Positions 1-64,000 of a stretch of 64,000 bases of DNA are shown here, one piece after another. The notes below the pieces were generated by a model. That model was given only the letters and a program-made list of their open reading frames with translations. It searched no databases and was not told the origin of the DNA. The number at the start of each line of letters is the position of its first letter. Position 1 is the stretch's first letter. The translations under genes and the position numbers were made by a program. This DNA is from Isoetes taiwanensis (lineage: Eukaryota > Streptophyta > Lycopodiopsida > Isoetales > Isoetaceae): positions 11,090,740 through 11,154,739 of the forward strand of contig JAJEKV010000008.1 in the NCBI GenBank assembly GCA_021234155.1, given 5' to 3'.

Positions 1-295
1 CATGGGTCTTCTGAGGAACATTCAAATGCCATGTGAAAAAGTAGTATACCTCTAAGAAGCCGTCTACCTTAGTAATATGTAAGAAAATCTTCCACGAACT
101 TTTTTGAGGCATCAATGGAACTATCTCATGCAATTTCTTTATCACTATTTATGGAGACAATTCAATGGTCTTGTAGCGTATCCATTGCTAAATGCTGTAA
201 AAAACATGCAAGTTCTGGCCAACGACAGACACATATGTCACAAAAAAAAAAAAAAATCATCAAAAAAATCATTTACTTTGTGTGAAGATGAAGCT
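1..295. other. Flank downstream of LINE tail, no gene seen
   Basis: No recognisable coding sequence. It has an A-run near 241-253 and T-rich tracts. It lies just beyond the poly(A) tail of the minus-strand LINE fragment, so it should be the target DNA into which that LINE integrated. Confidence 0.5.
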
Positions 296-634
296 TTTTT
301 TTTTTTTTTGAAGAACTGTGTCATCAATATATTAAAAGAATGGTAATGTTACAAAGCAAGTGAGGAGGAAGAGAACTGCCCCAAAGAGACAGCGATACCT
401 CGACACCCCACAACAAACTCACAAAAAAACTGCAACTCTACTGCTGTACAAACCGACCATCACCATCTACAACACCCAAGAAGTCCCGCCAAATGGCAAA
501 CTTCTGCTCTACTAATCCCAGGAACACCAGAAAGCTTTGAAATAGTTTGTACCTGAGTCGAGGAATCAGAGAGGCTGCAGGCTGCTGAATCCCCTGAAAG
601 ATCCACAACCGCCGCCGCTTCCAAATCAGCCACA
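296..634 (-). pseudogene. LINE reverse-transcriptase C-terminal end with poly(A) tail (left piece)
   Basis: On the minus strand this reads VWLIWKRRRLWIFQGI, the Trp/Arg-rich stretch that follows the zinc-binding region (zf-RVT) at the C-terminus of plant LINE reverse transcriptases. A 3' UTR follows and then a homopolymer A tail, seen as the T-run at about 296-310 on the plus strand. The piece stops abruptly at the CACTA terminus at 635. The matching upstream part of the same LINE lies at 30,336-30,660, beyond the other CACTA end, and the two are joined by the ACA target duplication. It is a decayed fragment of a non-LTR retrotransposon with no remaining function. Confidence 0.75.
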
Positions 635-639
635 CATTA

Positions 640-1210
640 CAAGAGAAATGTACCTATAGTGTCTAGTGTAATGTCAACTTTTTTGACACAAACAGAACCT
701 GTCAAAACCCAACTATTGTCACAGCTTTGCCACTATACTTGTCGTGATCATTTGTCACAAACATGCCACAATAGCGTCAAATGTTGTGTCAAGCTTGTGG
801 CTTCAATTTATGACATAATATTGACACAAAATCAATTTGGAACTATATGGCAGTCTAGAAAATGGCGAACTTGTGACAATATTTTAACAACATTGTGATA
901 AATAAATAAAAATCCATATGAATACTATTACATCAACATTATCGCAAAGTAGCTATAATTCATCCACAATAAGACAACCAATAAGAAAATTTGTGACCCG
1001 TTTTGTAGCTAACAAATAGCTAGTGTTGTGACCACACTGTGATAAATAAATAAAGCTTATACCAACTACATAGCATCAACATCATGGCAATGTAGTGACA
1101 ATATAGTAGCTATAATCCCATCCACAATAAGACAACTAATAAGAACTTTTATGACTAGTTTGGTGTCTAAAGAAACACTATTTTTCATTGTTGTGGCCAC
1201 ATTATCAACT
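640..1210. repeat. CACTA left subterminal repeat region
   Basis: Dense short direct and inverted motifs: GTCAACTTTTTTGACAC, TTGTCACA, TTTGTCACAAA and GTGATAAATAAATAAA. Two longer tandem units begin with CATTGTGATAAATAAATAAA near 892 and 1,036, each followed by a CCACAATAAGACAACYAATAAGAA block. The same TTTGACACAAA and GACGCTA words occur before the right terminus (30,150-30,332). Such arrays are where TNPA-type proteins bind in En/Spm elements; that role is inferred here. Confidence 0.6.
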
Positions 1211-2202
1211 CATATATAATTCAGTTTCAATTTTTGTTTGAAGGTATTTATTTGAGGTTATTTTTGTTTGAGGCATTGTGGTTGTGACACGTAGCATGCA
1301 AACAATTTTTGTTTGAAGTTATTTCGTTTGAGGCATTACAGTTCTGACACGTAGCATGCAAACAATCTTGGAACCTGATGTTTGATCATTTCTGCTCAAA
1401 TGGGGTATAGAAATCTGTGTTTAAAGCCCAAGCTGATGTATGTGAGGGATTAGATCAGCCATTACAGTAGTATGCTTGTGGATTGTTCATTTCTTTGGTG
1501 ACAGTCCCGGAATTTGGGGAAGAACAACAGACTTGGCGGTCTAATTAAGCCCAAATTAGGACGAATCTGATGGGGCTTTTGGCATATTCATGGCCGAATT
1601 TGCCATGTTAGACCAGTGAAGAAGTTTGGGAGGCTAACTCCAAGAGATGGAGAAGCAATCGATGATCTTTTATTCCTCACGTAAAGCTTGATCTTTTCAG
1701 TAATGGGTCCAAAAATATGGCAGATCTGAAGGGGCTTTTTACATGGCTGGTTTAGGAAGCATGGGGCGACCCTAGTGGCCAATTGTAGAAAAATCTGATC
1801 AACTGTCATGGTGTTCTTGGCAGAAAACAAGGGAAAACCTTTAATTCAGCCCAAAGAAAGTGGTATTTGATGGGGCTTTCCTCATGGGTATGATCGATTC
1901 ACTGACCTGACCATGGGGATGAAGTATTGGCCTCTAATTTGAAGATTAAGTGGATCAATTGAAAGCAGGGTCCCGGGTCTGAAACTGTTCTTGGCCTTGA
2001 GCAGGAACTTCAATTCGGCCTAATCAGAGATCAATTTTATGGAGCTTTAGGAAGGGGAAACTTCCGAGAGCATGCTTGGCTTAAAAGGGGCGAAATCCTC
2101 AGGCCAAGTCCGGCGAAATCCCATGGCCATATCGTAGCTTCTGCATGATTTGTGCCATAACTTACCTATCTTCAGAAAATCTACCCAAACCTATTCCGGC
2201 CA
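1211..2202. repeat. CACTA internal non-coding DNA with a 44-bp direct repeat
   Basis: No gene recognised. GTTTGAGGCATTGTGGTTGT and the following GACACGTAGCATGCAAACAA occur at 1,267-1,310 and again, slightly diverged, at 1,325-1,368. Confidence 0.5.
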
Positions 2203-2211
2203 AGCTCTGAG

Positions 2212-2341
2212 GGAACGCAATAAAGTTACCCTGGTTATTGGTCGTGGCACGATCATCACCGTGGGTTATTCTACGGGATGGAATCACCCACCGTTAGGAT
2301 TGCGCCATATCAGCATGACCAGGGTAACTTTATTGCGTTCC
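2212..2341. mobile_element. 130-bp MITE with 9-bp TSD (Mutator-like)
   Basis: Perfect terminal inverted repeats of about 24 bp begin GGAACGCAATAAAGTTACCC. They are flanked on both sides by the 9-bp direct repeat AGCTCTGAG (2,203-2,211 and 2,342-2,350). A 9-bp TSD is the mark of Mutator-like elements. The unit is too short to encode protein. The open frame that runs across it is probably fortuitous. Confidence 0.8.
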
Positions 2342-2350
2342 AGCTCTGAG

Positions 2351-4097
2351 ACTCTGCTACAGAGCTTAATCTCTCTTTCTCCTTTGACTTTAGCCTTCCG
2401 GTTTCAGCATTCCACTGAAATTAGTTTCCTGCAGCTGCCAGCCATCTGCCGGGCATCTGCATCTGTCAATCAAGCAGGTGCTTCTGCCGGGAGTCCATCC
2501 GGCCTACTGCCCCGCCCAAAATCCGCAGCTCCTGTGCCTCATAGCCGTGGCTCAATCACGTTCAGGTGGCCCCCCGATTTTAGGGGTGCTCAACCTTCTT
2601 ACGATATTTTAGAATGTAATGAGATATGTTAAATATCAGTAGCTGGCCCTAGCCTATGTATTGTCTTTGTTTGTTTCTGTAGTATCTAGTTGCATTTAGA
2701 ATGTGAAGCATCACTCCTGCGTCTGTTTCAAACAGTAACCTAATTGGTATTTTGTGGAGGTGGATTAGTAGTTTAATGCATACTAGGCCTTTTCTCACTT
2801 TAAACAAATTTCATTATTCTGATAACAAAACTATGGTAATCTGCATTGTGACATGTTCTATGTTATGAAGAGGATTTGAGATTTTTCAACTCCATCCATA
2901 CCCACTTAAAGTTATTGCAGAAGTTAATCCAAATTAGGAAAACTGTGCAGCTGTCAATTCAGTAAACGGTTTTATGCAGGATCGAGTGCATGAACATAAT
3001 TTGTCGTTATTTTGAACTAAAGATGTTCTTTTGGTGAGACACAAAGGACAGTCATGAATATTAAGATTCTGAATTGGTTAGAGATGGGAAATACTTGGAG
3101 GATAGAAACTAAAATCTTGCGGTACATGTTTCTGCTCCTGCCAAGGAGGTCCTTTGATGATAGGCAATAGGTTGATCACTTGACCTGGAGCTGCATGGAG
3201 GATTCTACAAGTATGAGTGAGGATGCTGGTTCAACGCCCTCTTTTGTTTCCTGGTCTCCTGGGGAGCTTGTGTGGTCTCTTGTGCGTTTATAAAATAGGC
3301 TAGACATGTAACTTTCTTTCAAAGGAGTTCCTAATAGATGTGTTTTCCTTACTCCTTAGACCAAATTAATTAAAGCTAGGCTGGTAAGCAGCAAAGTTAG
3401 ATGTTACATTAAGATTGAAGATATGTTGTTAGGGGGTTGTGGTTAATACATGTGAATATCATCTTTAATTTGACTAACGAAAGTTAAAGGGGAGAAGATC
3501 AATATTTACCTAGATATGATGATAACAAAGCGACCAAAGCAACGTATACAATTAAAATGTGTGCTCTCAAACTGCCCCTCAATTAAAATCTTAATTTTCT
3601 CTATTGCAGTATATGAGTGGGATATTAAGCATTCAAGGGGAATCAAGTCCAGAAGTAGATTGTTTCAAGAACATACGTTTTGGATGCTACATGGATTGAA
3701 GCAATAGTCATGTATAATTCAAGTCCAGGGAAGACTAAGATCAAAAACTGCATGGATTTAAGCAATAGTCATTTGACAAAGTGTTCCTATGCAACATATA
3801 ATAAACCAATATTAAAGTCGTGATAACAGTGATATTGGAGACAATGCATTCATCAATGAAGAGCTCCTATTAACATAGACTGTATTCACTAATTCTCAGA
3901 GAGCGGCGTATAGATAAGTTGGTGAAGAGAAACGTTCGCGGCGGCCGCTAGGCCGCCGCGATAAGTTTCTTGTAATAGATAAATGAACAATTGATAACAA
4001 TTTCTGTGACTTTTATGTCTAGGTAATAGCTAATTTAAGACAATTTATGCATTGTATCTTGGTATTTTTTTTTTTTTTTTTTGCTTAAATAATTGAT
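2351..4097. other. CACTA internal DNA, no recognisable gene; GC-rich palindrome at 3,929-3,969
   Basis: Nothing coding is recognised. At 3,937-3,960 CGCGGCGGCC and GGCCGCCGCG face each other around GCTA, within a longer imperfect stem (GAAAC...GTTTC). The surroundings are AT-rich, so this GC-rich hairpin stands out. Confidence 0.5.
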
Positions 4098-4412
4098 TTC
4101 CCCCTTAAACCCCCTTTTGTTTGGGTGCTTATTCACACGGGGGTGACTCCGGGCAACGAGAGCTGTTGGATAGGCATATTCACCCCTTATTCCTTAATCT
4201 ACACCGTACGTAAAATTCCTCGTTTGTGGGGTATAGATGTACATAAATTGCTATACTGTATAACAAAATTTGCAAGATACTATAAGATTTCAGGCAATGT
4301 ACTATATGGTGTTGATTTTGTACGTGCAAAACATAATTATAAGGGCTCTCGCTGCCCTACCTCACCCCCCGTGTGAATAAGCACCCAAACACAAGGGGGT
4401 TTAAGGGGGAAT
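4098..4412. mobile_element. MITE of about 315 bp with long inverted repeats
   Basis: The left end reads TTCCCCCTTAAACCCCCTTT and continues through GTTTGGGTGCTTATTCACAC. The right end is its inverted copy over about 50 bp (from TCACCCCCCGTGTGAATAAG to the GGGGGAA boundary). The internal sequence is short and non-coding. A 3-bp ATT duplication is possible but not secure, so I do not assign a superfamily. Confidence 0.7.
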
Positions 4413-4899
4413 TTAATTGTAAGGCATGCAATGTAATGGTTTTTGTTATAGGTTAAAAAAATTTTTTGCCCCTTCGGGGCTAATTAATGTTAATAGTAAT
4501 TATATGTTGGTTGTTATATGTCATTTGGGGGATGTTAGAGTGATAAAAAGACGAGAGATTAAAGTCCAAAAGTATTTTTATTTAGTGCATTTTCAATGCG
4601 AAGTTTGAATCTTGCTTTGCAATTGAAATTGTCATTCCAATTGTCATTTCGGTGTGTGCCTCTTACGAAATACAAGTAGAAAACAATGTGTTAAGTAAAA
4701 AAGAGAATGCAAGAAGATTGTTAAACCGCTATTTTCATGCAGCTAGGCTGAAAGAAAGGTTATATTATCTTCATTGTTTAAAAATAATAATTCACTAGAG
4801 ATCATGTGTTCTTGGATTAAAATGAAGGTACTTCCACTACCTCCATTTTAATCCAAGATTTCCCATCATTATCTTTCCCGTGCTTGTTGCTCATGGTAG

Positions 4900-6110
4900 A
4901 AGAGATAAACCCTGATGTCTCTACATAAGCACATGGTAGAAGAGATAAACCCTGGTGTCTCTACTAGTTCCATTGCTTTGGCATGGGCACCAATAAGGTT
5001 ATCAAAGTCAGTAATACCATCCTGTAAAAGCTCATGAAACACCCCAGCCTGAACTATTTTACCATCACGCAGAACTTGGAAGCATTTTTTAGTGTGAGAC
5101 CATGAGTATATTATGCAGATTGTTACAATCTGCATGCTATTAGTGATTAAACCAACTCTGATCAAATCAACTTCAGGAAAATTTCCATTAGAGAAAGAAG
5201 GTACCACTATATGGTCTGCTTCTGGCAAAAAGTCAACTTGATGTGTCACCAAAACTATGGTTTTTGAGGCCAAAGCTCCAAGAATGCATTTCTGCCAAGA
5301 TTAAAAGTTAAAGTATAAAAAAATATTTCTGTATCAGTCTGCACATCAACTGCACTAAATGGATCATCAAAAAGATAGATATCTGCATCTTGATAGATGG
5401 CTCGAGCAAGCTGTACTCTCTGCTTTTGCCCACCACTTAAGTTGATTCCCCTTTCTCCAATCTCTGTTTGGTCTCTACATGCAAATAATTCTAGATCCTT
5501 TTTTAGTTGACAAACTTCAAGTACTCTCTCATATTTTGTTCTATTCATTGTACTCCCAAAGAGTATATTATCTTCAACTGTACCACTTTGAATCCATGCT
5601 GTTTGGCCAACATATGATGTGCTACCTTGTATGATAACCTTCCAGAGTTCATAAAAATCAAAACCAGCCAATTCAAAATGAAATATATAGTTGAATCAAA
5701 ACTGACCTCTCCAGATAATTTTGGTATCTCCCCAAGAATACAAGAAAGAAGACTCGATTTCCCTACCCCAACGCCGCCACAAACTGCCACCATTGTTCCC
5801 TCTAGTATACATAGATCCAGATTTTTAAGAGTTTGTCTGGCTTCAGATGCATCCCAACTGAATGTTCCACCACTAATATCGATAGCAATACCAGTAGTCT
5901 TGGGTAGCCTTGTGACAGTATCTTTTTGTATCTCCTGTTCTTCAAAATAACTACAAAGCCGATCAAGAGATATGTTTGCCTAGGCGAATCCAGAAATGAA
6001 ATTTGGAAATCTGCTCAACGGTTCCTGAAGCACCTGAATTGTTGCCAGTACAGAAAGCACTCTCCCAGCTGTGAGTGGTATTCTTGCACTGCGACTCGTA
6101 GGAAACCAAC
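4900..6110 (-). pseudogene. ABCC (MRP-type) ABC transporter gene fragment, first nucleotide-binding domain
   Basis: Minus-strand pieces in order resemble the end of the first membrane domain (QVLQEPLSRFPNFISGFA), the linker (ANISLDRLCSYFEE) and NBD1. NBD1 shows Walker A GGVGVGKSS, the Q-loop region [20 protein letters not shown], the signature LSGGQKQR, Walker [13 protein letters not shown] and the switch His VTHQVDFLPEAD. Pieces are separated by short intron-like gaps with usable GT/AG borders (about 5,630-5,703 and 5,085-5,200). An in-frame TAG at 5,980-5,982 replaces a likely CAG Gln codon. Full ABCC proteins are about 1,500 residues; only about 300 are here. Its place inside the CACTA, with introns kept, points to capture of genomic DNA. 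A 35-bp duplication (CATGGTAGAAGAGATAAACC) lies at 4,892-4,950. Confidence 0.85.
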
Positions 6111-6269
6111 AACATCCCGATAGATAGGCTTTTCATTCATCTCAGCAGTTTTTTCTACAATAGTATAGGGTGGGTAGCTGCACATCGCAGGCTACCCAAA
6201 AAATGAAAAACATAGGGAATATCCAGTTATAACACCTGGACCCCAAATAAAATTGTATGCTACAGATGT

Positions 6270-6600
6270 TGGCTAGTGTACTTGCCGAGAGCTTATCGCC
6301 GGGATTAAAAAACCCCGCCCTTTCGGGTTTTCGAGGAAAACCCCTAGCGATAAAATCTCGGTAAGGGGCTTGGACAACGCAGGGCTGCTAAACGTTCCCA
6401 CAAAAAAACCCACGCTCCACAGAGAATACCGAAGTCGCGCATCACCTCTGGACCTGCATATCACCAACAGAAAAACCAATAGAGAAAAAACCTCGAAAAG
6501 CGAGGGGCTGGTCACGCGTGCCACGCGACAAAAAACAACATTTACACCTCGAAAAAGCGAGGGGCTGGTCACGCGTGCCACGCGACAATTATAACAAATA
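6270..6600. repeat. Tandem pair of GC-rich palindromic units
   Basis: A unit of about 42 bp, CCTCGAAAAGCGAGGGGCTG followed by GTCACGCGTGCCACGCGACA, occurs at 6,491-6,532 and again at 6,547-6,588. Each has two small inverted repeats (CCTCG/CGAGG and CGCGTG/CACGCG). No gene is recognised. Confidence 0.6.
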
Positions 6601-6640
6601 TGAACATGTAAATAACAATTTTAAGGGAGGGAAGGGTGGG

Positions 6641-7217
6641 AGCCATGGATACTGCTGAGAGATGAGAAAGCGCTGATGAAACGTCGATGAAGAACTCTGC
6701 AATAAGTAGCGATCCCCAACCTGATGAACGGCCTAAAAATGCATGCGATGCATGCATGCGACGCATGCAATGCATGCATGCTCGTCTGGTGCAAGAATGC
6801 CGATTTGCTATGCGAATCGATGACATTCTTGCACTGCGACTCGTAGGAAACCAACAACATCCCGATACCAGAGAACTTCAAATACTAGATCCGAGGAGAA
6901 AGATTGAAGATTGTCCTATGCCGGACAAAAGGGCAAAGATAAAAGAGGTTAGAAAGGATATGAATGGCCAAGAAAGAGTAGCTCATGCAAGAAGAAGCCC
7001 CTCCTCCGCATGAGATCAAAGAATAGAAGCCATGGATACTGCTGAGAGATGAGAAAGCGCTGATGAAACGTCGATGAAGAACTCTGCAATAAGTAGGGAT
7101 CCCCAACCTGATGAACGGCCTAAAAATGCATGCGATGCATGCATGCGACGCATGCAATGCATGCATGCTCGTCTGGTGCAAGAATGCCGATTCGCTACGC
7201 GAATCGATGACATTCTT
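6641..7217. repeat. 188-bp direct repeat pair rich in CATGCATG (RY) motifs
   Basis: The segment 6,641-6,829 (from GCCATGGATACTGCTGAGAG) recurs at 7,029-7,217 with few changes. Each copy has a nested palindromic stretch built of GCATGC and ATGCATGC. CATGCATG is the RY element bound by B3 factors of the ABI3/FUS3 class; any regulatory role here is inference. The spacer also carries TTCTTGCACTGCGACTCGTA (6,829-6,848), which occurs too beside the ABCC fragment near 6,083. Confidence 0.7.
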
Positions 7218-7346
7218 TGTAACATGCATGTCAAGAAATTAACCACAGACACTTACAATGCTTAATCGAGATGCAAGAGATAGAAAATTAAAAACTTAAG
7301 GATGCTTGCACAAATTATATACCTCAGATTTAGATAAGTTCATACC

Positions 7347-8674
7347 TCAGATTTAGATAATTTCCTGAACTGCACGCTGTAAGAGAGATCAACCTCAAAT
7401 GTTTGGTCTTCAAGTTCAACATCAGAAGAGCGAGAGTCTTCACCATCACTATTATCCTCGCTAGATGATGATGAAGCACTCAATACTACATTCCTGTTTA
7501 AGATGATAGGACCTGCAGATTTTCTTTTCCTTTTGCCTCCTTCTTTTGAAGTTTCTGCTTCTGGGATATTGCAGGAACTTGATGAGCGTCGATGCTCCTC
7601 CAACCTAGAAAGAAAGTTCAGCAAACAGTCCAGCAAAAGGTTCAGCAAAAATCCAACAAACACTTTGAGCAAACGATCCAGCAAAAATCCAGCAAACACT
7701 TTGAGCAAACAGTCCAGCAAAAGGTAGCAAAAATCCAGCAAATACTTTGAGCGATTCCCTGTGCCTTCATACACGTTTAGTCTATCTTTAAGACCATGGT
7801 TATACAAAAAGATCATCAATGTAGAATTTCTTATAAATACAGTAGCTGAAATTACAATTCCTTGCGAAGAAAGAAGACTTTGAAAAGTTATAAGAAAGAA
7901 GGCTTGTCTACCTAATGAAATTTCAATTACAGTTCTCATTTCAAAGGATTTGGCATCCTTGGCTGTACACTCCTCCTAATGAATATGACATTTCCTTTCT
8001 ATTAGTTTGATAGTCTGTTCTTCTTGCCCATTTGTTATGGTTTTGTTCTTTTAGTCTCGTTAGCTCGTAGAGGAAAGATGAAGTTGTGGATACAGGTAGT
8101 GCCCTTAATCCGGCATACATAACACTGCCCTTCAAGAAAGAACCAAGTATATAATAACAGGCAAAGTTCTGCAAGTCATACATTGGAAATCTTTCCAGAG
8201 ATATGCTTCTAAGGAAAAGATATGTCCTAATTTCGCAATATTTGGAGCTGAAATGTTTCAGCAAGCAAAGATGCAGATTCTCAGGCAAAATTTTAATGAG
8301 GTCAGAAACGTTTTTAAGAAATAATGGCACCAACAATAGTGGTTCGTAGCTTCAGAAAACATGAGCAGGATCAATGCAAACTCAATATTAGTTCATAGCA
8401 ACTAAATTCTCACTGTTCGGATGTCAGGAGCAAAGCTGAAAGATGCATAAATGAAACGTATAATTTACCTTCCCTTTCCATTCTTTTTCTTATGCAGCTC
8501 CTTTCCAGAGTCATCATTTTTGTCTTCAGTATTTCTTCGAATCCTCTTCTCCAATTCCATCATTAGAGCAGCCAGAACACCTTCTAGCACATTGGCCATG
8601 AAATTTTCCAGCGTACCTCCATTAGACTCCTCTGTAGATACACTTTTGCCCTTGTCGGATCTGTTGGAAGCCAC
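7347..8674 (-). pseudogene. Fragment of an unknown acidic/serine-rich nuclear-type gene, two exons visible
   Basis: Exon A (8,674-8,469, minus) encodes VASNRSDKGKSVSTEESNGG followed by a helix-prone stretch ending GKELHKKKNGK. It has an acceptor (TCTTTAG) and donor (AAAG/GTAAAT). Exon B (7,604-7,347) encodes EEHRRSSSSC, a basic patch GGKRKRKSAG and an acidic Ser run (SSSSSEDNSDGEDSRSSD), then FEVDLSYSVQFRKLSKSE. It too is bounded by an acceptor (TTTCTAG) and donor (GAG/GTATGA). The composition suggests a nuclear protein with a bipartite basic signal, but I do not recognise the family. Intact splice borders inside a CACTA suggest a captured host-gene piece. A minisatellite (7,617-7,740) fills part of the intron. 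Confidence 0.45.
7617..7740. repeat. Minisatellite of CAGCAAA / TTTGAGCAAAC units
   Basis: Units such as GTCCAGCAAAAGGTTCAGCA and AACACTTTGAGCAAACGATC alternate about five times. This produces a spurious Leu-rich reading frame on the minus strand. Confidence 0.7.
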
Positions 8675-8699
8675 TAAAGACCAGAAGAATGGAGAAAAT

Positions 8700-9885
8700 T
8701 AGAAACTGACAACGAAATATGCAACTGAGGAAATCTAAAAACAGAAACTTTTTTGCCAGCATTTTTGTATTCTGCTTGAGATTTCAAGATGCTTACTGAT
8801 GGTGCTTTGCTACCGCAAACGAAACCTAAAAGAGCAGGCGCTACTCAGGAAGAATCAATCAAGATTTATTGGTGCTCGACATGAACTAAGGTAATCCATC
8901 CCGCCATTTTTCTGTTCCAAATGGATCCTTGTTTTTTTCCATTTTTTTTTCTTGCCATTCTTAAGAAGTCGTCATTGTGCTGTTCAGTTAATGATGTTTT
9001 ATTGATCTCTAAGTCATTATTGCCTGATATTGAAATCTTATTGAACTTGAAAAATCCCTTAACTAGTGTAGAATATACTAGTTGCTAGTATATCATATGT
9101 TGTGTTAATGGTGTCAACGGCTAATGGTGTCAATGGCTAATGATGTCAATGGTGTTCAATGGTGTCAATGGTTAATGATGTTCGATGGTTAATGGCTGTT
9201 GTGTTAATGGTGCCATTTTATTTTATTTTCATTAGTCTGTCCCCATTTAACTTTATATAAATCATCAAATTTTAAACTATATATAACTTTATATGGCGAC
9301 TGTGAACGAACGGATGAGTAGGCGCTACTCCAGAAGATTTAATCAAGATTTTAAGGTGGCGATGAAGAGGTAGGCTACTAATCGCGCCATTTTTTCTGTT
9401 GTAAACAATCTTTGGGTTGTTCGACTGCATTGTCTCATTCATCATTTTCCATTTTCTTGATTTCATTGTGATTTTGTTGGTGGGAAATGAAAATATTTAT
9501 CATCAAGGGTATTTATTGCCTCGTAGTCATTTTTGAAAAAAATAGGTCACTATAGGCAATTCTAAACATCTAGTTATAAAACCATTGAACTCCAATGGTT
9601 TGTTTTGCACTCAAGGAATCCATCACACTCCAATGGTTTTTCACCCCCAATGGTTTTTAACAATGCCCTCGTTTTTTTAATCGTACATAAATAGACTTTG
9701 TCGCCTTCATGTATTATTTCTCACAACAATTGTTTGCTTCAATATACTAACAACTTTTGCTTTCCTACCTCATGCTGCTAGTATAGAATATTTGTTTGCT
9801 ATTGTGATTAATGGTGTCTCTTTTTTTTTTTGTATTAGTTTATTTCCATTTAACTCTATATAAATCATTGAACAGGTAAAAAACA
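8700..9885. repeat. CACTA internal DNA with diverged repeats, no gene seen
   Basis: GGCGCTACTC with GAAGAATCAATCAAGATTT near 8,838 recurs in diverged form near 9,321, suggesting an old duplication of about 480 bp. A short minisatellite of AATGGTGTCAATGGCTAATG units lies at 9,108-9,212. No coding sequence is recognised. Confidence 0.5.
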
Positions 9886-10206
9886 ATGTCGGACTCTGGA
9901 AGTAGTGGCAATGTGAGGGATAATTGCTTGCCACATCGTGTCTTCACAAAGCCATCATCCTCATCGTCGAATGTGGTATTATCAACCTCATCATCCTCGT
10001 TATCTTTATCATCTCATCAACCAAGTAGGAAACGAGCTAGGCGAGACCCAAGCAGAGCTTTCTATCTCCATCGGCGCAGTTGTTGGTGCAACAAATGTAA
10101 TCGTTCCTATCGTATCCGACAAGAACATGAAGCAAGATTTGGTCTTTGTCAGAGCCGACCAACCCAACCTGATAAAGGACATGATCTCGATCAAGCGGAA
10201 AATAGT
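9886..10206 (+). pseudogene. Probable first exon of the CACTA TNP2-like transposase gene
   Basis: Begins MSDSGSSGNVRDN, has a Ser-rich stretch and a basic RKRARR patch, then CWCNKCNRSYRIRQEHEARF. This resembles, weakly, the CxCxxC...H segment of the transposase-associated domain at the N-terminus of plant TNP2 proteins. It ends at a GTGTAAGT donor. The next TNP2-like segment starts at 28,648 after an AT-rich acceptor; the 18.3-kb nested element sits in between, in what looks like intron DNA. The link to TNP2 rests on position and this weak motif. Confidence 0.4.
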
Positions 10207-10299
10207 GTAAGTTGTCTCCTGCAATATTCATTTATTATTTATTTTATTTAGACATAAGTTTGTGGTCTTCCCATTAATTTTATAGATTGCAATTTGGGT

Positions 10300-11399
10300 G
10301 CAAAATCGGTACTGGGTAGCAGAAATCACCGTCCGGACGCCGCTTACAAGTGCTTAAAATCGGTGTGTTTTAAACACGACGTGCGTGATTGAAGTATTGA
10401 CATGTAGGGTGCGCGCCCGTCAAATGACAGGCTGAGAGAATCATGAACATGTTTGGTGCCGGAAACATGAATGCCTGTAGCCCGCCATATTCCTGGATGG
10501 CGGGCTAACCCATCTTGAATTCAAGCAAAATGGAGGGACTAATTGTTTCCAAGAATTGCCTGAACCGAAATTCAACAATTTGCCCTCACCAATTCAGCAA
10601 TACACGTAAATCGGGATAGATGAAACCCAATTCCTCTCCCCGTTCAATTTCTGAGCCATTGATGCAAAGCAAGGAAGAGAGATCGAAAAGAGATTGTATG
10701 CAAAGAAGGTAGCAATGAAGAAGAATTCCCCTTCTAAAGATTAAGCCTTCAAAGGCGAATAAGAAATTGAGACCGAAAGTGACCAAGTAGAATAAGAGAA
10801 ATTTCGGGGAGAAATTTATGAAGTATTCAACCAAATTAGTACAAATGTTGATGACAATGACAAAGGCCGCATCATTGACAGGTCTTCTTTGGAGGGCAAG
10901 GGATTTACCAATTGCTTCTATAAAGAAATCTAAGCAGTTGTTACTATGGTAGAGCAAATGGTGAAGAATTTGAAGGAAACAATGCAAGAACATAAGTTTG
11001 AGAGGAATTATGACATGCTTCATGCAAGGAAGTCCACCCCGATAATGGCAAAGGCCGGTACAAATGGTGTCAAGCCATTGAATCAAGCGAGAAGTGGCGG
11101 ATTGCTCGGCAGATCCCCGGAAAAACAATTTCAAATGCTTTTCAAAGAAGGGTGCAAGCTAACAAAGGGGAAGGACCTTGGTCAATGTTCGGGAGGAGGA
11201 AGCGGATGGATAGCATGTTAGATCACAATAGAGAATTTGTTATCAAGTTAAGACCCGAGAAAATACAAGAGTTTCTCCATACAAGAAAGGCGTGAGGAAG
11301 TATGTATCGAGCGAGGAATAAAGATGGAACATCAATTCACCTTCTTGAAGTTAGCCAAGTAAGTATTCATCCTATATTGTAGGGTTCATTATATGTAGC
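10300..11399 (+). other. 5' part of Sola-like element; weak coding remains
   Basis: A GC-rich subterminal stretch to about 10,560 is followed by sequence with short open pieces (for example AVVTMVEQMVKNLKETMQEH near 10,940). These could be the N-terminal helical part of the element protein, but I do not recognise a domain. Frames change often. Confidence 0.35.
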
Positions 11400-13344
11400 A
11401 TTTATTTGGCATTCACACGATTTCCTATGCAGTTGCAATTCTACCTCGGGTTTAGAGAGGAGAATCCTCATATCAAAATTGCATTGCGAGACTTTTGAGA
11501 GGTTGAAACCTAGTTTTGTAAGGAGGATGCGTGAGAGGCATACATTTGTTGCATTTACCACTTGAAATTTGAATACATCATGCAAGGATTGAACGACTGA
11601 GAAAATCGGGTGGAGTTCATGACAATTGCAAGCGCCACTGTGAGATTTGTGGCCCCGGCCCGTAATGTGCAGCCAAGGAGCATACAATCAAGTGTACCGG
11701 TGATTTATGGAGACAAGTGGTCCGGCAAAGGTGATGATGAGGAGTGGTTTGATCATAAGCGCTTGATGTTGGTGTAAAAAATGTGGGTTGGATAGAATTA
11801 GAAAATGTCCACGGGAAATGGATGGCACGGGTTCATTACTAGTTACTTGGAAGACATTTGAAAAGCAAACCTGTGGACCGGGGACAGAGAATCGAGGGGA
11901 TCCAAGAAAGGCTTTGAGGTACAAACACGTCTTGAGATTAGTACTGATGACGAAGTCCCAAAGAATTTCAAGAGGAAGTGAAGAAGGTAATATCAGATTT
12001 TGTTCCACACAATTACATAGCACATTGGCGGGCCAATCGGTTTAAACAAGTGTGTGTCATCATTTCGGAAGATACAATTGTATCATTATTGACTTTGCGA
12101 AAATTACAAAGCATCAAGATCCGAATGAGCCCCGATCAATGCAACCGCATACGGATCAAGTTTCTATACTTGTTCACATAACATATAGGCATGACAAAAG
12201 TGTTGATATTCCATTCTGTTCTGTGCGCATGTAAGAAGACCGCCCAAAGAAGAAAAAAAAGAAGGTTGGAGCGGATCGGGAATAGACTCAACAACGGTGG
12301 GAAGATCATAAAAGAGACTCACTTTTACATTTTCGATGATAAAGTGCATGACTCATTATTTGTGGAACTTTGCCTACAAAAGCATGTTGCATGGCTTAAG
12401 GAACAGGAAATAGAGTATGAGAAGCATTGGTTTTGGAGTGATGGCTGCTCATCACAATTCAAGTCAGGAAAACCTTTTTTTTTCTTAGGCAGGTACTTCA
12501 CAATCAATGACAAGGAAATAGTGTGGAACTACTTTGCCACTGCTCATGGTAAAGGTGAACATGATGGTGCAGTCTTTGTTATCAAAAGGTCGCTAAGTAA
12601 GGAACAACTCAAACCCAATGGTGTGCAACCGAGGCATGCTAAAGATATTGTAAAATTTACGTGTACATATTTATTGATCTACCGGTCGATGAAACAGATG
12701 AGATCAAAAAAAGATATTTTTGGGAAATTGAACTTTGTTGTGGCAAACATGGAAGAATATGAAATTGAAACACTCAAAGGCACAAAGAAGATTCATTTGT
12801 ATCGGACTTGTCGTGGGACTAGACCAAACAGGCTTGCTCATAGATGCCTGTCATGTTTCTGCTCGTTTTGCATGGATCATAATTGGGACTCCTGCATCAA
12901 TACAGGTAGATTAGGAAAGTGGGAGGTAACCGACTTAAAACCGAGGAGTTGAGAAGAAAAAGGAGACTCTTGAACAAGCCAATGAATGGATCAGTAATTT
13001 GGTAGAGGTAGGTGACAATTTTGCGGTGAATCTTTGAGGTAGACAATTCAGAGGGTGTGGACTTCTACATCCTCAAGTGCACAGAACCCAAATGCACACT
13101 TGAAGATTCATACAAAGATGGATGGGGGCAAAAATTTGGAGTGCATGAGGTTATCTTAAGTGGATTGTATTATCAATTCTTGGGTAATTTCAAGTATATG
13201 TTGCTCACTAAACAACCCGAAGCCTCCGTGCACAGCCATGTGGTAAGATATCCTAAAATTGATATGGAAAAAGTAGAAGGCACTGGACATGTATGCAATT
13301 TCACGGGGAGACCCATGAAAAAATTATGGCTAGTCTCCCAATAA
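11400..13344 (+). pseudogene. DDD/DDE transposase-like gene of the Sola-like element, frameshifted
   Basis: Conserved blocks appear in order in changing frames. They are FERLKPSFVRRMRERHTCCC then IYH (11,490-11,580); TIVSIIDFAENYKHQDPNE and DQVSILVHITYRHD (12,070-12,200); FWSDGCSSQFKSGKPFFF (12,430-12,480); VWNYFATAHGKGEHDGAVF (12,520-12,580); a Cys-rich CLSCFCSFCMDHNWDSC (12,845-12,900); and EGVDFYILKCTEPK (13,045-13,090). The Asp residues in DFAEN, SDG and EHDG form a candidate DDD triad. I infer an RNase-H-fold transposase from these motifs and the flanking inverted repeats. Several frameshifts and stops make this copy inactive. Two C-terminal relics lie at 31.7-32.3 and 35.8-36.3 kb. Confidence 0.55.
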
Positions 13345-13852
13345 CAATGTAATTGTTTGACACTTAACGAAATTGATGTTATTCTTTTCAAGTGATTTGT
13401 TGTTCCAGCACCTAAGCATGTAAGCACATATTTTTATATATATTAACAATAGTGAGGATGCACAAGGGTGGTGTGCATGGACACGTACATCAAAATGAAG
13501 ATTGAATTGTTGTTTATAAGAATGTAGATTTGTGACATTGGAATAAGGTTCAATTATTTATTTTGGTACCATCACTATCCCAACATTCTTGGCAAAAATA
13601 TATTGTCAAGGCGTTTCCTCGATGTGACATGTGTCAATTCGAGTAGTCATACGAAATATTGCAGCACGGTTTGAATTAATTGTTCGGCGGCGTGTGAGGT
13701 TTATCGCATTAATCGACGGCGCCCTAAGCACAGGACTTAAGCAGTAGGCGCCCACAAGCTCACGCTCCGCCTACAAGCTCTCCGCCAATTCATCCGCCCG
13801 CCAATTCCTCCTCTGCACTCCGCCCAATCCGCATTCCTCCCAATCCTCCGGC
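13345..13852 (+). other. Intergenic stretch of the Sola-like element
   Basis: No coding sequence is seen. The right half (13,680-13,850) is C-rich and pyrimidine-biased (CTCCGCC, CCTCCCAATCC repeats) and could be the leader of the acidic-protein gene that starts at 13,853. Confidence 0.4.
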
Positions 13853-14335
13853 ATGAAGCGAGCACATAGCGAGGAGCCGGAGGTCACCTCGAAGCGGCGC
13901 TTACTAAGCGTAGAAGAGGTGTTCCCTCCACTCTTCCCGCCTCTGCCGGAAGTGCTTGCTGCCTCCCACTCTGCTGCCTCCTCTCCCGCCCACTCTACTG
14001 CCTCCCAGTTTGAGGAGTCTGATTCCGATTCCTCATCTTCTGATTCCTATGAGGAATCAGAAAATGAGGAATCGGAAATGAATTCGCAGGAATATGTCAC
14101 CGCCGTGATGCAGGGATGGAGGAGGAGGAGGAGGAGGAGGAGGAGGAGGAGGAGGAGGAGGAGGAGGGGGGGGAGGAGGAGGAAGCCGACTTGGAGGAGC
14201 TCAGGGCTTTCCTTAAAGGTACATGCAAATTTTCATTTGTTTTCTGTTTTCATTTTTTCGTTTGTTTAATCTTCGTTTGTTTAATTTTTCGTTTGTTTCA
14301 TTTGTTGCAGATGGAGAATGAATGCAGGAGCAGAT
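13853..14335 (+). CDS. Acidic Ser/Glu-rich protein gene of the Sola-like element (unknown)
   Basis: Starts MKRAHSEEPEVTSKRRLL, a basic nuclear-signal-like start, followed by FPPLFPPLPEVLAASHSAAS and an acidic Ser run. A (GGA)n tract at 14,115-14,180 comes next. In the ATG frame the tract reads poly-Arg; one frame over it reads poly-Glu followed by ADLEELRAFLKG, which suits the acidic context better. A slippage indel in the repeat has therefore probably shifted the frame. A donor (AAAG/GTACAT, about 14,218) and acceptor (TTGTTGCAG, about 14,310) suggest one intron before a short last exon. Family unknown. The position beside the transposase-like gene suggests an accessory protein of the element. 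Confidence 0.4.
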
Positions 14336-14336
14336 G

Positions 14337-14510
14337 AAGATGAAGAAGACACCCCCTTGAAGAAGACACCCCCCCTTGAAGAAGACACCCCCTTGATGAA
14401 GAAGACAACCCCCTTTGAAGAAGACACCCCCTTTGAAGAATACACTGGCCTCAGGGCCAAAATTTTGTAAAAATTTTGTAAAAATTTTGTAAAAATTTTG
14501 TACATTGGCC
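14337..14510. repeat. Two minisatellites: GAAGAAGACACCCCC and AAAATTTTGTA
   Basis: Five or so 17-19-bp units of TTGAAGAAGACACCCCC occupy 14,345-14,440. Four 11-bp units of AAAATTTTGTA occupy 14,458-14,502, flanked by the inverted words GGCCTCAGGGCC and GGCCTAATGGCC. Confidence 0.75.
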
Positions 14511-15159
14511 TAATGGCCTTTTTTTTATAAAAAATCTTGTTTACCATCAAACTTTGTTGTAACTTTGTTTCTTGTTTCATTGAGATCTCTTCTTCTTCAT
14601 CTATGAAATGTTATTTTTGTCTATCTATCAAATTTATGAAGTTCGAATTCCTGTGCAGTCCATTCAGATTCTCGCTTGAAGATAATAAAGGTGCTCTAGC
14701 TCTTTCATTAGTTTCAAACACTGAGCATTTTAATCACTTTCAGCAGTGCCAGTGAGTAAGCACTGGAACACACGAGCACTTATGCAATAAACAGCTACCT
14801 TTAAACAGTTATATGGCTTAACAATAAGCACTGCACCTTACCTGCATGACAGTAAGCACATGATGACATTAAGCAACTACATAAAAGTATCTGTCACTGC
14901 AAGACAATAAGCAGTATCTGCCATTAAGACTCAAACCATAGCACTTGCAGGCAATTTTTTTTTTTAAGCACTTGATAAGTTTTAAGCATCCCTTTCAGTC
15001 AGCATTGAAGTATATATAAACAATATAGCAAAAACTTATAGACAAGTCTGCATTGAACTACATAAACAATATAGCAAAAACATTCTTAAATTAAGATAAA
15101 GATGGTACATGAAAAGTGTAGGATTCCTTGGCCTAAATAAATGACAAACAGACCAATAA
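14511..15159. other. Region between convergent genes of the Sola-like element
   Basis: AT-rich, no gene recognised. It contains runs of AATAAGCA/TAAGCACT-type short repeats at 14,755-14,960 and would hold the 3' UTRs of the two convergent transcripts. Confidence 0.4.
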
Positions 15160-15490
15160 TCATGGAGAATGACAAGCGTCATCACCATAAACCTTCTCCA
15201 ATTCCTCCTTCACAAACCTGCAGAACTGCAACTGTTTTCCAGAAAGTCTTTCCAAGCATAGCTTCATAATCTTTCTATCTGTCTTAGGCCAAGGCTTGTA
15301 TCTATGTGTATTCTTCACCAGTAACTTCATTTCTTCCTCAGTCTTGGCCTGCAGTATTTCTTCTATCTTTGGGGTGAGTACTGGTAGCACTTCATCATGG
15401 ACATCCATCTTGAATGCAGGTACCCGCAGAAATTTCCAGGGACTGCTAAGGTAAGACTTGTACAATGAATCATCAAGAAGCAAAGTCTTA
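15160..15490 (-). pseudogene. FCP1-type phosphatase gene, 3' part (C-terminal half of the domain)
   Basis: Minus strand, continuing the part at 26,118-28,470 after the hAT insertion. It reads KTLLLDDSLYKSYLSSPW (the Asp-Asp motif of the HAD/FCP1 fold), VPAFKMDVHDEVLPVLTP, then a helical C-terminal tail ending DDACHSP and a stop. The exon is cut exactly at the 8-bp TSD CCCGAGAA (15,491-15,498). The motif order matches NLI-interacting-factor/FCP1-like domains (PF03031 type). A biochemical target cannot be inferred from sequence. Confidence 0.75.
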
Positions 15491-15509
15491 CCCGAGAACA
15501 GGGATAGGT

Positions 15510-15870
15510 TCAATACTGTATACGTTTTATACGCAATACGTATTTTTCGTTTGATACGGCACAAATTTGACGTTTAATACGTCAAAAATACGGCTAAAAA
15601 TTTTCCGTCGAAAACTTTCGGCGTGTTTAAAACAACTTTGTTTAAACTAAGTCCGGTTGGTTCGTAAAAGCGAAATAGTATTTTAAACTACGCCGACCAG
15701 AAATAGTTTCGCGTAAGCGAAATAAACTGTTTTGCTTATGCGAAAACATCTTCGCGTAAAAGCGAAAAGTCAAGTTGCTCTTCGCGAAACTATTTCGGTT
15801 GGCGTGTTTAAAACAAACTGTTTAAACTACGCGAAGATGTTTTCGCGTAAACAGCTTTGCTTCACATTTA
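15510..15870. repeat. hAT left subterminal repeats
   Basis: Dense copies of TTTCGCG / CGCGAAA, GTAAGCGAAA, GTTTAAAC and TACGCCGA words in both orientations, after several ACGTATTT/AATACG words near the end. The same words fill the right subterminal region (25,690-26,095). Subterminal repeats bind hAT transposase in Ac/Ds; the role here is inferred by analogy. Confidence 0.7.
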
Positions 15871-16299
15871 AACTTTGCAAAGCATCTTGGGCCTTTTTGC
15901 TAAGGGAAAAAAACTTTTTGCGCCACTGTTGGGTCTATTTTGTGCAGGTGAAATATTATATATAAGGAAAACTTGTTTAGCTCTAGAATTCGCCTCGAAC
16001 GTTGACTACCAGGTTGAGTCCACATACTCCTTGGGAAACGGTCAGCCTTTGAGGTGTGGGTTTTTGCGTCAGGGCCTCGGCGGGAATTGTGAAGTGAGAT
16101 TCCTCCTTCACAGAGTTTTCCGACCTTGGGTTCCTACCCTGTTCCTTAGAGACCGGACGTCGATGTAACATATGCGCAGTGAGCTTGCTCCTTCGCGTAT
16201 ATAGACGTCGGCCTTTAGTTTGGACGATTAAGGAGTCTTTACCCTTTAGCATACTAAAACAGAGGGATGGTAATTTTAGATAGCAGCGGGGATGCCGGT

Positions 16300-18887
16300 G
16301 GTCATGCATCTACATCGAGGTGCCGCTCGCCATGCATCCACACATCACGCCGCGCGGCAGTCATGCATCATCGTCTAGGGGTGCGCAGCCATTGCGCGGT
16401 CATGGCAGGGCCACGGGAGTTGGAACAGCACGTGGAAGAATTATATGTCGAAATCCTGGTGGTCGAAAGAGAGGTCCTGAGTGGGGATTTGTGAAGGAAT
16501 TTGGTTGGAGAATGAGTGGCAATGTGTATTTTGTGGGTACATCGTCAATAAATGGATCCGCGACAAGAATACGAGCTCATCTTTTACGGGATCCTAGAAT
16601 TGGGGTGCAAACATGTACGGCATCTGCTGACATACGACAAGATGCACTTGAAGTGTTGGGTCGAAAAAATAATAGAAGCAGAAGAACACAGCCAAGGGAT
16701 AGCCAAGAACCTTCACCATGCCAAGAAGAAGAGATCAATTACACCACCCCTCTGCGCAGTAGCCAACGCATTACCAACGGAGGGTGGACTAGGGTCGATA
16801 GATGGGTTAAGTGCAGGGCGAAAAAGAATGGCGAGACAATTCAGGATAGTGGAAAAGACGGACTAAGCAACAGAGGGTTGACCCGATTGCTTAACATCGA
16901 GCAACCGAAGAAGACGCGAATTGAAGGTTGTAGAGGCCTTTCTATCGCCCGGGTTGTCTCCACATATTTTGGAGCACAAAGCAATCAAAGAAGCCTTCCG
17001 AGGAAGTTGCCAAAGCAGGCCCAACTTTTAGATTGCCTTCATACAAACACATGCGAATAACAAAATGGTGGATGAAATTCATGGAAGAATGGTCGAGAGG
17101 GTGGAACTGAAGTTAAGTCGAAGTTGAAGCGGGCCGGCCTCTCTAGTCACCGATGGTTGGAGCAATGTAAATAAGGACCATCTTATAAATTTCATGATCG
17201 TATATCCGTGGGGTAAGTATTCTTGAAAACCGTAGAAACCAAAACCCACCAAGTCACGGGGAGATTGGATTTTTCAAAAGACAAAGGTGTGATAGAGAGT
17301 TTTGGACCCAAGAGAATATTCAGGTCGTAATGGACAATGCATCTAATTGTAAGTTAGCGGGTGAAATGTTGGAGTCCGAATTTCCGGGATTGCATCGCGA
17401 CCACCGCCAATGCCATTGCCTAAACTTATTCTTTGAAGGACTGGTTTTCACAAAGACGCTTGGTTCAAAGATCCCATTCAAAAGGCCCGTCGTGCCTCGC
17501 GTGAAATTCATCACAAAGAAGCCGGCAATTTACGCCATATACAAGTCATTGCGTCGGAAGGCCCTTGCACTCATGAATCAAGAGGCAGACCGGTTTGGTT
17601 CCAATTACATTTGTCTTGAAAGAGTGCTCAGTGTCCCGACTCAATTATCTCGACCTTCAACCATCTGAGAGTTCTTTGAATGGGGAGGAGGCAGAGAGGG
17701 AAAAAAATGCTTCAAAACACCGGACAAAGCTGCTCTTCTTCGAGAAATGCTTGGGGAGACATTTTGAGAGGCGTTAAGAATGTTGTCAAGTGCATGCAAC
17801 CTGTTTGTCATGCCATCAAAACCCTTGATTCTTGAAGGCAAGCTTTGGAAAGGTGTGGAGGTGCTGGCACTCCATTCAATCCTTTCTAGAACGCGATGGC
17901 CCTAATGCACCCTTTGATAATGCTAAGCACGCAGCACTGCTTAGAGACTTTAATGAACGATGGAAGAAGTCCTATAATGATCTTCATGGCGCCGCACATG
18001 CCTTAGACCCACACAACCATGATATGGACCAGCATACAGATAAAGAAGTGATGGGTTCATTGAAGAAGGTTGCAAAAATGTTTTACCCCAACAGCTCGGA
18101 CTACAAAGTTTTCATTCTTTGAGTTAATGAATACCAGAACTTGAGTGGAAGGTGGGCAGATGAAGAGCTTCACGATGCACTGGAGAGTCACAAGAAGGAA
18201 CCAAATATGGAATCTTATGCATGGTGGCAAGCCCATGGACAGGTTACTGATACGTTACAGGCCCTCGCAATGACTATCCTCTCCTTGGTATCCTCCAATA
18301 GTGCAAGTGAGAGAAACTGGAGTGCTTATAAATATATACATAGTGTGACACGAAATCGCCTCCTGCATAAGAAGGCTGACAAACTTGTATATAACTTCTC
18401 AAACTGGCGTCTCTTGAATCGCAACAGTGGTGCAGCCGTAGTTGATAAGCTGCAGTTCCCTTTCATGGATGCAGATTCTGAAGTGGAAGAGGACAACTTC
18501 GAAGACAGTGAGGACGAGCTGCTTGCTGTAAATGCCGCTAACCATGTTGACGAGGACATTCAACGTACCCATTTTGTCGATGCCGAAGATGATTTAGACA
18601 AGAACATGTTCTCGGACAACTCAGACGACAGCGAAGATACAGAAGAGGAGTCAGATACAGAAAGGCCAGGTCCAAGTAATACAAGAGATCAGCCTGAGGA
18701 CTTAATGGTACGCGAGCCATCGGACTCTCCAATGCCAATGACCCAGACAAACAGGCAACGAGTCAGAAAGAACACATCTCGAGGACGTTCCAGTAAGGGA
18801 AAAGGCCAGAGGAGGTTGAGCCTAGGCCAGCTGGCAGAAGAAGACGGAAGTGCAGATGATGAAATTGATGAAGACGGTGATGTCTAG
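16300..18887 (+). pseudogene. hAT transposase gene, frameshifted
   Basis: Order of visible blocks: BED-finger remnant (NGSATRIRAHLLRDPRIGV then C, 16,550-16,620); SLVTDGWSNVNKDHLINFMI (17,140-17,200) and VVMDNASNCKLAGEMLESEF (17,327-17,385), two Asp-containing blocks of the DUF659-type catalytic domain; HRDHRQCHCLN; and the C-terminal dimerisation domain with WWQAHG, ILSLVSSNSASERNWSAYK and HSVTRNRLLHKKADKLVY (18,210-18,400). An acidic tail and a basic SRGRSSKGKGQRR end the protein at 18,887. At least three frame changes (near 16,900, 17,130 and 17,650) break it. It is the only transposase of the surrounding hAT, so this copy cannot mobilise itself. Confidence 0.85.
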
Positions 18888-19257
18888 AGAGAGGAGGTGA
18901 TGACTACCCTCAGTCTGTCTATTGTAATCGTATATGAGGATGTTCAAAAACTATTGTAACCATCCTGGCACTATGAATTAAAAGTAAAGTTCTTTGTTAC
19001 AAGTTTTTTGTCTTCCATATATTTCGTTACCTTGTGGAATTTTCCTTTCATGTATGATGTTTGTTTCATGTATTGTATGATGGTTCATGTAACTTCCGTC
19101 CATGTTTCATTCATTTGTAATATAAGTCGATCTAAGTGCCTAGATCCGGTCCGGTCGACACGACTCTAACGGATCTGAGATGTCACTAGATACACGATCC
19201 ACTCTCCAACCACTAGATAGGTGAGTGCAAGCATGGGTCACCGGATATCAAAGTCAA

Positions 19258-19372
19258 AGCATCGAGAATTTCCCAATCTTGCTCACCCCGCCTCTGTGGA
19301 CAATGGAACTTAGCATTCAAGCTAAGCTACATTGCCCAAAGAGGCGGGAAAGAAAAAGTGGGAAGTGTCGTT
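19258..19372. repeat. Hairpin unit 1 (degenerate copy)
   Basis: TTTCCCAATCTTGCTCACCC with GACAATGGAACTTAG faces CTAAGCTACATTGCC and GCGGGAAAGAAAAAGTGGGA. It is the diverged relative of the units at 20,390 and 20,560. Confidence 0.65.
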
Positions 19373-19671
19373 TTTGAACTCGCCAATCATCGAGCTATCT
19401 TATTTTATGTCGAACTTACCCCCAAAGACCGGGTTCATGTATGATAGTTCTTTCTATGTTTCTTTCATGTGTAACCGCTGATTGGTTCTCGAAAACCCGT
19501 TGGATCAGACCCGTCTCGACCTCCGTTGTTGCTTGCCTCTTCGCATGCGCCCGGAATCTTGCCGATGAGAAGTAATCCACGCATGCTAAGGGGCCAAAGC
19601 ACCTCGGACCAGCGGGACGAATCTGATCCATCGAAGGTTCACAAGGTACCGGTACCCAAGTCGAATAACTT

Positions 19672-19845
19672 TGGTATGCCAAATTGGGCTTTGAATGCTA
19701 TCTGGACCTATAATCTGTACTCTATTCCTCTGGGTGGCACATGCTCTAAATACCCAAATGGGTTTGCATGGCATGTGCCACCCAAAGGAATGGAGGTACA
19801 AATTATAGGTCCGTGATGGCATCCAAATGGCGATTTGGCATGCCA
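19672..19845. repeat. Long hairpin, arms of about 80 nt
   Basis: The arm GGACCTATAATCTGTACTCT then CTGGGTGGCACATGC is mirrored by GCATGTGCCACCCAAAGGAA and then TTATAGGTCC. Outer parts (TATGCCAAATTGGGCTTTGA against ATTTGGCATGCC) extend the stem. The loop holds AAATACCCAAATGGGTTT. The fold resembles a plant small-RNA precursor or a foldback element. Confidence 0.75.
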
Positions 19846-20147
19846 TCGGCGTCAAACCCAATGAATCGCAAGCAACCACTAGGCTGATATCATCCGCCGC
19901 CACAATAAAAATAGAGTACTCAAAACCTTGTTACCTACAATCCACCACCTTGCCAAGGGGACGCGCGTACTCTAATTTGAAGTCATAGTGATGCTCAAGG
20001 TTCTCCATCAATAGCAGGAGTTAGGATGTTCCATGATTTGGTGTCTAACAACCGCTATATAGATGGACAACACCCAGGCACCACTTTGGCTTGAAATTAG
20101 AGTGCGCTCTCACCTCTGACGTCATAGCAAGTTCAACCTCTAGAACG

Positions 20148-20262
20148 AACGATTTTTGCTCCGACTCCCATTGTGAGCCTCTTTGTGTAATATAACCTAG
20201 CAAAGTGACTAAGCTACATTGACACAGAGAGACTACACAAGAGAGTCAGAACAAAGCCCGCT
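20148..20262. repeat. Hairpin, arms of about 45 nt
   Basis: TTTTGCTCCGACTCCCATTG pairs with the inverted GAGAGTCAGAACAAAG, and CCTCTTTGTGTAAT pairs with ACACAGAGAG. The CTAAGCTACATTG word is shared with the other hairpins. Confidence 0.6.
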
Positions 20263-20389
20263 CTTTGTAGAGGAGGTAACAAGAATTTCGAGAAGTCTAT
20301 ATTGTTTGTAGCGAACAATATCAAGCCTGGTGAGTTGACAACCATTCAAGAGGATCACGCTCCAGGCCAGGATGAAAGAGACCTGAGTA

Positions 20390-20512
20390 CAAGCATCGAG
20401 ACTTCCCAAACCTTGCTTTCACCCCTCTTTGAACAATGGAACTTAGCATGTAAACTAAGCTACATTGCCCAAAGAGGAGGGGAAAGAAAGATTGGGAAGT
20501 CTCGATGCTTGA
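20390..20512. repeat. Hairpin unit 2, arms of about 55 nt
   Basis: AGCATCGAGACTTCCCAAAC ... GGAACTTAG is mirrored by CTAAGCTACATTGCCC ... GGGAAGTCTCGATGCT. The inverted arms are nearly perfect around a short loop (CATGTAAA). Confidence 0.8.
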
Positions 20513-20557
20513 ACTCATCAATCACTAACATCCAATTAACCCGAAGACCTGGGTCCA

Positions 20558-20690
20558 AGCATCGAGACGTCCCAGTCTTTGCTTTCACCCGCCTCTTATG
20601 GACAATGGAACTTAGCATGTAAACTAAGCTACATTGCCCAAAGAGGCGGGGGAAAAAAAAACGGGGAAGTCTCGAAGCTTGAACTCATCA
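20558..20690. repeat. Hairpin unit 3, arms of about 55 nt
   Basis: A second close copy of the 20,390 unit: AAGCATCGAGACGTCCCAGT ... mirrored by ... GGGGAAGTCTCGAAGCTT. The unit and its 3' flank (GAACTCATCAATCACTAACA) are tandemly duplicated. Confidence 0.8.
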
Positions 20691-20829
20691 ATCACTAACA
20701 TCTAATGAACCCACAGAATCGCAAGCTCCTTCTAAAGGAGGTAACAAGAATTTCGAGAAGTCTATATTGTTTGCCATGGAGAATATAAAGCCTGGTGACC
20801 TGACAACCATTCAAGAGGGTTGCGCTCTT

Positions 20830-20948
20830 GGCTTACTCCCTTTTCGAGTTTCCTGCTTGACGTATCTAATTCGCCACCTGAGTGAGCGATGTCATCCTAG
20901 GGGGCAAATTAGATACACCAAACAGAAAACGAAAGAGACTAAGCCAGG
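20830..20948. repeat. Hairpin, arms of about 45 nt
   Basis: GGCTTACTCCCTTTTCGAGT then GACGTATCTAATTCGCC pairs with GGGGCAAATTAGATACACC and then GAAAGAGACTAAGCC. The loop is about 30 nt. Confidence 0.7.
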
Positions 20949-21193
20949 GTGAGCGAGTTGGAAGTCTCGAGTTAGGAAGTCCACTAATCCTAATTGGCAT
21001 CTGTCCCTAATTAGGATGTTCAAAAATCACTAACATACTTACTTTACTTAACTACAACACAAACAACTCAATGCGCCGAGCAACCCAACCCCCAAAATGT
21101 TATTTAGACAAAAAAATCCTCGTCAACGTTAGTTCATTCATGTGCATCTGAGATCTCAGGGAAAAATATCAAAAAAAATTAATGTAGAGTAGC

Positions 21194-22636
21194 TCATGGG
21201 TTAATGTAATCGTCTGCATCCACATTCGCACTACTATCACCTGCTGGCCCAGGAGCGGGGGGCAGGTACTGATTAATGTCTGGTACCTCTTCACCTTCAC
21301 GCGGTTCTTCTACCCCCATCCAAAGGTCCATTTCACGTTGTGTTTGGGCGATGAAGCATTCCATCCCTCCCGCGAGCAACCATAGGTGGCAAGGGAGGCA
21401 TGCGTGATTGCATGTTGAGCATTGCATCGGGCGCTCACGGTATAATATATCCATCATTTGATGGACAGAACCTCACGCCCATCATCCAATCCAACAAACA
21501 TCTCAAATGCAGACGATGTCCACACCCTAAGGCATACCAACCAACTTGGGTCAGATTTTCCGCACATACTTGACAATATCTAAAGTCTCCGTTCTTTACA
21601 TCATCCCACTGACTGTCATATAGGTATTCGGGGAGGGAGGTATGAAATACCCCTCGCTCCTTGGAGACTCTAAGGGGATCAGAATCTAAAACTCTTGATA
21701 TTGTGCGATATGGTCATTGTCTATTCTCAACACCGTATTTTCCCTACCCAAAGCCGCAAAGTTGATTCTTTGTGTCTAGTAATTCTGCGACCATCTTGTC
21801 ATAAGCATTTGCACGATCTTTTAAGCGACGTTTTCCTCCTCGACAAAGTGAGGTTTTAGACTTCTTTCATTCTCTAAGCGAGCCTTCAAATCTACCTCAT
21901 CATCCTTTGACCTCGCCGCTTCAACCGACGCTACCTCTAAAAGTTTTATGGCATCTTGAAGCAAATAAGTTATAGTCACGGGCTCATCACCAAGAGCGCT
22001 TCGAATCCTCCTCCAAGCTTCACTCTCTTCTTGCTGCTACCACGCCACTTCCTTGTTTCCACTTTCTCTTTGGCATAATTACGACCTCCCTCTCACAATC
22101 TCATAGTACACTTGCTTGGCAAATGTCTTACTGAATTCGTGGTTTTTTATCATTGTTCCTTTCACTTGCACCCACCTCTCCAAAGCTCTACCTCGGACTT
22201 CAGGGATCTTGCAGTCATATGCCTTATACTTACCTGCTCTCCTACTTGGCCAGTCGTCGTCAAACTGTTTGGCGTCTAAATTGGCCTCGATATCGTCAAA
22301 ATCGGCTCCATGCGGTGCAGCGGCTGGGCCCATGTCACATGCAACTCCATGCACCCTCTCGTAATTGTGACACCTTGTTTCTTGGCCACTTACGCCATTG
22401 CCCTCAACCTCAACAACTCTTTCAAGACGCATAACTCATTCATCCTAGCATGTTCCTCTGCTTTCTGTAACTGTTGTGCCCTAACCTCTGACACTGTAGG
22501 TAGGGAAGGGAATACAAACTGATCTCCTTCTCCTGGAGTTCTCAAAATAGACGGCATCTCGAAAGTCGCCTCATGTCATGTCTGTTTCACCAACATCTTC
22601 TCCCGGCGGTGAGGCGAACTTCGTTGGTTGTTCGGA
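21194..22636 (-). pseudogene. Coiled-coil/RING-like protein gene carried by the hAT, frameshifted
   Basis: Minus strand from MSEQPTKFASPPGEDVGETD. A charged stretch follows (EVRAQQLQKAEEHARMNELC, then GKYKAYDCKIPEVRGRALER, and a helical LLEVASVEAARSKDDEVDLK). Then comes a RING-like metal-binding motif (about 21,460-21,570): RYCQVCAENL, then LGCGHRLHLRCLLDWMMG, then FCPSND. The spacing C-x2-C, C-x-H-x2-H-x2-C fits a RING-H2 first half; the final CPxC pair is disrupted next to a frameshift, after which MQCSTCNHACLPCH continues. The tail ends DADDYINP at 21,194. At least three frameshifts and stops mark it as broken. RING proteins are usually ubiquitin ligases; that function is only possible here. 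Confidence 0.55.
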
Positions 22637-22901
22637 CATTCTTTTGGCATGGCACTAGACAAGTTGTGCAATAGTATTCCGAGCAAATAGGCTTTACGTT
22701 AAGCTGCGTGAAATAAACAACAACTCAATATGACTTACAAATTATAAAAATAAAAAAGTGCAACAAAAATAAACATAGCAATGCCAAAGATGTTTTATTA
22801 AAGTATTTTTCGCGAATTGCTCAATCAATATTTTTTGGTTGGCGCATAAGAGAACTCATAAATGGCACGCTAAAAGCGTGACTTGGTCCAAGCTTTGGTC
22901 A
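22637..22901. other. Spacer between the two minus-strand cargo genes
   Basis: AT-rich spacer of about 265 bp with no coding signal. It would contain the 3' end of the kinase-like transcript and the promoter of the RING-like gene. Confidence 0.4.
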
Positions 22902-24658
22902 TTAAGATCGTCTGCGCTGACCCAACTTGAGGAATCCAATCTGATTCCGTTTGGGGTCTTGTGCAATGTGTTGGAGAGCAATTCCAAGTGCTCGCATGGT
23001 GTTGAAGAGCTGGTTCAGATCAAACTTGCGTGCCTTGTCTCCGTATTGGGGATTCGCGCATTGCTTCAAATAATCGCACATGTTTGAAACCTCACGGGTT
23101 TGTTCATTGGTACCCATGGTCTCCAAGAAAGAATGCTTGCGTGCAAAATCAGCAAGGTAATAAATAAAGTAGGCTGCCCCTAAGAGGTCAAAGTCTACCT
23201 TTGCATTCACTGTCTTCGTTCCATCTTTGTTTGGACCCCAATACAAATCATCGTGCATGTAAGGATAGGCAAGCCTTTCATTCTCAATTGCCTTTTGGCA
23301 GCGGCATCCATGTTTTTGTATGCCCACCGCTTCACTTCCACAGGCTCGCCTATTAACCGTTCTTCTCCCCGGTCCACATATACCAATATAAAACACGGGG
23401 TCCGTGCAAACCTCTCTCTTTCCCAAATTCAAAATGAAGCAAGACATTGCCAGGGTGCAAGTCCATGTGTAAATGGTGCTCTTTATGAAGCTTAAGCAAG
23501 CCGCTTAAAAATGACATAGTTAGATCACCCACTCTTTGAGCAACATATAACTCTTGCTTTTTTCGTTGCTCAAGCTTATGGACGTCGACCTCGGAAAGTA
23601 GGGTTTATACCCTAGTCTCTTAAATGCATGCCTGGCAAAGTCATTATCTCCATGATTCACAAAAAGAGATGCACAAGAACCCCCATTCCAGTAGGGAAAT
23701 ATCAACCCTGTTCTTACCAACCCGGTTGTACGGCCAATGCAGCGTATGATAGACCCATGTCTAACCCGCATTTGTGATTCCCTCATGTTTTTCATCATGG
23801 CCTTTACTATATCACATCGGGCCCGGCCGTACCTAACCGCACGTCATCATTCTGAAATTTAACACAATAGGGTTCGTCTTTAAGAAAACTAGAACCCGTG
23901 ATATTGCATTTGAATACCGTTCCATATGTTCCCCGAACCAATTCTGGTCTTGTTGATTATTTGAGAGTAATCCACCATTGCAAACCATATAGTCTTGGCA
24001 TCGCCCTTTTTCTTGCTTCCCACTCTTTTATCGGTTTCACCAGGACGCTTGGCTCTAATAGTCTGTGCCAACACTTTCTTAACTAGGTGGGGGGGTTGAT
24101 GGGTTTCCTTTCTAAGCTTTCGATTGGTCCAAGCTGTGTTCCATTCCACAGCCTTATCTTTCAAAGACTCTCTCAAGCGCGGACTAGTTAGATTTGCTCT
24201 TTGCATGTATCATGTTTCGGTTATGCGGGATACATTGCCATCTATCCAAGCATACCTTTCAGAATCAATCTTTTCGGGTTCTAGGTCTATCATTCGAGGC
24301 CCAAAAGCTCTTCAAAGCATCTCGCATGAGACACGAGTGGAAGTCTAGCCATCCTTCTTACATTTGTGGTAATCAACTCTAACTCAGATGGGGTGGCAGC
24401 ACAGATTCGCTCACAAAGCCAATTCATTAAAGCAGGTCTTAGGTTGGACCATGGTTGTTGGGGTCTTGATCTTTTCCTTTGCATCTTAGTAGAGGGCTCG
24501 GCCTCTACATTGATGTGGGGCTCTGCTTCTACCCTAGGTCCTTCTCTAGGGCTCATGTGAGGCTCTGCTACTTGTAGTCTAAGCCCGTCTAACTCTTGTG
24601 GATTCATAACAACTTTAGAAGAAACTGTGTATAGATAGCGATATGCCAACTGTAGCAA
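22902..24658 (-). pseudogene. Protein-kinase-like gene carried by the hAT, frameshifted
   Basis: Minus-strand blocks follow kinase subdomain order. They are a glycine-loop region (TRIGSG, then in the next frame GTYGTVFKC, about 23,935); a beta-3-like strand with Lys (EPYCVKFQND); a helix-C-like stretch (MMKNMRESQM) and hinge-like IFPYWNGGS; and the catalytic loop HMDLHPGNVLL (about 23,437-23,470). HxDxxxxN is present; the DFG position reads DRG. A helix-F-like FDLLGAAYFIYYLAD and a C-terminal tail to 22,902 complete it. Upstream is an Arg/Glu-rich region (EKMQRKRSRPQQ-type). Frameshifts at about 23,935, 23,420 and 23,290 break it. It is not one of the plant receptor-kinase types I recognise, and its closest relatives are unknown. 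Confidence 0.65.
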
Positions 24659-25330
24659 AGCAGCATCAACACCTAAGAGTCTGAGAAAAAAAAAACCGAC
24701 TTTAGTGAATGTTAATAAGCCTTGAAATGGTTCATTAAGATTTTAGTAAACTACTAAGTTTCAAGCTTGACAGTTTTAGGCACTCTACTCAGTTCCAAGT
24801 TGAGGGTTATAGGCACTCTATAGTTTATCTAATCGAGTTTGGCCAGATTCAGGTTATATGCAATGCATTTTTCTCATTCTCTTCCACAAGTTTAACTTAT
24901 GATCTGATCCAGCTACTGACTCCATTGGGAAACTCCCTCACAGAGGTTGGCAGTCAACTCAACATATTGCATAAGACCACCTATCGAAGTCACGAATATT
25001 TAATGAAATATCGCCACTCCCTATATTAGTGTTGGACTTTTCGTCAACAACAATCGAGAAAATAGGGTATATCTCATTAAATATTCTTTCGACCGACCTT
25101 CCATAAGAGTACAACACCCACCCTTTAGCAACCGCGTGGGACCGGAAACCAACAAGCGGCGGGAGAGGGCTATACATCTAAATGGGAGGTTGACCCTAGC
25201 AATCCTCAACATCAGCAATGACACCCACCATCGACATGGCACAATTAAATGTGGCACGCCGTGGGGCAAGGGTCTTTGCCTCGACCAAGGATCACTCAGA
25301 ACTTCTAACCTAGCCAAGCATCACTCTCTA
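24659..25330 (-). other. Possible N-terminal coding remains upstream of the kinase-like gene
   Basis: Minus-strand pieces (LVGFRSHAVAKGWVLYSYGR, then IFNEIYPIFSIVVDEKSNTN) read as ordinary protein and could be 5' exons of the kinase-like gene, but no domain is recognised and frames differ. Confidence 0.3.
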
Positions 25331-26109
25331 CCCTAACTACTCTTGTTGTCGATGAAAGGGTAGGCAACCAAAATTTTTTCTTATTTTTATTTCTATTTCA
25401 TTATTTTTTTCCTTTATTTCTATTGCATTTTTTATTTTTTTTTTTTTTTTTTTCTTAAAAAATCAGCCTGATTCAACCATAGGTCGAGGCGCCGCCATCG
25501 CCACGCCCCCTCAATGGAGGGGGGCAAATGGGCAAGGGCCTCACTATGGAGGAACCCTAGACCTACAATTAAAAACAACGGAAAACTACCTAGGTTTGGC
25601 TAAAAACTAAGGGAAAATGAAAAAAAAAAAAGGCAAAGGGGCACGGGTTGTGGAGCGGTGGCGGTGGTTTACCTTGTTCTTGAGAAATAACGTAAACGCC
25701 TCGAAATATATATAGAAAACTTCGGCGTAGCGAAAAAACTGCGCCTTTACGCTGAACCGCCCTTCGCCGTAAAGTTTAAACGTAAAAAGAATGCTTACCT
25801 TGAACAAAAAAAGTTTCGCGTAGCGTTTAACCTTTATACTTCGCTACGCGAAAGAGTTTCGCGCGAAGTTTAACATTAAGGCTTTAAACTACGCCGAAGC
25901 CGGCGAGGGGATTGGCGTGGTTTAAAAACTTAGACTTAAACTACGCTGAAAAGAAAGTTCGGCGTAAAGTTTAAACGGAAGTTTTTAAACAAACTTTTTT
26001 TCCTACCGGCGGTATTAAATACAAAAAATACGTATTTTTCCCAAAAATACGTATTTTTGCACTTTATACGTCTGAAAAAATAGTTTCATACGTACAGAAC
26101 CTATCCCTG
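25331..26109. repeat. hAT right subterminal region with poly(T) tract
   Basis: A T-rich tract (25,370-25,455) is followed by CG-containing repeats from 25,690: TTTCGCGTAGCG, TACGCGAAAG, GTTTAAAC and ACGTATTTTT. These mirror the left end. The inverted terminus GAACCTATCCCTG ends at 26,109. Confidence 0.7.
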
Positions 26110-26117
26110 CCCGAGAA

Positions 26118-28470
26118 TCTTGGGTATGACTCATATATTTTCCCAAGTGGCTTCATCATGATCGGATGACGACCGGGTTTGTTAGGGTGGTGAAAACCGG
26201 TTCGCACACATTTTTCCTGTCCCCATACAAATTCAAATCTGTCCCTCAAATTTGGACATAGTACTTGCAGCACATCTTCCACATTGGAGAGTTGCATTGA
26301 TGACCATATACCAACACAACACTTCTGTAACAAAGTCTTCAAGAAGAACACCGCTCGGTGCGAATATCACTTTCTTTACGCTAGTGTATGTCATTGTCAA
26401 TCCCGCTTCCAAGCGTATGTGTTCATTTGCACCAAATGTTTTTACCAACACACCATTTAAATCCAAGACAATGAGTTTATCTTTGGTGGCAAATCAATAT
26501 TTAGTACGTTGGAACATCCCGAATACCTACACAACAGGAATTACTACATGAATAAATAGATGAAGATGAAAAAGAAAAATGGGTTGAATGTGGAAACCTT
26601 TTCGTATCAGCCAGGATTCTCCGACCTAATGAGAATGAACTGGTAATCCCTACAAATGAATGCAACAAAAGAAAATCAATAATATTCAATGTTTTAATCA
26701 ACACTAAGTTGTGGCCTTCTTGCCCAACAATGCCCATACCCCTTTCCGGGGTTAGTAATGGCGGCAATCACTTGTTGAAGATCGGGCTCACCCGAAACTT
26801 GAGGGCCCGATTCTCGCATTTTCTTTGAACACACTTCGATATGTGTGGTGTCATGATTGAGGCGCTTCCTGCATCTTTTGCATAGCTACTTCTTGTTCTC
26901 TTTCTTGTAGGCTTTGAACAACTACTTTGCTATCCTCCGGCTTACCCCTCTTTGTTCTTACGCCCTTTCCTTTACGCAAATATTCAGCCAAGTTGCCCTC
27001 ATCCGATGGAATTACTCCCTCAACTTCCTTAGGTGCTTGTGTGTACAATCGGTTACGTTGTTTTTTCCATAACCGGTCTTTGTGTTTACAACGGTCTTTG
27101 TGTTTACAGCTTCTTCTATAGCTTCTTGGACGGACTTCTTGGGTGGTGGTGGTTCCTGTTGTTGCAATCAAATCGATCACAATTGATCGTACTCCTATAG
27201 GACTTTTGCGGTGTTGTGCATCTTCAAATGGCACCATTGTCCTTCTTTGAACCCTCAAGCGGTGAGACCTCAATTGCGGTGACGGATTAACACATCCTTT
27301 TTGGTGTACTATTTGAAGCACCCGCAACATGGCCAAAACCTAGCTCGTCAAATACACCCTCGGCACCTTTCCGGGCAACCATGAATACATTGTCCTCCTC
27401 TCAACAATGAACAACAAGCTATATGATACTCATGTTGGCAATTCATTGCTAAACTTAACTTTTGTAAGCTTTAGTGAATTCGGACCACATCTTAGAACAT
27501 GTATAAAATGAATCTTCCACTAGCAACTTATCTCGTATAATAGTAGAGATGCTAAATGTTGCGGGAGTATCCATTTTCAGCTTCCACAAATTGTTTATGT
27601 AGAAATGCGAGAAGTCTCGTTCTTCTTCGAGAACTTTTAACTCCTCCTCAAGTTTGAGTTTACGTTTGACCCGCTCATTAACGGATGTAGGGTTCATTGC
27701 TTTTTGTACCTTGTTCTGTGCCAAGTTTCCATCCGGACGGTCCGCTCCAAATCTTTAATTTTCGCCTCCAACTCACATGTTGGATTAAGCTTGAACTCCT
27801 CCTGTTTTGTAGCCAAATCATTTGTGGCTGTCTTAAAACTGTTTTCAGCCTCTTCCAACATCATTTTCTCGTAATTCAGAGGCCTTCTCATTGCCTTTCA
27901 GCTCACTTCCCTCTTGCTTCAGATTCTTTGTGATAAGTAAAACTGATTTTCCAATCTCTGTCTTTGCATTCTCTAAGGTTTTTATCTTTTCATCACATGC
28001 ACCGACCTCATTTGATCCATTTTGCCACCTTTGGCTTTGCCTTCATTTCAGTTTTCCTAACATGTGCTACAACATACGCCTCTGTTTTTTACTTGTCTAT
28101 TGTTGTGGTATCTTTGACATTGCACGACAAATGCAGCCCGATTTACTTTGTGTTCCTCGAGGTGCAAGTATTGATCTAGTGCAATTTTCAAACGCAAAAG
28201 CAAGGGCCAGTTGCTTTCTTACTTCTTTGTTGTGACAATTCTTGTAGATTTTTCGGCAGAGTGTTTCCAACTTCTCTTGAAGATGCTCCTTTGCACAGTG
28301 CCATTTTATCTTTCCCTTGTTCAATTTCTTTGTCCAAACAGAATCCCAATCTCGATCCGTGACATTATTTTCCAACCAAGCTTCTTCCTCGTGGGGCTTC
28401 ACCCCCGAATTGCACAGACCTCTGATGGTGTGAAAATCATCCGCGCTCCATGCCTCCATCGTCAACAGTG
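26118..28470 (-). pseudogene. Coiled-coil plus FCP1-type phosphatase gene, 5' part
   Basis: Minus strand from MEAWSADDFHTIRGLCNSG (28,467). The N-terminal domain (DRDWDSVWTKKLNKGKIKW, ETLCRKIYKNCHNKEVRKQL) matches the start of the gene at 61.2 kb. Two coiled-coil segments follow (27,890-27,694 and 27,724-27,455: LEEELKVLEEERDFSHFYIN), then a Lys/Arg-rich linker (27,336-26,851) and the FCP1 fold. The fold shows VLDLNGVLVKTF (nucleophile Asp, 26,470), VGIWSSMQLSNVEDVL, FEFVWGQEKCVRTG and MKPLGKIYESYPRFSG, ending at the hAT TSD. A frameshift lies near 26,330 and another near 28,200; WFATKD has a TGA for Trp. The C-terminal exon is at 15,160-15,490. Probably an accessory phosphatase of the Sola-like element. 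Confidence 0.7.
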
Positions 28471-28647
28471 AAACACTGATCTGAGTTTTCGCGCCCAGGG
28501 GAAAAGGAGGGAGAAGGGCGTGACGGCTTCGACGTCCGCGAGTTTCAGCACTTAAAGTGCTTAAACGCTTCGCCAAAAGTTGTACCCCACTAGCGATTTT
28601 ACACCCATTTTATATTCGTTATTTTCTATAGTTACTTTTGATTCTAG

Positions 28648-29700
28648 TCATTGTGTTCATGTGGTCCTCCGATGAAGCATCTGGCTCACATAGTGCATTT
28701 GTTGGTGAGGATGTGATACACAAAACCATTATGGATTTTTTTCCAACAAATGAACAAACTAGTGGTGACGAAAATAACAATTCTGAGCATATGGGTAATG
28801 TGGACGGTGAGGCATATAAGGAAAAGACCACATATCTTCATGATGAAGCAAGCAAACCATTGTTCCCTAATGCCCGTGTTTCTCGCCTTACAACATGTAT
28901 GTTGATTCTAAATCTCCAACACAAAGTTGGTTGGAGCAACAACAGTGTGTCCGAACTTTTCAGGTATGTATAGGCAAGTTATTCTTTTGTTTCGTGTGGA
29001 TGTGGAAATTACAGAAGTATGACTATTTGATATTTTTATAGCTTGTTTGATAAGATATTACCAGATGGGCACTGTCTTCCAAAATCTAGGCGGGAAGCTA
29101 GAGAATTATTACGTTCTTTTGGCCTGGAGTATAACATCGTGCATGCATGCATTAATGATTGCGCGTTATTTTGCAAAGAATATGCAACTCAGGAATCATG
29201 TCCAAAATGCAAGGACGCACGATATGAAGAAGGTAGAAAAGCAAAGGTGGCACGAAAGGTACTACGTCACTTGCAGGATGGTGGTGGTAGTCGTGAGGGT
29301 GTTGTGGGTGTCGTTAATGATGTTGATAATGACCCAAAGTTGCATGATGCAGAAGATGAAGAACTGGCATATATTGACATCAACATTGAAGAGGAGGGTG
29401 CTTATTTGGGAGAAGATTTGCTTGAGGATGATATTAATGACCATGTTCATTTAGAGTCATCATTGGCACTTACACAAAGAGAGGAAGTTGATAAAGAAGC
29501 AACTTATGTGCTTCGATCTCTCATTAAATTCGCCAATCCACATTCTTGATCATGATGAGGATTATGTTGAAGACGAAGAGATTACTGGACATGTACATGA
29601 TCATTTTGAAGCAATTAGAGGTTTGGCTCTTCGTCTATATCTAGATGATGATGAGGTGGAGGACATTGAGCATGATCTAAGTGAACAAATTGATGTCTGA
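28648..29700 (+). pseudogene. CACTA TNP2-like transposase, N-terminal part only
   Basis: Exon 28,648-28,963 encodes LFPNARVSRLTTCMLILNLQ followed by HKVGWSNNSVSELF. After a 78-bp intron (GT/AG, 28,964-29,041), exon three begins SLFDKILPDGHCLPKSRREA, then GLEYNIVHACINDCALFCKE and CPKCKDARYEE. These are the diagnostic start of the plant TNP2/Transposase_21 domain. At ARKVLRHL, where the catalytic part should begin, the sequence jumps to Gly/Asp/Glu-rich text (EEGAYLGEDLLEDDIND). The second acidic ORF ends at 29,700. Full TNP2 proteins exceed 700 residues and the catalytic region is absent. The gene is read with a probable first exon at 9,886. Confidence 0.8.
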
Positions 29701-30256
29701 TATGATTAACTAATATTTTTAATCTTATTACTATATAACTACTATGGTATAGATCATTTCATATTGAGCATTGTTTTGTCTTCCTGATCACTTTTCTTAT
29801 TCATATTGCTAAGTACCCTTCACCGTTATCTTCTCCTTCAACGGACTAGTGTTTGCATATCCACATCATTCTTGGATTCTTCGAAGGGATATCCCTTGGT
29901 GCAATACTATATCTCTAATGATGTATAAAAGTATTAGGCAAATGTTTTAGTGACTTAGCTATAACATTGTTTAAATTTTGTTGCAACAACCCCCTCAAAT
30001 TGCAATATAAAGTTGAAAAATGCTCCTCAAAATTCCGTCGAAATATTAGATGAAATTTTGGATTACATTTTGTCATAAGCCTTAAGAAAATGTTGCCACA
30101 ACTTTGGTATAATATTGTTCAGAAGTTGTTGCAATAATCTACTTAAGTTGCGCTAAAAGGTTGACAAAAAAGATATCATTTTTTTGACGAAATATTTGAC
30201 GCTATGCATTAGGCACAATTTTGACACAACATAAGCACTTTGTGTCAAGATAGTAG
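29701..30256. other. CACTA right subterminal region
   Basis: AT-rich with no gene. From about 30,100 it carries TTGACAAAA, TTTTTGACGAAATATTTGACGC, TTTGACACAA and related words like those at the left end. Confidence 0.55.
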
Positions 30257-30335
30257 CATTTGACACAAAGATGTCACTAGACCTATGGCTTGTCACAAGG
30301 GTTGACACCATACCCCCCATCCTCTTGTAGTGACA

Positions 30336-30660
30336 CCAACCAAGCTACGCACAGATGCAAGGCTTGCTGCCACAAGAGCGGCCAAGCACCAGGATACACA
30401 TGAAGAAGCAACTGCTGGCTAGTCAATCTCACCTAAAACAGAGCCCTGACCCAATCCCAGGCAGCCTACAAGTGACGGCATAAAACCAGACAATGCTCCA
30501 CAGTCTCACGATGAAGGCCACAACAAGGGCAGAGAGGGCTCACACCCGGCCTAAACTTGACCCCTTTGGGTTTGCTAAAGCATAACTCACAAGAATGGGA
30601 GCTGATACATTTTTGTATATTTTTCATGTGAAGCATGACTGTCATATATGAGAAACTCCT
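30336..30660 (-). pseudogene. LINE zinc-binding (zf-RVT) fragment, right piece
   Basis: Minus strand: SCELCFSKPKGVKFRPGVSP, then CPCCGLHRETVEHCLVLC, the Cys/His pattern C-x2-C ... C-x2-C-x3-E-x2-x-H-x4-C of the zf-RVT domain at the end of plant LINE reverse transcriptases. It continues across the CACTA insertion into 634-296. Frameshifted and 5'-truncated. Confidence 0.75.
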
Positions 30661-30689
30661 AGAAAGGGTTTGGCTAGTTTTTTTTATGC

Positions 30690-31334
30690 TTGATTTTACA
30701 TGATTTTTTTTGTGAGCCTTCAAAATGCCCTTTAATGGTCCATCACGGGACAGGTCTAGTGTTAAAGCCTAAATGTAGAGAATTTTTGAAGGCAGCTATG
30801 ATAGATTTTGATATAGCAACTTGGTCTTCCATGAACTATGTTAATGTCAATGAAGTTGTTGATGGAATAGCATCAGAACTCAAACATGACTTTGTGTTTG
30901 TGTGGGACTAGTCTCATTTCATCGAGATGCCTTTCAAGAGGCCAATTAGATGTGACAAACCATTATACATGAAACCATTGTCTAATATTTTTAGTGAATA
31001 TCCACAATATGAGGGAAAGTTCATATTGTTGGATGATAGTATTCAGAAAACATTTGCTTCTCCACCTTTCACATCTCTTTTAGTGCCTGAGTTCAATTTG
31101 GATGTAGATGATTATGTATTGAAACAGGTCCTGCCAGTGATTGAGGATGTAGCACGTGTTGATGATTTCTCTTTCATTCTTAAGCCACATTGTAGACCAG
31201 AGCAGTACACAAAGGAGGCACTCAAGATTTTGGAAACCACTGGGAGAGGAGACAACTGGATTGGTGAAGGCCTATTGCAATGGTCAGCTGCAGTGGTTAA
31301 GGGAAACCTTTCAAAATTCAGGTTACAGGGATAG
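30690..31334 (+). pseudogene. FCP1-like phosphatase fragment, copy 1
   Basis: Reads LKPKCREFLKAAMIDFDIAT, WSSMNYVNVNEVVDGIASEL, HDFVFVWD, a TAG at 30,909-30,911 (for the usual Gln), then SHFIEMPFKRPIRCDKPLYM, SNIFSEYPQYEGKFILLDDS and LLVPEFNLDVDDYVLKQVLP. The WSS and LLDDS motifs and their spacing match the FCP1/NIF HAD fold and the phosphatase gene of the Sola-like element. The nucleophile motif DxNG upstream is missing. It is not full length and has a stop. Confidence 0.75.
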
Positions 31335-31734
31335 ATTTCAGGAATTGATATGATTACCATGTTCACTACAGGTTTTCAAACTTCAGGACACAGGTTTAGA
31401 TGAATTCAGATCTACTTACATGTTTGCAGTGATACTTACTATATGTCGATATAGTGATATAGGGTTTACAGAGGCAGATATGCCACTGATACAGTGCTAG
31501 GCAGATATGCCTTACTACATTGATAGCTTGATATGTAATTCAGGCAGCTAAATGCCACAATTTTGTAAATTTCATTCTCAATACCAAATCAGGTTATAAG
31601 TGCCTTGCATTGCTTTCCATTGATTTCATTTCTTTCCATTGTTCTGTATATAGTTAAACTATGAACAGTATATGAATCAATACCAAATGAATAGTATTTT
31701 ACTCAATACCAAATGAACAGTAACTTTAGGCCAA

Positions 31735-32330
31735 GTTTGGGAGGCTACATATAATTTGTTGGCATGTATCTTCAGCCATAATATACAAGCTAGAATCCTC
31801 TTCATCTACAGTCATGTCAAAGTTATCTAATCTCATAAGGTTGTTGTACACACTAGCTACAGGCTGGTCATCCAATAGTACAAATTTGAGTCCAGACCTA
31901 CCTGTTTATAGTAATGTCCTGAGACAATAACAGATTCAACTCCAAATACATTTCTCCATCCATCCACATAATCTTCAAGTAAAGTGTTCTTTGCTTCTAT
32001 GCACTTCAATACATAAAAATCTACCCCCTCCTCATGACCTTATTCTGCATTGATAGCAAAGTTATCTCCCACCTCACTCATAGAACTAGCTATGTCATAG
32101 TCTTCCTCATCATCCTCTTCTTCATGCTCATTTTTTATCTGCAAGTCCTCATTAGTAGCATCAATTGTTGCTTTATGCTCCTTCAGCTTTAGTTTAGTAT
32201 TTTCCTAACCATCAATACGAGACTTGGTGCTGTGTGAATCCCATTTAAATTGAACACAATTTTCACAGAAGCATGAGAGCAGTCTATAGGCTACCTTCTA
32301 GCGTTGAATTCCTTACGCTCAGTATCAAAC
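31735..32330 (-). pseudogene. Sola-like element protein, C-terminal relic, copy 1
   Basis: Minus strand: CSCFCENCVQFKWDSHSTKS (compare CLSCFCSFCMDHNWDSC at 12.85 kb), an acidic linker NEHEEEDDEEDYDIASS, SEVGDNFAINAE, a stop, then EGVDFYVLKCIEAKNTLLED and DGWRNVFGVESVIVSGHYY (compare DGWGQKFGVHEVILSGLYY at 13.1 kb). It is convergent with the FCP1-like fragment, exactly as in the intact element at 10.3-28.6 kb. Confidence 0.7.
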
Positions 32331-34285
32331 TACTGATTACAACGAAAGGTCGTAAACCCTGAAGTCTTCGCGAATGAGTTCTCCCGAAAATGTTGTAGCT
32401 CCCCACGCTACAGCAACAGGCTGTCCAGTTGATTTAGCTCTCCACACTACAGCAACAGGCTGCAAGCATCTGGGCATAAGCCTTTGTATGATCATAATCG
32501 AATTGTAGCTGAAGCATGTGAGAAGCTGCAACACAGAGGATTCAGACAATCTCCCAGGCCAGCTTTAGGTAAAGTGCTTGGTGGTCTGAGTCGACCTCTT
32601 TATCTCTATTGTCCGTGCCAATGCGAAGGTGGTTGGCTAGATGCATATCTTATAATCCACCACAACTGGATCCGCCCACTGGTTTTCTTGCCAGAAAGCA
32701 TAGCTGGCACAGGAGGGCCATTGCGCTAATTCACTACAGATGGCCAAATCAAAGATGATGCACATCTGAAGCAAATGTTTGCCAAAGGGCATGACTAGAT
32801 GGTTTCTGTAGTCCGATGTTCATGGCCAAGCAGCTTCTGCTGGGCAGAGTTGTAAAATGTTTTCTGCCAAAGCGTCAAACTTTATTAGGTGTTCTATTTT
32901 TACAACTAGTTGAAACGTCAAAAACTTTGAACTCAAATACATTTTTGTTTGCTTGTCTTTAAGTTATGGCAGTCCACCACATTTTTTTGGAAGTGTGAAT
33001 GCGGGCACATGCTAAAGTTGCAAGGAAGTTTTCGTCAAAACCATTACAATATTTTAGCAAAACTAGAATGGTGAAGGTGATAATGCCAAAAGAAAAACTA
33101 GATTCCAAAATGAATTGGACATATAGATAAAATAAACTATTACTTTGGAATGAAAAGAAGAGAGAATCTACATAAAGAAGTTATTCTATTTAATTGTGTG
33201 ATAGATAATCTTTATTTAATGCATATGCTAAGTGGCATTTTTGTCATGTTGTAATTCTCCATAATTCAAGAAACAATCTTAAATCGGAGCCATAAATAAT
33301 GGCAAGTACATTTGAACTACTTTGCAAAGAAAGAGAAGTTAGGTGACTATGTCCATTCAAGCATAAACGTAGATGCCACAATATTAACAACCGTATAGAA
33401 GCCAGATGATCTGCTAGCACTAGATACGACTCCCTACTTTTTTCTTATGCATATAGTTGGGAGAGTGACCTTTGAGAGCAGATAATGTTACTTTGTGGAT
33501 TGTGATTCTAATAATTCTCCACGTGCATGATATGGAAGGGCCGTCGGAGGGCCGTATGGGAATGTCCTTAACTTATCTCTATGTGATGCCACATTGCATG
33601 GTGGTTTGGATCTCCAAAGATTATTCTCTCAGCGGATCACACTTTATATGGTAAACTTATCAGTATCAGCACTTTATATGGTAAACTTATCAGCATCAGA
33701 ATTTGACTTCCCATGACACTATAGGTTAAACTTATCAGAATCTGGGTGTTGTGGCGTTCCTTAGCATCTCTCTTTTGACAGATGTGTTGTGTAACATGAG
33801 ATGGAGACCCGAGGGAGGCATAGCAGAGCCAGAAGATGCAGTTTTGCCTCGTGAGACAAGGAACAATGTGTGGTGAAGCAATGTCAAAGAGCATGGAATA
33901 GAGAAGGACACAAAACCCGAGCTTCACTAGGTGCAAACAAGTTGCAAGGATGAGATTTGACAAAAGGGAAATGAATGGGGCCCAAGTCCCCCAACTTTTG
34001 GTGGATGCCTTGTCATTCTCAGGACATATACAGCGAGGGCCATTATGCCAACTTGGACCCCCATATACCCCTCCTATAATGTATCGCAACATTCTACCCT
34101 TACGAATACAATACCCATCCATACGCCGCTTCTTCTCTTGCGCGTGAGAACCTACTTTCTGCTTGCTTTTTACGTCCATATCTTCATTTAGCCCACTTCT
34201 CTCTCCGGCCGGAGAGATGGGGGTTTTACTTGATTTTCTAGCACGTTTTCGACGAGATTTAGACATCTCTGCCATAGCTTAGCTC
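32331..34285. other. Unknown DNA of duplication unit 1
   Basis: Includes AGCAACAGGCTG words repeated at 32,414 and 32,451, and T/A-rich stretches. A minus-strand frame from 34,275 (MAEMSKSRRKRARKSSKTPI) starts beside what in unit 2 is the IQD promoter side. It reads basic at first, then low-quality. It may be a divergent small gene or antisense noise; I do not recognise it. Confidence 0.35.
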
Positions 34286-34361
34286 CATTTGACACAAAGA
34301 TGTCACTGGACCTATGGCTTGTCACAAGGGTTGACACTATACCCCCCATCCTCATGTAGTG

Positions 34362-34700
34362 ACACCAACCAAGCCACGCACAAATGCAAGGCTTGCTGCC
34401 GCAAGAGCGGCCAAGCACCAGGATACACATGAAGCAGCAACTGCTGGCTAGTCAATCTCACCTAAAACAGAGCCCTGACCCAATCCCAGGCAGCCTGCAA
34501 AGTGAGGGCATAAAACCAGACAATGCTCCACAGTCTCACGATGAAGGCCACAACAATGGCAGAGAGGGCTCACACCCGGCCTAAACTTGACCCCTTTGGG
34601 TTTGCTAAAGCATAACTCACAAGAATGGGAGCTGATACATTTTTGTATATTTTTCATGTGAAGCATGACTGTCATATATGAAAAACTCCTAGAAAGGGTT
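34362..34700 (-). pseudogene. LINE zf-RVT fragment, duplicated copy
   Basis: Same as 30,336-30,660: SCELCFSKPKGVKFRPGVSP, CHCCGLHRETVEHCLVLC, then PHFAGCLGLGQGSVLGEID and a TAG. It keeps the frame slightly longer than copy 1. Confidence 0.75.
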
Positions 34701-35351
34701 TGGCTAGTTTTTATATGCTTGATTTTACATGAATTTTTTTGTGAGCCTTCAAAATGCCTTTAATGGTCCATCACGGGATAGGTCTAGTGTTAAAGCCTAA
34801 ATGTAGAGATTTTTTGAAGGCAGCTATGATAGATTTTGATATAGCAACTTGGTCTTCCATGAACTATGTTAATGTCAATGAAGTTGTTGATGGAATAGCA
34901 TCAGAACTCAAATATGACTTTGTGTTTGTGTGGGACTAGTCTCATTTCATCGAGATGCCTTTCAAGAGGCCAATTAGATGTGACAAACCATTATACATGA
35001 AACCATTGTCTAATATTTTTAGTGAATATCCATAATATGAGGGAAATTGCATAATGTTGGATGATAGTATTCAGAAAACATTTGCTTCTCCACCTTTTAG
35101 TGCCTGAGTTCAATTTGGATGTAGATGATTATGTATTGAAATAGGTCCTGCCAGTGATTGAGGATGTAGCACGTGTTGATGATTTCTCTTTCATTCTTAA
35201 GCCACATTGTAGACCAGAGCAGTACACAAAGGAGGCACTCAAGATTTTGGAAACCACTGGGAGAGGAGACAACTGGATTGGTGAAGGCCTATTGCAATGG
35301 TCAGCTGCAGTGGTTAAGGGAAACCTTTCAAAATTCAGGTTACAGGGATAG
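34700..35351 (+). pseudogene. FCP1-like phosphatase fragment, copy 2
   Basis: As copy 1, with the shared TAG (34,937-34,939) after VFVWD, plus further decay: TAA for CAA in the YPQYEG region and TAG for CAG before VLPVIED. The shared stop shows that the gene was dead before duplication; the private stops came after. Confidence 0.75.
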
Positions 35352-35754
35352 ATTTTAAGAATTGATATGATTACCATGTTAACTACAGGTTTTCAAACTT
35401 CGGGACACAGGTTTAGATGAATTCAGATCTACTTACATGTTTGCAGTGATACTTATTATAGGTTATATATGTCGATATAGTGATATAGGGTTTACAGAGG
35501 CAGATATGCCACTGATACAGTGATAGGCAGATATGCCTTACTACATTGATAGCTTGATATGTAATTCAGGCAGCTAAATGCCACAATTTTGTAAATTTCA
35601 TTCTCAATACCAAATCAGGTTATAAGTGCCTTGCATTGCTTTCCATTGATTTCATTTCTTTCCATTGTTTCTGTATATAGTCAAACTATGAACAGTATTT
35701 GAATCAATACCAAATGAATAGTATTTTACTCAATGCCAAATGAATAGTAACTTT

Positions 35755-36350
35755 AGGCCAAGTTTGGGAGGCTACATATAATTTGTTGGCATGTATCTTC
35801 AGCCATAATATACAAGCTAACATCCTCTTCATCTACAGTCATGTCAAAGTTATCTAATCTCATAAGGTTGTTGTACACACTAGCTACAGGCTGGTCATCC
35901 AATAGTACAAATTTGAGTCCAGACCTACCTGTTTATAGTAATGTCCTGAGACAATAACAGATTCAACTCCAAATACATTTCTCCATCCATCCACATAATC
36001 TTCAAGTAAAGTGTTCTTTGCTTCTATGCACTTCAATAGATAAAAATCTACCCCCTCCTCACGACCTTATTCTGCATTGATAGCAAAGTTATCTCCCACC
36101 TCACTCATAGAACTAGCTATGTCATAGTCTTCCTCATCATCCTCTTCTTCATGCTCATTTTTTATCTGCAAGTCCTCATTAGTAGCATCAATTGTTGCTT
36201 TATGCTCCTTCAGCTTTAGTTTAGTATTCTCCTAACCATCAATACGAGACTTGGTGCTGTGTGAGTCCCATTTAAATTGAACACAATTTTCACAGAAGCG
36301 AGAGCAGTCTATAGGCTACCTTCTAGCGTTTGAATTCCTTAATCTCAGCA
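35755..36350 (-). pseudogene. Sola-like element protein, C-terminal relic, copy 2
   Basis: The duplicated counterpart of 31,735-32,330 with the same Cys-rich, acidic and GVDFY blocks and the same stop after NAE. Confidence 0.7.
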
Positions 36351-38267
36351 TCAAACTACTGATTACAAGGAAAGGTTGTAAACCCTTCGCGAATGAGTTC
36401 TCTCGAAAATGTTGTAGCTCCCCACGCTACAGCAACAGGCTGTCCAGTTGATTTAGCTCTCCACACTACAGCAACAGGCTGCAAGCATCTGGGCATAAGC
36501 CTTTGTATGATCATAATCGAATTGTAGCTGAAGCATGTGAGAAGCTGCAACACAGAGGATTCGGACAGTCTCCCAGGCCAGCTTTAGGTAAAGTGCTTGG
36601 TGGTCTGAGTTGACCTCTTCATCTCTATTGCCCGTGCCGATGCGAAGGTGGTTGGCTAGATGCATATCTTATAATCCACCACAACTGGATCCGCCCACTG
36701 GTTTTCTTGCCGGCAAGCATAGCTGGCAGAGGAGGGCCATTGCGCTAATCCACTACAGATGGCCAAATCAAAGATGATGCAGATCTGAAGCAAATGTTTG
36801 CCAAAGGGCATGACTGGATGGGTTCTGTGATCCGATGTTCGTGGCCAAGCAGCTTCTGCTGGGCAGAGCTGTAAAATGTTTTCTGCTAAAGCGTCAAACT
36901 TTATTAGGTGTTCTATTTTTACAACTAGTTGAAACGTCAAAAACTTTGAACTCAAATACATTTTTGTTTGCTTGTCTTTAAGTTATGGCAGTCCACCACA
37001 TTTTTTTGGAAGTGTGAATGCAGGCACATGCTAAAGTTGCAAGGGAGTTTTTGTCAAAACCATTACAATATTTTAGCAAAACTAGAATGGTGTAGGTGAT
37101 AATGCCAAAAGAAAAACTAGATTCCAAAATGAATTGGACATATAGATAAAATAAACTATTACTTTGGAATGAAAAGAACATAAAGAAGTTATTCTATTTA
37201 ATTGTGTGATAGATAATCTTTATTTAATGCATATGCTAAGTGGCATTTTTGTCATGTTGTAATTCTCCATAATTCAAGAAACAATCTTAAATCGGAGCCA
37301 TAAATAATGGCAAGTACATTTGAACTACTTTGCAAAGAAAGAGAAGTTAGGTGACTATGTCCATTCAAGCATAAACGTAGATGCTACAATATTAACAACC
37401 GTATAGAAGCCAGATGATCTGCTGGCACTAGATACGACTCCCTACTTTTTTCTTGTGCATATAGTTGGGAGAGTGACCTTTGAGAGCAGATAATGTTACT
37501 TTGTGGATTGTGATTCTAATAATTCTCCACGTGGCATGATATGGAAGGGCCGTATGGGAATGTCCTTAACTTGAACAGCCTACAAGGCATCTTTATGTGA
37601 TGCCACATTGCATGGTGATTTGGATCTCCAAAGATTATTCTCTGAGCGGATCACACTTTATATGGTAAACTTATCAGCATCAGCATTTGACTTCCCATGA
37701 AACTATAGCTATAGGTTAAACTTATCGGAATCTGGGTGTTGTGGCGTTCCTTAGCATCTACCCTTTGACAGATGTGTTGTGTAACATGAGATGGAGACTC
37801 TGAGGGAGACATAGCAGAGCCAGAAGATGCATTTTCGCCTCGTGAGACAAGGAACAATGTGTGGTGAAGCAATGTCAAAGAGCATGGAATAGTGAAGGAG
37901 ACAAAACACGAGCTTCACTAGTTGCAGGGATGAGATTTGACAAAAGGGAAATGAATGGGGCCCAAGTCCCCCAACTTTTGGTGGATGCCTTGTCATTCTC
38001 AGGACATATACAGCGAGGGCCATTATGCCAACTTGGGCCCCCGTATACCCCTCCTATACTGTATCGCAACATTCTACCCTTACGAATACGTACCCATACG
38101 CTGCTTCTCTTGCAGGCGTGAGAACCTCTGCTCTGCTCTGCTTTTTCTGTCCATATCTTCATTTCGCCCACTTCTCTCTCCGTCGAAGAGAAATGGGGAT
38201 TCGCCCAGTTTTCTAGCACGTTCTCTGATGCCGGATTTAGACATCTCTGCCATAGCTTAGCTCCATT
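36351..38267. other. Unknown DNA of duplication unit 2
   Basis: Counterpart of 32,331-34,285. The minus-strand frame from 38,253 here reads MAEMSKSGIRERARKLGESP; its sequence and reading frame differ from unit 1, which argues against selection on it. Confidence 0.4.
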
Positions 38268-38862
38268 TTGGCCTTATTTATCACATCGAGCTTCAGCTCC
38301 TTTTGCCGCTCCAGCTCGTTTCTTAGCCGGTAAGTTTCTCTTCCCCTCCGCATTGCATTTCTAAGGTATTTTTCTTAGCGTGTGTGCGATTGTGAATCGG
38401 ATTTACTGGTATCCCACTCTAATTTACCGTTTAGAATGATCACATTGTTGTTTCATTGAATAGCCGTGGATGCTCTTTTGTAGATCTAAGTTTTAGCTTT
38501 GCTGTTACTAGCTCTGCCATAACTTTTGGCCCATCGTACGGGGAAATGTCACGCTCTGTATATCTATCCACTTCTGTATGATCACAGAAAAATTAAACAA
38601 CATCATCGACGTTCGTTAACTAGCTTCTTGTTGAAAGGCATAAAATATCGTTAAAGTTCCACAGCCTCAGATTAGTTAGGACTCTCCCTTTTTAGCTACT
38701 CCCTATTATATATATGTCAAGCTCTATTTCAGGTGGAATAATGTCTAAAAGCCAGTTGATTAAGTGGCTGCCGTTCCCAAGATAATATATAATTATTATG
38801 TAACTGCACTCTCACAATTTCTTTGATAGTGTCTTGCAGCAATTTGCATGTGAACCTGAGCA
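38268..38862 (+). promoter_or_regulatory. Leader of the IQD gene with a 5' UTR intron
   Basis: A donor (CTTAGCCG/GTAAGTTTCTC, about 38,330) and an acceptor (GTCTTGCAG, 38,839) define an intron of about 509 bp before the start codon at 38,863. Leader introns are common in plant IQD genes. The promoter itself must lie in or at the edge of the duplicated unit. Confidence 0.6.
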
Positions 38863-40854
38863 ATGGGAAAGCCTAGCAAATGGCTACGAAAATTGCTTGG
38901 TGTTAAGAAGAAGTCGTCTTCAAAGGAGTCTCCTGCAAAAAGAAGTGATGATATTCAGGTAGAAATGATGATAGAATAAGATATGTCTAAGCTAGATTGA
39001 CTTGTAAGATTAGTAACTGTCGCATTATTCAGGAAAAAAGCAGGGAAAAGCATGGTTGGTGTATCGGGGCTTCAGATAGCAGCAATCGGACTGGTGGCCT
39101 TCAACAGATACCAGCTGCACAACCGAACGAGCCGACTGCCATAGTTGAAATCAGTGAGAAGAGCCCAAATCCACATGTTGAGGTTGAAGAGACCATAGCC
39201 TCTGCTATTGAAGCTAGTCCCAACCTTGCGTGGACAACAAAAGAAAAACAGAGAGAGGAACAGGCAGCCATTAAGATTCAAACAGCTTTTCGTGCCTACC
39301 TGGTAAATTTCACTTTTTTTATTACTTAGAATTTCGTAGTTATTATATGGAAGACGCTGCCTTTTGCACCAACAAATATCATGCCAATAACCTTCATTCA
39401 AGTAGGCAGTTTCTGTTGTTAGTGGCCATGATCCTGCAACCCTTCATACCAGGTTGTTAAATTGTAATGTTTATCCAGCCAGGCATCAAGTAGAAATCGA
39501 AATAGATGTTTAAATGACGTCTCAGAAGGACTTGCTTGAGCTGATCTTATTTCAGCTGTTTCTAATTAAGAGTTGATAGAACTTATCATCATTGACTCCT
39601 AAAGGGGAGAAAAACAAGTTGCCAAAAGGAAATGTTGGAAATTTATGGTCCCCTCCTCGTCCATTGCAGGCTCAGAGGGCGTTATGTGCTCTCAAAGGCC
39701 TGGTAAGACTACAGGCATTGGTGCGAGGACATTTGACAAGAAAAGAAGCTGCAGTTGCTTTACGGACCACGTTATCCATAGTTAAAGTACAGGCTCACAT
39801 ACGCGGCTATAATGTCAGAAGATCCAAAGTTGGACAAGTTATACTGAAGCAAAGAAAAAGTAGAAGACAAAATGAAGGCGAGTTCTGGGTAAGTATCCAG
39901 TTCCTTTAGAAGAGCATCACTACTTTAGGAAGGCACTGATAAATTGTATGCAAACCAGGCTATCACAGACACAAGGAATGCTATATTCTTGAACACCACC
40001 TTTCAACATCAGGTAAGTTTCTCAGTTCCTATGATCCGATCAGATGTTTCAAAAATAAACATCACATTTTTGGTGACTTCACAATGCAGCTTTTTATTTA
40101 TGCCCCTGGTCAGTATATGTTATTCAGTAGCTCAAGACCATCAGGTTGGGCTTGGTTGGAGAGATGGACTGCATCTGAAGTTTGGGTGGCTGCTTTAAGG
40201 GCCAGTGAGATAGATGATGGTGAAAACAACGCTGGACCTACTTGGTCCTTAAAAGGAAATACAGACTTCAGTTCAGGATTCCAAGATTGGAGCACCCAGA
40301 ATGCCTTTCCAGATTTGCATGAACAGTATATTTCTCCAGTTAAGTCACATGCTTCAAATGGGTTTCATCATTATAATGGAAGTGACCATTCCCATTTATC
40401 CAAACACTCATCTCCGCACTCGCTGCAACAGAAAGGAGAAGTGAACCATCAGCTTGTGGGTTCAGATGGTGGAAGCTCAAACAATTTAGGCCATGAAAAT
40501 GGCTTTTCAAATGGGAAGCAGCTACACAAGCACATCGAACAGAATGGATTTGCCTCTTCTAAAGATAATTTTAATTATCCATCTCCCAGTTCAAAACCTT
40601 CGGTCAAGCGTGGAGCGATTAAAGCTGAAAGTGCGGAAGGTGCAATGCAGGGTACTCATGCCATACCTAGCTATATGGCAACCACACAGTCATCAAAAGC
40701 TAAAGTCCGTGTTAACAGTCCAAAGAACAAATCAGATAATGAAGAGAAAAGTCCACAGACTATGAAGAGAAGATTCTCTCTTCCTGGATCAAATGGCAGA
40801 ATACACTCGGAAACAACACGTCCCCGAAGGTTAAGTTTGCAGGCTGAAGCGTAG
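38863..40854 (+). CDS. IQD family calmodulin-binding protein (IQ67 domain), five exons
   Basis: Exons 38,863-38,958, 39,033-39,302, 39,670-39,888, 39,959-40,012 and 40,090-40,854 join in phase through GT/AG borders to about 467 codons. The start MGKPSKWLRKLLGVKKKSSS is typical of IQD proteins. The IQ67 region spans the exon 2/3 junction: AAIKIQTAFRAYL, then AQRALCALKGLVRLQALVRG, then VQAHIRGYNVRRSK. The junction position is the one conserved across the family. RPSGWAWLERWTA and the C-terminal MKRRFSLPG and RRLSLQ are also family motifs. IQD proteins bind calmodulin and associate with microtubules or the nucleus. Exon 4 (AITDTRNAIFLNTTFQHQ) is unusually diverged where KRERA-type sequence is expected. 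This is one of two genes here that look intact. Confidence 0.9.
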
Positions 40855-41736
40855 ATGCTAACCCTTGTTACCAGTAACCTGTAACCGGAATGCCACAATG
40901 CTAAGGTAGTTTAACTAAAGCATTAAATCCTAAGTAGGTTGTCAAAGTCTAAAAATGCCAATCCTAGAGAGGGGGACCGTTTTCAGACTACTTATTTTCC
41001 TTACCGTTTCAGAATGTGTGCATCTTTGTGTAGCTTTTCTTTGAACAAGATTGTACATCTGTTTTTTTTTTCTGCTGAGGACCAGTGCAGCAGGATGCAT
41101 ATAATAATGAAACTATCATATTTATTTTTATTGCTCTGTAAGGGACTGTTGTTTTTATTCGTACCGATCTTTTTTCTGTAAAACTTTAAATACAATTGTC
41201 AGGAAATATTGCTGGAGAATCACTATCGGTAAAGATGGGAAACATTTACATTCTCACACCAATCTTGTGAAAGAGTCTCGCTCGTCCACCATGTCTTCAT
41301 AAACTACAAACTAAATTGCACAGCCACCAGAGGCAACCGAGTGACAAAGCCACCGAATCCCTTTACAAGGCATCAAATTATTCCAAAATTATCATGAGAC
41401 GTAATAATGACTTTGGTTGAAATTGCGTAGTTAACATATTACCATCTATAGGACTTGCACGAATGGTTGAGTTATATTGTGGGTACTATTAGACAAGTCC
41501 TAAGAGTATTGCTAGAATTATAATGCATATTTCCTCCATTGATAGTTTGAACTAACAAGGTGCTTTTGCACTTTAGGTTGTCTGTATGGAAGCATCAAAC
41601 TTAAAGAAAGGGTGCAACACAATGCTTGCTTCATAAATAGGCCTAAGTACGAAACCATTCACGACTTTATCAAGTTTACATCAAACTAGTACTTCATAAA
41701 TAGGCTTAAGTACCAAACCATTCATGACTTTATTAA
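40855..41736. repeat. IQD 3' region and a 66-bp tandem pair
   Basis: The 3' UTR runs through T-rich sequence to about 41,190. At 41,631-41,694 and again from 41,691 a unit CTTCATAAATAGGCCTAAGT...CATCAAACTAGTA is tandemly repeated; the second unit is interrupted by the MITE at 41,737. Confidence 0.55.
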
Positions 41737-42210
41737 GGGAGGGTGCCCGTCAACGGGGCACTGCCCTTTCCGGGGCGGTTGAATCTGACGGCTAAGAGGA
41801 AAGGGCGGTTGAATCTGACGGCTAAGATTTGTCCGTTCAAAATTCCCGCTTTTTTACATTTTCTTTAAAGCCCCACAACTTTTTGTGTGGGAGGCGAAAT
41901 CATGGCGGACCACTTGCATTAGAATCGCATTAACGAGACCTATAAAATGTGTACTTGTTTGTCCCATTTTGAGCATGTGGTCAACATGCACCATTGAAGG
42001 GCACCTCATTCACCCCGTGGGGCAGTTAAGGGGCTCCATTTAAAGCCTTTTTATTCCCGTTTCAGGGCACCGCACCAGGCGGTTTTAGGTTCATCAGAAA
42101 GCCCTCTTTCAAGGGCATCGAATGCACCATCTTGGGCCCATTTCTGAGCTGTGGAGGACCTCCATCGTCCCATTTGTCTTCATATCTGCCCCGTAGACGG
42201 GCACCCTCCC
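41737..42210. mobile_element. 474-bp MITE with TTAA target duplication
   Basis: Inverted termini of 24 bp (GGGAGGGTGCCCGTC...CGGGGCA, one mismatch) are flanked by TTAA at 41,733-41,736 and 42,211-42,214. The uninterrupted neighbouring tandem unit reads TTTATCAAGTTTACATC where the filled unit reads TTTATTAA/TTAAATTTACATC, so the insertion site and TSD are confirmed internally. Inside, GGGCGGTTGAATCTGACGGC is tandemly repeated. TTAA suits piggyBac or Sola3 derivatives; the terminus does not settle which. Confidence 0.85.
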
Positions 42211-42214
42211 TTAA

Positions 42215-42815
42215 ATTTACATCAAACTAGTACTGCCTCACATTAGAAATGCAATCTCTAAAACCATGAATTAACTCAACAACCAATTGTGTGAATGGCT
42301 ATAGCGATTTTTCAATTCCATACCCACTAATATGTCTTCTATTACACACTCTTATACTTCGATGGAAAATAGAAGTCGAGACAAACTACCACATATGGAT
42401 CCTTCAAATAGAACCATAAACATCAGACTTGTCTTAAAAAGAAATCCATTTAGTTAATCGTGACCTATCAACTTGCCTTGAATTTAGATCAGGAAGGAAG
42501 ATGTGGGGGGCAGAAGAACACTTATTGCTAGTGGATGCAATTCAATCTATGGATGCAGAAAATAAGGTAAACAACTAGTTGAATCTCGCACTAAGAAGGG
42601 CAACCTTGAGAATAGGAAAAGAAAGTTTTGATCCATGCCAACTCATAGAAGTTCGTACATACAACAAAGAAGGCAACCAGAAGATAACACAATGTATAAT
42701 GGAGCAAATCCGATAGAAAATAGGGTAGGATCTCTAGTAACAAGGAATGAAGAATAAACACATCACACAATGACGAGTCTGTATCTACTCATCAATTGTC
42801 ATACTTCATGGCATG
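42215..42815. other. No gene seen
   Basis: AT-rich DNA between the MITE and the copia fragment. Nothing recognised. Confidence 0.4.
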
Positions 42816-43410
42816 TGCCAACTCCTCACCCTCCATTTATGTATGTAAAGTGCAGCTTGAAAACATTACAATCTTGCATCTTGAAGTATTCTAACATCCC
42901 TTGAATATAACTGTTCTGACTCAGCCACAGTAGCTTCTTACTTCTATTTCTCACAACATTTATTCCCAAGGACATTTTCAATTCTCCCAAGTCTGTCATC
43001 TTGAATCTACATCTCAATAGTTTTTTGCAAGTTTCAAGACAATCAATTTCATTTGCAAACATCACACAATCGTCCACATCCTATAATGCAAAAATGTTCT
43101 TCCTGTTTAAACATATACAAGTTACCATCTGCATTCAACTTTACAAATCCTTACTCAAAAAAATATTTATCCATGCATTTGTACCAAGCACGTGGTAACT
43201 GTTTCAGTCCATACATCGCCCTTTTTAACCTCCAGATTCTATCTTGTGCTTCTTCAAATCCAGCAGGAGGTTTCATATATATCTCCTCTTTAAGTTCAAC
43301 ATTTAAGAATGCTGTACTGACGTCCATGTGATGGATTTCAAGATCTAATGAGTTTGCCAATGTAAGAAACCGGTGACAATGCCTTGAAAGTAAAACATTG
43401 AACATTTGTT
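42816..43410 (-). pseudogene. Ty1/copia reverse transcriptase fragment
   Basis: Minus strand: LEIHHMDVSTAFLNVELKEE, IYMKPPAGFEE, RIWRLKRAMYGLKQLPRAWY, then in another frame VDDCVMFANEID (the YVDD box, first residue changed) and LGELKMSLGINVVRN with SQNSYIQGMLEYF. This is the standard order of copia reverse transcriptase. About 190 of roughly 250 residues remain with frameshifts; no LTRs are seen nearby. Confidence 0.9.
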
Positions 43411-45600
43411 ACAAGTTGGTTTTGTAAAAGGTTAAAATCTATGAATGAGAAGCATTTATGATTGAGGTTTACTCATATTTATGGTACGAATGCGGCGAAT
43501 ACCAAAATAGACAATGCTTGGTCAATGTTCCATTAAATTCCACATGTACCTATAACTACCTTAAGAAGTTAGAATGAAAGTCAACTTCATTTTCAGAATT
43601 GAACATAAACGATGGCATAAACCATGTTGTTCATAATTCACATATATACCGTTATTGATGCTAAAAGGCTTTCTACCATACATTTTGTTGTTGCCGCATA
43701 TATAGAAATTCATATAATTGTCTTACCATTGCCCACAATTTGTCCTTCAAAATGATTGTAGAAGACTTCGTAAATGCCCTTATCTGCACAACAAATCCTC
43801 ATTTGCACAATACAACTGCAAGAAAATTTTTATTAATGGAAGTGTCCTATCACTCAGTAGAGATTATCCACCGGAAAGGAATGATACACGAAAGCACTGC
43901 TAATGTTTTTATGCTAAACATGATTCTTTTCAAGATCCTTTCAGCTAATTATGTGAATCTAGAGATATAGCATAGTGCAGTTTATGCTTGCTTGTTGGGA
44001 GGAACTCTCTCCTTGCCTCTCTTTCTCTCGACTCCAAGACCAGGTGATGAAGCAACCAAAAATACAAATCTGTATAATTAACATTGTTCTCGTGTGAGTA
44101 AAGTAGAACCAACAAAAAGAAAAGAAATCCAAACAAAAATCAGAAGTAAGAGTTTATGGGTTTCAAGAAATTCTGTTAGCTTAGAAAATATCATGTTGAA
44201 ACAAAAGGGAAACAATCTTATTCCAAAACAAAGCAAAAATCTAGTCTGTTGTGAGTCAAAGCTACAAATGTCAGATTTATCTCATAATCAAACATACCAG
44301 GGCACTGAAAATAGACGTTCGATGTCGTTTAATCTAGCTGCGAATGTTGCTCTGCACTCCTCAGAGACAATTCTGGTATGGAAATGATTTACGGTACAAT
44401 TGAGGTTGTCACTTCCGTGATATGCCCAATCTTTGGTAAAACCATCAACATACTATCTTTTCCAATCCATTCTTCGAAAATATCACTTCACATTGAAGGC
44501 CTTTGAAGGCGTTTGGTTTCCTGATAGTGAGTGTAGTACGTTTGTTATGTCTTATTGTTTCCCCCTCCTATCCTGAGTATATAAAATGACATGAATATTT
44601 TCAAAAGATGATAAAATACTTTTAGCAAAATGTATAACATTAACATGGTTATGAAACAGGTCCAGCATGAAATAGTGAAACATGGTTACGAAACAGGCCC
44701 AGCAGCAGCAACTTATCCAGGTCTCATAATTCTGGCCATTAGAAAAGTCCTAGTCAAAGTATAATGGGAGAATTATATTACAGATTTTTCACATATTTTC
44801 CTTGTAAACTCCAGCATTAACATACCCGATCCAAGTTCTAGAGTGCCAATAGTAACCGATTCACATGGAGGAGAAGTGATTCCTTTTTCTGATGAAAACT
44901 TATATGCATGGTTTATAGCAATAGGGCTTTGTCTGCATATACAACCAATAAATATGTATATCTGAATGCGCAGTTTCCGATAAATCTTTATATCTGAATG
45001 CGCAATTTCCAACATTGTTATGGTACCATGATCATTCCATGGGAAGAACTATATTGAATGTATCAGGTCTAGTTGGTTTATATGTCCTATCTTCCAAGAG
45101 GAAAAGGAGAGCAATCTTTTCGATGATAAATTTACTTACCTACAAAAATAGCTGCCTTTCTTGTTGTAGCTCAACCTGCAAATACAATTGAAAACATAGT
45201 TATATCAGACATTGAACTGAAGCCAAAAATATAAGGCAAGTAAAACATGCAATATTGTGCAGATCTGGTAGTGGACTAACATGATAGAATATTTTATCCT
45301 CAGATTAATTGCAGATCTAATAATGTAATTGATCCTAATACAACTCTTATAATTTAAGAGAGAGACATATGTCAACACTGCTTTAGAATCCACTGATTTG
45401 TGCCGTTGAAAATAATGGTTGTTGTGGTGAACATTGGTAAGGGGGAATAAGCTTTATCTAGCCCTTCCTATTCTCCAGAAATAGGAGCCAGCTCTTGATG
45501 CTGCATCTAATTGGGAGCGTCAAGAATCCGTAGCCTTTGTAACACCATTGCTCCTACTTCCTGAGATAATCCACAAAAGAGAGGCATTCAACTAATGTGG
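43411..45600. other. Intergenic DNA, no gene recognised
   Basis: AT-rich, with no domain, repeat structure or terminal repeats that I can support. A near-repeat of ATATCTGAATGCGCARTTTCC occurs at 44,958 and 44,990. Confidence 0.4.
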
Positions 45601-45601
45601 C

Positions 45602-48600
45602 TTGACATGCACCAGCTCAGTTTGTTTGGGAACTGTTTCCACTTTAGAAGGATGTTTGCATAGAGAAAACGTGAAGAAGTTTAATAATGGAAGAATATTT
45701 GCATATGGATGCCCAAAGACCAAGAGATATTTTCCCGATGCAAAGAGGCTCATAAGCATGCAGAAGAAGAAATATATGACGCAATTTAAACTGAATGGCA
45801 GATATCCTCTTGCAAGAAATACAATATTTATAAGGAAGGAAAGTAAGAAAGAAAGGGAGGGAAAGGGAAGTAAGAAATCGAGCAAGAAGGAGAAGAAAGG
45901 AAGAGCAAGGGACGGAAGGCAGTGCAAGGAAGGGGGGGAAAGAAAAAAGAGAGAAAGAAGAGAAAACAAAGAGGCGAAAACATCAAACTGGGACATCAGA
46001 TGTAGAGGGCACTTCAAAGAAACTAAGAAGACGAAGTCCTCGACCAAGTCCAGTGCCTAGTCCTCCTGCAATTCTGGTGCCCTCTCCACAGCATGAGGAG
46101 GCCAGTAGCAGTGGTGATGTTGGTAGTAGTGCTTCTCATGCCACTGCAAGCACGGCAGAGGGGGAGATACCTTGACACCACAAGTCTAGGTGTCTGCGCC
46201 ATCCCAATTAATAAAACTTAGGATAGCCCAGCACTTGTTAGAGGTGCCCCAAGGCCTCAAGATCGAATGGTCCGAGGAGGAAAAGATGGCAGAAACTACT
46301 TTGAATAAGATATATGACCACCGTCATCTTTTTCCTTTCGGCATTACATTCACAAAAAAAATTAAGGTGTTCAATTTATACCAGGGCCCTCCAAATTTGA
46401 CTTCAAGGCCAAGAAATATGGAACACGTTAAGACTTTTCTGGGAAATTAGTGATTCCATTCAACCCCCTCACTAGGAAATTAGTTCCTTGGAAAACCGAG
46501 GACGATCTAATGGGGTTGCATTACTACATAGAGAATGGTAATCACTCGGTGCTTGCAACGCAATTGGTTTACAGAAAATTGGGCACTGCAAAGTCCAAAG
46601 AGCAAATGTCCAAAATCTATGAGTACAGGACATGACGGGTGTTGGTAGGAGATGTGAATGAACAGGACTACCTACAGCTCAGTTGTGAGGTGAATGACAT
46701 TGCAGTGAAGACTATCTTCAAGGACCTTTCATTGACAAGATCACCCACCCGAGGCACCAGTACGCGCTTTGTGGCAAGCCCGATCCATCTGGCCATGGGC
46801 AAACTCGATCGGAACCTTCCAAGATATGTTATTCATATCAAATGGTGTCCCGACATCATTTTAACTTGTGTTGGCCTTTCTGTAGTTTATTTTATTTTTT
46901 AATTAAATGGTGTCGCAGTGCCATTTCAGGTTATGTAGGCTTGACTCTAGGTTAGGATTATGAGTTTCTCTTCGAATGGCGTTGTGGCGCCATTTGACGT
47001 TTCCTAGGCTTCAATACATAATGAATTTTATGTTTTACCTTCGAAATGGCGCCAAGATGTTGTTTGCATTCAATTACTAATACATATCTTTTACATTCAG
47101 CGGTATCTGGCTGTGGCAGAAGTTACCATGCGTGGTAAGCAGCCCAAAGACTTCAACTGGTTGGTCTTCATGCCAAAGGAAATCTTTCAGCTATTCCTGT
47201 GTCTGTGGAACCAATGGAAACTGGCAAGCCCGAAGACAACAGAGGCCAGACTATAATATGTAACTGGGCCAAGGATAGTGACTACTTCAGTCAGACTTAT
47301 CTGAAGTGCCTTAGAGGCATGCACTATGGGGTAAAAGCATGTTAGGGTGTACCACTTTTGGAACCTGCAAAAGTACATACACTAGGTACTTCAGAACTGG
47401 GTACTTTCTCATTTTTCTTTTCATTAAAACTAATACAAAAATCCAAAATAAAAGTCAAGGACGTGGTAATATTCAAAGTTAAGATAAAGATAATGCTATC
47501 GGAGACCAATATATATATAAAAAGTTCTAAAACATACCTTATATTGAGATATTATACAGGTACCCAGTACCCAGTCCTGGCTACCTTTTTAGGTACCTTT
47601 TTAGTCACTAAATAATACTTTTTAAGGGACACCCTAACATGCTTTTACCCTATGAGGACTATAGGGTCTTATTCCAGGAAGTGCTTGACGAGAAGATATA
47701 TATAAAGGTCTCTGGTGATTACACAATGTGACCACTTCTTCAAAACGAGGGCTAAAACGCTAGACATTAGCGTTCTTGAAGAAGGAAATATTTGAATATG
47801 TCAAGGATAACTTCCCAAGGAAGTTTACCTTATTCAAAAACTTCTGTTCCATTGTGCAAGGCTTTGATGATGACAATTTGAAGGGCATAGGAACATTGCA
47901 TAACAATTGGGTCGATGATGGCGTTTCCAAGGAGGGAATTTTGGAAATATACCTCCAGCCTTGGTAAGGGTCATAAGAAATAAAGTTATGCAGAGGGATG
48001 ACTCTGAAGACTTCCGCTACGAGATTGAGCTCACTGATAGCAGAGGGCAGATAAATGCACTCCTGTGCCAGCCTCTTTGATTGTTCTAAATACGAGGAGT
48101 CTAACTCCAATGTGGGACCAACCGACACTATCCAAGTTCTTTGACACTGCTGTCAAGAACATCAATGCTGAATCTTTCTGGATAGTTTGTTTTGCATGCC
48201 CAGAACACAATTTTGTTGTTTCCTCAGTATTGGATAACCTGGACTCTAGGTCCAGTGTTTATATTGGCATATACGAGGATGAGTACAAGAATCTGGCACC
48301 AACAAGGGTGTTGGAACCGCATGCACTCGTCTATGCCACGAAGATCCAGTCTTCTGCCCTGACTGTTGTCGAAGATATTGACCTCAGGTTTTCCTATGCC
48401 GATCACCCATAGGAACTTCCACCTCTTCCTGCTCACAATGAAGAAGAGGCTGACTGGGAGATTGAGGCCATGACTGAAAAACTCTTTCTCAGCAGATTTA
48501 GGTACAGTTGGCAAGGTTTGCTCAGAGAAATCATAATGAGAAGTCAGTTGGGTCCTGCAACTTGCTCTGACCTTGTGCACAAGCTGGTATAGCCAGGTAC
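45602..48600 (+). pseudogene. Decayed unknown multi-exon gene, possibly element-borne
   Basis: Plus-strand coding-like pieces occur in order: a Lys/Arg/Glu-rich purine tract (45,832-45,980); RRRSPRPSPVPSPPAILVPS; VPQGLKIEWSEEEKMAETTL (46,240); KLVPWKTEDDLMGLHYYIEN; DRNLPRYVIHIK (46,810); an intron-like gap; RYLAVAEVTMRGKQPKDFNW (47,101); KKEIFEYVKDNFPRKF (47,780); EIELTDSRGQINALLC (48,025); and, in the next frame, WDQPTLSKFFDTAVKNINAE then SFWIVCFACPEHNFVV (48,115-48,230). The last part weakly resembles N6-adenine methyltransferases after their DPPY motif, but that motif itself is not intact. Many stops and frameshifts. I do not recognise the family. Confidence 0.4.
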
Positions 48601-49188
48601 AAGAGTGTTCGATTACTTCTCCTGTGCTCCTGTTGGCAGAAGACCAAACAATAGTGCCTGAAGGGGATTCTTGGTAGGCTAGACCGCCTACTCAATCCTA
48701 TTCTGGCTGCAGCCCCAGCATCAAGGTCCCGTTGAAGGTGGAGGTGACGAACATGCACAAACAGGCCAAGCCCAACATAAATCACCTGAGATTGCTGATG
48801 TTGACTACGAGGCTATAGTTCGACCTCGACAATCTCGATGAAGCTGAGTTCACTACCCATGCATTTGATTTTGATCCCATCAGCGGTGTTGGGCCATCTA
48901 ATCCTATTGCTGGCACTGAGGAGCCTGATACAGCAAAGAAAGACTTGTAAATAATGTGTACCTCAAATGTAAAAATAATATTTTTTTGTATATAAATTTA
49001 TCGAACTCATAGATTAATCATGTCTCTAAGGATATGCAAATCTTGCTTGTTATAAAATTAATCTTGTTCCTAGCTGTATTTTCTGCATTATCATGTTTCT
49101 AATGGCGCCAGATAATGGCACTTCACATGAACACACATAATGGTGCCATAATAGCTCAAAAATTGGTCATAAAAAAGACTAAAAAATA
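48601..49188. other. No recognised gene; short AATGGCGCC-type repeats
   Basis: Continuation of decayed coding-like DNA to about 48,950 (VNYEAIVRP-like scraps), then AT-rich sequence with AATGGCGCCA / AATGGTGCCA words also present at 46,905-47,060. Confidence 0.35.
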
Positions 49189-49888
49189 ATTTCGTCCCTA
49201 ATCAGAATCACGAAATTTCTCATTTTAATGAAATTATGCTTTACTCATGATCTTTAATGGGCATTTTAAAAAGAAAAAAAGCTCTTATCTTGGCTATTCT
49301 TCCTCTATTTTTGTATAGCCCATAAAAGAGGACTTGAATTATTGGGGTTGTCATATAGGCATATACTTTGTGCAAGTTACAAAGTTAGTTGTCCACTATG
49401 TATAGATTACAGAAATTAAAGTTGTGTGCAACATCCCATCCCATTTACGTTATCGTTATCGCAGTAAATATCGGACGCTGACATGTTATACCCATGGGCA
49501 TATCCGTGGTATATCCGTGTCTTTGACATGTTATAGCCACGGCCAAAAAAAATTACACGGCGTTTTTTTGGACAGCGGATTTTTTGCCATTTAAGGCTGG
49601 CTATAACATGTCAGCGTCCGACATTTACCACGATGGAGATTTACGTTGAGGAGCTTTCGACCATAAACCTAAACAGCTGTTTGAAATGAGCGGATGAGAT
49701 GGCAAATAAGGACAAGATACTATGGAGATGTCCTACTTTACACAATTCCATTATCTTTGAAAGATGGGCGGAGACCAACTTTAGCACGAGATAGAGAGCC
49801 AAATGGAATTGAGCCACATATGTATTGCTGATAAGCAAGGGGAGGACCCACCCAACAACTAGATCCTCAGACGTTTGCTTGGACACGC
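49189..49888. repeat. Duplicate of the region upstream of the MEE60-like gene (copy 1)
   Basis: Matches 56,508-57,020 in direct orientation with few changes (AATCACGAAATTTCTCATTT through CAGACGTTTGCTTGGACACG), except for the 187-bp MITE. The match ends at CACGCATT (49,888), where the LTR-element ORF sequence begins. Copy 2 is in place upstream of a gene, so copy 1 is likely the derived one. Confidence 0.9.
49452..49638. mobile_element. 187-bp Mutator-type MITE with 9-bp TSD and known empty site
   Basis: TSD ATTTACGTT at 49,443-49,451 and 49,639-49,647. The paralogous site near 56,768 has a single ATTTACGTT with no insertion. Inverted termini share GTAAATRTCGGACGCTGACA then TGTTATA. No coding capacity. 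Confidence 0.92.
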
Positions 49889-50926
49889 ATTCTCCAAGTT
49901 GATGCTGCTAGAAGCTTCTCGCATACTCATGGAGCGCACTAGTCTGCTGGAGCTTGGGCCTCTTCCCGGTTTGTACAACCTGCTTTGGATCTCCTGGAAT
50001 TCCTCTTCTGGGATGACGGGTTGCTGCTGCTGATACATCTGCCTTATCTGTTGGTAAGCTTGAATGTCTGACATAGTTTCCCTGGCGTAGGAATGTCGCT
50101 CGGCTACTTCCCTTGGAATTTCCTGGTAATCATAGTCGATGAAGTCACTGCCCTGTTCTTGTGCAACTAGGCCTATGAGCTCATCGATCCTGAGACCTTC
50201 TTCTTGGCAATAGGGAAGGTTGAGGATGTCGGTGGCGAGTATGTACTCCTCGCCGTCGATGATGACTGGGGTCAGGGCCGTGATACCAACAGGCGGTTCG
50301 AAATCTCGCCTTAATACTTCTTCTTGTCGTGCTATACGCCTCTCCATCCTTCTTGCCTCCCTCATTTCCCAACTTGGGTTCTCCTCCTCTTGCTCTTCAT
50401 AATCCTGCTCAATCTGTAACATAGGTGTTCCTGATGTGGAGCCGTAGTATTCGTAGTCCGTGGTCTCGATCTCGTGGATGCCTATCTGGTGCCTGCGAGT
50501 GTTGAGAGGCGCCAGATCCAAAGGTTGAATTGACGGCTCCCCTGGTTGGTTGACTGCCTTGTACTGCATGAACAAAGCTAAGGCTGCTTGGGCTGAGAGG
50601 TATCTATGCCTATGATGCTTACAGGTCATGTAGTTTGGCATGTTTCTGGTTCTATCCCACAGCCTACTCTTGCCCCTGGATCCCCCACCTATGGCTTGGG
50701 TAAGAGAGTCTAAGGAAACCCATTTCCCTCCCCTAGGTGGCAAGCTAACTTCCCAGGGCAGGATCTGTTGATCATATTGGCAAATAATGTCGGTGTAATA
50801 GGGAGTTCTAGTCAGAGTGGCATGGAGATCAAAGAAATGATCAAAGACATGGAAGACTTGATCAGCAGGACAATCACGGATGTGATTGGCCTCATTGTAC
50901 CATCTAACAAAGCTTGAGGGCGCCAT
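49859..50926 (-). CDS. Intact 355-codon ORF of the truncated LTR element, unknown function
   Basis: Minus strand, starting MAPSSFVRWYNEANHIRDCP. The N-terminal 150 residues are globular-looking and Trp/Pro/His-bearing (KWVSLDSLTQAIGG, CKHHRHRYLSAQAALALFMQ). A Glu-rich helical middle (EQDYEEQEEENPSWEMREAR) and a Gln-rich segment (MYQQQQPVIPEEE) follow. There is no CCHC knuckle, protease or polymerase motif. The last nine codons (ACPSKRLRI) lie in the duplicated flank, so the native C-terminus is lost or altered. An uninterrupted frame of this length amid so much decay suggests a young insertion or selection. It may be a Gag-like or accessory protein. Confidence 0.55.
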   Translation of the reverse strand: MAPSSFVRWYNEANHIRDCPADQVFHVFDHFFDLHATLTRTPYYTDIICQYDQQILPWEVSLPPRGGKWVSLDSLTQAIGGGSRGKSRLWDRTRNMPNYMTCKHHRHRYLSAQAALALFMQYKAVNQPGEPSIQPLDLAPLNTRRHQIGIHEIETTDYEYYGSTSGTPMLQIEQDYEEQEEENPSWEMREARRMERRIARQEEVLRRDFEPPVGITALTPVIIDGEEYILATDILNLPYCQEEGLRIDELIGLVAQEQGSDFIDYDYQEIPREVAERHSYARETMSDIQAYQQIRQMYQQQQPVIPEEEFQEIQSRLYKPGRGPSSSRLVRSMSMREASSSINLENACPSKRLRI

Positions 50927-51645
50927 TGAGCAGAGGGGAGTATAAAAAATGGCTGATGAGGATAAGCAAGGAGCTAGAAAATCGCCAAAAGGGCTGAGAG
51001 CAGTTTTGATGGGGAGAAAATGACAAATGAGGTCCCTTTTTATAGACTAGGGGTGCCTCGGGTTCCGTGCAGAAGGGTTCTTGATGGGGAAGGCTTTTGT
51101 TCCATGGCTATGGGTGTCCAAATGGGCTACCATGAAGTGCAATTCTAAGCAAAACAAGGCAAGAAACACTACATGGGAGTTTGTTAGATGAAAATTGGTC
51201 AATTTGGGCAAAATTGGGCGAAACCGGGTCAGAGCGCGCAAATCGCCTCTGCGTACCGAACGCAGGTGGTTTCTGCGCGGTGTGACCCGATTTGGGTCTT
51301 TTCTGGGTTCTGCTAAAGATTTTTGGAAAATTTAAGATGCTAACATGACTACTTGGGTGATTCTAATCTAACTAGGAATTTTTCTCGGCCAAAATGGACA
51401 AAGATTGGGGCCAAGATGGCGAAACTGGGTCAGAGCGCGCAAATCGCCTCTGCGTACCGAACGCAGGAGGGTCCTGCGCGGTGTGACCTGATTTCGCGGG
51501 TTCGCGCCTTTTTTGGTTCTAAAATTTTTTCTAAAAATTATCTAATGCAAAGAACAAATTATCTAATACCAATTTGCAAAACAAAAGTTTATATTTATAA
51601 GGGAAAATTTTATCAATTACATCAATTTATACAAAATTTGTATCC
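50927..51645. repeat. Spacer between the two ORFs, with a 46-bp duplication
   Basis: GGGTCAGAGCGCGCAAATCG then CCTCTGCGTACCGAACGCAGG occurs at 51,225-51,268 and 51,427-51,468, about 200 bp apart. The repeats are GC-rich in an AT-rich context. Confidence 0.65.
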
Positions 51646-52781
51646 TCAAGGGTATTCCTTGCGGATACGGCGCGCCAAGTATAGGTCCTTGGGCATCAAC
51701 GTTACCCTCTTCGCATGAATAGCGCAGAGGTTTCCTTCCTCGAACAATTGGGTGAGCTCGGCCTCCGCAGCTACCTGCAACACCCTTGTCGTGAGCGACG
51801 TCACTCTATAGTCGGTGACGAACTCCTGCATCACCTCTCGCATAAGCCGCTCGAAAGGTGCCTTCCTAATCAGGAGATTAGTGCACTGTTGAAAGTGCTT
51901 AATCTCCCGAAAAACTCGGGCATGCCTAGAGTTTGGTCCGTGGTGGACCTTCTTGGGCTTCTCCGGTCGTGGCAGCGGCGGCTTGAGCTGGTTCTTTGCT
52001 GGTCGGCCCCCCTTCACGTAGCGTTGGACGTTCTGGCGGCAGTACCAGTCGTTATACCTCATCCAACGACGGAGGTATTCTTTGTACGCCTTGAGGCGGC
52101 GTCTGAAGAGGCGCTCCTCCTTCAAAGCGAACGGTCGCTCGCCCGCCTTCTGCTTATTGACCACCTTAGGTGGCTTGGGCCACTTCGGGTAAGGTGGTCT
52201 TGCATCGGGGTTGGAGGACTCCCCCGCGACCTCGTCCTCTTCCTCCTCTGCTTCCTCTTCTGGATCTCCTCCTCCTTCTTCCACCACTTCCTCTTCTTCG
52301 CGTCGGGGAGGCTCCTCGATCACTACGGTCCCTCGGGGCCGATCGTTCCTCCTCTTAGTGCGCCTCTCCCTCTCCCTCAGCTCTCGCTCTCGCTCCCTCT
52401 TCTTTCTTGCCTCCTGCTCTTCCGGCCACTCCGCAACTTTCTCCTTGCCCTTCTTCTTGGGCACTGAAGGGCCCGCCTTTTGAGTTTGGTGCTGGGGCTG
52501 CTCTTCCTCCTGCTCCACTTCTGTGTCCGACGAGGGTCCAAAGTGGCGGGACTCGCCAGTTCTCTGGGTGCCCGCCGACGACAAACTGCTGCTGCTGCTG
52601 GGCGCCTCCTCTTCCGAGACGTGGAAGGTGTCTTCACTGCTGCTGGAGGGGAACTCCCCTTCACCCGGCTTAGATCGAAGGTGTTCGGGGATTTGCTTGG
52701 TGTGCCGACCTGCTGTGCCTGCGCCATCGAGAGCGTAGGCCTCTCCCCGGCCTTCCTAGCTGTCTGCTTGGTTCGAGCCAT
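51646..52781 (-). CDS. Histone H3-like protein with very long N-terminal tail, in an LTR element
   Basis: The minus-strand ATG at 52,781 gives [10 protein letters not shown], identical to the start of canonical H3 including K4 and K9, then [15 protein letters not shown] frame change between about 52,750 and 52,600 (indel or tiny intron) leads to a Ser/Glu-rich and Arg/Glu-rich tail, a Pro/Lys segment ([16 protein letters not shown]) and a helical block. The last 95 residues are a full H3 fold: [75 protein letters not shown], stop. Loop 1 has canonical H3 length, not the longer CENH3 loop. Canonical H3 is 136 residues; this is near 370. It would act in nucleosomes if expressed. It lies after the primer-binding site, as a first ORF. 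Confidence 0.8.
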
Positions 52782-53332
52782 ACTTAACGTTGTGGAAAAT
52801 GGATGACGTAAGGCTGAGCAAGAGAGAGATGGTGGAGAAAAAGGTTGGAGGGAAAATGAGGTGTCAGGGATATTTAAAAAGGAGGGTCCCTAGGAATATT
52901 CTCCTACCATTAATAGGCCTACTTATTAGCCCCCCTTACCCTTATTATTAATACATATTTAATTTCTAATACACATACTTAAATTCGTATTATACCTTAG
53001 AATTTTTGATTTTCCTAATAGTTTGAAGTATTAATTATAGATTTGCGCCATTTTTCACTCGGGTCTCAGATTGGCATAATTCTTCGACCCATTTTAGGTG
53101 AAACTTGATGCAGATGCATAATTTTCACTCCAATTTTACTAGAAAATAAACTTGGCTCATTCATTTCTTCGTCTAACACCTAACCTAATTTCGAAGCCAC
53201 TACTTAGGAGAAAAATTTTTCTCCTATTTTCGAGGTTCGATGGTGGGAAATTTTTATTTCACACCCCTATAGGCCTGTTAGACTACTTTCATGGTTATGG
53301 TCAGTGCTAGTTCCTGGTCAACCAAGAACATC
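52782..53332 (-). other. Untranslated leader of the LTR element
   Basis: About 550 bp between the H3-like start codon and the primer-binding site, AT-rich and with no long frame. It is the expected place for a retroelement leader. Confidence 0.5.
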
Positions 53333-53344
53333 GCTCTGATACCA
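53333..53344 (-). promoter_or_regulatory. Primer-binding site for initiator Met-tRNA
   Basis: On the minus strand TGGTATCAGAGC lies one base inside the LTR end. It is complementary to the 3' end of plant initiator Met-tRNA, the usual primer of plant Ty3/gypsy and copia elements. It fixes the element orientation as minus and the adjacent LTR as the 5' LTR. Confidence 0.85.
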
Positions 53345-53345
53345 T

Positions 53346-54933
53346 TGTGACGCTCCCTACTAAATATACGGCTCCCAGCCGTACACTCCGTAGGAAATCC
53401 CCCATCCGGTCCCTCGACCGCACGGGCCCTCCGTCTACCGCGCCCTTCCCCTATGGGCTCCTATCACAGCGGAAGCATAAACATCATCAGAACTAGCAAT
53501 AACAATACATCACACTACCTCGAAGGGTAGCTCATCCACATATCCATAGGTGCAAAGAACATAATCATATGCCATAAAACATGAGAGCTCCTACCCATGG
53601 CTCCGACACGTAAGGAAGTCGACTGACTGGATAGGCCTCAAGATAGAGCAGACCGAGTCATAACAATGGCGGGGGTGGCTTAAGACAATGGCTAGGGTTG
53701 ACCACTCCATCCGCCCCTCCTGTGCATACTTTGCAGATGGGCTAGATCAAGCTGTGGCATGACTCTAACCTTCCGGATACGCAGTCCCATGGCATCACCC
53801 ATCGGGACTACTCCAGGTTGCATCTCCCTGGTCCGACGAGGTAAGAAGGGTTGCATCTCCCCTTCCCGGGGTCTAGAGGCTCCACGGGCAGCTAGAGAAT
53901 CGTGACGGCACACGATTCGTACCCGACTGAACCCCCCAAAACAAGAGCCAAGCTGACACTTGCAACTCTTGAGAGGCAGGGCAGCACCATTGCCCCAGGA
54001 GGTGTCGGACCCATGCTCGGCCCACACGAAGTGACCGACCATAAGCCTAGCCCACTATGGGATCCCCCGAAGCCCCCACTCGGCAGGGATCCACCCTCCA
54101 TCTTGCCTCTAGCCCCGTTGTGTAGTGCTGAGTCACGTCATAGCTTCCATAGCCCGGTGGGTTCCTATGCACAGGCCGCAAATAATAGGAACTAAGATCT
54201 GCACTAGGAGCATACTACATATGGCCCTAGGTCTCTACCCCCTTCCCAATACAAGAGGAGCACATGATCAACCAATATCACATACATCACATCATGATCA
54301 ATATCATATGAACATCTTAACCTAATCATACATATCTAACTAACAGTTAGGGTTCCTTGATTAGGGTTCAAGATGTTCAACAAAGGATCTAGGGTGGCTC
54401 TACTCTAGACACGAATTACTACCCCATCTGGAGTGCTAACTTCCAGATGAACTAACATGAACTCTACTCAACCTACCTCCTCCAGAAGCGCTTCCTCCCA
54501 TCCCTGGCGTCTCCATGCTCCTCGATGTGGGTCGAAGGCTTGCTCCCTCTACGATCATACACACCTTCCAGGGGCTGCTGCTCCAGGCTAGACTATGACG
54601 AACGGTGCTCGAAACGGGGTTTCGGGCACGTGGGTGAGAGTTCAGGTGCTAGGTCAAGGAAAAGGGTCTAGGGTTAGGGTTAGAGCCAATATAGGTGTGG
54701 GTCCACCTGGGATGCCACATGGCACCACTAGGATGAGGCCGTGTGGCGGTTGCTCAATAGGATAAGGCCATGTGGAAATGGGCCTTATCCTAAGGTTATC
54801 TAAGTTAAACTCTTAACTTAGATGTGCACCCCTTGCCACTTTCTAAGACATACAAGGCTTCATACGTAGACTTTTATGGTGACGGGTCCAGGAATATACG
54901 TATTTATGGCGTATATTCCCCTGGAACGTCACA
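53346..54933 (-). mobile_element. LTR (5' LTR in element orientation), 1,588 bp
   Basis: Bounded by TGTGACG and CGTCACA, perfect inverted ends of the TG...CA type, next to a primer-binding site. The opposite LTR is not present: internal sequence runs only to about 49,889, where it meets duplicated genomic DNA. The element is therefore truncated at its 3' side and lacks recognisable pol. The outer flank CAACA would be the TSD if the other end were found. Confidence 0.8.
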
Positions 54934-56507
54934 CAACACGGCTAGCACAATTTTTTTATCTTTGATCGAGGAGGTTAACAAGTTTCAGCTCGTAGGAACT
55001 CGCAGTGGAAGAAAGGGAGTAGTGTGATGACTATATCCTCAATTCCATGATCATCACTCTTGTGAAATGTAATTAAAAGGAGTCAAGCTTTTGACCTTTT
55101 AGTTAAGTTCCATTGGTCTTGCAAATATGTTATTCATGTTCATCAATGATTATATGATCGATGGCCTATAGTATGTGAGAACATCCTTCAAGGTGTCATT
55201 TTCCTGCATAGCTGCGAAGCGACATCATGCATGGCAGCCAAGTGCAAGCATGCACCTATGTTAGCTGGCAATCATATGCCGTCCAAGCTCATGCGGTGGA
55301 GTTCACATCAATTCTATCCAATTTACAATAGCGTGTATAAGACTATTAAAAAGAAGAGGAAAAGAAGGGGAAGGGGGAGGGGAGGGGAGGGGGGAGGTGG
55401 GGGATCATAGGAATCTACAATTGGATGAAGGGCATATTTGACCACATGAATATTTGTACCAGATGAAGTGTACAAGTTTTCAACAAAGCCTTTCTCTTTC
55501 TACCTTACACTTACCAACATTAGTACTGTCGCATCAGGTGCTTTCTGGCATGCTCTGATATCACGATGTCTAGCTTGAAATGCGACATCGCGACGGGGCA
55601 AGTTTGGAATTGGTGCCTGGAAAGGGTTTTTTTTGTTCTGACACTCTTCGAATCCTCGAGGAAACCCTACACGCAAGCTCTCAACCACTTCAAAGGCATC
55701 AGGTCTTGTGCCTTAGATGGAAACATTCACATTGATCACATATTTTAATAACAAATGAACAAGGTCACTTAAAAGTCTAAACGTCAGAATAGGGCAAGAA
55801 ACGACAAAGGCACCAATTTTAATATTCTCTCTCTATTTGAGTTATCCCTTACATCATCTCTGTGTATATGTAGCGCATTACCAACCCATGTGAGTTCAAA
55901 ATGGTCATGTCTTATTTCTAGACCTTACAGTTAACCTTAGGCAATTTAGGCGGTCCTGTCTGCTTCTAAATGTTTAAGTGCTGATAAGGTGATAAATCAT
56001 TAGTTATGCTTCAGATAAAGAGGAGTTATACAGGGGAATGTAGGTTTGTCCTTCACTCCAGCTAGATCATGGGATACAGGTCGACCCTATTTCCATTCTG
56101 CTGCTTAGGTGGCAGCACAATATTGCACCCCAGTAAAAAAGAGCAGCGCTATGCTTATTGTGTATTGACACTTATGAAGCTTGTGCTTTTGAAACATGTG
56201 TTGATTGTGCATTTGCTTGTGAGCATAAATGCCATTAAATTTGCTATGTTTGCAAGTTGTTGAACCTTTAGCTCATAAAAGCCCTTTTGCCTCTAAAATC
56301 ATCTACTAACATCTGAACAATGAATTTCGAAGTAGACTATGATTGTCTTAATAAAACTCCAGGATTAATGCACTTAGTAGAAATATACTCCAAGAAGTCT
56401 GGAGACGTGTAAATATTTTTTTTTTGGGCAAAACCTGCTAGTGTTTCGTAGGCTCTCTAAACCTAAGTTCGAAGTAACAGAAGAAATCAATTTTTGAGGC
56501 ATCAAAA
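54934..56507. other. Intergenic; G-rich tract at 55,368-55,405
   Basis: No gene recognised. GGGAAGGGGGAGGGGAGGGG and following G-runs could form a G-quadruplex. The rest is unremarkable. Confidence 0.45.
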
Positions 56508-57020
56508 ACAATTTCGTCTCCCTAACCAGAATCACGAAATTTCTCATTTTAATGAAATTATTATGCTTTATGATCTTTAATGGGCATTTAAAAAAGAAAA
56601 AAAAGCTCTTATCTTGGCTATTCTTCCTCTATTTTTGTATAGGCCATAAAAGAGGACTTGAATTATTGGGGTTGTCATACTAGGCATATACTTTGTGCAA
56701 GTTACAAAGTTAGTTGTCCACTATGTATAGATTACAGAAATTAAAGTTGTGTGCAACATCCCATCCCATTTACGTTGAGGAGCTTTCGACCATAAACCTA
56801 AACAACTGTTTGAAATGAGCGGATGAGATGGCAAATAAAGGACAAGACACTATGGAGATGTCCTACTTTACACAATTCCATTATCTTTGAAAGATGGGCG
56901 GAGACCAACTTTAGCACGAGATAGAGAGCCAAATGGAATTGAGCCACATATGTATTGGTGATAAGCAAGGTGAGGACCCACCCAACAGCTAGATCCTCAG
57001 ACGTTTGCTTGGACACGCAT
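56508..57020. repeat. Duplicated upstream region of the MEE60-like gene (copy 2, in place)
   Basis: The direct counterpart of 49,189-49,888. It lacks the MITE and shows the empty target ATTTACGTT. It ends 54 bp before the start codon at 57,075, so it probably includes the promoter and leader. Confidence 0.9.
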
Positions 57021-57074
57021 TTTAGAATCAGACTCATATAAGGACTGCGAATTAATCACTCAAAATAGTAAGCA

Positions 57075-57759
57075 ATGTCTGGTTTGGAAGATCAAAGCTC
57101 CCAAAATTTGGAAAGCCATGATGGTCACAACAAGAAGTAAGTACAGAATTTCAAATTTTAAGCATGGATGGAATGCCAATAAGTATCTAATCTATTCATC
57201 ACAAATATGCAGATTATTGAATGAATTTGGATCGATAAAGAGGAGATGGAAAGGAGGGGGCACTTCAGTTCATGTAACAGCGCTTGATGCGGTGGTGAAT
57301 GTAAATTCATTTTTCACAGTGGCAGTCTTTTTGGGTCTCTCTCTGACAGCCCCAAATCAAGCAGTTTCTCTAGTCTCAGAATGCAGCACAGGGAAAGATA
57401 ATCAGAAATACCTTCTTCTGTTCGAAGTGCTTTCGTTCAGCTGCTTCTTATTGTCCACACTTGTTGCCCATGGAATGAAGCTTTTCATTGTGTTTGTGAA
57501 TGCCAGAGATAAAGATAATTCTACCACATCTAACGTAAATGGCAGCTTTCTCAGATGTGGGATGCTTATATCAGCCATTGGCTCCATTGTTGGCACAGTT
57601 TTCCTTGTCCTCTCCATGGTCTGTATTATTCAACTTCGATTTGGATCAGTGCATTGTGATGATACTTGGGCTGACAAGACCATTATTCCTATGGTTATCC
57701 TGGTGGGAATTGGTCTTGTGGTCTTCATAGTCGCTGCAATTTATGACTTCTTGCATTAA
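57075..57759 (+). CDS. MEE60-like plant membrane protein, four predicted helices, two exons
   Basis: Exon 1 57,075-57,136 (MSGLEDQSSQNLESHDGHNK) and exon 2 57,243-57,759 join in phase through a 106-bp GT/AG intron to give 192 residues. After a short hydrophilic N-terminus comes RWKGGGTSVHVTALDAVVNV, then hydrophobic segments at about residues 40-60 (SFFTVAVFLGLSL), 80-105 (LLLFEVLSFSCFLLSTLVAH), 130-160 (GMLISAIGSIVGTVFLVLSM) and 170-190 (PMVILVGIGLVVFIVAAIYD). The VHVTALD..VNVNS motif and layout recall the plant-specific MEE60-type proteins, whose role is poorly known. No frame damage is visible, so this is likely a working gene. The family name is from memory of its motif. Confidence 0.7.
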
Positions 57760-57985
57760 TTGTGCAGCAATCTCATTTGTCAGCTCCAGAACTGGCTTTC
57801 AATGTAATTCTACATCTTGTTGTTTATTCCAATTTATTCTTTATATGCTAAGAGAGGATAAATTCTCCCAAAGGACATTCTTATGCCATAACTGGTTCTC
57901 AAGGAGCTATGGCATTTAAGGTTAGGCAGAAGCATATATTTGCAGATAAGAACAGACCTTTATGAAACAATGCAGATTTAGGCTA
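57760..57985 (+). other. 3' region of the MEE60-like gene
   Basis: Untranslated sequence with TTTATTCTTTATATG-type AT-rich stretches; no other feature. Confidence 0.4.
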
Positions 57986-58160
57986 CATAAACAAAAAATA
58001 TAGATATTTGAAGGCAACTAGCCTTCAAATATCTATATTGTTTGTTTGTTACTATATGTACAGATCTTCTCCCCGGGTAGATTCTTGTATATTTAAATTC
58101 AAGTCTTGAATTTAAATATACAAGAATCTACCCGGGGAGAAGGTCTATACATATAGTAAC
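57986..58160. repeat. Two adjacent near-perfect hairpins
   Basis: Hairpin one: ACAAAAAATATAGATATTTG then AAGGC faces GCCTTCAAATATCTATATTG around AACTA (about 57,990-58,047). Hairpin two: arms 58,048-58,103 and 58,105-58,160, GTTACTATATGTACAGATCT... against its inverted copy with about four mismatches and a one-base loop. Cruciform or foldback elements just downstream of a gene. Confidence 0.85.
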
Positions 58161-59500
58161 TTCGGTCATACAATAGCAATTTGCAAAAGGTTTTTCCGTG
58201 TCATACAGCTCCATTCAGTTTCCTTTCAGGTTATTTTTCATTGATATCACATTTCTTCCTTTCCATGGCTGCCAAGAAAACAACCTTTTACACAAATGCA
58301 GCCTGTCAGAAAGTGTTGCATCATTCAACCTTAATGTTATGCATAATAATCAAATGTCAAGAAATTTACTCCAAACAGCCATTCTCACCACATTTTGCAG
58401 CTGTAAGTACCTTACAAATGTTATTTTCTTCCCTATATGGAATACTTGAGACATTCGATGCTCGCTTATTTTCAACTATCATTCAGATCAACTCTTTTAT
58501 AAAACCATGTATGATTTTCTGTGGCTCCATTTGACTGAATCTTTCCCCCTGTTGTTAAATGTCAAAGATGCGGCAAAGAAGATCGTAACAAACCACTTAT
58601 AAAGTTTGATATTGCATTCCCTGTGATAGTGCAGCTAAGCCGGCACATGCATGAACAATGGTCACATAAGTGATTTTCTTTGGGATACTGTTCAAATGCA
58701 TTTTATGGAAATAATGGAAGGCGTCAAGACTATATCCACATTGAGCATTCGCATTCACCTTCTCCACAATATGTCTCTAATCATAGAAGTCTGTCTGTTG
58801 CATTTCATTCTAAACTGATAATGCACTTTTCAATGTTCCACAGGTTGAATACATTTTAATAAGAATTCCGAGAGAAAATGCAGGATCCAAGTTCAGTTCC
58901 ATTCGATGATATATGTAGCCTTGCAATGTATTCACGGTAATGAAAACAAGACACAAAGCAGAAAGAGAACGCCACAGCAAGACGATCTACCTAGTACAGA
59001 CAACAGCAAAAGAATGAGGTGTGACTATGGGCTTATATAACCATGTCAGCAACAGGCATGTGCCAGGTCAGCAGTGACGTGATCACCAGGCATGCACTGA
59101 TGCTAACAATATATGCATGTGCTAACTTCTCTATTTCCAAATCACCTAAGTCAGAGCACGCCTTCAGAAGAACTGCAAGGTCACTTCATTTAGATGTATG
59201 TCAAATTAACAGCATTGACTTGAAAAGTTGAAGACTAGCCTTTGTATGTCAATGTCGGGTGGGCATATGTAAGAATCATTGCCTTCCCAGGATACAATAT
59301 CCAATTCATACATCACATCAAATATATTTACATACACTGCTACATTTACCATACATATTTATAAACAGAACACCAACAATCACATTCAACCAAGGCCCTT
59401 AACAAATAACACAACTACTGATCAGTTTCCGCTTATCATGTTCACAAGAAGCAGAGCATGCATTAACTACAGTAATAGAAATGATCTTAAATTCCTCTAA
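58161..59500. other. Intergenic, no gene recognised
   Basis: AT-rich unique-looking sequence. Nothing supported. Confidence 0.4.
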
Positions 59501-59850
59501 TATAAATCTACTGTAAATATCAACAGCATCCTTGCCATACCAAGCTGTGTATATGTGGATATCATTGTATTCCAAGGTAAATCCTTACTTGGCATTTCAT
59601 CAAACAACTGGCTTAGGTACTTGCCATACATTCTAATAACGAAATTTCCAATACATAACTCCAATTTACTTAAACCGGTCATGCACTTTGTATACAATGC
59701 TACAATCAAGCAAAAAACGAGCATATCTATGCCTATCCTTACCTCCAAATTATCCATCGTTAACTCCCAGCCCTCCATTGTTGGCCAGGCTTGAAGGTGC
59801 TCCAACCATTGTATTGTATGACAGCTGAAAGACAAGTGAGGAAAGGGGCA
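59501..59850 (-). pseudogene. Pentatricopeptide repeat (PPR, PLS-type) fragment
   Basis: Minus strand reads LIVALYTKC, then in another frame LELCIGNFVIRMYGKY, QLFDEMPSKDLPWNTMISTY and TQLG. The words YTKC, MYGK, LFDEMP and WNTMISTY are signature residues of plant PLS-class PPR proteins, which bind organellar RNA. Two or three degenerate motifs remain, with frame changes and no start or targeting peptide. Confidence 0.75.
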
Positions 59851-59889
59851 CCTGGTCTGTCGAGCGATGGCGAAAATTTTGATTCTTTC

Positions 59890-61105
59890 CATTCCCCCTT
59901 ATACTTAGCCAAATTATAAGTTAGCCAAATTTTAGTTACAATATCATAAGGGCTGGCTATTACTTGGTGCATTTTGGTGGCAGCCACGTCATATGCTCCA
60001 ATTTATAATCTGACGAATCCATCTCTGAAAACCATCTGAGCAGGTCAAAAACAGGTGAAAGACTTGAAATTTCGGCAGGTCAAAGATCTGAGAGGGCTCT
60101 CCACGTATGATATTCTAAGGGTTGGCTAATGCAAGGAATCCTGGACCAATTGCATTACCCTTGTACGAGAGATTTTTTGTTTAAAGCTTTGACACTTTGG
60201 ACCAATTGCATTACCCTATTTTTTGTTTAAAGCTTTGACACGACACATAATCCAATTCCATTAGTCCCTTGCTTGCCCATTTCTGTTGGATGGCTTTATC
60301 AACCTGGTTTCCCATTATGGCAATAGTAATGTGTCTAACTCCAGCTTAAGACTCTTTAAACCGCGGTCATTGCAAGTTCTATGGATCTTTAAACCACAGT
60401 CATTGCAAGTTCTATGGATCTGACTGTTCCTCACCCTTGGATTAAGCTATGGTATTTTGCGTAATTCAAACATCTACCACCTCTTAGCGCTATCTAATAG
60501 CAAAACATCTAACCTAGCCCATCTGTGTTTGGAGAGGAGACCCTAACCTCCTCCAATGTTCACAATCAAATAAGAAGCCTAGCTCCCCATAGACATGCTA
60601 AATTCTTCTTTATGATCTCGGGATTCATATGAATTGCTAGCCTCTACAAGGCCAGCGAAAATTTTTGGGATCAAATTGAGCAAAGTGAAATTTCAGCTAT
60701 GTTTCAGCCAAGAAAATGGTTTAAACTGAGAAAAGAGGGAAAAGACTAAAAACCTAAGGAAATTAGGGTAAATTTTTATTGGTGGTGTACAAAAAAGCGA
60801 AATTCCAGCAGCTCGTCAGCACCTCGTCCGAGCGCTGCTTTTTTGCCTTCGACGGGCCGTACGGTTCATTGAAGACTGGCGACGGGCAGGAATGAAGTCT
60901 GCCACTGAATCATTCTGAAGGGTTCCGACGAGCCTCGGAATGCGCGCGAAATCGGGTCTGGCTATGATCCTCAATGTTCACGAAATTTCGTAGCCTAATT
61001 GCGCACCTCGGTTTTGGGTTTGCTCATTCGGATCAAGCTTTAGTTTTCTCATTCGATCAAGCCGCTTTAGTGCTTGAATCAATCGGCGCCTTTGCTTTTT
61101 CTGGC
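59890..61105. repeat. Intergenic, with two short tandem duplications and an inverted-repeat-like end
   Basis: TGGACCAATTGCATTACCCT...GTTTAAAGCTTTGACAC is duplicated (60,150-60,242), as is GTCATTGCAAGTTCTATGGA (60,366-60,420). At 60,767 the sequence GGGTAAATTTTTATTGGTGG then TGTACAA resembles the terminus of the Sola-like element (GGGTGTAAAATCGCTAGTGG then GGTACAA) and could be the left end of a related copy holding the next gene. Confidence 0.45.
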
Positions 61106-61192
61106 ATGACCATGGATTACATTTCAAGAAGGTAAATAATCGATTTTTTTTGTTTAGCTTTGAATTTTAACTTGTTTTCTTTTCTGTTACAG

Positions 61193-63170
61193 CTTCCGGT
61201 GGCTAGAACAGAGTATGAGTTTGCCACTTTTCGTGGCTTATGTGCAGATGGGAAAAAGCCAAAACAATTGAAGCCCGAGGACGTGAGTGAGTCTGATTGG
61301 CTGCAAGTTTGGAGCAGCCCATTAGATAATAGCAAAATGAAGATCAGTTTGGTCAGGCCAGCTTTTAGGTCGGAGTTGGAGAGCTTGTCCACAAGGTGTA
61401 CCAGAAGAAACTGGTAAACAATGAAGTTCGAACTCAGTTTGCAAGGGCATTTTCTTGGCAGCATACAAGCAAAGCTTTGTCAAACAAGAAGGATTACTTG
61501 GTGAATTGGGCTTCGTTTGCAGCGGGCTCCTACAGAGATTCGCTGAAGAAATAGTCGAAGAAAACCCCTTTGAATGCTTTTGACAGGAATATCCAGAGCC
61601 TCATGAGCAGGACTAGAAAACTTCGGGAGATGAAAACAGAGGCCGAGGGCAGATTCGTGAAGCTCGAAGAGGAAGCTCTAAGGATGGAAGGCAGCATGAG
61701 TATTTCTGAACAATACTGCAGCCGTTTAGCAGATGCCATCGAAGAGAAGTGCAAGCTTAGGTGCGACTTGCAAAGGGTTTTGGCAGATGATGCGGAATAT
61801 CAAAAGCCAGCAGCAGATTTCAAGCGTGAAGAGGACCTGCTGAGGGGGCTTCTGGAGGATACGCTTCGAGGCATGGGTAAGGACAGATATTCTAAGCTTG
61901 TTGAAGAATTTTCACAGCTTAAACGTGATGTGAAGTCTTACGAGCACAACATTGAATCATGGCATTCGAGAGCTACTCAAGTTAATGTTTTGAAGACCAA
62001 CAAGAAATTACAGGAGATGCGGATCAGTATGGGTATTTATAACCTCCCGCCTTTTGCTACTTCTGATGCATGTGAACTTTGTGGTCTGCAATTTAGCAAA
62101 GATTACAGCATGCTTGTGAAGCTCAAGTGCAACCATAAGTGGCATCTAGCATGCTTTGGAGCTGTTTTAGTTGGCATGCACTGTCTGGTTGCAGGATATA
62201 ATGAATCAGTGCCACATGCCCTGCTGCTTGAGCTCGGCCATGTCACTGAGCATGCTGAATTGGATGTCCCCGAGGAATCAGGAGAACATGAATCAGGAGG
62301 GGATACAGAAGTTGAGGAGCCAAAGGTTCCTCCTTACAAGAGGAAGCATGTGGTGGTTGATACATCAGACAGCAGTGCATCTGAAGAAGCACCTGTCCCT
62401 GAAAGAAAATTCAAGAAACGGGTCACAGGGAGTGCCAAGAAAAAGCAGCAAACTAAGGAGGTAGCAGAGGGTAAGTCTTGTACTTAATTTGAGAATTTGC
62501 TTCATGTTTTAATTGCTTCACTTAAGTTCTAATTGCTGCTTTTTTATTTGTTCAGATGCAGATGAAGATGAAGACAAGAGCAGTCCAAAGCCACCTGTGT
62601 TGAAAGGTTGTTCTTGCTTTGCATTTGTATGTTCTTATTTAATGCATGTATTTAATTCTTATATTGTAAATTGCAGTTGTGAATGACATAGCCAAGGACC
62701 TGGTGCTTGAGGGACTGATTGGGGAAGCTGATGAAGAAGGCTTTGGCAGTCCAATGAGCAGCAAATGTAAAGGTATTTTGGATGTCTAATGTATAAAGTA
62801 CTTATGTTGTGGTATTTTAATTCAAATTCTAATGCAACTGTTTATGATTTGTGACTGTAGAAACAAGTGTCAAGCACTATGTTTGGCCAAGCAATACAGT
62901 CAAGAATTTGATGCTGGATTTGCCAGGTAGTACATTAGCCTCTCCCGAGAAGACAGTGCCAACCCCTAGTAAGTATCTGTTTGACATTTTTATTTGATGT
63001 ATGTTCTCGACACAAATTTAATTATGTGTCCATTTCTTTTTACAGCACTCCCAAATCCACAAGCAGAGGCTGCTGATCCTGTATCATCTCCTGATGATGA
63101 AACCGAGAATGAGATGACTCTGGCTGAATCCTACATGAAAAATAGGGTGAAGTCAGAGAAAAAAGTTTAA
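61193..63170 (+). pseudogene. Six-part gene: RGLC N-terminal domain, coiled coil, RING-like; relative of the phosphatase gene N-terminus
   Basis: Exons 61,193-62,470, 62,556-62,606, 62,677-62,772, 62,861-62,968 and 63,046-63,170 join in phase; an upstream first exon near 61,112 is possible but out of phase. The N-terminus (FATFRGLCADGKKPKQL, SESDWLQVWSSPLDNSKMKI, VYQKKLVNNEVRTQFARAFS) aligns with the 28.4-kb gene (FHTIRGLCNSGVKP..., NKEVRKQLALAFAF). Coiled coil follows (61,600-62,000), then CELCGLQF and KLKCNHKWHLACFG, a C-x2-C ... C-x-H-x2-H-x2-C RING-like core without an obvious last CPxC. The C-terminus is acidic/basic and ends MKNRVKSEKKV. One frameshift (about 61,390) and one TAG (61,552-61,554, likely from CAG) interrupt it. 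Preserved splicing suggests recent decay. Confidence 0.55.
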
Positions 63171-63419
63171 TCTATGATTTCTGAACATCTGATATTTCGA
63201 AAAAACTTTTAACTTATGTACTAATATTTGGATGCCATGAGGCCATCCAGATAAATTTTGTATAGAACTTACTTGTATGACCCCCTTATGTGCTGATATT
63301 ATGACTCACTTATGTGCTGTGAATTGGATAAGACTTATGTGCTGAGAAAATTTTGTATATGACACTTATTTTGAAATGTAATGTATATGCTACTTATTTC
63401 GTTTGTGCTACTTAAGCTA
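63171..63419. other. 3' flank of the 61-kb gene
   Basis: AT-rich, with repeated TTATGTGCTG words (63,288, 63,311 and 63,336). Probable 3' UTR. Confidence 0.4.
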
Positions 63420-64000
63420 TGAATGTATGTATAAAGTATGCATGTATACATGTATAAGGTATACATTGTATATAATGTATAAGGTATGAAGCAAGTATGT
63501 ATAAGTACGTATAAGGTATACTGTATAAGGTATGAACCAAGTATACTATATAAGGTATGAAGTCTGAAGGTATACTGCATGTATAAGGTATGTAGCAAGT
63601 ATACTGTATGTATAAAGTATGAAGCAAGTATACTATATGTATATGGTATGTAGCAAGTATACGGTATGTATAAGGTATAAAAAGCAAGTGTACTATGTGT
63701 ATAACGTATGTAGCAAGTATACTATATGTATAAAGTATGAAGCAAGTATACTTGTATATGGTATGTAGCAAGTATACTGTATGTATAAGGTACAAAGTAA
63801 GTGTACTGTATGTATAAGGTATGTAGCAAGTATACTGTATGTATAAGGTATAAAGCAACAAGTATACGGTATGTATAAGATATAAAGCAAGTGTAATGTA
63901 TGTATAAGGTATGTAGCAAGTATACTTCTTGTATAAGGTATAAAGCAAGTATACTATATGTATAGGGTATAAAGCAAGTATACTGTATGTATAAGGTTTA
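63420..64000. repeat. Minisatellite of about 29-bp units, runs off the window
   Basis: About 20 units of AAGCAAGTATACTGTATGTA then TAAGGTATG, with variants. Its Tyr/Leu/Thr-rich open frames on the minus strand are by-products of the repeat. Confidence 0.9.

Follow-up and report, generated by a model that had tools for sequence, protein, structure and literature searches.

Evidence that a Ty3/Gypsy chromovirus of Isoetes taiwanensis encodes a histone H3 variant under selection in its first open reading frame

In the window, by which we mean the whole 64,000-nucleotide stretch of Isoetes taiwanensis DNA analyzed here, a histone H3-like reading frame lies close inside a long terminal repeat (LTR), which raises the question of whether a retroelement encodes a histone or a host histone gene happens to sit next to an LTR. 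The minus strand of the window carries a truncated chromovirus copy, composed of an LTR, a Met-tRNA primer site, a first open reading frame (ORF1) ending in an H3 fold, and a partial second one (ORF2). Its features, in window positions, are as follows.

53346..54933, minus strand: 5′ LTR, TGTGACG...CGTCACA, 1,588 bp; the LTR likewise flanks the internal region on both sides in 6 of 10 fetched copies.
53333..53344, minus strand: primer binding site TGGTATCAGAGC, one base inside the LTR.
52782..53345, minus strand: untranslated leader from the LTR to ORF1, primer site included.
52752..52781, minus strand: start of ORF1, Met followed by H3 tail residues 1 to 9 (ARTKQTARK), with the ATG at 52781.
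51646..52755, minus strand: ORF1 in the frame of the fold, with a Ser-rich/acidic linker, a basic pre-fold region, the H3 fold, and the stop.
51649..51912, minus strand: H3 histone fold of canonical length, 88 residues, by Pfam, PDB, and alignment to H3.1.
51217..51494, no strand assigned: spacer separating the two ORFs, containing a 77-bp direct repeat (51217 to 51293 and 51418 to 51494).
49892..50926, minus strand: ORF2, the second extra ORF, upstream of gag and cut short in the window copy.
49639..49891, no strand assigned: flanking sequence abutting the element where it breaks off, a copy of 56768..57021.

An earlier note, made from the sequence alone, had pointed to a minus-strand frame with a complete, canonically sized H3 fold at its end. 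This reading is borne out by Pfam (Histone, E = 6.9e-28), by the top PDB hit, an H3 chain (E = 5.3e-29), and by a gap-free alignment to an Arabidopsis H3.1 sequence, in which 54 of 85 residues are identical (63.5%). An upstream ATG does begin ARTKQTARK, as the note had it, in a reading frame different from that of the fold, and the LTR with TG...CA ends and the primer site lie on the same strand, as it had also stated. We take the primer site to be of the initiator Met-tRNA type; it stands one base after the LTR in 9/9 other copies examined, with one base changed in 3 of these. The internal part of the element breaks off at about 49892, where it is joined to sequence also present elsewhere (97.6% identity between 49639 to 49891 and 56768 to 57021), and the window therefore holds no second LTR. 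As a result of this break, ORF2 is 355 amino acids long here, its last 10 residues and stop falling within 49639 to 49891. The longest minus-strand open frames of the internal region span 385 and 369 codons, against a maximum of 274 in 1,000 first-order Markov simulations. A neutral simulation starting from H3 alone gave an only mildly informative result (probability of no stop, 0.14; joint P = 0.016). Searches for tRNAs and Rfam families returned no matches.

Across the 1.658-Gb I. taiwanensis genome, all 150 scored matches to the fold had 93 to 100% identity, and they were spread over very many contigs. An internal stop was found in 4 of them, and the open frame reached at least 365 amino acids in 43 and fell below that length in 107. 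The search for an H3 ORF between two LTRs, proposed in the earlier note as a check, recovered this arrangement in 6 of the 10 copies fetched; the remaining 4 show one LTR within the fetched stretch. TG...CA ends were listed for five LTR pairs. Of five two-LTR copies checked, three had exact target duplications and another had one matching at 4 of 5 bases; the last (C1054) had none, and its LTR divergence of 0.11 perhaps reflects a wrong LTR pair. Real open frames of copies L013, L014, and L021 to L024 encode gag, protease, reverse transcriptase (RT), RNase H, and integrase in Ty3 order according to Pfam, with an SH3 domain and a chromodomain at the C-terminal end of integrase (Chromo, E = 6.7e-11, in one copy, L022). 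Elements of the family are about 13 kb long, and two additional ORFs precede gag. The second of these, a 561-amino-acid open frame in L013, had no Pfam family above the cut-off, and neither ORF1 nor ORF2 had relatives in a scan of viral contigs.

We also retrieved copies by sequence outside the fold. The DNA pattern coding for the tail matched the genome 1,051 times (reversed control, 0), and retrieval by tail DNA only led to H3-fold matches 0.8 to 1.1 kb downstream at 8/8 chosen sites, several of them in pieces. A search with leader DNA yielded 40 scored places, including the window, out of 1,853 first-look candidates, and retrieval by this noncoding leader alone led to H3-fold matches in 6/6. 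Among seven loci selected by the fold (L002 to L008), an exact ARTKQTARK was nearby in 4 and not in 3. LTR pairs and target duplications show that the family has moved as a unit with the H3 ORF. Host-type H3 sequences, 97 to 98% identical to Arabidopsis H3.1, account for 15 matches at separate loci, 10 of which were read.

The frame change between 52.60 and 52.75 kb, which the earlier note had singled out, did not prove to be a family trait: in 9 of 10 copies with a long frame, tail and fold are read in a single frame. Since intact copies have a single frame, we rejected programmed frameshifting at 52.7 kb, and likewise an intron there. Among the ten long-frame copies, 6 have the exact N-terminal ARTKQTARK, 3 have it with one substitution, and 1 lacks it. 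The element H3 keeps K4 and K9 of the tail, while the rest (S10, K14, K27, and K36) is missing in nine copies, its place taken by a linker of roughly 270 to 280 residues between N-terminal tail and fold.

Besides the family in the window, H3 folds occur in two more clades of high copy number. At the positions that we take to be the DNA contacts and the H3-H3′ interface of H3, tabulated for one sequence from each of clades A to D, clades A and B both match host H3 at 10/10 DNA-contact and 7/7 H3-H3′ positions and differ from it at positions 87, 89, and 90; DNA-contact positions are changed at 4/10 in clade C and 2/10 in clade D. Changes in the fold cluster outside loop 2/helix 3 (3/24 versus 28/61; Fisher P = 0.005, with boundaries picked after viewing the alignment). 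A BLASTp comparison of a clade B ORF with clade A ORF2 and gag-pol gave no match at an E value of 1, and no clear primer site was found upstream of the single clade D locus tried.

We calculated dN/dS by segment of ORF1 in nine copies in which it is intact. Values were 0.044 for residues 1 to 10, 0.19 to 0.21 for residues 11 to 38 and the linker, 0.113 for the basic pre-fold region, and 0.032 for the H3 fold (0.027 to 0.032 at dS near 1). Among the ten fetched copies, the corresponding values in pol were 0.048 for RT (8 copies), 0.20 for protease (8 copies), and 0.123 for part of integrase (7 copies). The fold and the first ten residues are therefore constrained about like RT, and the linker less so. 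In the leader-retrieved sample, with decay included, fold dN/dS was 0.18 and the exact tail was kept in 2 of 6; the tail-only and leader-only retrievals argue against low dN being purely a sampling effect. Altogether, LTR pairs, copy number, and dN/dS, the last also named as a check in the earlier note, point to an element-encoded H3 variant under strong purifying selection rather than a host gene beside an LTR. We conclude that the element is almost certainly a Ty3/Gypsy chromovirus in which this variant is the product of the first ORF, located upstream of gag, and the suggestion of a captured H3 gene is supported.

Since selection extends to the DNA contacts, we favor a nucleosomal role of the element H3 over a pure tail mimic, and such a role seems to us somewhat probable. 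Weighing against it are the decay of many copies, the altered DNA contacts of clades C and D, and the absence of the N-terminal tail from the 7 clade B copies read. The element H3 would be imported together with host H4, enter nucleosomes, and mark element chromatin, whether on fresh or integrated DNA or at insertion sites. There, an H3-like tail with K4 and K9, and without S10 and later sites, might combine with the altered variant patch to make the chromatin resistant to normal silencing; alternatively, tail and patch could form a surface on which the integration complex of the element docks. That marking or docking of its own DNA is the purpose is a more tentative proposal, which may hold but on which we would not insist. 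The partner of type II chromodomains, as in the element's integrase, is not known. Only W of the cage aromatics is present in the integrase chromodomain of L022, as read by eye; with the first and third missing, a simple H3K9-methyl handshake between the chromodomain and the element's own tail is unsupported. A type I (H3K9me-binding) chromodomain, for which the three cage aromatics Y24, W45, and Y48 are required, was rejected for this copy. Lack of the first and third cage aromatics corresponds to type II as described in one study (PMC3350952).

A free ARTKQTARK end could instead act as a histone-tail decoy, occupying host H3K4/H3K9 writers and readers and thereby blunting silencing, in which case nucleosome entry would be unnecessary. 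The strong constraint on residues 1 to 10, the sole part of the tail retained, and the 1,051 exact copies of its coding pattern fit a decoy, but we consider it unlikely: the fold is more constrained still, the preserved DNA-contact residues would be needless, and the clade B fold persists in 7 copies read that lack the N-terminal tail. We similarly doubt that the element H3, perhaps in company with host H4, binds cDNA in the particle or ferries the preintegration complex via histone import. Although preserved DNA-contact and dimer residues, the conserved basic pre-fold region, and the position of the ORF upstream of gag are consistent with packaging or import, Gag/capsid is encoded separately and packaging would not need an exact H3 N terminus.

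A centromeric alternative, in which the clades with a tail originated from CENH3 and direct insertion toward centromeric chromatin, draws on the long, variable tail and the HFQ, AxF, and VTL residues that clades A, C, and D have in common with plant CENH3, and on a branch that places these clades with two plant CENH3 sequences (support, 67/78; reference set without lycophyte CENH3). However, that branch is not firmly supported, fold matches are spread over very many contigs, and the clade A fold is closer to H3 than to the five CENH3/CENP-A sequences tried (47 to 54%; the human CENP-A reference was checked against PDB). Membership in CENH3 was rejected on loop 1, which in an alignment to reference sequences is not longer than that of H3, and the fold has canonical H3 length; unlike CENH3/CENP-A, moreover, the element H3 is encoded by an LTR retrotransposon. 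We therefore regard centromere targeting as improbable. Also counting against it, a search with Arabidopsis CENH3 identified no host CENH3: the top matches were host-type H3, followed by long-frame places of the clade B kind.

Captured gene pieces do occur in LTR elements (PMC13317346), but an H3 picked up by one element and spread as a useless passenger is very improbable given the low fold dN/dS at dS near 1 and the retention of the fold in diverged, high-copy clades. A host variant gene lying by chance beside a partial LTR, the alternative offered in the earlier note and one suited to the single LTR in the window, can be dismissed as vanishingly improbable on the basis of high copy number, ORFs inside two-LTR copies, target duplications, and host H3 genes at other loci.

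Chromovirus lineages include Tekay, CRM, and Reina. Plant chromoviruses (Ty3/Gypsy, type II chromodomain) resemble the present element in LTR, Met-tRNA primer, gag-protease-RT-RNase H-integrase order, and SH3 domain plus chromodomain, but are without the two extra upstream ORFs, the first an H3 variant, seen here in an element of ~13 kb. Virus-encoded histones, such as bracovirus H4 and those of Marseillevirus and Medusavirus, likewise represent a core histone made by a mobile or viral genome, although in large DNA viruses rather than retroelements; we know of no comparable H3 layout among them. Most chromoviruses use Met-tRNA (PMC6317226). Orchid Ty3/Gypsy elements carry an AlkB-type m6A demethylase ORF (PMC9289625) and similarly retain a host-derived domain as an additional ORF, but theirs is an RNA-acting enzyme, whereas here it is a structural chromatin protein with an H3 N terminus. 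Additional ORFs of plant LTR retrotransposons are mostly located between pol and the 3′ LTR (PMC7264820) and are mostly without known domains (PMC9289625). The extra conserved ORF besides gag-pol is shared with these elements, while here it lies upstream of gag and has an H3 fold; the word "histone" has 0 occurrences in the main text of PMC7264820. Among the best-ranked open-license PMC papers, there was no earlier report of a retroelement-encoded histone. Repeat-library entries matching plant proteins were removed in the Isoetes genome paper (PMC8566536), and such elements may thus go unnoticed or be taken for histone genes.

It is conceivable, though less likely than not, that an entire radiation of retrotransposons supplies a nucleosome subunit of its own, several clades in one lycophyte each building a diverged H3 into the chromatin of their DNA or targets. 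The element would thereby acquire an epigenetic identity of its own making, which the integrase could recognize and host silencing would misread. Chromodomains let retrotransposons read chromatin, and one case is known in which they carry an eraser of RNA marks; a core histone supplied by a retroelement, with lysines used in silencing, would, if true, be a new parasite route onto the host epigenome. The element H3 is also a candidate ligand of type II chromodomains, and its hundreds of natural variants may reveal which residues of H3 are retained when selection acts differently. The high copy number of this H3 and its preservation by selection suggest that these elements handle host chromatin with a histone of their own.

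The element copy in the window belongs to clade A, a family of LTR elements whose first ORF, upstream of gag, encodes an H3-like tail start, a linker and an H3 fold (ORF1). Its features are as follows.

53346-54933, minus strand: LTR with TGTGACG...CGTCACA ends
53333-53344, minus strand: Met-tRNA-type primer site, one base inward of the LTR
Between the primer site and the ORF1 ATG, minus strand: untranslated leader of ~550 bases
52781, minus strand: ATG, followed by the ten-residue H3 tail start
To 51646, minus strand: open frame with a complete H3 histone fold at its end
Beyond the H3 frame, minus strand: spacer with a 77-bp repeat, then a second extra ORF (ORF2)

The complete fold, the LTR with TG...CA ends and a Met-tRNA primer site on the same strand, and the upstream ATG with an H3 tail start, all described in an earlier note from the sequence alone, were borne out. 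The fold matched Pfam Histone at 6.9e-28 and PDB H3 chains at 5.3e-29. It is identical to Arabidopsis H3.1 at 54 of 85 positions with 0 gaps, compared with 47 to 54%, gapped, for five CENH3/CENP-A sequences (Arabidopsis, maize, human, Cse4, and Cnp1). The window copy is damaged in two ways: its H3-like tail and fold lie in separate frames, and its internal region stops at ~49892, where the abutting stretch is repeated at 56768-57021. No second LTR was found in the window. A flanking stretch is duplicated (95 to 98%) at 49182-49891 and 56504-57021, one copy on each side of the truncated element. This stretch is the upstream region of a membrane-protein-like ORF (57118-57759), and its first copy holds an extra segment with inverted ends, similar to a small MITE (49452-49638). 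Elsewhere, the window contains a tandem duplication of ~4 kb (30257-38268, 94% identical), a hAT transposase C-terminal dimerization domain (18123-18884, Pfam 2.1e-9), and dense short tandem repeats at its end (63415-64000).

We searched the 1,658,258,908-base assembly (1110 contigs) with the 88-residue fold and scored the best 150 of 8513 first-look candidates, the latter being a loose figure and not a count. All 150 scored places, including the window, were 93 to 100% identical to the query; 4 had an internal stop, and the open frame was at least 365 amino acids in 43 and shorter in 107. Ten long-frame copies were selected, each read as two adjoining 10-kb stretches. LTRs flank the H3 ORF on both sides in six of them (C1054, C1025, C1053, C1072, C1039, and C1036), and a single LTR lies within the stretch read in the other four. 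The H3 ORF is thus multicopy and located between two LTRs in other copies, as the earlier note's retroelement reading had anticipated. Five LTR pairs delimit elements of 13.05, 13.09, and 13.43 kb and two longer ones of 17.7 and 18.7 kb. Their 5-bp target duplications are exact in three, match at 4/5 bases in one, and are absent from one, the pair with an LTR divergence (K2P) of 0.11; the other divergences are 0.013, 0.026, 0.034, and 0.036.

Past ORF2, real open frames of clade A matched Retrotrans_gag, Ty3_capsid, retroviral protease, RVT_1, RNase H, the integrase zinc finger and core, SH3_Tf2-1, and, in locus L022, Chromo (6.7e-11). Since gag-pol domains and Chromo were matched in real open frames, the clade A element is a chromovirus. 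The Met-tRNA-type primer site agrees with this identity, since most chromoviruses and no non-chromoviruses are primed in this way, according to PMC6317226. ORF2, which separates the H3 ORF from gag, is open for 561 amino acids in L013 (4153-5835, minus strand), where it matched no Pfam family, and to varying lengths in other clade A copies.

The frame change between tail and fold noted in the window is not a trait of the family, since a single frame of 366 to 379 residues runs from the H3-like start through the fold in nine of the ten long-frame copies. Residues 1 to 10 are exactly the window's ten-residue start in six of the ten, carry one change in three, and are absent from one. Among seven further loci found by the fold (L002-L008), exact ARTKQTARK lies near the fold in four, sharing one open frame with it in two of these, and is found in none of the other three. 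The H3 S10 position is F or Y in the nine single-frame copies. In place of the remaining H3 tail stand a linker, at first rich in Ser and further on both basic and acidic, and then a conserved pre-fold stretch. A DNA pattern for the ten-residue start, which also allows Ser codons AGY at Arg positions, occurred 1051 times in the genome (516 + 535); the pattern read backward, as a genome-wide control, occurred 0 times.

We calculated dN/dS among copies, as the earlier note had proposed, by the Nei-Gojobori method summed over pairs. Across nine intact ORF1 copies, values were 0.044 for residues 1 to 10, 0.207 for residues 11 to 38, 0.193 to 0.195 for the linker, 0.113 for the pre-fold stretch, and 0.032 for the fold. 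Corresponding pol values from the ten long-frame copies were 0.048 for RT (8 copies), 0.200 for protease (8), and 0.123 for part of the integrase (7), omitting copies without a same-strand match over half of the query (for RT, these include L009 and L019). The fold gave 0.027 at a mean dS of 0.98 in eighteen clade A copies (821 differences at first, 158 at second, and 4377 at third codon positions), 0.031 in seven clade B copies, and 0.014 in ten host H3 genes. Because these copies were retrieved by protein similarity and some were picked for their long frames, their dN is biased downward. Two other samples are free of this bias. At eight tail-DNA sites, taken from those listed for their differing DNA spellings, an H3-fold match begins 0.8 to 1.1 kb downstream in all eight, several of them fragmented. 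At the six top-ranked leader-DNA matches outside the fold list, the fold lies 0.7 to 0.9 kb downstream in every case, in varied states of decay, with an exact tail in two; together with the window and L027 they gave a dN/dS of 0.18, decay included. By hand comparison, 13 of 40 leader matches, including the window, have their fold among the 150 scored places.

Three further H3-fold clades were recovered. With an Arabidopsis H3 query, 15 of 150 scored places were host type (97 to 98%) and 135 were clade B (84 to 87%). Clade B frames reach 567 amino acids, and in the seven read (L039-L045) an unrelated N-terminal region of ~300 residues, without a MARTK start, is fused to a fold ~85% identical to Arabidopsis H3; some have a short ARKSG-like stretch ahead of the fold. 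One of these ORFs, L039, was scanned and had no Pfam match outside the fold. At one clade B locus, the LTR end CATCACA is followed one base on by clade A's primer site, and the LTR sequence is 63 to 64% like that of clade A. Clade C, found via its tail, gave 150 scored places at 94 to 100% identity, 6 with an internal stop, and the one locus read upstream has a degenerate LTR end, a primer site, and a leader start resembling clade A's. Clade D comprises two or three loci, and the one upstream stretch read had no clear primer site. A tree built from 22 folds groups A, C, and D together (83/81), places them less firmly with two plant CENH3 sequences (67/78), and puts B near H3; it does not reject a common origin for all the elements (p-AU 0.39), which could have arisen from either H3 or CENH3. 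Residue 77, D in Arabidopsis H3, is E in all ten host H3 genes read (L029-L038), 16/18 clade A copies, and 6/7 clade B copies, and E77 in both clades is no more than a hint that a lycophyte-like H3 was captured. The finding is real: H3-encoding elements form a large, multi-clade set with purifying selection on fold and tail.

We compared one sequence per clade at ten DNA-contact positions and seven H3-H3' interface positions, chosen from known structures. Clades A and B retain 10/10 and 7/7, clade C 6/10 and 6/7, and clade D 8/10 and 6/7, respectively. The H3 variant patch at 87, 89, and 90 is unlike host H3 in all clades, K56 has changed to Q in clade A and to R in clade D, and three clades (A, C, and D) no longer have K79. 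A complete fold and DNA contacts under selection speak for a protein that, together with H4, still occupies DNA. The exact H3 N-terminus speaks for contact with H3K4/K9 readers or writers. Because of these two features, we favor a predicted role in which the ORF1 product would be a nucleosomal H3 variant that may mark either the DNA of the element itself or the sites where it inserts. Rival readings would make the product a tail decoy or, alternatively, give it a packaging or import role. The H3 that the element encodes is also a candidate partner for its integrase chromodomain. Usual methyl-lysine reading by that chromodomain is unsupported, as the L022 domain has only one of three cage aromatics; PMC3350952 reports such cage loss in type II chromodomains, about whose role little is known.

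Domain capture by LTR elements is already known, and the nearest precedent we found is an orchid Gypsy lineage with an RNA demethylase ORF (PMC9289625), whereas quillwort clade A carries an H3 ORF. We found no histone-encoding retroelement in the open-license literature among the matches listed. Three papers never use the word "histone" in their main text: a review of plant extra ORFs (PMC7264820), a review on how plant transposons capture genes (PMC13317346), and the Isoetes taiwanensis genome paper (PMC8566536). The last of these also states that its repeat library was cleared of entries matching plant proteins by BLASTx. The finding is stronger than could be known from the window alone: several clades encode H3, and clade A is a chromovirus.
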